NCBI GenBank assembly: GCA_026710105.1
Contig: JAPORR010000099.1
Location: forward strand, 1-48,238
Direction: 5' to 3'
DNA length: 48,238 nt
DNA from: Alphaproteobacteria bacterium
Lineage (GTDB): Bacteria > Pseudomonadota > Alphaproteobacteria > Bin95
Positions 1 to 48,238 of the stretch are shown here, one piece after another. The notes under the pieces were generated by a model, which worked only from the letters and a program-made list of their open reading frames with translations, was not told the DNA's origin and did not search any database. The translations under genes were made by a program, and so were the position numbers. Every line of letters begins with the position of its first letter. The stretch's first letter is position 1.

Positions 1-1
1 G

Positions 2-910
2 TTGCACGCGCCAGACGAAATGAAGCAGGACTGCATCGACACCTGCCTCAAGGCGGGCATGAACTGGCTCGATACGGCGGCCGACTATGGCAATGGCGAG
101 TCGGAGATAGCGATCGGCCAGCTGGTTGGCGCCTTGCCGGCGGCGCAGCGCCCACATATCAGCACCAAGGTCCGGCTCGACACGGCACGCCGTGACAATT
201 TCCCGGACCAAATCCGCACGTCGATAGAGGGTAGCCTGGAGCGGCTTGGAGCGGACCGAGTGGACCTGCTGATGCTTCACAACCCGCTTATGCCGGTGCC
301 CGACCGCGCGACCCTGACTCTCGACGAGGCGCTGGGCGTCATGGATTGCTTTGACCAGCTCCGCGAAGAGGGCCTGTGTGACCATACAGGCTTCACCGCG
401 CTTGGCGACGGGCCGACCGTGTGCGCCGCGGTCGCGTCGGGGCGCTTCGACGCCGCACAGGTCTATTACAACATGCTGAATCCGACCGCAGGCTTCGCAC
501 CCGGCGGCGGGACGCACGCTGGCTGGTCGAGCTCGGACTTCACGGGCCTTCTCGATGCCTGTCGCGCACATGATGTCGGCGTGATGAACATTCGTATCTT
601 CGCCGCCGGCGTGCTCGCAGCGGATGATCGGCATGGGCGCGAAATCCCAGTTACCGCCAATGCAGGCATGGCGGCCGAGGAAGCGCGCGCGCAAGCCGTG
701 CAGGCGGGGCTCGGTGCACGGTCGGAAACCCGCGCGCAGACGGCGGTTCGCTTCGGCCTCGCCCATCCGGCGGTCTCGACAGTAGTACTCGGTGTAGCCG
801 AGATGGCGCACGTCCATCAGGCGCTTGCGGCCGCCGGCCTCGGGCCGCTGGAAGAGGAGGCACGTGCCGCGCTTCGCCGCGTTTGGGCGTCGGGCACATT
901 CACCGTTTGA
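2..910 (+). CDS. Aldo/keto reductase family protein (probably 5'-truncated by the window edge)
   Basis: Translation has AKR features (GMNWLDTAADYGNGESE, RVDLLMLHNP, HPAVSTVVLGVAEMAHV); the reading frame runs off the left edge. Confidence 0.85.
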   Translation: MHAPDEMKQDCIDTCLKAGMNWLDTAADYGNGESEIAIGQLVGALPAAQRPHISTKVRLDTARRDNFPDQIRTSIEGSLERLGADRVDLLMLHNPLMPVPDRATLTLDEALGVMDCFDQLREEGLCDHTGFTALGDGPTVCAAVASGRFDAAQVYYNMLNPTAGFAPGGGTHAGWSSSDFTGLLDACRAHDVGVMNIRIFAAGVLAADDRHGREIPVTANAGMAAEEARAQAVQAGLGARSETRAQTAVRFGLAHPAVSTVVLGVAEMAHVHQALAAAGLGPLEEEARAALRRVWASGTFTV

Positions 911-981
911 AACCCCGTCTGAGGCGCAAACGGTACCGAAGCATCAGGTCCCCTTGGTACGGGGCCGGTAGAGCCGGACGC

Positions 982-1251
982 TCATGGCAACAGTTTCAAG
1001 AGCGCAACCACGGCTCCGACAATAGCGAAGCCCTGAACATCATCGCCCGCCATAGAGTCGCGTGTATCCGGGCTTTCAGCGCCACCATGTCCGCTTTGGT
1101 CGTCTTTTGCCAGCGCATCTATATCCTCCTTGGTGGCAAGCTCGCCCTGTCCGGCACGGATCGCAGTCGCGACAGCTTCCGTCGCCTCCCGCTTCAATCC
1201 GGTATTCTCCATGTCACGGACCGCCGCCAGAGTGTCGAAGGCAACGTTCAT
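982..1251 (-). pseudogene. DUF1640-like small coiled-coil/TM protein with a centrally frame-shifted segment
   Basis: N-term MNVAFDTLAAVRDMENTGLKREATEAVATAIRAGQGELATKEDIDAL and C-term FAIVGAVVALLKLLP look DUF1640-like in one frame. The expected middle (KTTKADMVALKARIHATLWRAMM) reads in the adjacent frame, implying two compensating indels (~1104-1108 and ~1036-1050). Confidence 0.55.
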
Positions 1252-1338
1252 AGCGCGTCAGCCGCCTGCTGAAATTCGTCGGGATCAATCTCCCGCAAGT
1301 GCTGCCCACGAACGGTTCGATGAATACAAGGTACTACC

Positions 1339-1746
1339 GTGCTCGATGTGTTCAGCCGCAAGGGACTCGGATGGGCCATGGCCCACCATCTTCGAACCGA
1401 GCTGGTACTCGCGGCACTGAACATGGCGAACGCACAGCGCCGTCCCCAAGGTGTCATCCACCATTCCGACAAGGGGGCTCGGTACACGTCGCTCGCGTTC
1501 GGCAAACGGTGCCGAGAGAGCGCGGTGGTGACGTCGCCCGGCTCGGCTGGCAAGTGCTACGACACTGCGATGGCCGAAAGCTTCTTCGCCACGCTCGAAT
1601 GCGAGCTCATCAACCGGCGTTCGTTCCAGACCCGGGCACAAGCACGCATGGTTATCTTCGAGTCCCTGGAATCGTGGCACGATCCCCGGCGCCTGCACTG
1701 CGCACTGGAGTCCCTGAGCCCCAACGAGTTCGGGCGTCGTGCGGCC
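1339..1746 (+). mobile_element. Truncated IS3-family transposase (OrfB C-terminal rve/DDE part)
   Basis: LDVFSRKGLGWAM...VIHHSDKGARYTSLAFGKRCRES...CYDTAMAESFFATLECELINRRSFQTRAQARMVIFESLESWHDPRRLHCALESLSPNEF matches the IS3 OrfB catalytic C-terminus. The N-terminal half is missing. Confidence 0.8.
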
Positions 1747-2222
1747 GCGCGACGCCCGATGGGCGCGCCCCGGAGCATTGCGAGCAAACCAATCTCGAGC
1801 CCTTGCGGATCGGCCGGCCGGGGATCCACAACCACCCTCCCGGCAGACCCCCAACACTGCTCTCCGAGAAAGATTCCCTTCCATCGGCTATGGCTCACCA
1901 CAGTGCCGGTAAAGATAGCCCTCAACCGTCCATCGAAACGGGGTAGGCCCAGATGTCGCAATCAAACCGGATGTAGTGGGAATCGAATTTCAGCGCCGTT
2001 GCGCGCGCCGATAGCGGAGCCGACAAGGTCCAGCCATGGTAGCGACGACGGAGGATCACACATGAGCGCCTGCGGGCGAAGGGCCGCCGCAAATAGCCGC
2101 GCTTACCTGATTATCCAGCCGGATAGCGTCGATCCGCACGGTCTAGCGAGAGATTAGGCCATTCCAGCCAAGCAATGGCGGCATGAGTGTCCGCCTATCA
2201 ATCATCTCGTGCCTTTTGCGGT

Positions 2223-3047
2223 TCACTCGCATACCACGCCATCTCCGTCCCCGTCACGCATGTACTGGTAGGCCGGATGAGAACGGTGAACGGGCGCGAT
2301 TCGGTGCCGGCGGGCCTCAGCGCAAGTGATCCTGCCGTTTCGGTTGTCGTCGTACCGTGCGAGCGCATCACCGCCGTCGTTGTGACTCGGTGCGGCCCTC
2401 GGCTTGGGCGTCGTGCTCCGCACGCACACCAAGGGTTCCATCACGGTGCTCTCGCACTGGGCGAGGATCCGGTCCAAGGCCGCCGCTTCGCGCCGGTCGA
2501 TTGTCAAGTCGTAGGCGCGACGGACTTCCACGACGCGGGCCGCGAACCAGCACCGATTACGATCGGGGAGCCACTCTGCGGCGTCCTTGGCACGTTTCTG
2601 GCGTCGATTCACTTGCGGGCCGGCCAGCGTGAGGTTACGCAGATCCGTCGCGAACCGTGCCCGGGTCATCCGGTCGCGGGCGCACAGTCCCGAGTCGTGG
2701 GCCTCGCTCGTGGCCACGATGTGCTCGATGTCGGTCTCGTTCGTCGATCCGAAGCATGTCCCAGTGTAGGGGCCATAGATCGCGCCGAGACGGTGCACGA
2801 TCTCGCGCTCGACGGACTGCGGATACCGATAGTCGCGTTTCCGGTCGTAGGGCGAGCAACGATGTTCAGGCGCTACCGTCAAGCCGCGCCAGGTCTCGGC
2901 GGCGCAGGCGACATCGACGAGCAGGACCGTGGCAAGGAGCACGACCCATCCCGGGCTGACCAACGAGGCGGGACGAAAACCCTCATCCGGACGCCGGCCG
3001 CGGAAGCCCGTGCAAGGTTCAGAACTCAACATCGTCGAACTCATCAA
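2223..3047 (-). CDS. HNH family endonuclease (DUF1524/GmrSD C-terminal-like) with C-terminal Excalibur Ca-binding domain, probably secreted
   Basis: Hydrophobic N-terminal segment (GWVVLLATVLLVDVACAAE); ETDIEHIVATSEAHDSGLC...DLRNLTLAGPQVNRRQKRAKDAAEWLPDRNRCWF; C-term NGRITCAEARRHRIAPVHRSHPAYQYMRDGDGDGVVCE is Excalibur-like. Confidence 0.75.
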   Translation of the reverse strand: MMSSTMLSSEPCTGFRGRRPDEGFRPASLVSPGWVVLLATVLLVDVACAAETWRGLTVAPEHRCSPYDRKRDYRYPQSVEREIVHRLGAIYGPYTGTCFGSTNETDIEHIVATSEAHDSGLCARDRMTRARFATDLRNLTLAGPQVNRRQKRAKDAAEWLPDRNRCWFAARVVEVRRAYDLTIDRREAAALDRILAQCESTVMEPLVCVRSTTPKPRAAPSHNDGGDALARYDDNRNGRITCAEARRHRIAPVHRSHPAYQYMRDGDGDGVVCE

Positions 3048-3119
3048 GATCGGCGGTATCCGGCGCCCGCCGGGCGATGAACATTCCGACCACCGCGACG
3101 AGGCGCGGCGCAGGCTCCG

Positions 3120-3603
3120 TCAACATCTGGTCGATGCTGTAGAGGCCTCGATCTCCTCCGGGCACGGACGAATTTCCATGTCATGAACGGCGTCCGTGCT
3201 CTCGGTGCGGACGAAGCGGCGCGTGCGCGACGGCTTTCGGGTACCCACCACTGCGACCGAGCGCGAGTACGCCAAGTCCCACCAGCCTTGGTCGTAGAGC
3301 AGCTCGACGGGATGGGCGGCATCTCGCAGCCGCTCGGGGTACTCGCCGGCGCCATGGACCCGCACGCCGAACCACTCGACCTCGAGGAGCCGCCGCTTGA
3401 CGAAGACGGCGCACTCGTGAGCCTCCGATCGGGGAACGAAGTCTGAAGGCAGGCTGCCGGACGCTGGACGAAGCGCTCGGCGAGTGACTTGAAGGTCGCG
3501 TCGCGTTCAGACCACAGCGTCTCGTAAACGCCCATCTCGCGGAACGGCGAGACGGCGCGGGCTTCGAAATCCGTGCCCCCGAAGTCGAACTCCCGCTCCA
3601 TTG
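3120..3603 (-). pseudogene. DprA/Smf-like (Rossmann-fold DNA-processing) protein, frameshifted and truncated
   Basis: MEREFDFGGTDFEARAVSPFREMGVYETLWSERDATFKSLAERF in one frame continues, after a single-base shift, as LPSDFVPRSEAHECAVFVKRRLLEVEWFGVRVHGAGEYPERLRDAAHPVELLYDQGWWDLAYSRSVAVVGTRKPS; homology is then lost. Confidence 0.6.
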
Positions 3604-3643
3604 CGGTCCTCCCGTGCCTTTCCACCCGCCGTCCGTGCGGTCG

Positions 3644-4138
3644 CTACTGTGGCGCCATTGTCAACGAGGGGTCAAGGACGCCGCCGCGCCGCACGTCGCG
3701 CCCCGAGGCGATCGCGGAACGCGGCCAGGCCCCCTCGGTTGCGGACCAGCGGCGGCAGCGCCTCGTCATCCGGGAATGGCAGAACAGCGCAAGGTGTGCC
3801 CGTCGGGCCTCCAAACGACCTTTCCCGAGCTCCGGCGCGGGGCGTCGGCACTCCCAGAAAGATGCCTGCCGAGCGGAGGATTGGGAAACGTCCTCCGGCG
3901 GCGAACTGCGACGCAAGTCTATCGCCTCCTGATTCTTCCGGGCTCGGACCCAACCCGCCGTGGCCAAACGGAGGACCAGGATCGTCCGCAGTGTAAAATT
4001 GAGATCGAGCCTCAGCAGCTCGCGGACGTCCTCCAGCCGAAGTGGGGGCTCGGAATGACCAAGCCCCCGCAACACGCGTTCGACACGCTTATCGATGTCC
4101 TGTGCTGTTTTTTCGGACAGGACGTGGTTCCTGGCCAA
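3644..4138 (-). pseudogene. ImmA/IrrE-like protein, N-terminal fragment followed by scrambled sequence
   Basis: MARNHVLSEKTAQDIDKRVERVLRGLGHSEPPLRLEDVRELLRLDLN resembles the start of ImmA-type proteins paired with XRE regulators. YTADDPG continues in the next frame after a T-run indel. No HExxH motif is found downstream. Confidence 0.45.
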
Positions 4139-4155
4139 ATCCCACCCCCTATTCG

Positions 4156-4641
4156 CTACTTCTGCTCGCTGAGCACGGCAACGAACGCTTCCAGCGCCGC
4201 GCCCTCTTCGGGCGTCAATGCTGCGGTCGACTTCGAACGCGCGGCAAACCGGACACCTTCATCGAACAGCCTCGCATCCTTCGGCGCAGCCAATCCCGCC
4301 ACCTGCATAAGGCCGGATTGAGAGACCTTGAAATAGTTCGCGAGTTGGTAGGCCGTTCGCAGTTCCGGCCTGTGATTCGGGTCGCTCTCGATTCCCACGA
4401 GATCGCCCATATCCACATCCGCATCGTCGGCAAGCTGCTCTAGACTCATTCCCCGCTGCCGTCGCATTAGATTGACAAACCAGCCGAATGCTACGTTCGG
4501 ACTCTCCTCCTCGCCCACATCCGCGGGAATACGTTCACCATCGAACACCGGGTCGATCGCCAGCCGACCCGCGCCGATCTCGGCGTCGCCCTCATGCTGC
4601 GCCATGCGCACGCACCAGTCCTTGCTGATTTCAATCCTCAT
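4156..4641 (-). CDS. XRE-family (HTH) transcriptional regulator
   Basis: RQRGMSLEQLADDADVDMGDLVGIESDPNHRPELRTAYQLANYFKVS is an HTH_3-like segment; located directly upstream of an ImmA-like fragment. Confidence 0.8.
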   Translation of the reverse strand: MRIEISKDWCVRMAQHEGDAEIGAGRLAIDPVFDGERIPADVGEEESPNVAFGWFVNLMRRQRGMSLEQLADDADVDMGDLVGIESDPNHRPELRTAYQLANYFKVSQSGLMQVAGLAAPKDARLFDEGVRFAARSKSTAALTPEEGAALEAFVAVLSEQK

Positions 4642-4991
4642 TTCGACCTCCCCTTCGCGATGAAGGCCTGCGCGTTCTCGGGACTCATCTCGAAGTAGCG
4701 CAGACCCTCGTGGTCGGGATCGGTGCCCAAATCCGTCATGCCGCAGGTATTAGCGTAGAAGCCGTTCGCCTGTGGCAGCGAATGAAGCTCGATCCTTCCA
4801 TGAAACTTCAGCTCCTCGCTCAGCGCCACGGCAGCCCGCCTCAGCCGCTGCATCGCCCTGAACAGCTCCGGCACCCACTCTCCTTCCCAATCCGCCAGCT
4901 GCTCCTCGGTTATCGCGTCCCAAAGCTCGGCGGTCACAGGCTCGCCGCTCGCCACGTCCAACAGATGAACCTCCGTGGCTTCCGCCGTCAT
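4638..4991 (-). CDS. Small protein of unknown function (117 aa)
   Basis: Complete ORF with 4-bp overlaps to both the upstream RHH gene (4988-4991) and the downstream XRE gene (4638-4641). No family recognised. Confidence 0.65.
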   Translation of the reverse strand: MTAEATEVHLLDVASGEPVTAELWDAITEEQLADWEGEWVPELFRAMQRLRRAAVALSEELKFHGRIELHSLPQANGFYANTCGMTDLGTDPDHEGLRYFEMSPENAQAFIAKGRSK

Positions 4992-5200
4992 AGCATCATG
5001 ACCTCGGCCTTTTCCTTCGTGGCCTCGTTCTCGAAGAACAGCTTGTTGCCGCTCTCCAAGCGCCCTTCGATCACCTGATACATCCGCAGGGCCTGGCGCA
5101 GCAGCGCTGTCTTGCTCAGCTCCCTCTTCTCGCTCAACGCTTCCAGGGCCGCCATCTCCGCTTCCGTAAGGTTAAGCGTCATCGTTCTCTTGGCCGCCAT
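4988..5200 (-). CDS. Ribbon-helix-helix (CopG-like) regulator
   Basis: MAAKRTMTLNLTEAEMAALEALSEKRELSKTALLRQALRMYQVIEGRLESGNKLFF; ATG at 5200 (minus) preceded by a purine-rich GGAGGAGGGAG ribosome-binding site. Confidence 0.75.
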   Translation of the reverse strand: MAAKRTMTLNLTEAEMAALEALSEKRELSKTALLRQALRMYQVIEGRLESGNKLFFENEATKEKAEVMML

Positions 5201-5295
5201 CGCTCCCTCCTCCCTCGCATCTCGGAGCAAACCCGAATATACCCATGCCGTGACCAAGAATCGATCAAAAAGAAGGTTATTGTTTTATTTTTATT

Positions 5296-5313
5296 AGCTA
5301 TAAATAAGCTATA
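5296..5313 (-). promoter_or_regulatory. Candidate operator/promoter: two AGCTATA direct repeats 11 bp apart in an AT-rich patch
   Basis: agctata at 5296-5302 and 5307-5313 within ~60 bp of AT-rich DNA upstream of the RHH gene. Confidence 0.4.
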
Positions 5314-5358
5314 TATCCTACATAAGAAACTCGCGGCAATCGTCGCATGGAGGTATGC

Positions 5359-5459
5359 CCGGATGGCGCACACATCCGAATACTGAATCGGAGACCCAGT
5401 GCAGGCGGCTCGCAGCCGCCGGCCAGGCTCTGCGTGCCGACCGGAATTGCGCCATCCGG
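5359..5459. repeat. REP-like nested inverted repeat
   Basis: Perfect 12-bp arms ccggatggcgca (5359-5370) and tgcgccatccgg (5448-5459), enclosing an inner perfect hairpin ggcggct-cgc-agccgcc (5404-5420). Confidence 0.5.
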
Positions 5460-5623
5460 CGCCCATCCGCGGGTGTCAACTCTGACAAATCGCGTTTCGA
5501 TCTCCGGGCGGGGGGATCCGGTCCCGTGCATAATTGTCCAACTCACTGCCTATGCTCTCGCTTCTGGACCTTAACAACATCCCGGCGTAATCCCTAGCCC
5601 GCCATGATTCGGAGGCTGCCCGT

Positions 5624-6664
5624 ATGAAGTGTCCTTTGCCTTTCTTCACCGTTATTGCGATCGTATGGGCCACCGTCACCTCTGCCCAAGAGGCGCCACG
5701 GCCTGTGAAACTGATGACAGTGGAAGCTCCATCCGAGGGCGTCGCGCGGCAGTTTTTCGGCAGGGTCGCCGCCAGACAGACGGTTGATCTGGCCTTTCAG
5801 ACGGCGGGCCAGATCGTGCACTTCCCCGCAGTCGAGGGACGTATCGTCCCTGCCGGGGCGATCATCGCCCAGCTCGACCTCGAGCCGTTTGAATTGTCTC
5901 TTGAGCAGGCACGCCTGCAGCGGGACCGGGCTCATCGGAACGCCGAGCGTCTGGGCAAGCTCCGGGGAGGCGCGGCGCGCCGGGCGAGCATTGAGGACGC
6001 GGCCACCGAAGCCGGGCTGGCTGACATTGCGTTCCGTAATGCGAAATACGCCCTGAAGCACGCCACCCTTTACGCGCCATTCGACGCCCTTGTGGCGAAC
6101 CGCGCCGCCGCCAGGTTCGCGACGGTTCGCGCCGGTGCGCCGGTCGTCCGACTCCATGACATGTCCGAAATTCGGATTGAGATCGATGTCCCGGAAGTGT
6201 TGTTCCAGCGCGCCGGGCGCGATCCGAATGTGGCCCTTGCCGCCCGCTTCCCCGCCAGCGAGACGCTGTTCCCGGTCGAAGTGCGTGAGTTCAACGCCGA
6301 GACCTCCCGCTTCGGGCAAACCTTCCGTGTCACGCTGGGCATGCCGCCGCCGGACGGGCTCAACATTCTCCCCGGCTCCTCCGTCACGATCCTGGCGACC
6401 CTGCGCCGCCCCCGCCCGCGGATCGTCATTCCGGCGTCCGCCGTAGCCATCGCCGCCGACGGCGCAGCATCGGTCATGGTCTTTCGCATGATCGAGGGCG
6501 ATGAAGGCATTGTCGAGACAAAGCCGGTGACACTAGCAATCAGCAACCGAGGCGAATTCGAGGCGATCGAAGGCCTGTCCGCCGGCGAGGAAATTGTAGC
6601 CGCCGGAGTCAACGCCCTGAAGGACGGTGCCAGGGTGCGCCGCTTCCAGGAAGTGTCGAACTGA
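5624..6664 (+). CDS. RND efflux periplasmic adaptor subunit (HlyD/MFP family)
   Basis: VEGRIVPAGAIIAQLDLEPFELSLEQARLQRDRA, ATLYAPFDALVANRAA, VVRLHDMSEIRIEIDVPE; signal peptide at the N-terminus. Confidence 0.9.
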   Translation: MKCPLPFFTVIAIVWATVTSAQEAPRPVKLMTVEAPSEGVARQFFGRVAARQTVDLAFQTAGQIVHFPAVEGRIVPAGAIIAQLDLEPFELSLEQARLQRDRAHRNAERLGKLRGGAARRASIEDAATEAGLADIAFRNAKYALKHATLYAPFDALVANRAAARFATVRAGAPVVRLHDMSEIRIEIDVPEVLFQRAGRDPNVALAARFPASETLFPVEVREFNAETSRFGQTFRVTLGMPPPDGLNILPGSSVTILATLRRPRPRIVIPASAVAIAADGAASVMVFRMIEGDEGIVETKPVTLAISNRGEFEAIEGLSAGEEIVAAGVNALKDGARVRRFQEVSN

Positions 6665-6674
6665 GGGCCGCGCC

Positions 6675-9600
6675 GTGAACATTGCGCGTCGCAGTATCGA
6701 ACGGCCCCTGCCGAGCTGGATCATCATCCTGGTCTGCCTGGCTGGTGGTGTCTGGGGGTTCCTCACTCTTGGGCGGCTGGAAGACCCGGCCTTCACGATC
6801 AAGCAGGCCGTCGTTGAGACCCACTACCCCGGGGCCTCGGCACAGCAGGTCGCCCGGGAGGTCTCCGAACCGTTGGAATCGGCCATCCAGAAATTGGCCG
6901 AGGTCGAACGGATCCAGTCGATCAATCGGCCGGGCGTGTCGTCTATCGAAGTGCATATCGACTCCCGCTTCGCCGGTTCTGAATTGCCAGCGATCTGGAC
7001 CAGGCTCAGGGCAAGAGTGGAAGACGCGGCGCGACAGTTGCCGTCGGGAGTCGAGGCACCTGAAGTGAACGACAGTTTCGGCGATGTGTTCGGCCTCTAC
7101 TACGCCGTCACCGCCGAGGGCTTCGCCGATGCGGAAAAGCACCATCTCGCCACATTCCTCCGGCGCGAATTGCTCGCTGTCGAGGGTGTCGCCGATGTCA
7201 GTGTTAGGGGCTTGCCGGAAGAAGCAATCTTTGTCGAGCCGAATCTCGCTCTCGCCGTCAATCTGACTGTTGCGCCGCAGATCATCGCGGCAGCGCTCGC
7301 CAACGCCAATTCCGTGGTCGATGCTGGGTCCACCGATACGGCCCTTATCGCCGCACCTGCCGGATCAGACACAGTGTCGGAGATCGCAGGCCTGTCGATC
7401 GGCGTCGGTGGTGACAGGATCAATCTTGCCGATCTCGCCGAGGTCAGCCGTGGCCGGCAATCCGACCCCGACCTGATCGTTCGCTTCAACGGCATCGAAG
7501 CTTTCACCATCGGCATCGCCGGCCTCGCAACCGAGAATATCGTGGCCGTCGGCAAGCGGGTAGAGCAACGCCTCGCCACACTCCAACGGGACATTCCCAT
7601 CGGCGTCGAATTGCACCCGATCTACCGCCAGCACCTAGTAGTCGAGGCGGCGTCGAACGACTTTCTCGCCAATCTTGCGATGTCCGTGGGTATCGTGACG
7701 GTCGTGCTGGCCCTGTTCATGGGATGGCGGGCTGGGGCAGTTGTCGGATCGACGCTCCTGCTGACAGTGGTCGGCACGCTTTTTTTCATGATGATCTTCT
7801 CCATCGAAATGGAACGCATTTCGCTGGGCGGCCTGATTATCGCGATGGGCATGCTTGTGGACAATGCCATCGTAGTCGCCGAGGGCATGCAGACCGCGAT
7901 GCTGCAGGGCAAGTCTTCGCGCGATGCAGCCGACGAGGCCGCCTCCAGAACCCAGGCTCCACTCCTCGGGGCCACCCTTATCGGCATCATGGCGTTCGCG
8001 GGAATCGGTCTCAGCCCGGATGCAACTGGCGAGTTCCTGTTTTCCCTGTTTGCCGTAATCGGCATTTCACTGCTGCTCTCCTGGTTGCTCGCCATGACCG
8101 TGACGCCGCTGCTGGGCCACTATCTCTTCAGGCAGGGCGGCGCGAAAACTGCCGTCTATGACAGCCTGGTGTTCCGGGCCTATGGCGCGGTCCTGCGTGG
8201 TGCGCTGAAAATACGCTGGCTGGTGCTCGCTGTCCTGGCCACGATGACAGCGGCGTCCCTGTTCGGGTTCACCCATGTCCAGCAGCAATTCTTCCCGGAT
8301 TCGAACACGCCGATCTTCTTCGTGCATTACAAGCTGCCGCAGGGCACTCGCATTCATCGCGTATCCGAAGACCTTGCGGCGGTTGAGGCGTGGCTGTCCC
8401 GACGGGAGGAGGTCGAGTCGGTTGCGACTTTCGTCGGCGGGGGCGCCTCACGTTTCGTGCTGACCTATTCGGCCGGGATGCCGAATCCGAGCTATGGGCA
8501 TCTCATCATTCGTGCCCGGTCCCTCGACAGGATTCCAGCATTACAGACCGATCTCGAGGCCTTTGGCCGGCTCAGACTCCCGGAGGGCGAGTTCCGCACC
8601 CGGCGTCCGGTTTTTGGCCCCGGAGGCAGCGACCCGATCCAGGTCCGCTTTTCCGGCAGTGATCCAGACATTCTTCGCCGGCTCGGCGAGGAAGCTATCG
8701 CCCGCATGGCCACCGCATCGAATGACCTCAACCATCTCCGGACCGACTGGCGCGAGCGGGAACTGGTCATCTCGCCCCTCTATGCCAGCGCCCGGGCGCA
8801 AACCGCCGGCCTCGCGCGCGAGGACATCGCCGCGACGCTCAAATTTGCTACTGACGGCCTTCGCGCCGGCGCGTATCGGGAAGGCGAACGGCTAATTCCG
8901 ATCATCGTGCGTCTGCCCCGCGAGTCCGGTCTCGGCTTGGGCGACCAGATGGTCTGGTCTACCGCCGCAGCTGCCTTTGTGCCAATCGAACAGGCGATAG
9001 ACGGTTTCACCTGGGAGGCGCAGGACACGCTGGTGCATCGCCGGGACCGCCTGCTAACCCTGACGGTGTCGGCTGACATCCCGCGCGAGCGGACTGCCGC
9101 CGAAGTCCATGCCACAATCCGCAAGATGATAGAGGGCATGCTGCTGCCCCTCGGCTACCAGATGGCCTGGGGTGGGGAATTCGAATCGTCGGGCAAGGCA
9201 CAGTCCGGCCTTGCCGGGCAGTTGCCACTCAGTGTTGTTGCAATGGTGCTGATCTCGATCCTGCTATTCAACACACTCCGCCAGCCTCTGGTTGTCTGGC
9301 TGCTGGTTCCAATGGCGGTGAACGGCGTCGTGATCGGGCTTCTCGGAACCGGCCTGCCCTTCACCTTCACCGCCCTGCTCGGGCTGCTCAGCCTTTCCGG
9401 CATGCTCATAAAGAACGGCATCGTTCTGGTTGAGGAAATAGACCTCGTCCGCCGCAACGGCAGGGCGTTGAACGAGGCGATCGAGACCGCCTGCAAATCG
9501 CGTCTGCGCCCGGTAGCGCTTGCAGCGGCTACCACGATCCTCGGCATGATGCCGCTGCTGACAGACGCCTTCTTCGTCTCCATGGCAGCGACTATCATGA

Positions 9601-9740
9601 GCGGGCTGGCCTTCGCCTCGCTCCTGACGCTGGTCGCGGCACCCGTCCTCTACCATGTGCTGTTTGCACGCAAGGGACGGCACCACGCCACCCGAACAGG
9701 CACCGACCTGACGCCGGAGGACGGAGGCCGCCGACTGTGA
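6675..9740 (+). CDS. RND-family efflux transporter permease (AcrB-like)
   Basis: GTG start at 6675; VNIARRSIERPLPSWIIILVCLAGGVWGF...; long RND-type protein with GGLIIAMGMLVDNAIVVAEG and a repeated TM architecture. Confidence 0.93.
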   Translation: MNIARRSIERPLPSWIIILVCLAGGVWGFLTLGRLEDPAFTIKQAVVETHYPGASAQQVAREVSEPLESAIQKLAEVERIQSINRPGVSSIEVHIDSRFAGSELPAIWTRLRARVEDAARQLPSGVEAPEVNDSFGDVFGLYYAVTAEGFADAEKHHLATFLRRELLAVEGVADVSVRGLPEEAIFVEPNLALAVNLTVAPQIIAAALANANSVVDAGSTDTALIAAPAGSDTVSEIAGLSIGVGGDRINLADLAEVSRGRQSDPDLIVRFNGIEAFTIGIAGLATENIVAVGKRVEQRLATLQRDIPIGVELHPIYRQHLVVEAASNDFLANLAMSVGIVTVVLALFMGWRAGAVVGSTLLLTVVGTLFFMMIFSIEMERISLGGLIIAMGMLVDNAIVVAEGMQTAMLQGKSSRDAADEAASRTQAPLLGATLIGIMAFAGIGLSPDATGEFLFSLFAVIGISLLLSWLLAMTVTPLLGHYLFRQGGAKTAVYDSLVFRAYGAVLRGALKIRWLVLAVLATMTAASLFGFTHVQQQFFPDSNTPIFFVHYKLPQGTRIHRVSEDLAAVEAWLSRREEVESVATFVGGGASRFVLTYSAGMPNPSYGHLIIRARSLDRIPALQTDLEAFGRLRLPEGEFRTRRPVFGPGGSDPIQVRFSGSDPDILRRLGEEAIARMATASNDLNHLRTDWRERELVISPLYASARAQTAGLAREDIAATLKFATDGLRAGAYREGERLIPIIVRLPRESGLGLGDQMVWSTAAAAFVPIEQAIDGFTWEAQDTLVHRRDRLLTLTVSADIPRERTAAEVHATIRKMIEGMLLPLGYQMAWGGEFESSGKAQSGLAGQLPLSVVAMVLISILLFNTLRQPLVVWLLVPMAVNGVVIGLLGTGLPFTFTALLGLLSLSGMLIKNGIVLVEEIDLVRRNGRALNEAIETACKSRLRPVALAAATTILGMMPLLTDAFFVSMAATIMSGLAFASLLTLVAAPVLYHVLFARKGRHHATRTGTDLTPEDGGRRL

Positions 9741-9777
9741 TTCCCCCACCATCCGCGCAGAAGGAGGAGGGACGGCC

Positions 9778-10701
9778 CTATGCCTTCGCCGCCGCGATCA
9801 GACCATAATGCTGCGGCTGACGATGGAGAGCGAAATCAAAGATCTGGCGGCGGATTTCGTCGCAGCGCTCTAGATCGCAATCGACCACCACCACTTCGTC
9901 GCCGACGCCCTGGGCCATGGCTACAATCTCGCCTGTCGGTGCAACGATGGCGCTCTGGCCGATCAGGTCACAGCCTTCCTCCCGACCTGCCTTGGCGACC
10001 CCCACCACCCAATTGCCGTTCTGATAGGCGCCCGCCTGCATGGACAGGTGATTGTGGAACCACATCAGGTGGTCGTGCTCGGGCACGGGCGGATTGTGGG
10101 CCGGCGTGTTGTAGCCGAGCATGACCAATTCGACTCCCTGCAACCCCATGACCCGGTAGGTTTCCGGCCAGCGGCGGTCGTTGCAGATGCACATGCCCAT
10201 CTTGCCGTCAAAGGCCTCGAACACCGGGAAACCAAGGTCGCCTGGCTCGAAATACGCCTTTTCTAGGTGCTGGAACGGGCGCCAGGACTCGTGCTCGGCA
10301 TGGCCCGGGAGGTGGACTTTGCGGTATTTGCCGACGATCGCACCCTCGCCGTTCACCAGGATCGAGGTGTTGAAGCGCCGCTTGCCGCCCCCGGCTTCGT
10401 GGACCAGCTCCGCATAGCCGAGATAGAAACCGACTCCGAGTGCGGCCGCTAGGTCGAACAGCGGGCACACCGCGGCGTTCGGCATCTCGGTTTCGTAGAA
10501 GGTGTCAAGTTCCTCCTCGTCCTCAATGTGCCAGCGGGGGAAGAAGCTGGTGAGCGCAAGTTCGGGGAACACCACGACCTTCGCACCCTTGGCGTGGGCC
10601 TCGCGCATCATCTCCGACATACGCACGACACAGGACTGGCGCGAGTCCGTACGGGCAATGGGACCCATTTGGGCGGCGGCGACACCCAACCGTCTAGTCA
10701 C
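9778..10701 (-). CDS. Carbon-nitrogen hydrolase, N-carbamoyl-D-amino-acid hydrolase-like
   Basis: VFPELALTSFFPRWH, GKYRKVHLPGH, MCICNDRRWPETYRVMG give the E-K-C nitrilase triad; GYNTPAHNPPVPEHDHL and HRQPQHYGLI fit the DCase subfamily. GTG start at 10701. Confidence 0.85.
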   Translation of the reverse strand: MTRRLGVAAAQMGPIARTDSRQSCVVRMSEMMREAHAKGAKVVVFPELALTSFFPRWHIEDEEELDTFYETEMPNAAVCPLFDLAAALGVGFYLGYAELVHEAGGGKRRFNTSILVNGEGAIVGKYRKVHLPGHAEHESWRPFQHLEKAYFEPGDLGFPVFEAFDGKMGMCICNDRRWPETYRVMGLQGVELVMLGYNTPAHNPPVPEHDHLMWFHNHLSMQAGAYQNGNWVVGVAKAGREEGCDLIGQSAIVAPTGEIVAMAQGVGDEVVVVDCDLERCDEIRRQIFDFALHRQPQHYGLIAAAKA

Positions 10702-10720
10702 GGCGTGTTCCTCTCGGGCT

Positions 10721-11705
10721 TCACGCTGGCTCTGCGCCAGGCACAAGATGACAGGCAACCCTGTGGCCGGAGGCGACGAAACGTATGGCCGGCTCCTCGG
10801 TGCGGCAGCGCGCCTCGGCCAGCGGGCAGCGTGTATGGAAGCGGCAGCCGGCCGGTGGGTTGATCGGGCTCGGAATATCACCCTTCAGGATGATACGCTC
10901 GCGCTTTGCTCCGGGCTCCGGCGCTGGGGCGGCGGACAGCAGCGCCCGCGTGTAGGGATGGCGGGGGTCGGAGAAGAGCGTTGCGCGGTCCGTCAACTCG
11001 ACGATCTTGCCGAGATACATGACCGCGACCCGGTGGCTAATATGCTCGACCACGGCAAGGTCGTGGCTGATGAACAGATAGGCGAGATCGAACTCGTCTT
11101 GCAGGTCCATCAGCAGATTCAGTACCTGGGCCTGCACCGAGACATCGAGCGCGGAGACTGGCTCGTCCGCCACGATCAATCCGGGCTCCAATGCAAGCGC
11201 TCGCGCGACGCCGAGCCGCTGGCGCTGGCCGCCTGAGAATTCGTGCGGATACTTGGCCATTTGGTCGGGCCGCAGGCCCACACGGGCGAAAAGCGCCTGC
11301 ACCCGCTCCTCAATCTCCGCACGCGGGATTTCGCTGTAGTTCTCCAGCGGCTCGGCAACGATGCGCTGCGCGGAAAGCCGGGGGTTGAGCGAGGCGTAGG
11401 GATCCTGGAACACCATCTGCATTTGGCGGCGGAGCGCCCGCATGCGGGCGGCGGGCGCATGAGTAACATCCTCGCCTCGCACTAGGATTTCGCCTGAGGT
11501 CGGGTCGATCAAGCGGAGAACCGTTTTGCCGACCGTGGATTTGCCCGAACCGCTCTCGCCGACAAGGCCTAGCGTCTCGCCCCGGCGGATATCGAAGCTC
11601 ACGCCATCGACAGCGAGCACGGACCCAACCCTGCGCCTGAGAAGGCCCGCATGGACGGGGAAATGCGTTTTGAGATCACGCACCTCAAGGACGATCTCGG
11701 CCTTC

Positions 11706-11713
<8 letters not shown>
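10721..11713 (-). CDS. Oligo/dipeptide ABC transporter ATP-binding protein (DppF/OppF type)
   Basis: [54 protein letters not shown] and a C-terminal Opp/Dpp extension. The longer ORF call upstream of MSEKAEIV is spurious. Confidence 0.92.
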
Positions 11714-12713
<1,000 letters not shown>

Positions 12714-12717
12714 CGGG

Positions 12718-13605
12718 TTACATCCGCCGGGCGATGCGAGGGTCGAGCGAATCCCGCAGCCCGTCCCCCAATATGTTCACCGCCAGCACGGTGACAGCGA
12801 GGAATATGCCAGGGAAGAAGATCATCCAGGGGGCGACCTGGAAGTAGGTGCGGCCCTCGGCCATGATGTTGCCCCAGCTTGGGATTTCCGGCGGCGTGCC
12901 GGCCCCGAGGAAGGACAGGATCGCTTCAATCACCACCGCGGACGCGCAGACATAGGTAGCCTGCACGATAAGTGGGGCGAGCGTGTTCGGCAGTATGTGC
13001 TTCAACAGGATTTTCGGCAGGCGCGTGCCGACCGAGACCGCGGCCTCGACATAGGGCTGCTCACGCACGGTCAGCACCACTGCGCGGACAAGGCGGACAA
13101 CACGCGGAATCTCGGGAATCGAGATCGCGATGATGACATTCACAATGCTGGCGCCCGCCAGGCTGATAAGTGCGATCGCGAGCAGGACACCCGGTATAGC
13201 CATCAGGCCGTCCATGATGCGCATCACGACCGCATCGACCCAGCGGATATAGCCTGCGACGAGCCCTATTGAGAGGCCGATGGCCGTGCTGATGATCGCC
13301 ACGGCGAGCCCCACCATGAGCGAGATCTGTCCGCCATAAATCGTGCGCGCATAGACATCTCGGCCGAGGAAATCGGCCCCAAACCAAAAGGTCGCGCTCG
13401 GCGGTTTCAGCCGGTTGATCGGGTTCAGCCGGAGCGGGTCGGGCGCAATCCAGGGCGCGGCAACCGCCGCCAAGGCCATGAGGAGCAATATGCCTCCGCC
13501 GACGATCACCGTCGGGTGGCGGCGCGCATAGTCCTGGAAACGCGCCCAGGTGCCCGCGCGCGGGCCCTCGCCTTCAAAGGCGGCGGGTTGCGGCGCAGCG
13601 CGCAT
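12718..13605 (-). CDS. Oligo/dipeptide ABC transporter permease (DppC/OppC type)
   Basis: [56 protein letters not shown], and [26 protein letters not shown]. Confidence 0.92.
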
Positions 13606-14546
13606 CAGTAGCGGATCCTCGGGTCGAGGACGGTGTAGGAGAGATCGATGAGGAGATTCACGATTACATAGGCACCAGAGAAGATCAGGATGACGCCCTG
13701 GATGACCGGGTAGTCGCGCCTGAGCACCGCGTCGATGGTGAGACGTCCGAGGCCGGGAATGTTGAAAACACTCTCCGTTACCACAACGCCCCCGATCAGG
13801 AGAGCGATGCCAATGCCGATGATGGTGACGATAGGCACGGAGGCGTTACGGAGCGCGTGGCGGATGAGGAGCGCGTTGTTGTCGAGGCCCTTTGCTCTCG
13901 CAGTGCGGATATAGTCCTCGGTCAACACCTCCAGCATGCTCGCACGGGTGATACGGGCGATTAGCGCCACATAGATGACGCCGAGCGCGACCGTAGGCAG
14001 CGCGATGGAGTGCAGGAACGGCCAGAACCCCTCGCCGATGGGCTTGTAGCCCTGCACGGGAAACCAGCCGAGCGTGATCGAGAACAGCCACATCATGGCG
14101 TAGCCGATCACGAACACCGGCACGGAGAAGCCGAGCACGGCGAAGACCATGATAACCCGGTCTGTCAGCGTGCCGGCCTTCCAGGCGGCAACCACCCCCA
14201 TCGGCACGGCGATGAGGATGGCGAAAATGATGGTGGCGATGGCGAGCGCGAGCGTCGGCTCGAGGCGCTGACCGATCAGCTTGGCGACTGGCAGGTTGGA
14301 GAAGATCGAGGTGCCCAGATCGCCTGCAAGCAGGGCTCCCATCCAACTGAAGAACTGGACATGGAGCGGCTCGTTCAGGCCAAGCCGCTCGCGGATTTTC
14401 TCGATGTCCTCGGGTCGCGCATAGTCACCTGCGATGACCACAGCCGGGTCGCCGGGCGTCAGGTGCAACAGCATAAAGACAGCAATGCCTACGACCGCCA
14501 TCACAGGCAGCGTCGCCAGCAGCCGGCGGGCAATATAAGCGTACAT
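13605..14546 (-). CDS. Oligo/dipeptide ABC transporter permease (DppB/OppB type)
   Basis: MYAYIARRLLATLPVMAVVGIAVFMLLHLTPGDPAVVIAG...; RTARAKGLDNNALLIRHALRNASVPIVTIIG. Confidence 0.93.
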   Translation of the reverse strand: MYAYIARRLLATLPVMAVVGIAVFMLLHLTPGDPAVVIAGDYARPEDIEKIRERLGLNEPLHVQFFSWMGALLAGDLGTSIFSNLPVAKLIGQRLEPTLALAIATIIFAILIAVPMGVVAAWKAGTLTDRVIMVFAVLGFSVPVFVIGYAMMWLFSITLGWFPVQGYKPIGEGFWPFLHSIALPTVALGVIYVALIARITRASMLEVLTEDYIRTARAKGLDNNALLIRHALRNASVPIVTIIGIGIALLIGGVVVTESVFNIPGLGRLTIDAVLRRDYPVIQGVILIFSGAYVIVNLLIDLSYTVLDPRIRY

Positions 14547-14569
14547 TTAAGCGCAGTCTGAAAAGGGTG

Positions 14570-14599
14570 CTGCCGAGCGGGAACGACCCCGCCCGGCAG
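14570..14599 (-). terminator. Strong intra-operon hairpin between substrate-binding protein and permease genes (attenuator/stabiliser)
   Basis: Minus-strand CTGCCGGGCGGG-gtcgtt-CCCGCTCGGCAG: 12-bp stem with one wobble pair, then CACCCTTTTC. Confidence 0.5.
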
Positions 14600-14611
14600 T
14601 GCCGGAACCTG

Positions 14612-16207
14612 TCATCCGGCGTCCTTTGAGATATTCCAGAAGAACGGCACCGGCGAGACCAGTACACCCTTTAGGCCCTTGCGCCAGGCCACAGGCTGGA
14701 ACCACTGGCCATAGTTCACATAGGGCACCAGATGGTCGAAGAGACGGGCCTGTAGCTCGTCGATGATCGCCTTCTTCTTCATCGAATCAGCCTCGCGGGC
14801 GAACCGGTCGCGAAGCATCTCTGTCTCCTCGTCCGTTGGCCAACCAAACCAGGCTTTCTCAACGCCACCGCCGGAGACACCGATATTAGCGATGGGCGAA
14901 GTGGCGTCAGCACCCGTTGCATAGGTGTGGAAGATGTTCCAGCCGCCGTCGGCAGGTTTCTTCATCTCCGCGCGGCGCGAGGTAAGCGTGGACCAGTCCA
15001 TCGCCTGCACTTCCACATCCATGCCGATATCGCGCAACACCTGCGCCGTTACCAGTGCAGCATTGTTCAATAACGGGATATCAGTGGACTGCATCAGGAT
15101 GATCTTTTCGCCTTTGTAACCGGCTTCGGCGAGGAGTTGCCGGGCCTTCTCCGGATCGTGCGACTGCAGGGCTTCCACACTGACATTCGACTCGTTCGGC
15201 GTGCCGCAGATGAAATAGGCCGCACACTCCTTGTAGAGCTTTGGATCGCCGACGATGGCCTGCAGATACGTTGCCTGGTTGACAGCGTAGAGCAGCGCCC
15301 GACGTGCCTTCGGGTTGTCGAAAGGCGGGTGCAAGTGGTTCGGACGGAGCCAGCCCTGCGTGCCGAGCGGGTCGACGACCGCAAGCTCCACATTCCCGTT
15401 CTGCTCCAGGAGCGGTACCATGTCGACGGCCGGCGTCTCCCAGAAATCGACCTCGCCGTTGATGAGCGCATTCATCGCCGTCGCGGGATCGGGAATATAG
15501 ATCCATTCGACCCGGTCGAAATTGACAACCTTGCCACCGGCCGCGCCGGAAGCAGGCTCGCTGCGCGCCACATAGTCCTCATTCTTGAGATAGACGACCT
15601 TGGAGCCCGGCACCCACTCGTCCTTGGCGAAGCGGAACGGACCGGATCCGACAACCTCTGTCACCTGCTCGAAGGCATCTATCTCGGCATACTCCTTCTT
15701 CATCATGAAGGGTGTGTTGGAACTGATCTTGCCGAGCGAATCGAGCACCAAGCCGTAGGGCTCGTTGAGAGTGATCGTGAAGGTCATGTCATCGACCGCC
15801 TTCACCTCCTTGGTGAAATCCATGAGCTTCTGGCCCATGCCGTCGCGCTGGCCCCAGCGCAGGATAGAAGCCACGCAGTCCTCGGCTTTCACTGGGTCAC
15901 CGTCATGCCATTTGAGGCCGTCGCGCAGCGTGAAGGTATAGACGAGACCATCGTCGCTGACGGTATGCTTGCCGACCATCTGCGGATGGACGTTCAGCTT
16001 TTCATCCTGGGCGAAAAGCGTGTCATACACCATGTAACCGTGGTTGCGGGTGATGTAGGCCGTGGTCCAGATGGGATCCAGATTCTTCAGATCGGCATGC
16101 GGCACGATGCGCAGCACCGACTCCGCCGATGCTGAGCCCAGTGCCATCGACGCCGCGGTCAGTGCCGCCAGTGTCGTGTGTCTTGCGGTGGTCCAGAAGT
16201 GTTGCAT
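14612..16207 (-). CDS. ABC transporter substrate-binding protein, family 5 (peptide/nickel type)
   Basis: Signal peptide MQHFWTTARHTTLAALTAASMALGSASA; PHADLKNLDPIWTTAYITRNHGYMVYDTLFAQDEKLNVHPQMV...WHDGDPVKAEDC. Confidence 0.92.
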   Translation of the reverse strand: MQHFWTTARHTTLAALTAASMALGSASAESVLRIVPHADLKNLDPIWTTAYITRNHGYMVYDTLFAQDEKLNVHPQMVGKHTVSDDGLVYTFTLRDGLKWHDGDPVKAEDCVASILRWGQRDGMGQKLMDFTKEVKAVDDMTFTITLNEPYGLVLDSLGKISSNTPFMMKKEYAEIDAFEQVTEVVGSGPFRFAKDEWVPGSKVVYLKNEDYVARSEPASGAAGGKVVNFDRVEWIYIPDPATAMNALINGEVDFWETPAVDMVPLLEQNGNVELAVVDPLGTQGWLRPNHLHPPFDNPKARRALLYAVNQATYLQAIVGDPKLYKECAAYFICGTPNESNVSVEALQSHDPEKARQLLAEAGYKGEKIILMQSTDIPLLNNAALVTAQVLRDIGMDVEVQAMDWSTLTSRRAEMKKPADGGWNIFHTYATGADATSPIANIGVSGGGVEKAWFGWPTDEETEMLRDRFAREADSMKKKAIIDELQARLFDHLVPYVNYGQWFQPVAWRKGLKGVLVSPVPFFWNISKDAG

Positions 16208-16392
16208 GTTCCCTTGTCCTCCTCTTGGCGTCCTATCTCGGCGGCGTTCCGCCATATCGCGTAGGCTGGACGAACAACCATGACAACACGGTTGCGAGCG
16301 CTTGTCACCACTGCCTGCAACTGGCGGATAGGCGACCATGCTGCGGTTGTGCCACATTGCGCCCTTGGCGTCTGCTCTGAAGGTCCCGCCCC

Positions 16393-18030
16393 ATGACCGA
16401 CAGTTTCGACTATGTGATCGTCGGCTCCGGCTCGGCCGGGTCGGTGCTCGCCGCCCGGCTCACGGCCGGTCCTATCCATTCCGTCTGTGTGCTGGAGGCC
16501 GGGCCACCCGACCGGCATCCTCTCATCCACATCCCGGCCGGCTTCATGAAGATGCTGACCTCGCCGACCGTGAACTGGCTCTATTCTGCCGAACCGAGCG
16601 AATGGACCGGCGGCCGGCGGATTCACGCACCGCGCGGCAGGACTCTCGGCGGTTCCAGCTCGATCAACGGCCACATCTACAATCGCGGCCAACGACTCGA
16701 CTATGACGGCTGGGCGCAACTCGGCAATCGCGGCTGGGGCTACGCCGACCTGCTGCCCTATTTCAGGCGTACCGAACGGCGCATCGGCGAGGGCGACGAC
16801 ACCTTCCGCGGGCGCGAGGGCGGCCTGATCGTGACTGACAACCCCTACCGCCACCCGCTTTGCGAGGCGTTCATCGAAGGTGCGGTCGGGTTCGGCATTC
16901 CGCGCAACCCGGACTACAACGGCGCTGACCAAGACGGTGTCGGCTATTTCCAGCGCGCGATCCACAAAGGCCGACGGATGAGCGCGGCGCGAGGCTTCCT
17001 GCATCCCGCCATGCGCAAGCACGGCAACATGCTGGATGTGCGCACCCACGCTCACGTGACTCGCATCCTCTTCGAGGGCAAACGGGCGGTTGGCGTGCGC
17101 TACCAGACAGACGGCAACCCCTATGAGGTGCGGGCGCGGCGCGAGGTCATCCTTTGCGGCGGTGCTGTCAATTCGCCGCAATTGCTGCAGGTCTCGGGCG
17201 TCGGCCCGCCGGAATTGCTGGGCCGCTTCGGCATTCCGGTGCTGCATGGGCTGCCCGGCGTCGGCGAAAACCTGCATGACCATTATGCCGTCCGGATCGT
17301 CGCCCGCGTCAGGGACATGGAAACAATCAACCAGCGTGTCCGCGGCTCTGCCCTGCTGTTGGAGGCGGCGCGCTATCTGAGAGGACAGACGAGCGTGCTC
17401 GGGCTCGCGCCATCCTTGGTGCATGTGTTCTGGAAATCCGACCCCTCGCTCGACAAGGGTGACCTCCAGATGACCTTCACACCAGCAAGCTACAAGGAGG
17501 GCGTGCAGGCTGCGCTCGACGACTATCCCGCCATGACGATCGCACCTTGGCAGCAGCGGCCGGAAAGCCGTGGCCATGTCCGCATCGTCACCCCTGATCC
17601 CTTCGCGCCACCGGAAATCCAGCCCAACTACCTTGCGCATGAGATGGATCGGCAGGTGCTGTTGGGCGGCCTCAGGCTCGCACGCCGCCTGCTGCGCACG
17701 CCAGAACTCGCGCCCTACAATGCCGGCGAGGATTATCCGGGCGATGGAGTCGAAACCGACGACGAATGGCTCGACGTCGCCCGCCGACGCGGCACCACCA
17801 CATTCCATCTTGTCGGGAGCTGCCATATGGGACCAGAGACGGACCGCTTCGCCGTCGTGGACGACCGCCTGCGCGTCCGCGGGCTAGACGGCCTTAGAGT
17901 CGCCGATGCCTCGGTCATACCGCGCATGCCGTCGGCAAACACCAACGCCGCCACCCTCATGATCGCGGAGAAGGCCGCTGACATGATCCTCGACCGGCCA
18001 GCACCCGCGCCCGTCGTCCTTCCCGACTGA
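16393..18030 (+). CDS. GMC-family FAD-dependent oxidoreductase (choline/alcohol dehydrogenase-like)
   Basis: DYVIVGSGSAGSVLAARL, GRTLGGSSSINGHIYNRGQ, C-terminal VGSCHMGPETDRFAVVDDRLRVRGLDGLRVADASVIPRMPSANTNAATLMIAEKAADMI. Confidence 0.92.
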   Translation: MTDSFDYVIVGSGSAGSVLAARLTAGPIHSVCVLEAGPPDRHPLIHIPAGFMKMLTSPTVNWLYSAEPSEWTGGRRIHAPRGRTLGGSSSINGHIYNRGQRLDYDGWAQLGNRGWGYADLLPYFRRTERRIGEGDDTFRGREGGLIVTDNPYRHPLCEAFIEGAVGFGIPRNPDYNGADQDGVGYFQRAIHKGRRMSAARGFLHPAMRKHGNMLDVRTHAHVTRILFEGKRAVGVRYQTDGNPYEVRARREVILCGGAVNSPQLLQVSGVGPPELLGRFGIPVLHGLPGVGENLHDHYAVRIVARVRDMETINQRVRGSALLLEAARYLRGQTSVLGLAPSLVHVFWKSDPSLDKGDLQMTFTPASYKEGVQAALDDYPAMTIAPWQQRPESRGHVRIVTPDPFAPPEIQPNYLAHEMDRQVLLGGLRLARRLLRTPELAPYNAGEDYPGDGVETDDEWLDVARRRGTTTFHLVGSCHMGPETDRFAVVDDRLRVRGLDGLRVADASVIPRMPSANTNAATLMIAEKAADMILDRPAPAPVVLPD

Positions 18031-18099
18031 ATCGCGCACCCGCTGCTCCGACTTGCTGACCGCTTGCTCCGCCAGCCTGCTTTGGGCGACACTAGAGAC

Positions 18100-19152
18100 A
18101 TGAACGACGCTCTGGACTCCGGCGAACCGGGCGGCGGACTGGGCGACCATGTGCAACGGGGCGCGCCGGCGCCGACACGACGGGAGACCGTGCCGGCGCT
18201 CGAAAGGATCCTGAACGAGCCGTTCAGGGTGCTGGACCACGGCTTCGTGCGCGTCGTGGACTATATGGGCGGCGACAACGCCATCGTACAGGCGGCACGC
18301 GTCTCCTACGGCAAGGGCACGAAACGCCGATCGGCTGATGCCGCGCTGATCCGCTATCTGTTGCGCCACCGACACACCACGCCCTTCGAGATGTGCGAGA
18401 TCAAGCTACACATCAAACTGCCGATCTTTGTCGCCCGGCAATGGATCCGCCACCGAACGGCGAATGTGAACGAGTATTCGGCCCGGTATTCGAAGATGGA
18501 TCAGGAATACTACATTCCCGATGCCGACTATTTGAAATCCGTGCTGGACGAGCAAAGGCAGAGCCGTCGCGAACGGGAAACACAGCTGGATCTGTTCGAG
18601 CCTGTGCGACAAGAACCCGCCGTCTTGCTGGCAGCCCAATCCACCTCCAACAAGCAGGGCCGGGAAGGCCAGCTGACCGAGGCGGAAATCCAAGATTCCC
18701 TTTCGCGGCTTCACTGGGTCTCGAGCCGGACTTACGGGGTTTACCGAAACCTGCTCAACGAGGACGAAGACGGCATACCGATCCGGGAGGACCGGGCCGG
18801 GATCGCGCGCGAACTCGCCCGCGCCGTGCTGCCGGTCAACTACTACACCCAGCTCTATTGGAAATGCGACCTGCACAACCTGCTGCATTTTCTCTCGCTG
18901 CGCGCCGACAGTCATGCGCAATACGAAATCCGCGCCTATGCCGCCCTCATCCTCGACGAAATCGTTAAGCGCTGGGCACCGTTGACCTACCACGCCTTCC
19001 AGGACTACGTGCATCGCGCTGCCTCCTTGTCGGCCGGCGCGCTCGACGTGGTGCGGCGCCTGATCGCGGGGGAACGAGTTGAGCCTGACAGCAGCGGCCT
19101 TGCTCCGCGCGAGTGGCGCGAGCTGATGGCGATTCTCGACAGGGAGCCCTAG
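18100..19152 (+). CDS. thyX: FAD-dependent thymidylate synthase
   Basis: ThyX signature region [18 protein letters not shown] plus [31 protein letters not shown] and [10 protein letters not shown]. Confidence 0.93.
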
Positions 19153-19190
19153 CTTCCAGCCTCAATCCATGGAGACCTTCGGAGAAGGCA

Positions 19191-19601
19191 ATGAAAATCG
19201 AGCTTCACCACATCAATATCTGCACGAAGAATGTACCCGAGTTGGACCGGTTCTACCGGGCGGTGTTCGGCCTCGAAACCATCGAGGGCCGGGAGAACAA
19301 TCGGAACCTCGACCAGGGCTATTCGGGCAGTGTGTCGTTCCTGACCGACGGGTGCACCGAGTTCCATCTCGCCACGCAGGACCTCGGCGTCGGGCACCGC
19401 ATGGGCCACGCCGTCAACCCGCTGGAGCGCGGGCATATCGCCTTCCGTACCGATGATATCGAGGCTGTCAAGAAGCGCCTGACGGAGCTCGACATCCCTT
19501 TCTCCGACTACGGTACATGGGCCATGGGCGGTTGGCACCAGATCTTCTTTCAGGACCCCGAGGGCACGATCGTCGAAATACATCAGCCCGGCTGCGAATA
19601 G
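19191..19601 (+). CDS. VOC-family (glyoxalase/dioxygenase superfamily) protein
   Basis: MKIELHHINICTKNVPELDRFYRAVFGLETIEGREN...HIAFRTDDIEAVKKRLTELDI...IFFQDPEGTIVEIHQP. Confidence 0.85.
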   Translation: MKIELHHINICTKNVPELDRFYRAVFGLETIEGRENNRNLDQGYSGSVSFLTDGCTEFHLATQDLGVGHRMGHAVNPLERGHIAFRTDDIEAVKKRLTELDIPFSDYGTWAMGGWHQIFFQDPEGTIVEIHQPGCE

Positions 19602-19660
19602 CGGCCGGCAGGCTATAGTGCTACCGCCTTCAAACGAGAGACACACGGGGTACAGATTTC

Positions 19661-20599
19661 ATGCAGTTTCGTAATCTAGGTCGTTCGGGCCTGCAGGTTT
19701 CGCTTGTCGGCGTCGGCTGCAACAATTTTGGCCAACGGCTCGACCAGGCCGGCACCGACGCCGTAGTTCATGCCGCGCTGGATGCGGGTATCACGCTGTT
19801 TGATACCGCCGATATCTACGGCGGAGGCGGCAAATCGGAGGAGCTCCTCGGCAAGTCGCTCGGCACCCGCCGCAAGGACATCGTGCTTGCCAGCAAATTC
19901 GGCATGCGTATGGCCGATGGGCCCTATGGTATCGGTGCGGCGCGCCATTACATCATGCATGCGGTCGAGGCGAGCCTTCAGCGGCTCGGAACGGACTGGA
20001 TCGACCTCTACCAGCTTCATCAGCCTGACCCGCTGACCCCGATCGAAGAAACACTGCGCGCACTCGACGACCTCATCCGCCAGGGCAAGGTGCGCTATAT
20101 CGGCCACTCCAATTTTGCCGCCTGGCAGACTGTGGAGGCGGAGTTGACCTCAGGCATGCACGGCCTCAACGCCTTCGTCTCGGCGCAGGATGAATACAGC
20201 CTCGTTATGCGTGGCCTGGAGGACGATCGCCTGGCGATGATGGAGAAATACGACCTGGGCCTCTTGCCCTTCTTCCCACTGGCGAGCGGGCTGCTCACCG
20301 GCAAGCATGGCGACAGGCCGCTCGCCGGCACGCGCATGGCCGACACGAGCCGCTTCATGGACCGCTACTGGACGGACGCCAATCTCGCCATAGTCCGTGC
20401 GCTCACTGCCTTCGCGCAAGAACGCGGCCGAACCATGCTGGAGCTTGCCATGTCCTGGCTGGCGACGCGACCGCAGGTCTCTAGCGTCATCGCCGGTGCT
20501 ATGACGCCCAAGCAAATCGCAACCAATGCCGTCGCCTGCGACTGGGCGATGGACGCGGACGAGCGTGCCGCCATCGACGAGATCCTGAACCGCGCCTAG
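19661..20599 (+). CDS. Aldo/keto reductase
   Basis: RNLGRSGLQVSLVGVGCNNFG, GITLFDTADIYGGGGKSEELLGKSL, RVRYIGHSNF-like segment. Confidence 0.9.
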   Translation: MQFRNLGRSGLQVSLVGVGCNNFGQRLDQAGTDAVVHAALDAGITLFDTADIYGGGGKSEELLGKSLGTRRKDIVLASKFGMRMADGPYGIGAARHYIMHAVEASLQRLGTDWIDLYQLHQPDPLTPIEETLRALDDLIRQGKVRYIGHSNFAAWQTVEAELTSGMHGLNAFVSAQDEYSLVMRGLEDDRLAMMEKYDLGLLPFFPLASGLLTGKHGDRPLAGTRMADTSRFMDRYWTDANLAIVRALTAFAQERGRTMLELAMSWLATRPQVSSVIAGAMTPKQIATNAVACDWAMDADERAAIDEILNRA

Positions 20600-20601
20600 C
20601 C

Positions 20602-21783
20602 ATGAACCAGCCCCGCGCCACCGGACGCCCCCTCATGGCGCTGCCGGGGCCGACCAACATTCCGGAGGCGATCCTCCGGGCGATGGACCGCCCGACAGAA
20701 GACTTCAACAGCCCGGCCTTCGAGGCACTGGCGGCTGGCTGCTACCGGGACCTGAAACGGGTGTTCGGGACCAGCGGCACCATCCTCTGCTGGGCGTCCT
20801 CCGGCCACGGCGCCTGGGAGAGCACTATCGTCAACCTCTTCCAGCCGGGTGATGTCATCGTTATCCCTGAGACTGGTGCCTTCTCGACCTGGTGGGCCGA
20901 GATGGCAGGCCTCTTCGGGGTCGAGGTGGTGTCTCTGCCAGGTGATTGGCGCAGCGCCGCCGCCCCGAACGCCGTCGAGGACGTGCTACGCAGGGACACG
21001 CAGCGGCGCATCCGGGCTGTTGGCGTCGTCCACAGCGAAACCTCGACCGGCGTGGTTAGCGATGTAGCTGCTGTGCGCCAGGCGATGGATGCGGCCGGTC
21101 ATGATGCGCTGTTGATGGTCGATACCATTTCCTCGCTCGCCTCTATGGACTACCGCATGGACGAATGGGGTGTGGATGTGACTGTCGGCGGCTCGCAGAA
21201 AGGGCTGATGCTGCCGACCGGCCTCGGCATTGTCGGCTTGAACGACCGGGCGCTGTCGATTGCCGGGGACGGCGGTTCGCCGCGCCGCTACTGGAGCTGG
21301 CGGCGCATGCTGGACCTCGGCGGTGCTGTGCCGAAGTTCCCCGGCACGGCGCCGACGCAGATCTTCTCCGGCATGAGAGTCTCGCTCGACCTCCTGTTCG
21401 AGGAGGGGCTAGACAATGTGTTTGCACGCCACCGCCGGATGGCCGACCTCGTGCGGTGTGCCGTCGAAGAATGGGGGTTCGAGCTCAATGCGCGCCGCCC
21501 GGAAGAACGCTCCGACACGGTGACCGCTGTGCGCTGGCCTGAGGGCTATAATCCCAACGCCTTCCGCGACAGTTTGCGCGACCGCTTCAATATCGCGGTC
21601 AGCCACGGCCTACTGGACCTTGCCGGCAAGGTTATCCGCATCGGTCATCTGGGCGACCTGAACGAGACGATGGTCCTCGGCCTCCTCGGTGCCATCGAAG
21701 CCAATCTTACGATAGACGCCATTCCCCACCGGCCCGGCGGTGTGCGGAAAGCCATTGAGCGCGTAGCAGCCGCGCGGGCCTGA
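20602..21783 (+). CDS. Class V PLP aminotransferase (alanine/serine-glyoxylate aminotransferase-like)
   Basis: ALPGPTNIPEAILRAMDRPTEDFNSPAFE; VHSETSTGVVSDVAAVRQA; GGSQKGLMLPTGLGIVGL (PLP lysine). Confidence 0.88.
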   Translation: MNQPRATGRPLMALPGPTNIPEAILRAMDRPTEDFNSPAFEALAAGCYRDLKRVFGTSGTILCWASSGHGAWESTIVNLFQPGDVIVIPETGAFSTWWAEMAGLFGVEVVSLPGDWRSAAAPNAVEDVLRRDTQRRIRAVGVVHSETSTGVVSDVAAVRQAMDAAGHDALLMVDTISSLASMDYRMDEWGVDVTVGGSQKGLMLPTGLGIVGLNDRALSIAGDGGSPRRYWSWRRMLDLGGAVPKFPGTAPTQIFSGMRVSLDLLFEEGLDNVFARHRRMADLVRCAVEEWGFELNARRPEERSDTVTAVRWPEGYNPNAFRDSLRDRFNIAVSHGLLDLAGKVIRIGHLGDLNETMVLGLLGAIEANLTIDAIPHRPGGVRKAIERVAAARA

Positions 21784-21810
21784 CCGGCTCCTTGCGCCAT
21801 CCACGCACTC

Positions 21811-22995
21811 ATGGCTGCTGTCCTGCCTGCCCTGCTTGCAACACTCGCGATGCAGGCCATCGTCGTCATCGCCTCACTGATCGTGCCGATCACCGTGCAG
21901 GAGAGCGGCGGCGCGCTCGGCTTCGATCCGGCGCTTGTCGGCTACTACACCATGGTGATGTGGCTCGGTGGCATGGCGTCCGCCCTGTTGTCGGGCGGGT
22001 TGATCCGCCGTTTCGGTGCGCTGCGCGTTTGCCAGGCGACGCTGGTGCTTGCCGCAATCGGCGCGCTGCTCACCAGCGTGGCGAGCCTCCCGGCTTTCGC
22101 TCTCGCAGGCCTCCTGATCGGTATTGCTTACGGGCCGGCCAATCCAGCCGGTTCGCACCTGCTTGCGGGCCTTACCCCACCGCATCTGCGCGGGCGCGTC
22201 TTCTCGGTCAAGCAGACAGGTGTGCCGGCGGGCAGCACCGTTGCCGGGCTGCTAGTGCCGGCCATCGCACTCGCCTGGGGTTGGCAGGCTGCCGGCCCGG
22301 TCATCGCGCTGCTCTGCATTGCGGCAATGGCGGCCGTCCAGCCCTGGCGGGCGCGCCTCGACCGCGACCGCAATGCGTCCGCGCCGACACTCGTGGAAAA
22401 TCCCCTGGCCGCAATTCAACAGATTCTGGCGCTGCCACCTCTGCGCCGGGCCGTGCTCGCTTCAGCAGCCTTTTCGATGGGGCAATTCTGCTTTACGGCG
22501 TTTTTCGTCGTCTATGTCATGCAGCGCGCCAACCTCGGCCTCGCTGAGGCGGGGCTATTATTCTCCCTTGGCTTCCTTGCCAGCATCGCTGCCCGCATCG
22601 TCTGGGGATGCGTAGCCGATGCAACTTCCAGCCGTACCGCGCTCGCTGCGCTCGGTATCGCAATGGCGGTCGCGGCACTTGCGGCCACCGCACTCGAACC
22701 CAGCTGGCCATGGCTCGCTATTGCCGGACTATCGGTGATATTCGGTGCCACAGCTGTCGGCTGGAACGGCGTCTATCTAGCGGAAGTTGCCCGGCTTGCG
22801 CCCGGCGGCGATGTCGGCACAGCAACCGGCGGGGCGATGTTCTTCACACTCGCCGGTTCCGCCTTCGGCCCAGCGCTGTTCGGCGCCGTTGCAGGGGCTC
22901 TCGGCTACAACACCGCGTTCGTCGTGATGGCGGCGGCAACCGGGATGACGGGGCTCTGGGTTGCCTTTGGCAAGGAGGCGCCGCAACGGCATTAG
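21811..22995 (+). CDS. MFS transporter
   Basis: Twelve-TM-like hydrophobic pattern; GGLIRRFGALRVCQATLVLAAIGALLTS. Confidence 0.8.
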   Translation: MAAVLPALLATLAMQAIVVIASLIVPITVQESGGALGFDPALVGYYTMVMWLGGMASALLSGGLIRRFGALRVCQATLVLAAIGALLTSVASLPAFALAGLLIGIAYGPANPAGSHLLAGLTPPHLRGRVFSVKQTGVPAGSTVAGLLVPAIALAWGWQAAGPVIALLCIAAMAAVQPWRARLDRDRNASAPTLVENPLAAIQQILALPPLRRAVLASAAFSMGQFCFTAFFVVYVMQRANLGLAEAGLLFSLGFLASIAARIVWGCVADATSSRTALAALGIAMAVAALAATALEPSWPWLAIAGLSVIFGATAVGWNGVYLAEVARLAPGGDVGTATGGAMFFTLAGSAFGPALFGAVAGALGYNTAFVVMAAATGMTGLWVAFGKEAPQRH

Positions 22996-23108
22996 CGATT
23001 TCTCTTGCGCCCGATGGCAAGCTGCGTAGATTGGCGCGCTTTGCGGCGCGCCGCGCTGCCTTTCACCGCAAAATCGGGAGGACGCCATTGCCCCAGACGT
23101 CTGCCGCC

Positions 23109-23531
23109 ATGCCCGACGACAGTGATACCGTCCACCTGTTCCCGCGCGAGCAGCCGACGGCGAAAGACTATTTCGTCGCGCGCGATGGCGTTCTCTACGC
23201 CGGCACGCATCTCCTGGTCGATCTCTGGGGCGCCCGGTGCCTGGACGACCCGGCGGCTATTGATCATACACTTCGTGCGTGCGCCGCCGCGGCGGGCGCG
23301 ACCGTGCTCGGCGGGGATTTCCACCGCTTCGAGCCTAATGGTGTGTCCGGTATGCTGCTGCTCGCGGAATCGCATATCTCGATCCATACTTGGCCGGAAC
23401 GGGGGTTCGCAGCACTCGATCTCTTCATGTGTGGGGCATGCAACCCCTATGCCGGCATTGAGGAGTTGAAGCGGACCTTCAAGCCCCGACAGATCACGCT
23501 AACGGAGCACAAACGGGGCATGATCCCGTGA
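23109..23531 (+). CDS. speD: S-adenosylmethionine decarboxylase proenzyme, prokaryotic class
   Basis: GTHLLVDLWGARCLDD..., AESHISIHTWPERGFAALDLFMCG (self-cleavage region). Confidence 0.9.
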   Translation: MPDDSDTVHLFPREQPTAKDYFVARDGVLYAGTHLLVDLWGARCLDDPAAIDHTLRACAAAAGATVLGGDFHRFEPNGVSGMLLLAESHISIHTWPERGFAALDLFMCGACNPYAGIEELKRTFKPRQITLTEHKRGMIP

Positions 23532-24379
23532 CCGGCAGCGGCTGGTTCGAGGAAGCCATTCACGCCCATGCGACGCAGAAACTCGAAGTCACGGAGGTTC
23601 TATACAGGTCGCAGACCCCACATCAGAAGGTCGTCATCTTCGAAAACCCAACCTTCGGGCGGGTGATGACGCTTGATGATGTGGTGCAGGTCACCGAGGG
23701 CGACGAGTTCATCTATCATGAGATGATGGCGCATGTGCCGATCCTGGCGCATGGCGCGGTCAGCGATGTGCTGATCGTCGGCGGCGGTGATGGCGGTCTT
23801 CTGGAAGAAGTGCTGAAGCACCCGGTTGAACATGCGACTATGGTAGAGATCGACCATGGGGTGGTGGACTTGGCCCGGCGCTACCTGCCCTCGATCTGCA
23901 AGGGCGCGTTCGAAGATCCGCGCACGGAGCTGGTTATCACCGACGGCGCGCAGTTTGTCGCCGAAACGGACAGCCGCTACGATGTCATCCTGATCGATTC
24001 CACCGACCCTATCGGCCCGGGCGAGGCCCTGTTCCGGCACGGCTTTTACGCCGGTTGCAAACGCTGCCTGAAGCCAGGGGGAATATTGGTGACGCAAAAT
24101 GGCGTGGCCTTCGTGCAGGGCGAGGAGTTGACGGCTTCCTGGCGCCATTTCAATGCGCTGTTCACCGATCCGGCTGCCTATGCGGTCGCAGTGCCGACCT
24201 ATATCTGGGGCTTCATGGCGCTCGGCTGGGCAAGCGACGAGACAGAACACCGGCGGAGGACACTGGAAACTATCACCGGGCGCTATGCCGCAGTCGGCCT
24301 CGATACACGCTACTACAATCCCGAAATCCATCTCGGCGCTTTCGCGCTGCCGACCTACATGAAGGAGCTGATGCGGTGA
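23528..24379 (+). CDS. speE: Spermidine/polyamine aminopropyltransferase
   Basis: WFEEAIHAHATQKLEVTEVLYRSQTPHQKVVIFENPTFGRVMTLDDVVQVTEGDEFIYHEMMAHVP, LIVGGGDGGLLEEVLKH, LIDSTDPIGPGEALF. Confidence 0.95.
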   Translation: MTGSGWFEEAIHAHATQKLEVTEVLYRSQTPHQKVVIFENPTFGRVMTLDDVVQVTEGDEFIYHEMMAHVPILAHGAVSDVLIVGGGDGGLLEEVLKHPVEHATMVEIDHGVVDLARRYLPSICKGAFEDPRTELVITDGAQFVAETDSRYDVILIDSTDPIGPGEALFRHGFYAGCKRCLKPGGILVTQNGVAFVQGEELTASWRHFNALFTDPAAYAVAVPTYIWGFMALGWASDETEHRRRTLETITGRYAAVGLDTRYYNPEIHLGAFALPTYMKELMR

Positions 24380-25263
24380 TCGCCTACGGTGCCGGAACAG
24401 CCGCGATAGAAGTTGTGCCGACGGGTTTCGCACTCGGGGCGGAGATCCGCGGCATCGATGCCCGCAAACCGGTGCCACCGGAAACGGCCAAGACGCTGCG
24501 CGAGGCCTGGAAACAGCATCTAGTGCTGCTCTTCCGCGGCCAGACAGGACTGACGGACCAGCAGCTGATCACCTTCACCCAGGTTTTTGGACCGTTGCAG
24601 GCAGCGCCTAACAGCGATGTGACCGCAGGCTTCGGTTCGTTCGCGGACGTGCCGCCGGAAGTGGCAGTCATCTCCAACATTAAGGTCGATGGTCGGCCCA
24701 TCGGTGCGCTCGGCGCAGGCGAGGCGGACTGGCACACGGATATGTCCTTCATCGAGGAGCCGCCAGCGGGCTCCTGCCTCTACGCCATCGAGGTGCCAGC
24801 GTCGGGCGGCAACACGTCCTTCATCAACATGCACCGGGCACTCGATACACTCGACGAGGAAATGGCAGACGCGGTCAACGGCGTCCAATGTGTGCACGAC
24901 CTGTCGCTGACCTCTACCGGCTCACGGCGGCAAGGCGTTGCGGAAGTTGCCGATGTGCGCGAAACGCCGGGCGCGCGCCATCCCGTGCTGCGGACTCATC
25001 CGGATACGAAACGCAAGGCGTTATTTCTCGGGCGCCGGCGCAATGCCTGGTTGGTCGGGTTCGAGGTTGAGGACAGCGAACGCCTGCTCGACTGCCTCTG
25101 GGCGCATGCGACGGATGAGGCCCATGTCTGGGAACATCGCTGGCGCGAGGGTGACATCGTGCTCTGGGACAACCGCGCCGTCATGCACCGCCGCGATGCC
25201 TTCGATCCCGCCACCCGCCGCCTGATGCACCGAACCCAGGTGAAGGGCGGGCGGCCCCGCTGA
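24376..25263 (+). CDS. TauD/TfdA-family Fe(II)/2-oxoglutarate dioxygenase
   Basis: GTG start overlapping the speE stop; DWHTDMSF (HxD), LWDNRAVMHRRDAF (distal His), MHRTQVKG (2OG-binding Arg). Confidence 0.88.
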   Translation: MIAYGAGTAAIEVVPTGFALGAEIRGIDARKPVPPETAKTLREAWKQHLVLLFRGQTGLTDQQLITFTQVFGPLQAAPNSDVTAGFGSFADVPPEVAVISNIKVDGRPIGALGAGEADWHTDMSFIEEPPAGSCLYAIEVPASGGNTSFINMHRALDTLDEEMADAVNGVQCVHDLSLTSTGSRRQGVAEVADVRETPGARHPVLRTHPDTKRKALFLGRRRNAWLVGFEVEDSERLLDCLWAHATDEAHVWEHRWREGDIVLWDNRAVMHRRDAFDPATRRLMHRTQVKGGRPR

Positions 25264-25330
25264 GAGGGGCTATGGAACCGACGCCCGGCCTTCTTGCACG
25301 GCGGGGACCGCGGGCCTAAGAGGGGCTGCC

Positions 25331-26248
25331 ATGCAGATCTATCTGCCGGTTGCCGAGCTTTCGGTCGATGTCTTCCTGTTGCTGGGGATGGGTGCCGGCG
25401 TAGGCATATTGTCCGGCCTGTTCGGCGTCGGCGGCGGCTTCTTGATGACCCCGCTCCTCATCTTTATCGGCATCCCGCCACCGGTAGCGGTGGCGAGCGA
25501 GGCGAACCAACTCGTCGCAACCTCGGTTTCAGGCGTGCTCGCCCATTGGCGGCGCGGCAGCGTGGATTTCAAGATGGGGCTTGTGCTGCTGGCAGGCGGC
25601 GTACTCGGCTCCACACTCGGCGTTTGGATGTTCAAGCTGCTGCGCGGCCTCGGCCAGATCGATCTGGTGATCTCACTCTGCTACGTCGTGTTCTTGGGTA
25701 TCGTCGGCTCGCTAATGATGGCAGAGAGCCTGCGTGCGCTGCTGCGCAAACGCAGGGGCGTCGCCCGGCGTGGCAAACTGCACCGCCACACCTGGATCCA
25801 CGGCCTGCCGCTGAAAATGCGCTTCCAGAAGTCGCGCCTCTATATCAGCGCCGTAATGCCCTTTCTGATCGGCCTGCTGGTCGGCGTGCTGGCCGCCATC
25901 ATGGGTGTAGGCGGTGGCTTCATCATGGTGCCAGCGATGATCTATCTGCTCGGCATGCCGACCTCCATGGTGGCCGGCACCTCGCTGTTCCAGATCCTGT
26001 TCGTCGTCTCGACCGTAACCCTGCTCCAATCGGCCGCCAATCAGACCGTTGATGTGATTCTGGCACTGCTGCTGCTTGCGGGTTCGGTGGTGGGCGTTCA
26101 GGTTGGCATTCGCCTCGGCGCGAGGCTGCCAGGCGAGCAGTTCCGCGTGCTGTTGGCCGCGCTTGTGCTTGCTGTTTGCATCAAGCTGCTGTTCGACCTG
26201 GTGACAACGCCTGACGACCTGTTCTCGATCCAGCCGGATGTGCGTTGA
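25331..26248 (+). CDS. TauE/SafE-family sulfite/anion exporter
   Basis: GAGVGILSGLFGVGGGFLMTPLLIFIGIPPPVAVASEANQLVATSVSG and second repeat GVLAAIMGVGGGFIMVPAMIYLLGMPTSMVAGTSLFQI. Confidence 0.92.
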   Translation: MQIYLPVAELSVDVFLLLGMGAGVGILSGLFGVGGGFLMTPLLIFIGIPPPVAVASEANQLVATSVSGVLAHWRRGSVDFKMGLVLLAGGVLGSTLGVWMFKLLRGLGQIDLVISLCYVVFLGIVGSLMMAESLRALLRKRRGVARRGKLHRHTWIHGLPLKMRFQKSRLYISAVMPFLIGLLVGVLAAIMGVGGGFIMVPAMIYLLGMPTSMVAGTSLFQILFVVSTVTLLQSAANQTVDVILALLLLAGSVVGVQVGIRLGARLPGEQFRVLLAALVLAVCIKLLFDLVTTPDDLFSIQPDVR

Positions 26249-26991
26249 TGCACGCGCTTGCGATTCTCCTGACACTCGCAGTAGCCGCGCCAGCGGCGGC
26301 GGCACAGTTCATCGTCGATGTCTCGGAACGGACGGTCGCCATCACTGCTGGGTTTACCGGCGCCGAGCTGGTTGTGTTCGGCACGACCGCGGAGGCCCAC
26401 GGAACGGCACCTGGCAAGCCCGGCGTGATCGTCGTCATTCGGGGGCCAGGACAACAGACGGTCGTCCGCAGAAAAGAACGCAATCTGGGCATATGGGCCA
26501 ATCGCGAGCGGGTCACCTTCCTGGAAGCGCCCGCTTTCGTATGGATTGCCGCTAGCGACAACCTAACAGGGCGCCCAATGATGGAGGTACTTCGCGACTA
26601 CGACATCGGCCGGGACTTCTTGACCCCGGCGGCGACGAGCGCGGCCGGGGATATCCCCGAATTCCAGGCGGCACTGGTCCGACGCAAACAGGTAGCTGGC
26701 CTCTATTCGGAAGAATTCAGTCGTATTGACTTCCCGGGCGAACACTTGTTCCGCACACGGGTCCGATTCCCGGCTAATGTTCCGGTGGGCAGCTACCGAA
26801 TCGAGGTTTTTGAAGTCCGCGACGACCGGGTCGTCAATGCGACGGCAAGCGCGCTTCATGTACGAAAGGCCGGCATTGAAGCGGCGGTGTTCCGCTTCGC
26901 GCATGAGTTCCCGATCCTGCATGGTTTCGTTGCCATCATCCTAGCCTTGGTGGCAGGATGGCTTGCAGGTGCTGTCGCGCGGAGACCCTGA
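26248..26991 (+). CDS. TIGR02186-family protein (signal peptide + C-terminal TM)
   Basis: N-terminal signal, QFIVDVSERTVAITAGFTGAELVVFGTTA...DVIVVIRGPGQQTVVRRKERNLGIWANRERVTFLEAPAFVWIAAS-type sequence, C-terminal TM VAIILALVAGWLAGAVARRP; start overlaps the TauE stop. Confidence 0.8.
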   Translation: MHALAILLTLAVAAPAAAAQFIVDVSERTVAITAGFTGAELVVFGTTAEAHGTAPGKPGVIVVIRGPGQQTVVRRKERNLGIWANRERVTFLEAPAFVWIAASDNLTGRPMMEVLRDYDIGRDFLTPAATSAAGDIPEFQAALVRRKQVAGLYSEEFSRIDFPGEHLFRTRVRFPANVPVGSYRIEVFEVRDDRVVNATASALHVRKAGIEAAVFRFAHEFPILHGFVAIILALVAGWLAGAVARRP

Positions 26992-26995
26992 CTCC

Positions 26996-27481
26996 TTGAC
27001 CGAATTTGCTTCCCCCTCGACACGGACCTTGCTTTGCGTCGTCGACGAGAGCGACGAACTGCCGGTCGCGCTGACCTTCGCAGCACTCAGATCCCGGCGC
27101 ACAGGCAGCCATGTGGGCTTGCTCTATGTCATCGATACGCCGGCGGACTTCCAGCACTGGTCCGCGGTCGGCGAACTGATGCGCGCGGAAGCCCGAGAAC
27201 ATGCCGAGACAGTCATCCTGCAGGCGGCGGCGCGGGTCCAGCGCCTTTCCGGCAGCGCCCCTTCGCTAACGATCCGCGAAGGAGACACGGTAGACGAGAC
27301 GATACAGGCTTGCGAGGACGACCCGTCCGTCGCCTTCCTGATCCTGGCCTCCGATACAGGCCCCAAGGGTCCAGGGCCACTGATCTCCTCATTGACCGGA
27401 AAGTCGGTCGGCCGCCTGCAGGTGCCAGTGGTCATTCTGCCGGGTAATCTTTCTGAGGAAGAAATAACCCGTTTCGCCTGA
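26996..27481 (+). CDS. Universal stress protein (UspA family), probable TTG start
   Basis: TRTLLCVVDESDELPVALTFAALRSRRTGSHVGLLYVID...ILASDTGPKGPGPLISSLTGKSVGRLQVPVVILPG. Confidence 0.75.
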   Translation: MTEFASPSTRTLLCVVDESDELPVALTFAALRSRRTGSHVGLLYVIDTPADFQHWSAVGELMRAEAREHAETVILQAAARVQRLSGSAPSLTIREGDTVDETIQACEDDPSVAFLILASDTGPKGPGPLISSLTGKSVGRLQVPVVILPGNLSEEEITRFA

Positions 27482-27607
27482 AGTCGGCGGCATTTCCATG
27501 CAGTTCGCGGAGCCTGCCAAGCCCGCTTGTTGCGCTTTTGCTCAGCACCGGCAAGCGCCTTGGCCACCTTGACAAGCGCTGCCCGCAATTGGTTGTATCC
27601 CTGCCGG

Positions 27608-27621
27608 GTATCGATTGATAC
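27608..27621. promoter_or_regulatory. Short inverted repeat in the aprM upstream region (possible operator)
   Basis: gtatc-gatt-gatac, 14 bp, ~43 bp upstream of the aprM start. Confidence 0.25.
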
Positions 27622-27663
27622 TATCGCGTCGGGCGTCGAATAGATTGAAATTGGGGCAATCGC

Positions 27664-28449
27664 GTGTTGACCAGTAATCCCTTCGCCATGCTTTCGGCGT
27701 CCGTATCGTCAGGCGTCATGCAGGCCTATGTCGTCATCATGGTCGTCCTGGTTGTGGGCGGCACTCTGTTCGACATCTGGCACAAGGGGAGCGCCGTCTA
27801 TTTCTTCCGTAGCTGGCGGAACACGCAGGACAAGGGAGTACGCCGTATCGGCGGCGGGGAAATGTCGGTGCTCGCGATCAAGACCGCCCTGGTGGAAGGC
27901 CTGACTTCCGCCGAGTTCGGCCCGGGGCAGCGTCGGGTTGTCCACTTGCTGACGATGTACGGTTTTCTGTCATATGTTGTTACCACCGTCATCATGGTGT
28001 TCTGGTATCCAACACCCGCCACGCCGACGCCCTCCATCCTGCCCCTGTTGTGGGTCGTTGGCGCCTTACTGGTTTGCATCGGCGGCTGCTGGTTCTGGTT
28101 CTTCATGCGGGTCGATGTAGCCGCCGAGGGCCATACGCCGTTCCGAGTGATGCGCGCCGACCTGTTCATCCTCTCGCTTGTGGCTAGCACAACGCTGGGG
28201 CTGGTCTGGGCCGCCCTGCAGGCGATGGGAAGTTCCTGCACGACAGTGTTCCTCGGCCTCTATCTCATTGCCACAACGGTGCTGTTCGGGTCGGTGCCAT
28301 GGTCCAAATTCGCCCATATGTTCTACAAGCCCGCGGCGGCGCTGGAGAAACGGGTGTCCGAGGCTGCCGGTTCAAGGCGGAACTTGCCGGCCCCAGCCGA
28401 CAAACCCGAAAAATTCGGCAGCGCTCGCGAAAGGCCGCGCCACTACTGA
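27664..28449 (+). CDS. aprM: Adenylylsulfate reductase-associated membrane protein (AprM-like)
   Basis: Multi-TM protein directly upstream of aprBA; MQAYVVIMVVLVVGGTLFDIWHKGSAVYFF..., GPGQRRVVHLLTMYGFLSYVVTTVIMVFWYP. Confidence 0.78.
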   Translation: MLTSNPFAMLSASVSSGVMQAYVVIMVVLVVGGTLFDIWHKGSAVYFFRSWRNTQDKGVRRIGGGEMSVLAIKTALVEGLTSAEFGPGQRRVVHLLTMYGFLSYVVTTVIMVFWYPTPATPTPSILPLLWVVGALLVCIGGCWFWFFMRVDVAAEGHTPFRVMRADLFILSLVASTTLGLVWAALQAMGSSCTTVFLGLYLIATTVLFGSVPWSKFAHMFYKPAAALEKRVSEAAGSRRNLPAPADKPEKFGSARERPRHY

Positions 28450-28492
28450 TCGGCCCGTAATCGGTGATCGATCAAGGAGGTAACGGAATATC

Positions 28493-28954
28493 ATGCCAAC
28501 ATTCGTTTATATGACCAGTTGCGATGGCTGTGGATATTGCGTCGATGTCTGCCCGTCCGACATCATGCATATCGATAGCAGCACCCGGCGCGCCTACAAT
28601 ATTGAGCCTAATATGTGTTGGGAGTGCTATTCCTGCGTGAAGGCATGTCCGCAGCAAGCTATTGACTGCCGCGGCTATGCCGACTTCGCGCCCATGGGCC
28701 ACAGCGTCAGGGTGTTGAGAGAGGAGGCGAAGGGTGCCATTTCCTGGAAGATCAAATTCCGGAACGGCCAGGAAAAAGACTTCGTCTCACCGATACGGAC
28801 CACGCCCTGGGGGTCGATCAAACCGCCGGTCGATTACGATGCGCCTGCTCCCGAAGCGATGAAATCCCAACAGCTCGCGCATGAGCCGGACTCGCTCCAC
28901 ATTGAGGCCTTGCCCATGCTGCAGCCAGGTCGAAGCAGCGAGGGAGGCCACTAG
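28493..28954 (+). CDS. aprB: Adenylylsulfate reductase beta subunit
   Basis: Two 4Fe-4S motifs (CDGCGYCVDVCPSD, CWECYSCVKACPQQAIDCRGYADFAPMG) and an AprB-type C-terminal tail. Confidence 0.93.
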   Translation: MPTFVYMTSCDGCGYCVDVCPSDIMHIDSSTRRAYNIEPNMCWECYSCVKACPQQAIDCRGYADFAPMGHSVRVLREEAKGAISWKIKFRNGQEKDFVSPIRTTPWGSIKPPVDYDAPAPEAMKSQQLAHEPDSLHIEALPMLQPGRSSEGGH

Positions 28955-30798
28955 TGAGCTTGTTCGCCCGCCGGAAAACGGTTTTCGTCGATGCGGATGT
29001 CCTGATCATCGGCGGCGGCATGGCCGGTTGCGGTGCAACCTATGAAGCCGGGTATTGGGGGCGCGACTTGAAGGTGGTCTGCGTCGAGAAGGCCAATATC
29101 GAACGCAGCGGTGCCGTGGCTCAGGGCCTGTATGCGATCAACTGCTATATGGGCATGCAGTGGAACGAGAATCAGCCCGAGGACCATGTCCGCTACGCCC
29201 GGAACGACCTCATGGGTCTTGTGCGAGAGGATCTGGGCTTCGATATCGCCCGGCATGTCGACTCCACGGTGCATAAGTTCGAGGAGTGGGGTCTTCCCAT
29301 AATGAAGGACCCGGAGACCGGGCGCTATCTGCGCGAAGGCAAATGGCAGATCATGATCCATGGCGAGAGCTATAAGCCCATCGTCGCCGAGGCCGCCCGC
29401 AAGGCCGCCACCGAGGTCTATAACCGGATCATGGTGACCCATCTGCTGATGGACTCCACGAAGCCCAACCGCGTTGCCGGCGCAGTCGGGTTCAATGTCC
29501 GCAGCGGCGATTTCTACGTCTTCCGCGCAAAGGCCGTCATCGTATCCGCCGGCGGTGCATCGCATATTTTCAAACCTCGGGCGGTGGGCGAAGGCATGGG
29601 GCGAACCTGGTACGCCCCTTGGAGCAGCGCATCGGCCTATGCGCTGCCACTCCTTGTCGGCGCCAAGATGACCCAGATGGAAAACCGGGTCGTTCTCACC
29701 CGCTTCAAGGACGGCTACGGCCCAGTTGGCGCCTATTTCCTCCACTTGAAGACATACACCGAGAATGCCTACGGGGAGGAATATGAGTCCAAGTGGTATG
29801 ACCACACCAAAGAACTAGTTGGGGACTATATCGACCGGCATCCAGTGCCCACCTGCCTGCGCAACCATGCCTTCCTTGAGGAGGTCAAGGCTGGCGGCGG
29901 GCCTATCCGCATGGTGACGACAGAGGCCTTTGCCGACCCCCACAAGGAACAAGTCGGCTGGGAAAATTTCCTCGGCATGACGATCGGCCAAGCGGTTGTG
30001 TGGGCGTCCCAGAACATCGACCCCAAACACACTAATCCGGAACTGACCACCTCCGAGCCCTATGTCATGGGCTCGCACGCCACCTGCTCGGGCGCTTGGG
30101 CGAGTGGTCCGGAAGACTGTGCGCCAACGGACTACCAATGGGGATACAACCGCATGATGACCGTCGAGGGGCTGTTCGGCGCCGGAGACACTATCGGCGG
30201 CACCGCCCACAAATTCTCGTCCGGATCTTTTACGGAGGGCCGGATCGCTGCAAAGGCAGCGGTCAACTATGTCAACGACCTGAAGGGTGACCGCCCGCAG
30301 ATAAACGAGCAGGAGTACGAAGACCTCAAAAGGGTCATCTTCGAGCCTCTGGAGACCTACCGGGTCGGGCGCAATGAGATCGTCGCGGGAACGGTCTCAC
30401 CGAGCTACATGTTGCCGCTTCACGGTCTCCAGCGTCTCGAAAAGATAATGGACGAATATGTTGGCGGCATAAGCTCCGGTTATGTCACCAACGAACCCAT
30501 GCTTACCCGCGGGCTGGAATTGCTGGGTATGCTGAAGGAAGATCTCACCAGTCTTGGGGCCGAAGACCTGCACCAGCTCCAGCGAGTCTGGGAACTTCAC
30601 CACCGGGTCCTCGCCTCGGAGTCAGTGACGCATCACACGATGTTCAGGACGGAAACCCGCTGGCCAGGCTACTACTACCGGGCAGACCATCCCAAGCTGG
30701 ACGATACTGACTGGCATTGCTTCACCTTGTCCCGCTACGATCGCGACTCTGGGGAATGGACTATGGAGAAGGCTCCCGTCCACCACATCGTCGACTAG
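28954..30798 (+). CDS. aprA: Adenylylsulfate reductase alpha subunit
   Basis: VDADVLIIGGGMAGCGATYEAGYWG; SGAVAQGLYAINCYMG; MGSHATCSGAWASGPEDCAPTDYQWGYNRMMTVEGLFGAGDTIGGTAHKFSSGSFTEGRIAAKAA. Confidence 0.95.
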   Translation: MSLFARRKTVFVDADVLIIGGGMAGCGATYEAGYWGRDLKVVCVEKANIERSGAVAQGLYAINCYMGMQWNENQPEDHVRYARNDLMGLVREDLGFDIARHVDSTVHKFEEWGLPIMKDPETGRYLREGKWQIMIHGESYKPIVAEAARKAATEVYNRIMVTHLLMDSTKPNRVAGAVGFNVRSGDFYVFRAKAVIVSAGGASHIFKPRAVGEGMGRTWYAPWSSASAYALPLLVGAKMTQMENRVVLTRFKDGYGPVGAYFLHLKTYTENAYGEEYESKWYDHTKELVGDYIDRHPVPTCLRNHAFLEEVKAGGGPIRMVTTEAFADPHKEQVGWENFLGMTIGQAVVWASQNIDPKHTNPELTTSEPYVMGSHATCSGAWASGPEDCAPTDYQWGYNRMMTVEGLFGAGDTIGGTAHKFSSGSFTEGRIAAKAAVNYVNDLKGDRPQINEQEYEDLKRVIFEPLETYRVGRNEIVAGTVSPSYMLPLHGLQRLEKIMDEYVGGISSGYVTNEPMLTRGLELLGMLKEDLTSLGAEDLHQLQRVWELHHRVLASESVTHHTMFRTETRWPGYYYRADHPKLDDTDWHCFTLSRYDRDSGEWTMEKAPVHHIVD

Positions 30799-30820
30799 GG
30801 TCCCACAACCTCCTGTATCG

Positions 30821-32074
30821 ATGCTGATCCCCCCCCACGGCAATGCCCCCCTTAAACCCCTGCTACTGCCCCAGGAGGAGTGGAGCGAGGCCCTAAAGAG
30901 GGCGCGCACTCTGAAAAGGCTGCCCCTGTCGAGCCGCGAGGTTTCAGACCTCTTCATGCTCGCCATGGGCGCTTACACGCCGCTCGACGGCTTCATGGGG
31001 GCAACCGACTGGCGCGGTGCCTGCCTGGAGATGCGGCTTGAGAACGGACTCTTCTGGCCGCTCCCCATTACCCTTTCCTGCAGCGAGGATTTCGCTGTCG
31101 CCACAGGCGACGAAGTGGCGTTAACAGATGAGGAAGGCACGCTCCTCGGCATCCTCGCGGTCACTGAGAAATATACCATCGACAAGACCCTCGAATGCCG
31201 AGAGGTCTATCGCACCGCCGACGAGGCTCATCCAGGCGTCGCCAAGGTGATGGCACAGGGCACCGTCAACCTTGCAGGCCCGGTTTCAGTCTTTTCCGAG
31301 GGTCATTTCCCCGAGACTTACCAGGGGCTTTACTTGCGTCCTGCTGAGACCCGGGCCCTGTTCGCCGAAAAGGGCTGGTCGACGGTCGCCGCCTTCCAGA
31401 CCCGCAATCCCATGCACCGCAGTCACGAATTTCTCGCTAGGGTCGCCATGGAAGTGTGCGACGGATTGCTTATCCACCAGGTGCTGGGGGCGCTCAAAGA
31501 CGGCGATATCCCCGCGGAGGTTCGGGTCCGCGCCATCGACTGGCTAGTTGCCAACCACTTTCCGGAAGGGAGGGCAATCCAGGCCGGCTACCCCATCGAG
31601 ATGCGTTATGCCGGCCCCCGGGAGGCATTGCTGCACGCGCTGTTCCGCCAGAACTTCGGATGCTCTCACCTGGTAGTGGGGCGCGACCATGCTGGACTTG
31701 GCGGCTATTACGGTCCCTATGACGCGCACCATATCTTCGACCAGATTGATGACGGAAGTCTCGCCATCCAGCCGCTGAAGATCGACGACACATTCCACTG
31801 CTTCGACTGCCGGGGCATGGCGACCGGCAATGTTTGCTTTGCCGCCGACGACGGTGCGGACTCGTTGGAGGAAGATGAGCGTTATCGCATGGTGGCAGCG
31901 GTGGCGACGGGCAACGCCGTGGAGCGGGTCTGCCGCTTGGATAACGACGGAAAGCTTCGCATTTCTGGCACTCGGCTGCGCGAAATGTTCGCTGGCGGCG
32001 AGGCGATCCCGCCCGAATACAGCCGCAGCGGTGTGGTCGCTATCCTCCAAGCCTATTACGATGGCGCCGCTTGA
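30821..32074 (+). CDS. sat: Sulfate adenylyltransferase (ATP sulfurylase), dissimilatory type
   Basis: MLAMGAYTPLDGFMGATDW, AFQTRNPMHRSHEFLARVAME, HLVVGRDHAGLGGYYGPYDAH, LRISGTRLREMFAGGEAIPPEYSR. Confidence 0.94.
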   Translation: MLIPPHGNAPLKPLLLPQEEWSEALKRARTLKRLPLSSREVSDLFMLAMGAYTPLDGFMGATDWRGACLEMRLENGLFWPLPITLSCSEDFAVATGDEVALTDEEGTLLGILAVTEKYTIDKTLECREVYRTADEAHPGVAKVMAQGTVNLAGPVSVFSEGHFPETYQGLYLRPAETRALFAEKGWSTVAAFQTRNPMHRSHEFLARVAMEVCDGLLIHQVLGALKDGDIPAEVRVRAIDWLVANHFPEGRAIQAGYPIEMRYAGPREALLHALFRQNFGCSHLVVGRDHAGLGGYYGPYDAHHIFDQIDDGSLAIQPLKIDDTFHCFDCRGMATGNVCFAADDGADSLEEDERYRMVAAVATGNAVERVCRLDNDGKLRISGTRLREMFAGGEAIPPEYSRSGVVAILQAYYDGAA

Positions 32075-32130
32075 TTTTGCGTCGGCGGAGGTCCATCTAA
32101 ACAAGTATATTAGGCCGGAGGATGTAGCCT

Positions 32131-32679
32131 ATGTTCATTCAGACCGAACAGACCCCTAATCCTGCAACGCTGAAATTTATCCCGGGCGTGCAGGTCATGG
32201 CGCGCGGTACGGCCGATTTCCCTTCACCGGAGGGCGCTGAGCGTTCACCGCTGGCCCAGACACTGTTTGATGTGTCAGGGGTGAGGGCAGTGTTTTTCGG
32301 CAGTGATTTCGTCACCGTCAGCAAAGACGACGCGCATGACTGGCAAGTCCTGAAACCGATGATCCTCGGCGCGATCATGGATCATTTCATGGCGGGTCGC
32401 CCCGTGCTTCTCAACGTAGACGATGACAACGACGAGGGTGCGGAGGACAGCGAGGTCGTCTCACAGATCAAGGAATTGCTGGAAACGAGGGTCCGCCCGG
32501 CAGTGGCGCAGGACGGCGGCGACATCGTCTTTCGCGCCTTCGAGGACGGCGTCGTCTATCTGAGTATGCAGGGCGCCTGCGCTGGCTGTCCGAGTTCGAC
32601 GGCGACGCTCAAGATGGGTGTCGAAAACATGCTTCGCCACTACATTTCTGAGGTTGAAGCGGTCTATCCCGTCCCCTGA
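32131..32679 (+). CDS. NifU-like/Nfu Fe-S scaffold protein
   Basis: MFIQTEQTPNPATLKFIPG and C-terminal DGGDIVFRAFEDGVVYLSMQGACAGCPSSTATLKMGVENML (CxxC). Confidence 0.93.
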   Translation: MFIQTEQTPNPATLKFIPGVQVMARGTADFPSPEGAERSPLAQTLFDVSGVRAVFFGSDFVTVSKDDAHDWQVLKPMILGAIMDHFMAGRPVLLNVDDDNDEGAEDSEVVSQIKELLETRVRPAVAQDGGDIVFRAFEDGVVYLSMQGACAGCPSSTATLKMGVENMLRHYISEVEAVYPVP

Positions 32680-32716
32680 GGATGAGCCCGGCCGGCCAGA
32701 TATCCTTGCATCTTGC

Positions 32717-33322
32717 ATGGTTGAACTCGCGCTTGATTGCGCCGCCAATGCCTGCTCTGTCGCCGTCGCGCGGGATGGCAAGCTACTAGCGGCCCGGTGG
32801 CGACCGATGGCGCGCGGCCATGCCGAGATGGCACCAGTTATGCTGGAGCGCGTCATGGCGGAGGCAGGCGTCCTCTTCGCCGACCTGTCGCGAATTGTTG
32901 TCACGCGAGGTCCTGGCTCCTTTACCGGCATTCGCATAGCGTTGGCAGCAGCGCGCGGTCTGGCACTTGTCACCAAGGCCGAACTCGTCGCCGCCTCGAC
33001 TTTCGAGGCGCTGCGCCCGGCATTGCCACCGGAAGGCCGCTTGTTCGCCGTGCTCAATACTGGGCGCGGCAGCCTTTATGCAGCTGAGTTGTCGGGCGCC
33101 GCCACGCCATTCGCCACGACGATGGAAGCTCTGGTCGCTGAAGCGCCTTTTGCTGTCACCGGCGATGCGGGGAAGGCTTTAGCCGCATCTGCACCGGGCG
33201 CGATCCGGGCGCTGGCACCGGCATTGCCAGATGCGGTCCGGCTCCTTGGTAGGCACTTTGCACCAGGTCCGGCATCGCCGCTCTATCTCTCCCGGCCCCT
33301 TACCGGGCCAGTCGGGCGGTGA
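32717..33322 (+). CDS. tsaB: tRNA t6A biosynthesis protein TsaB
   Basis: LALDCAANACSVAVARDGKLL, VVTRGPGSFTGIRIALAAARGLAL. Confidence 0.9.
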   Translation: MVELALDCAANACSVAVARDGKLLAARWRPMARGHAEMAPVMLERVMAEAGVLFADLSRIVVTRGPGSFTGIRIALAAARGLALVTKAELVAASTFEALRPALPPEGRLFAVLNTGRGSLYAAELSGAATPFATTMEALVAEAPFAVTGDAGKALAASAPGAIRALAPALPDAVRLLGRHFAPGPASPLYLSRPLTGPVGR

Positions 33323-33792
33323 TCATCGCCGCCCCATCGCATGCCGAAATCGTCGCGGCCATCCACCGTGCCGCCATGCCTGAGACTGCGTGGACGGCGG
33401 ACATCTGGCGCCGTCTGCTTGCCGCACCTGACGCTCATGCGCGCATTGTCATGGATGAGGATACTCCCGTCGGCTTCCTTCATATGCGCCGTGCGGGCGG
33501 CGAAGCGGAAGTGGTAATGATCGCAACCCATCCCCTCGCGCAACGGCGCGGCATCGCGACGGCGCTGCTAAACGACGCCTGCGCCGCTCTCGACGGCGAC
33601 CCCCTGTTCCTCGAAGTCGCCGCAGACAACCATGCCGCTCGCGCGCTTTACGCCGGGTTCGGTTTCGAAGCAGTCGGGCACCGGCACGGATATTACCGCA
33701 CGCCATCAGGGCGGCAGGACGCTCTCATCCTGCGCCTCGCGACAGGCGCCTCTGCAACAGGGCGCCACGAACTCCTTGGCGGGCAATGCTAG
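33319..33792 (+). CDS. rimI: GNAT ribosomal-protein-alanine N-acetyltransferase (RimI-like)
   Basis: VVMIATHPLAQRRGIATALLNDA, LEVAADNHAARALYAGFGFEAVGHRHGYY; GTG start overlapping tsaB. Confidence 0.85.
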   Translation: MIIAAPSHAEIVAAIHRAAMPETAWTADIWRRLLAAPDAHARIVMDEDTPVGFLHMRRAGGEAEVVMIATHPLAQRRGIATALLNDACAALDGDPLFLEVAADNHAARALYAGFGFEAVGHRHGYYRTPSGRQDALILRLATGASATGRHELLGGQC

Positions 33793-33848
33793 CAAACGCT
33801 GGCGCCCTCTCCTGTCATGCCCGCGCCGCCAGTCTCCCCGGGCGAGTT

Positions 33849-34169
33849 CTATTCCGCCATGATCTGTGTCTTGGCTTCCTGGAGCAGTTCTTCCATCCGG
33901 TTGCGGAGCCGGCGGGCGTCAGTCGCAATGCCCTGCTGGCTCAGATCGGCTAGCACCTTCTCCAGCACGTCGTCATCACCCGGACGGTTAAAATCCGACT
34001 GGACCACGCTCAGTCCATAAGCCTTCAGGTCCTCGCCCTCGAGACCCCATTGCGCGCCCGCCCACTCACCGAACAAACGGTTGCGTCGAGCCTGCACCTT
34101 GAAGCGTAATTCCTCATCATGGCTGTATCGGGCCTCAAACTGCTTTGCGCGGTCATCGAAGGTCGCCAT
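33849..34169 (-). CDS. DUF1476 protein (alphaproteobacterial F1Fo-ATPase zeta-subunit/inhibitor family)
   Basis: MATFDDRAKQFEARYSHDEELRFKVQARRNRLFGEWAGAQWGLEGEDLKAYGLSVVQSDFNRPGDDDVLEKVLADL. The longer ORF call is over-extended at its N-terminus. Confidence 0.9.
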   Translation of the reverse strand: MATFDDRAKQFEARYSHDEELRFKVQARRNRLFGEWAGAQWGLEGEDLKAYGLSVVQSDFNRPGDDDVLEKVLADLSQQGIATDARRLRNRMEELLQEAKTQIMAE

Positions 34170-34250
34170 GTGGATTGTTCCCATGCTGCTTGGTCGTGCG
34201 GGTTGCGGACGATATATAGTCAGTCCCGCTTCGGATTTGCAGTGCCCCCG

Positions 34251-34994
34251 ATGTGCACCGTTGTCCTGCTCCGCAGGCCCAGCCATGCCTGGCCCGTGAT
34301 CATCGGCGCCAATCGCGACGAAGCCGTAAACCGCCCTTGGCAGCCGCCGGGGCGCCACTGGCCCGACCGGCCGAGCGTGCTCGCTGGCCTCGACGAGGAG
34401 GCGGGCGGGAGTTGGCTGGGACTGAACGACGCGGGCGTGGTGGCCGCCATCCTCAACCGGCAAGGTTCGCTGGGCCCCGCCCGCGACAAACGCACGCGCG
34501 GCGTGCTGGTGCTTGAGGCCCTCGACCACGACACCGCCCGTGCAGCCGCCGCGGCGACAGCAGCAGTAGACGGGCGCGTCTACCGCAGTTTCAACATGCT
34601 CATCGCCGATCGCGAGGAGGCCTTCTGGATTCGCCATGCAGGAAGGCGCGGCGTATCGGCGCATACACTTGGCCCGGGTGTATCAATGCTGACCGCCTGG
34701 GACCTGAATGACGGCGCCGCGTCTGGGCGCACGGCCCATTACCTACCCCGGTTCGAGACCGCCTGCCCCCCCAACCCCGAGATGCCAGACGGCTGGGCTG
34801 ACTGGGAAGGCCTGTTCGCGTCAGAGGTGACAGGGCCCGGCGATCCCAACGACGCCATGCATGTGCGCACGGACTGGGGCTTCGGCACCGTCTCCCGCGC
34901 CCTGCTCGCCCTACCCGCCGACGCACAGGCTCGACCGGTTTGGCGTTTCGCTCGCTCATGGCCGGAAATCGGTGATTATACGGAGCTTCATTGA
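34251..34994 (+). CDS. NRDE-family (TANGO2-like) protein
   Basis: [37 protein letters not shown]...[19 protein letters not shown]. Confidence 0.88.
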
Positions 34995-35085
34995 GAAGAC
35001 ATGGCGGGCTTGCTATATCCAGCTGGGCGACCCGCGGTCCCGGCGCTTTGTCGGTCCTCCGTCGGGCGGCACTCGGTGGACAACC

Positions 35086-35844
35086 ATGGCAAGACGCAAA
35101 CGCATCTACGAGGGCAAGGCCAAAGTTCTCTACGAAGGTCCCGAGCCCGGAACGCTCGTCCAGTATTTCAAGGATGACGCGACCGCCTTCAACAACCGCA
35201 AGAAAGCCACGATCTCCGGTAAGGGGGTGCTGAACAACCGGATCTCCGAATATCTGATGGTCCGGCTGCAGGAGATGGGCATTCCGACCCATTTCGTGCG
35301 TCGGTTGAACATGCGCGAGCAACTGATCCGGGAGGTCGAGATCATCCCGGTCGAGGTCGTCGTGCGGAATATCGCCGCCGGCTCACTCTCCCGGCGTTTC
35401 AAGATCGACGAGGGCGCGCCACTGCCCCGGTCGATCGTCGAGTATTATTACAAGAACGACGAACTCGACGACCCGATGGTCACAGAAGAGCACATCACCG
35501 CCTTCGGCTGGGCTTCGCCGCAGGACCTCGACGACATCTTCAACTTAGCGCTTCGGGTCAACGACTATCTGAGCGGGCTGTTCCTTGGCGCTGGGCTACG
35601 TCTGGTGGATTTCAAGGTCGAGTTCGGGCGCCTCTACACGCAGGAAGATGTGCGGATCGTGCTAGCCGATGAGATCAGCCCCGACAGCTGCCGCCTCTGG
35701 GACCTGCAGACCAATGAAGTGCTGGACAAAGACCGGTTCCGCCGCGACATGGGCGATGTCGCGGAAGCCTACCAGGAGGTGGCACGACGCCTCGGTATTC
35801 TCCAGGAAGGCAATGTGGAACCCCTGCCGAAGGCAAGCGCGTGA
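35086..35844 (+). CDS. purC: Phosphoribosylaminoimidazole-succinocarboxamide synthase
   Basis: [96 protein letters not shown]. Confidence 0.97.
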
Positions 35845-36080
35845 AGGCACGAGTGCTGGTCATGCCCCGCGCCGGCGTGCTGGACCCACAGGGCAAGGCG
35901 GTTGCACAGGCATTAGCAGGCCTGGGTTTCGACGGTGTGGAGACAGCCCGCCAGGGCAAGGTAATCGAGTTGGAGCTTGCCGAAACTGATCCCGCCACCG
36001 CCGAGGCGACACTTGCCGCCATGTGCGAACGCCTGCTCGCCAACCCGGTCATCGAGGACTACACGATCGAAATCGCATGA
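35841..36080 (+). CDS. purS: Phosphoribosylformylglycinamidine synthase subunit PurS
   Basis: [46 protein letters not shown]...[17 protein letters not shown]. Confidence 0.95.
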
Positions 36081-36730
36081 AGGCGGTTATTGTCGTCTTT
36101 CCGGGATCGAATTGCGATCGGGATGCGAAGGTTGCGATCGAGGCAGTGACAGGCCGCGCGGCCGCCATGATATGGCATGGCGAGCCGGTCTTGCCGCCGG
36201 CCGACCTTGTGGTGCTGCCTGGTGGCTTTTCTTATGGCGACTATCTCCGCCCCGGCGCCATGGCCGCCCGCTCACCCATCATGCAGGCCGTTATCCAGGC
36301 TGCGAAACGCGGTGTTCGGGTGCTCGGGATCTGCAATGGCTTCCAGATGCTAACCGAATGCAGCCTTCTGCCGGGAGCGCTTTTGCGCAATGCAAAGCTG
36401 CGCTTCGTCTGCCGGGCGGTGCGCCTGCGCGTCGAGACCGCCGACAACCCGTTCACGAAACGCTATCAAGCCGGCAATGCGCTGCAAATGCCGGTTGCAC
36501 ATCATGACGGCAACTATTTCGCTGATACAGCAGTACTTGAGCGCCTGGCTGGCGACGACCGCATCGTATTCCGTTATCTCGACAACCCGAACGGCTCTGC
36601 CGGAGACATCGCCGGCATTCTGAACGAGGGCCGCAATGTGTTGGGCATGATGCCGCATCCCGAACGTGCCGCAGAAGCGCTGCTCGGCAGCACCGATGGA
36701 CGGGCCTTATTCGAGTCGCTCGTCGCATGA
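36077..36730 (+). CDS. purQ: Phosphoribosylformylglycinamidine synthase subunit PurQ
   Basis: [68 protein letters not shown]. Confidence 0.96.
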
Positions 36731-38895
36731 ATGCGCCCGTGGAAGAGCATGGCGGCTTAGCGCCAGGCGAATATGCACGCGTGCTGGAGATTCTCGGGCG
36801 CAAGCCCAATCATGTGGAATTGGGCATCTTCGCCGCGATGTGGAGCGAGCATTGCTCCTATAAGTCCTCGAAGAAATGGCTGGGGACTCTGCCGACCGAC
36901 GCGCCCTGGGTGCTGCAGGGGCCGGGCGAGAATGCCGGCGCCGTGGATATCGGCGACGGGCTGGCCGCCGTCTTCAAGATGGAGAGCCACAACCATCCCT
37001 CTTTCATCGAGCCCTTTCAGGGCGCGGCGACGGGCGTTGGCGGCATTCTGCGCGATGTGTTCACCATGGGGGCACGACCGGTCGCGATCTTGAATGCGCT
37101 GCGCTTCGGTGCGCCTGACCACAAGGCGACACGGCGGCTTGCGGCCGGGGTCGTGGCGGGGATCGGCGGCTATGGCAATTGCATCGGCGTGCCCACGGTC
37201 GGCGGCGAGTGTTCCTTCCATCCCACCTATAACGGCAACATTCTGGTCAATGCCATGGCGGTCGGCATTGCGCCGGCAGACCGCCTGTTCCGCTCGGCGG
37301 CGGCAGGCGTCGGTAATGCCGTCGTCTATGTCGGCTCACGGACCGGGCGTGACGGTATCCACGGCGCCACAATGGCGTCGGCCACCTTTGACGACGAGGC
37401 CGAACAACAGCGCCCCACTGTGCAGGTGGGTGACCCCTTCACCGGCAAGCTGCTGATTGAGGCCTGCCTGGAACTCATGGCGACGGACGCCATCGTCGCG
37501 GTCCAGGACATGGGGGCCGCCGGCCTCACCTCCTCAGCCTTCGAGATGGCGTCGAAGGGCGGCCTAGGAGTGGCGCTCGACCTCGACCATGTGCCGCAGC
37601 GCGAAACAGGCATGTCGGCCTATGAAATCATGCTCTCAGAAAGCCAAGAACGTATGCTGATGGTGCTCCGCCCGGGCGGCGAGGATGCAGCCGAGGCAGT
37701 GTTCCGGAAATGGGGACTCGAATTCGCCGTGATCGGCCGGCTGACAGATACCGGGCGCATGGCGCTCTCGCAGCACGGACAGCCCGCTGCCGATCTACCA
37801 ATCCGGCCGTTGGTGGACGGCGCGCCGGAATATGACCGACCCTGGACACATACTCCGCCTGCGCCGACGGTTTGGCCGACTCGTCCGGACGCCGATCCGA
37901 TGGCAGCGCTCAAGGCCATTCTCGGTGGCCCGGCTGGTGCCTCCCGGCGCTGGATCTGGGAGCAATACGACCACTCCGTTATGGGAGACACGGTGGCCGG
38001 CCCGGGCGGCGATGCTGCCGTGGTCCGCGTCCACGGCACCGCGCGCGGGCTTGCACTCACCAGTGACTGTACACCCCGCTATTGCCTGGCTGACCCGGTC
38101 GAGGGCGGGCGCCAAGCCGTCGCCGAGGCGTGGCGTAACCTGACCGCGGTCGGCGCCCAGCCGCTCGCCATCACCGACAATCTCAATTTCGGCGACCCGG
38201 AACGTCCTCGGGTCATGGGGCAGCTGGTTGGCTGCATCCAGGGCATGGGCGAGGCCTGCCGTGCGCTCGGGGTCCCGGTCGTCTCTGGCAATGTCTCACT
38301 CTACAACGAGACCAACGGCCAAGCGGTGCTACCGACTCCTGTAGTCGGCGCTGTCGGTCTGCTAGAGAATTTGTCCTGCCAGACCGGCATGGCGTTGCCC
38401 GGGCCGGGCATGGCGCTGCTGCTGGTGGGGGAGACGTGGGGCCACCTCGGTCGCTCGCTCTGGCTCGAGGTGGTCGAGGGGCGCGAGGAAGGCCCACCAC
38501 CACCGGTCGACCTCTCAGCCGAGCGGCGCAACGGGGATTTCGTCCGCGCCGAAATCAGCGCTGGCCGTATTGCCGCCTGCCACGACATTTCGGACGGCGG
38601 CCTGCTGGTTGCTGCGGCCGAAATGGCACTGGCCGGTGGTGTCGGCGTGTGGCTGCACCCGCCGCTCACCGATCTGCTTGCAGGTCTTTTCGGGGAAGAC
38701 CAAGCGCGGTATCTGCTGGCGGTAGAGACCCCGGAAGAGACACTGAAACATGCGGCTGCGGCGGGGGTTCCGGCCTTGCAGATCGGCGAGACCGGCGGCG
38801 GCACATTGACAGTCGAGGGACACGCGCCCATATCGCTTTGCGAACTTGGCGATCTGCACGAAGGCTGGATGCCCGCCTGGGTCGCCGGCGGCTGA
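36727..38895 (+). CDS. purL: Phosphoribosylformylglycinamidine synthase subunit PurL
   Basis: [57 protein letters not shown]; typical PurL length. Confidence 0.97.
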
Positions 38896-38908
38896 GGGGA
38901 CGTGACGC

Positions 38909-39148
38909 ATGCCCATGCAGGCGGAAGAGATCGAGTGCATGATCCGTGAGGCGCTGCCAGACGCGGAAGTCGCGATCGAAGACCTCGCAGGCGATGGTGA
39001 CCACTATGCCGCTCGCGTGGTGTCGGAGGCATTTCGTGGCAAATCCCGCGTGCAGCAACACCAGATCGTTTACAAGGCTCTGCAGGGCCGCATGGGGGGT
39101 GAATTGCACGCACTCGCACTGCATACCGCTGCCCCCGAAAATTCTTGA
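38909..39148 (+). CDS. BolA-family protein
   Basis: [66 protein letters not shown]. Confidence 0.92.
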
Positions 39149-39165
39149 TGAACGGGAGACCGCCG

Positions 39166-39504
39166 ATGAGCGACGCGATGATCACTATCCAGGAAACCGT
39201 GAACGGCAATGATGTCGTGCTGTTCATGAAAGGCACGCCCGTCTTCCCGCAATGCGGCTTCTCCTCGGCGGTGGCCGGCGTGCTGAACCATATGGGCGTG
39301 AAATACCAATCGGTGAACGTGCTGGAAGACACGGAAGTCCGCCAGGGTATCAAGGAGTTCACTGGTTGGCCGACCATCCCACAGCTCTATGTGAAGGGCG
39401 AATTCGTCGGTGGCTGCGACATCGTGCGCGAAATGTGGGATTCTGGCGAGCTCCAAGACTATTTCAACGAGCGCGGCATCGAAACGCCCGGCATGACGGG
39501 CTGA
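39166..39504 (+). CDS. grxD: Monothiol glutaredoxin, Grx4/GrxD family
   Basis: [74 protein letters not shown] (CGFS motif). Confidence 0.95.
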
Positions 39505-39520
39505 CTTCAGACGGCAGCGC

Positions 39521-40390
39521 TCATGCCACTCCCCTCCCAGAGTCCGCGCCGCTGTCATGCGCGGCCCAGGAGACCCAGGTCGTCCACCAGCCATTGACCT
39601 CCAGGTCGGCAGCGGTCTGAAACGCGCGCAGCGCGGCATCGGAGCGCGGGCCCCAGACGCCGTCTGTAGGACCGGGGTCGAAGCCGAGGCGCGCGAGCAT
39701 GCGCTGGCGTCCCTCTGGCATCCAGACGTCGGACCACACATCTGGAATCTCAGGGTCACCGTAGATCGCGCGCAGCACGCGGGCGAAGGGAAAACCCAAA
39801 ACGTCCTGCTTGTAAGCCGGGCAGAGGTCGTGATGGCCGTGATGGTCGCGCGGCCCGATCTCCGGCCAGCGGGCGACGATCTCCCGGCCAACGGCCGCCA
39901 TCATGGCGATTTGCTCCTCCGTCCAGGGTTCCACCCGGAACGCATGGCGGCCGTCCGGTGTTGCGGCCTCTATCCAGTCCGAACCGGCCGGCACCCCCGC
40001 ACGCGCATAGCCGATAGTCACGGTCTCGACGCCGATACAGGCGCGCGCGCCTTTGGTACGGGCCGTCGAGGGTCGTCCGTCCCAGCGTAGCTTCTGTTCG
40101 ACGCCGGCATGCCAGGAGCGGTCTGCGAGCGACACATAGCGCGACACGCCCTCCGCGAAGCTGCGTCCGACGGCGTAATGCGCCGAGGCCTCGCCCTTGC
40201 GTTCGGGCGCCCTGCCGCCGAGCAAGCGGTCGCAGGTGGCGAGATCCCGGGTTGCGGTCCAGTGCCAGGTTACACCCATCGGCCGGCCGCCAGTCGCCTT
40301 CGTCCAGCCGCGTGAGACTGCATGCTCCTTACCGAACGGGATACGCCGGCTCGTATCAATGCGGAAATCCGTCGGCAGTGCGAGGCTCAC
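39521..40390 (-). CDS. N-acetylmuramoyl-L-alanine amidase (amidase_2/PGRP type) with C-terminal peptidoglycan-binding-like domain
   Basis: [59 protein letters not shown]-term [40 protein letters not shown]. Confidence 0.83.
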
Positions 40391-41955
40391 GCGGGGGCCC
40401 GAGCGAGTGCGCTCCGGATCATCGCCTCGGTCTCGGCAAGACCGTAAAGCGCGGCGAAGGAGCCGAAGCGCGGTCCCTGCTGCCGACCCAGCAGGACTTC
40501 GTAGAGTGCAGAGAACCACGCCCGCAGCGGGTCAAAACCATGCGCCTTGCCGACCGCATAGACTTCCGCCTGTACGGTCTCCCCGTCCGCATCCGGCGGC
40601 AGGGCGGCCAACCGGTCAGCCAGTGCCGCCAACGCCGCCGCCTCCTTTGCGTCCGGATTGCGCCATACCTTCTGCGGGGCAACGAAATCGCGGCAATAAG
40701 CGACGGCGAAATCCGCCAGCCGGTCCAGCTGCGGCCTCGTCTCCGGGGACGCGGCCGGATCGTAGCGCGAGATGAAACCCCAGAGCACGCTCTTGTCCTG
40801 CGCATCGCTCGCAGCCGCCAGATTGAGCAGCAAAGAGAAGGGAATACCCTCCTCCGGCTCCGGTGGGTTGCCGTTATGGATATGCCAAGCGGGATTCTCC
40901 AGGCGTCCCTCATCCTCATCGGCGGCGCGAGCGAGGAAAACGCGGTAGTCGTCCACCGCACGCGGAATAGCATCGAAATAGAGTCGCTTCGCCGCTTTCG
41001 GCTTCTGGAACATGAAGAGCGCAAGACTCTCCTCCGGCGCGTAGGTCAGCCACTCCTCGATGGAGAGGCCGTTGCCCCGGGACTTGGAAATCTTCTCGCC
41101 ACGTTCATCGAGAAACAGCTCGTAAATGAAACCCTCCGGTGGCCGGCCGCCGAGCGCGCGGCAGATGCGCCCGGAGAGGCGGACCGAGTCGATCAGGTCC
41201 TTGCCAGCCATTTCGTAATCCACATCGAGCGCTCGCCAGCGCATCGCCCAGTCAGCCTTCCACTGCAGCTTGCATGCCCCGCCCGTGACGGGCTGTTCGA
41301 CGCGCCTCCCAGTCTCGTCTTCATAGACGACGGTGCCGGCTTCCGGGTCGCGGTGGAGAATCGATGTCTGCAGCACAACACCAGTTTTCGGACAGATCGG
41401 CAGAAAGGGGCTGTAGGTCTGTCGACGTTCCGGCCCGAGCGTCGGCAGCACAATCTCCATGACCGCATCATAGGCCCGCAGCACGCCGAGCAGGGTCTCG
41501 TCGAACTGTCCCGAGCGGTAGCACTCGGTGGCGCTCACGAATTCATAGTCGAAGCCGAACCGGTCGAGAAAAGCGCGAAGCCGGGCATTGTTGTGCGCAC
41601 CAAAACTTTGATGCGTGCCAAACGGGTCGGGCACGGAAGTCAGCGGCTTGCCGAGATGGGCTTCCAGCATTTCGCTGTTCGGCACATTGTCTGGCACGCG
41701 GCGCAGACCGTCCATATCGTCGGAAAAGGCGAAAAGCCGCGTGGGTAGGTCCGAAAGCTCCGCAAAGGCGCGGCGCACCATGGCCGTTCGCGCGACCTCA
41801 CCGAACGTGCCGATATGCGGCAGGCCGGAGGGACCGTAGCCCGTCTCGAACAACGCATAACCCTTGTCGGGCACCCGCCCGTTGAGGCGCGCCAGCAGCT
41901 TGCGGGCTTCCTCGAACGGCCAGGCCCGGGCATGGGCGGCGGCTTCCCTGGACAT
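40387..41955 (-). CDS. Class I lysyl-tRNA synthetase
   Basis: [22 protein letters not shown] (HIGH-like) and [18 protein letters not shown] (KMSKS); domain order matches archaeal/alphaproteobacterial class I LysRS. ATG at 41955; upstream extension of the ORF call is spurious. Confidence 0.93.
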
Positions 41956-42077
41956 GGTCGGGCGGCTCCCGTGGTCGCGCGCGCAACTTAGTGGCTCGGG
42001 CTCCTGCTGCAAAGGCGTGACCGGCGTGCAAGCCGAACCCATTTCGCTCTTTTGCGGAACCGCTCTACAAACCCAGC

Positions 42078-44813
42078 ATGGCGTTGGAACGAAGCATCGT
42101 CCTGCCACGCGCGCCCGCCCTGGTTGCAAGCCCGGCCCGCGCCGTCTGGCTGGAGCCGGACGGCGTTGTCGAGACGCTTGCTCCCACCGAGGCGGCAGTG
42201 CGTGCACGCGCCCGGGCGCCACTCGCTGTGCATGGGCCGGCGACCTTGCGGCGGCTGGATGCGCAGGCGCGGTCCTTCCGCAGCTATGACCTGCTGGAGC
42301 TGTTCGCTTTCGCGCGCCCAGCACAGTTCTGCCTGCCGACACCAAACGGGCTGGCTGACGCCGCCGGCCTGCCGCGCCCCACGAGTCTGGAGCGTGCAGC
42401 GGAGACACTGTTCGGCGCAGCGCGCATGCTGCTGGCTGAGCTCGCACGTCTAGAAGATCCTGACGGTGCCGCTGCTGACCTGGCACTGGATGCGGCCGAG
42501 GCTGGCTGGCTCTGGGGACCCTTCGTGCTGGCAGCACTCGGCGTCGCGGAGCGCCGCTCGGCAGGCGGAGCCGGTTTCGCTGTCTGGGAGCGGCTACCGC
42601 CCTGGATCGAATCCGCACCGGAACCGCCACCCTCCGACCGGGCGATCACGCCCGCCGAGGCTCGCCGACGGCTCACGGAGATGCTGGGGCCGGATGCCGA
42701 GGACCGGCCCGGCCAGACGGATTACGCCTCCGCCGCAACCGGTGCCTTCCAACCGCGTGAGCGGGCCGGCGCGCCGCATATGGTGGTAGCTGAGGCTGGC
42801 ACCGGAGTTGGCAAGACACTCGGCTACCTCGCCCCGGCGAGCCTCTGGGCGGAGGCGAATGAAGCCCCCGTCTGGATCTCAACCTATACGCGCAATCTCC
42901 AGCACCAGATCGACGGCGAACTCGATCGATTGATTCCCGACCCCGACGTCAAACGCCGTCGCGTGGTAGTGCGCAAGGGTCGGGAAAACTATCTCTGCCT
43001 ACTCAACCTGGAGGAGGCCGTGCGCGGTGCCCGGCTCGTGCCGAACGAGACCGTGGCGCTCGTCCTCGCTGCACGTTGGGCGGAGGTCACCCGTGACGGC
43101 GATATGACCGGGGGCGATTTCCCCTCTTGGCTTCCCGACCTTGAAGGGGCGGGACGCATACGCGGGCTCGCCGACCGGCGGGGCGAGTGTCTCTATTCTG
43201 CCTGCCCTCATTACCAGCGCTGCTTCATTGAGCGGGGCATCAGGCGTGCTCGGCGCGCGGACCTTGTCATCGCTAATCATGCACTCGTCATGGTGCAGGC
43301 AGCATTGGGCGGTCTGGACGATTCCTGGCTGCCGACCCGCTATGTGTTCGACGAGGGACACCACCTGTTCGACGCAGCCGACAGTGCCTTTGCAGCGGAC
43401 CTTTCCGGACTAGAGACGGCAGAATTACGCCTCTGGCTGCTGGGCGCGGAAGGCTCGCGCGCCAGAGGGCTCAAGCGCCGCGCGGAGGATCTAGCCCCAG
43501 ACGGCGGCGAGGCCGCCGAGGCGCTTGCCGAAGCCGGACGGACAGCAAGCGTATTGCCAGCGGAGGGATGGCTCGGCCGCCTCGCCACGGGCGCGCCGCA
43601 TGGAGCGGCGGAACGCTTCCTTGCGCTCGTGCGCCAGCAGGTGCTGGCCCGGACCCCCGGACGCGGCAGCGGCGCCTATGGTCTCGAATGCGAATGCCGG
43701 CCTCCGATCGAGGGACTGATTGAGGCCGCACGCACGCTCGGCCAGGCTTTGGAGGAACTGCGACGCCCGCTCGCTGTACTGCGCCGCGCGCTGCTGGTCC
43801 GTCTGGCGGACGAGGCCGACGACCTCGACAGCCGCACACGTATCCGCATCGAGGCGCTGGCACGCGTGCTCCACCGCCGTGCCGAGACGCAGCTTGTAGC
43901 CTGGTCAGCCATGTTAAAGGCGCTCGACGCCGAGGCGCCGGAAGCGTTTGTTGATTGGTTCGAACTGGAGCGCGTACAGGGCCGCGAGCGCGATGTCGGT
44001 ATGCGCCGGCGCTGGGTCGACCCGATGGCTCCCTTCGCCACCGAAGTGGTGGAGCCCGCCCACGGCCTGCTCGTTACCTCTGCGACGCTCAGGGACGGCA
44101 CGCGCGAGCCAGAGGAGGCCTGGCAGGTAGCGGAAATACGCACCGGCGCCTGCCATCTCGCCATACCTGCCATCAGGGCTGTCGCACCCTCACCTTTCGA
44201 CTATCCAGCCCAGACCCGTGCGCTGATCGTCACCGATGTGCGCAAACAGGTGCCGGACCTTGTGGCGGCGGCCTGCCGCAGCCTGTTCCTTGCCGCTGGC
44301 GGCGGCGCGCTCGGCCTCTTCACCGCCGTCCAGCGACTCCGCGCTGTCCATGAGCGCCTTGCGGGGCCACTGGACGCCGCCGGCATTGCGCTCATCGCCC
44401 AGCATGTGGACCGGATGGATGTCGCGACACTGATCGACATATTCCGCGCCGAACCCGATTCGTGCCTGCTCGGCACGGATGCGGTGCGCGACGGCGTGGA
44501 CGTGCCCGGCCATGCGCTCCGGCTCATCGTGTTCGATCGTGTGCCCTGGCCGAGGCCGACCATCCTGCACAAGGCGCGGCGCGCGCATTTCGGCGGCCGC
44601 GACTATGACGACATGCTGGCCCGGCTCCGGCTGCGCCAAGCCTATGGGCGCCTGGTCCGCCGGCGGGACGACCGGGGCGTGTTCGTGCTACTCGACGCAA
44701 TGATGCCTTCGCGCTTAGCCGGTGCCTTCCCGGATGGCGTTGCGCTTGAGCGCGTAGGGCTCGCGGAAGCCTGCGGCATCGTGCGCGGCTTTGTAGGAGA
44801 CGGCAAGGCATAG
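42078..44813 (+). CDS. ATP-dependent helicase, DinG/XPD-like (Fe-S cluster superfamily 2)
   Basis: [21 protein letters not shown] (Walker A), [16 protein letters not shown] (DEGH), cysteine cluster [19 protein letters not shown]-term [22 protein letters not shown]. Confidence 0.9.
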
Positions 44814-44905
44814 CCCAGACATTGCAATCCGCCGGTGCGGTCTGGCATGACAGACTGCTTTCGGGGAAGCTGCATAGGGTGATGTCCGGGCGAAGGGAGA
44901 CAGGC

Positions 44906-45697
44906 ATGAGTCGTCGCATTATCGATATCTCCGTTCCGTTGAAGGCCGGCATTGCAAGCGATCCGCCGCACATGCTGCCGGAGATCGACTATCTCGACCA
45001 TCACGATACGGCCCCGACCATGGCGGACTATTTCGGCGTCGATGTCGAGGCGCTGCCGGACGGCGAATACGCGGCTGTCGAGACAGCCCGCATCTCCACT
45101 CATAACGGAACACATCTGGACGCGCCCTGGCATTTCTTCTCGACGATGAACCACGCGCTCAAGGAGGGCGGCGAGCCCTCCTGGCGGATCGACGAAATCC
45201 CGCTGGAATGGTGCTTCCAGCCTGGTGTTAAGCTGGATTTCCGCCATTTTTCTGACGGTTATGTGGTGCAACCAGCCGATGTTGAGGCGGAGCTCGACCG
45301 CATCGGGCACACCCTCCAGCCGCTCGAGATCGTGCTAGTGAACACCCGCGCGGGCGCCCGCTATGGCGAGGAAGATTTCATTGATTCTGGCTGCGGCATG
45401 GGCAAGGCGGCAACGCTCTGGCTGCTGGAGCGGGGCGTGCGCGTCACCGGCACGGACGGCTGGAGTTGGGACGCGCCCTTCTCCCGGACGCGGGAACGGG
45501 TGCGGCAAACAGGTAATGCCGGTCTGATTTGGGAGGGTCACCGCGCCGGGCGTGAGATCGGCTATTGCCACCTTGAGAAACTTGGCAATCTCGAAGCTCT
45601 GCCAGCGAATGGCTTCCAGGTTGCCTGCTTCCCGGTCAAGGTGCATCGCGGCTCAGCTGGCTGGACCCGGGCCGTTGCGATACTGGACGGAGAGTGA
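44906..45697 (+). CDS. Cyclase family protein (kynurenine formamidase-like)
   Basis: IIDISVPLKAGIASDPPHMLPEIDYLDH; TARISTHNGTHLDAPWHFF; GCGMGKAATLWLLERGVRVTGTDGWSWD. Confidence 0.88.
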   Translation: MSRRIIDISVPLKAGIASDPPHMLPEIDYLDHHDTAPTMADYFGVDVEALPDGEYAAVETARISTHNGTHLDAPWHFFSTMNHALKEGGEPSWRIDEIPLEWCFQPGVKLDFRHFSDGYVVQPADVEAELDRIGHTLQPLEIVLVNTRAGARYGEEDFIDSGCGMGKAATLWLLERGVRVTGTDGWSWDAPFSRTRERVRQTGNAGLIWEGHRAGREIGYCHLEKLGNLEALPANGFQVACFPVKVHRGSAGWTRAVAILDGE

Positions 45698-46354
45698 GAT
45701 AGGTTTTGCGACCGCTGTTCCGGTTTCCTCCCCGGCTACCGAGCCTGCCGGTGGACGGATTCTGGACAGCGCAGTGAGCGCTGTCACGCGTGCCTGCAAT
45801 TCGGGCACGACCTCCGCTTCGAACCAGGGGTTCTGTTTCAGCCAATTGTTCACCCGCCAGCTCGGATGCGGCGTCGGCAGGAAGTCGGGCAGGTAGCGCC
45901 GCCAGGCCGCGACTGTCTCGCCGAGCGTCCGCTCGCGCCGTGAGCCGAGATAGAAGGCTTGGGCGTAGCTACCAGCAAGCACGGTGAGTTCCACCGCCGG
46001 CAATACAGCCCGCAGGCGTGGATGCCAGAGCGGGGCGCATTCCGGTCGCGGCGGTGCATCCCCGCCACGCGGCAGTCGACCAGGATAGCAGAAGCCGGTC
46101 GGCAGGATCGCTACCCTGCTGGCATCATAGAAGTCCTCCGGCGCGAGGCCGAGCCACGCGCGCAGCCGCCTGCCACTGGCATCGTCCCAGGGCACACCGC
46201 TCGCATGCACCTTCTTGCCGGGCGCCTGGCCGACGATCATCAGACGTGCCGACGCCCCGGCACGCAGCACCGGCCTCGGGCCGAGCGGCAGATGCTGGGC
46301 GCAATGAACGCAGGCGCGCGCCTCCGCCAGCAGCGCTGCCAGCGGCGGGCTCAC
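45653..46354 (-). CDS. Uracil-DNA glycosylase superfamily protein
   Basis: LMIVGQAPGKKVHASGVPWDDASGRRLRAWLGL; ILPTGFCYPGR; FLPTPHPSWRVNNWLKQNPWFE. Confidence 0.85.
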   Translation of the reverse strand: MSPPLAALLAEARACVHCAQHLPLGPRPVLRAGASARLMIVGQAPGKKVHASGVPWDDASGRRLRAWLGLAPEDFYDASRVAILPTGFCYPGRLPRGGDAPPRPECAPLWHPRLRAVLPAVELTVLAGSYAQAFYLGSRRERTLGETVAAWRRYLPDFLPTPHPSWRVNNWLKQNPWFEAEVVPELQARVTALTALSRIRPPAGSVAGEETGTAVAKPISLSVQYRNGPGPAS

Positions 46355-46899
46355 GGCGCGAAGGCCTCTCCACCGAAGGGATAACGCACCTCCTCGCGAT
46401 AGGCTGGCACCGAGCCACCGAGCTGGCTCGACATGAGCGAGAAGCCTGTCACAGGAAAAGCGGGCAGGTGGACTCCACCATGTTCCTCCAGCCAGGCGGC
46501 GACGGCAGCCGTGCGCGCGCCGAACGTGCGGGCGAGCGTGATATGCGGGGTAAATTTGCGTTCTTCCGGGGGCAGGCCGGCGCGGACCAGCACTGATTCG
46601 ACGCGCCGCCGGAGCATCGTCAACTGTTCCGACCGGACGATGCCCGCCCAGACTGCGCGCGGCCGCGCGCCGCCGAAACTGCCGAGCGCACAGATCTGCA
46701 ATTCGAACACCTCGCCGACAACATGGCTGAGCGCCTCCGCGAGCTCCTCGGCGAAGCCTTTATCTACCTCGCCAATGAAGCGCAGCGTCAGATGATAGTT
46801 TTCCGCCGGCGACCAGCGCGCACCCGGTAACCCACCGGCGAGTCTGGCAAGCTGCGTCCGGACAGACTCCGGCAAGAGTATCGCCGCGAAAAGGCGCAA
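46351..46899 (-). CDS. thpR: RNA 2',3'-cyclic phosphodiesterase (2H phosphoesterase), probable TTG start
   Basis: LRLFAAILLPESVRTQLARLAGGLPGARWSPAENYHLTLRFIGEV (HxT) and KFTPHITLARTF (HxT). Confidence 0.88.
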   Translation of the reverse strand: MRLFAAILLPESVRTQLARLAGGLPGARWSPAENYHLTLRFIGEVDKGFAEELAEALSHVVGEVFELQICALGSFGGARPRAVWAGIVRSEQLTMLRRRVESVLVRAGLPPEERKFTPHITLARTFGARTAAVAAWLEEHGGVHLPAFPVTGFSLMSSQLGGSVPAYREEVRYPFGGEAFAP

Positions 46900-46918
46900 A
46901 TCTAGCCCTGTCTTACTC

Positions 46919-47605
46919 TCAGCCGTCGGACGGCTTCGAGGATAGCGCCAGAAGTCGCGCGACGTAAGGCGCAAGGCGGGTGGCAATGATGGCGGCGCCC
47001 GCCGCGCTGGGATGGATCCCGTCCGGCTGATTCAGCGCCGGGTCCGCTGCCACACCCTCCAGAAGGAAGGGGTAGAAGACGACCTCGTAGCGTGCGGCGA
47101 GGCGAGGGTAGAGGCTGTCGAAGGCTTCCGCATAGGCGTGCCCCAGATTACGCGGCGCTTTCATGCCGGCGAGCAGGATCGGGATACCTTCGGCCGTCAG
47201 ACGGTCGAGAATCGCGGCGAGCGAGGCCTCAGTGGCCGCCGGATTGAGCCCGCGCAACGCATCATTGCCACCGAGCGCTACTATGGCATGGCTTGGCCGG
47301 GCGCCGAGCATCCAGTCGAGCCGCGCGAGACCGCCTGCCGCCGTGTCGCCGGAGACGCCGCCTTCCAGCAGCACTGCTTTGATCCCGTCGGCCTGCAACC
47401 GCCTGCGCAACTGCGCCACCAGGCCGTCTTCTGGCGCCAGGCCGAAACCCGCGGTAATCGAATCGCCCAGCATCAACAGCCGTGCTTCCGTCGCCAGGGC
47501 CGGTGCAGCGGCAAGAACGAGGACGCACAGGACCGGGACAACAGCCGCGAGGCGCCGCCATTGGCCATCTTGCAAGATGAGCCGTGCCAGTCGATACGCT
47601 TTCAT
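46919..47605 (-). CDS. SGNH/GDSL arylesterase (TesA-like), exported
   Basis: ARLLMLGDSITAGFGLAPEDGLVAQLRRRLQADG; IVALGGNDALRGLNP; QPDGIHPSAAGAAIIA. Confidence 0.9.
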   Translation of the reverse strand: MKAYRLARLILQDGQWRRLAAVVPVLCVLVLAAAPALATEARLLMLGDSITAGFGLAPEDGLVAQLRRRLQADGIKAVLLEGGVSGDTAAGGLARLDWMLGARPSHAIVALGGNDALRGLNPAATEASLAAILDRLTAEGIPILLAGMKAPRNLGHAYAEAFDSLYPRLAARYEVVFYPFLLEGVAADPALNQPDGIHPSAAGAAIIATRLAPYVARLLALSSKPSDG

Positions 47606-47802
47606 CAACACTCTGAAACTCCGCAGGACGCGCCGGGACGCGATCATCGTCTCTAGACTCACCTTCTTCACCAACTCACGCATCTTCGATTCTAACGTGT
47701 TGAAATAAAGCTTATTTCCCTCGTGTCATGGTAGGTTCGGGGCGCAAGCGCAACTGCATTTCCCCCCACCTGCAACAGATCGCAGGAGGAACCCATGCCG
47801 AA

Positions 47803-47930
47803 TATCGGGTACGGCGCGAGGCCGGGATCGAAGACGTGCGGCTTCACGACCTCCGTCATGCTGTAGCCAGTTACGCGACGCTGAACGGCGTGCCGCTGCC
47901 GGTCGTCTCGCACCTGCTCGGGGAAACGTG
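47803..47930 (+). pseudogene. Tyrosine recombinase/phage integrase fragment (part of the catalytic domain only)
   Basis: RVRREAGIEDVRLHDLRHAVASYATLNGVPLPVVSHLLGE matches the RHDLRH.xAS...G..l..vs..LGH box region; no catalytic Tyr follows before the stop. Confidence 0.7.
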
Positions 47931-48238
47931 CACCAGGTCATCAAATTGAATCCTGCTTATACCAGTCGACGACTGACGGTTGCGGTCTTTTGCAGTGCGG
48001 CTGCCCCACATAGGCTCTTGCGTTTTCGGCTGACTGTGCTCGGAGGCTGACGATGGGAGTTGCAACACCGACACGCTGGAAGGCGCACACTGCGAACGAG
48101 CTTCATAGGCGGCGAAGTCGTGCGGTGACGCGAAGCAAGCCTCGCGGGCGATTGTGATGATCTCCGCGCCCCGGCCCGTCACTTGGTCTTGCACAACTTG
48201 TGTTTTGCTGCGGTCCCATCGACCGGGGCGATCAAACC

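Follow-up and report, generated by a model that had tools for sequence, protein, structure and literature searches.

Gene content of the locus

The locus lies in a window of 48,238 nucleotides (the whole stretch of DNA that was analyzed) and comprises seven genes, from tauE to sat, all present on the forward strand in the order and at the positions given in Table 1. The earlier note had described seven consecutive same-strand genes with two stop-start overlaps, and both points are borne out: each overlap amounts to one base, at TGATG (26246-26250) for tauE/TIGR02186 and at TAGTG (28952-28956) for aprB/aprA. With regard to the unbroken string that was also proposed, the gene order stands but the continuity does not, as the 182 bp that separate usp from aprM split it into two blocks. 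This gap allows a separate promoter for aprM. The earlier description of the string can also be extended by two neighbours, a TauD/TfdA-family dioxygenase gene upstream, whose GTG start, as read from the sequence, overlaps the speE stop, and nfu downstream, which is part of the ancestral string discussed below. In the same-genus genome L114, a TauD/TfdA-family gene occupies the same position.

Table 1. Features of the locus and of the sulfonate cluster found in the same genome.
Feature	Position	Strand	Evidence or remark
TauD/TfdA-family Fe(II)/2-oxoglutarate dioxygenase	about 24376..25263	+	PF02668 1.5e-64; directly upstream of TauE
TauE/SafE (TSUP) anion transporter	25331..26248	+	PF01925 1.9e-51
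PF09608/TIGR02186 protein	26248..26991	+	PF09608 4.1e-65; 220 bits
Usp-family cytoplasmic protein	26963..27481	+	PF00582 8.3e-10; comes after TIGR02186 in the majority of wide loci
AprM, membrane partner of AprBA; cassette gene 1	27664..28449	+	position, hydrophobic topology, synteny
AprB, APS reductase Fe-S subunit	28493..28954	+	TIGR02060 194.8 bits, cut-off 135.65; PF12139
AprA, APS reductase flavoprotein subunit	28954..30798	+	TIGR02061 961 bits, cut-off 641.75
Sat, ATP sulfurylase; final cassette gene	30821..32074	+	NF003166 464.5 bits, cut-off 387; PF01747 over cut-off; PF14306
Nfu Fe-S scaffold protein; right border of cassette slot	32131..32679	+	PF08712, PF01106
DHPS import/degradation cluster (L221)	own genome contig C48 (G000:C48), 1420-10475		SuyA/SuyB-like, LacI-type regulator, TRAP, HpsN, SDR, Zn-ADH

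TauE reaches 175.5 bits against PF01925 (gathering score 32.6), and the product of the second gene matches PF09608 (Alph_Pro_TM) over its full length (2-227 of 227) with 220.2 bits (gathering score 24.5). Against the curated TIGR02186 equivalog model, the same protein scores 171.4 bits, below the cut-off of 255.25 bits. AprA is 53% identical to the AprA of Archaeoglobus (PDB code 1jnr). AprM contains several hydrophobic segments; a Pfam search assigned it to no family, and it shows weak similarity to TcuB/QmoC. Elsewhere in the window, at 5624-9740, a gene for an HlyD-type adaptor is followed by a 1037-aa ORF, and the two resemble an RND efflux pair.

Phylogeny and context of the APS reductase

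A scan for AprA yielded 80 named loci, several of them 92% identical, mostly from metagenome-assembled genomes. Almost all of them retain the order aprM-aprB-aprA, and sat is found near aprA in roughly half, while the Usp-aprMBA arrangement was observed in one close relative, L052. Both the aprM-aprB-aprA order and the TauE-TIGR02186 order recur far beyond chance. One of the sequences 92% identical to the AprA of the window is on a contig labelled as SAR202 cluster bacterium (L005, MPMJ01000082.1); this contig is probably of proteobacterial origin and mis-binned.

In a tree of 50 AprA sequences, the AprA of the window adjoins those of L114 and L052 inside an AprM-linked clade of 45 rows (SH-aLRT 100). 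The three AprA sequences that lack an AprM (L121, L130, and L133) fall outside this clade. The clade also stands apart from the sequences on the Desulfovibrio gigas side, with sulfate reducers being represented by two references on long branches whose own placement is unsure. Within these bounds, the phylogeny places the AprA of the window with the AprM-linked enzymes and not with the sulfate reducers. As a separate observation, genome G001 carries two AprA types, L133 without AprM and L115 with AprM beside TauE-TIGR02186, and two adjacent PF01077 ORFs on its contig C77 may be dsrAB.

The genome to which the window belongs was searched by family for the enzymes expected on the reductive side. 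No protein with a PF01077 domain was found, hence neither dsrAB nor a siroheme sulfite reductase, and therefore no reductive dsr. Among the Qmo subunits, the search covered QmoC, for which no protein scored over the cut-off. Together with the AprM-linked position of AprA, these results uphold the oxidative direction proposed in the earlier note. A close described counterpart is the sat-aprMBA operon of Allochromatium vinosum, which belongs to an oxidative APS pathway and in which AprM is the postulated membrane partner replacing QmoABC (PMC3779200). The window shares with it the aprM-aprB-aprA order, a linked sat, and AprM in the place of QmoABC. In contrast to A. vinosum, the window has sat downstream, its cassette is set inside a TauE-TIGR02186-Usp-Nfu string, and no dsr or sox was found in the genome.

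Likely sulfite source and competing enzymes

The earlier note had found no dsr or sox genes in the window and had suggested sulfonate degradation as a possible origin of the sulfite. Both points hold at the scale of the genome: SoxZ, like PF01077 proteins, was not found by family searches, and a cluster for the import and degradation of 2,3-dihydroxypropane-1-sulfonate (DHPS) via sulfolactate is present on contig C48 (Table 1). The TRAP binding protein of this cluster matches a PDB entry named DHPS TRAP transporter (24gc) at 6e-190, and its HpsN matches the (R)-DHPS dehydrogenase 8wwe at 6e-195. The SuyAB candidate, judged by its architecture and its context in the DHPS cluster, consists of a small SuyA-like protein and an adjacent GD_AH-type SuyB of about 390 aa. 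DHPS degradation by hpsNOP-suyAB is known from Cupriavidus pinatubonensis and Ruegeria (PMC11382572, PMC4334477). The cluster on C48 resembles these systems in having HpsN, a TRAP transporter, and SuyA/SuyB-like genes; it differs in that its HpsO and HpsP are assigned by family (SDR and Zn-ADH) and position only. This cluster is a likely source of sulfite.

Three other candidates were discarded. Xsc was rejected as a sulfite source, as no match in the genome scored over the cut-off. The TauD/TfdA-family gene was dropped as well: its family is confirmed, but its closest solved relatives are RdpA and TfdA besides TauD, and a substrate is not assignable. As for enzymes competing for sulfite, SorA was rejected, as the sole PF00174 protein of the genome is MsrP, and no SoeA was found at a threshold of 1e-60. 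Members of the genus do not share one sulfite source, since the same-genus genome G288 lacks a close HpsN (best match 46%) and possesses SoxZ.

Conservation of the TauE-TIGR02186-Usp-Nfu string

A survey of 289 alphaproteobacterial genomes detected PF09608 in 187 and aprA over the cut-off in 15. In 49 loci studied with wide flanks (L144-L183, L114-L119, L122, L124, and the window), PF09608 has TauE immediately upstream in 46; for the three exceptions (L171, L177, and L181), the profile used detected no upstream TauE. In most of these loci Usp comes next, and in many Nfu follows Usp; in relatives without the cassette, Nfu comes directly after Usp. A narrower set (L084-L113), which was kept out of this count as it shares genomes with the wide one, has TauE in 30/30 loci. 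In L144 and L150, TIGR02186 is preceded by a tandem pair of TauE genes.

TIGR02186 is not an Apr accessory in general, because the TauE-PF09608 pair is common in genomes without apr. The view put forward in the earlier note, in which the seven genes form a single dedicated module and TIGR02186 and Usp assist Apr, is therefore not supported in that form: TauE-TIGR02186-Usp is an older string, and apr-sat is placed where a sister genus has another system. Many genomes possess TIGR02186-TauE with no detected SoeA or apr, and the function of this pair may be broader than sulfite.

Occupants of the position between usp and nfu

In the window and in L114, the position between usp and nfu is filled by aprMBA-sat. 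In L117 and L118, two aprA-lacking genomes from the same family, the same position holds genes for a molybdopterin enzyme (PF00384/PF04879), a 4Fe-4S protein (PF13247), and a DmsC-type anchor (PF04976), in this order. We read this three-gene set as SoeABC from its subunit architecture, an Xsc-linked example (L250), and the literature, which describes the SoeABC sulfite dehydrogenase in Ruegeria and Thioalkalivibrio (PMC4334477, PMC6382920). NCBIfam offers no curated model for SoeA, and the best matches there were other molybdoenzymes below the cut-off. SoeABC would perform the same task as AprMBA-Sat in the same slot, namely sulfite oxidation with electron transfer to the quinone pool. In contrast to AprMBA-Sat, it is a non-homologous molybdenum enzyme that involves neither APS nor substrate-level ATP formation.

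The association extends beyond this family. TIGR02186-Usp-SoeABC is found in ten wide loci, and a divergent SoeABC in L154. Of the 62 genomes that encode both SoeA and TIGR02186, 16 have them no more than 1.2 kb apart; for aprA and TIGR02186, the distance is at most 4 kb in 4 of 12 genomes. A binomial model of uniform placement gives 6e-27 for SoeA and 1e-7 for apr, values that ignore relatedness between genomes and serve as a guide only. Judged by the AprA tree and assuming no losses, the placements of apr beside TauE look like about four lineages (the genus of the window; G001; G029 with L014; and SAR11). At 1e-60, SoeA is absent from the genus of the window; the genomes are drafts, that of the window consisting of 246 contigs. 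From this distribution, we infer that two unrelated sulfite oxidases are exchanged at this locus. The exchange may have run from SoeABC to aprMBA-sat or the other way round.

The TIGR02186 protein and its possible counterpart in SAR11

The AlphaFold2 model of the TIGR02186 protein (pLDDT 88, pTM 0.79) comprises a signal-peptide-like helix, a two-part beta domain predicted to be periplasmic, and one C-terminal transmembrane helix, with hydrophobic segments at residues 5-23 and 226-244. Foldseek returned generic beta-sandwich matches only (best E 3.2e-4, low TM), and a PDB search with the TIGR02186 alignment found nothing. For TauE, no sequence relatives were found in the PDB at E 0.01.

In ten Pelagibacterales-type loci, aprA is followed, after some 0.4 to 0.7 kb, by a gene for a TauE with a C-terminal extension. 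Each of these ten extensions matches the TIGR02186 C-terminal anchor, with E-values between 1.4e-7 and 6.5e-4, whereas unextended TauEs reach 0.36 at best. Pfam agrees for the extension of L128 (1.7e-4, below the cut-off), and a predicted helix-kink-helix is common to the models of TIGR02186 and of the extended TauE. With the latter, Foldseek gave no match under 0.001. As the similarity concerns a single short hydrophobic helix with modest E-values, we regard it as supporting, not decisive. Two of the SAR11 loci, L128 and L073, also have SuyAB-like genes. In SAR11, suyAB and aprAB are reported to be core or near-core genes and a role in sulfite removal has been proposed (PMC12636525, PMC5069961). 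SAR11 resembles the genome of the window in having suyAB, TauE beside apr, and an AprBA proposed to remove the sulfite arising from organosulfur breakdown (PMC5069961, PMC12636525). In contrast to the window, neither Sat nor Usp was detected at the SAR11 loci, and TIGR02186 is apparently reduced to the extension of TauE. A broader link between TauE-TIGR02186 and sulfite oxidation is supported by the recurrence near SoeA and apr and by this extension.

These observations suggest that TIGR02186 may be a partner of TauE. We tentatively propose that the TIGR02186/PF09608 protein is a membrane-anchored periplasmic subunit of TauE, forming a two-component sulfite transporter across Alphaproteobacteria that would serve whichever oxidase occupies the slot, SoeABC or AprMBA-Sat, and of which SAR11 would have kept only the anchor helix, joined to TauE; this is possible, if somewhat short of probable. 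The TauE sulfite exporter of Cupriavidus necator has been studied experimentally (Weinitschke 2007, as cited in PMC5320631). It belongs to the same TauE/SafE family and is linked to sulfonate degradation, and the passages of PMC5320631 that describe it include no TIGR02186 partner. No papers naming TIGR02186 or Alph_Pro_TM, or combining soeA, sulfite exporter, and Rhizobi, were found in the library of open-licence papers searched; most subscription papers lie outside this scope, and novelty is not proven.

Proposed function and alternatives

Oxidative AprMBA-Sat fed by sulfonate breakdown appears to be the best-supported function. On genomic grounds, it holds because AprA is AprM-linked, the rival enzyme families searched for were not found, and a DHPS cluster is present. 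It is likely that the locus consists of an ancestral TauE-TIGR02186-Usp-Nfu string with an oxidative aprMBA-sat between usp and nfu, the position of SoeABC in the sister genus, and that it combines DHPS-fed sulfite oxidation with sulfite transport by TauE-TIGR02186. DHPS would enter through the TRAP transporter and be converted by HpsN and its partners to sulfolactate, which SuyAB would cleave into pyruvate and sulfite. AprBA would then combine cytoplasmic sulfite with AMP to form APS, AprM would pass the electrons from AprBA to the quinone pool, and Sat would form sulfate and ATP from APS and pyrophosphate. Upon accumulation, sulfite would be moved, probably outward, by TauE with TIGR02186 as membrane-anchored periplasmic partner. 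Usp may act as a cytoplasmic regulator.

AprBA and Sat are reversible and also used by sulfate reducers, and the cassette might accordingly run reductively. This is highly improbable in a genome with neither a PF01077 sulfite reductase nor a QmoC over the cut-off, and with an AprA that groups with the AprM-linked enzymes and away from the sequences on the D. gigas side. The surrounding string raises a different question, namely whether aprMBA-sat lies beside TauE-TIGR02186-Usp by chance, the latter serving another anion or envelope stress and being functionally unrelated. The gap ahead of aprM and the wide occurrence of PF09608, mostly without apr and often without SoeA, fit such a reading. 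However, nearness of TIGR02186 to SoeA and apr far above uniform placement (relatedness being ignored), the occupation of one slot by both systems within one family, and the TauE extension beside aprA in SAR11 all argue against it, and we consider it quite unlikely.

TauE-TIGR02186 could also import external sulfite or thiosulfate for the cytoplasmic enzyme, in which case the locus would scavenge environmental sulfur instead of disposing of metabolic sulfite. AprBA and SoeA are both cytoplasmic enzymes that could use imported sulfite, and the beta domain of TIGR02186 is predicted on the periplasmic side. Nevertheless, the TauE studied in C. necator is an exporter (Weinitschke 2007, as cited in PMC5320631) and the genome has a likely internal source of sulfite, which makes import unlikely. 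Under the preferred reading, in which sulfite arises internally, the sulfonate DHPS probably supplies it to an AprMBA-Sat organism for which searches found neither dsr nor sox. The slot between usp and nfu provides a clear case of two non-homologous sulfite-oxidizing systems at one chromosomal position. Because the conserved TauE pair lies beside exchanged sulfite oxidases, a role of TIGR02186 in sulfite handling is now testable, and a protein family matched in more than half of the alphaproteobacterial genomes surveyed becomes a candidate sulfite-handling component.
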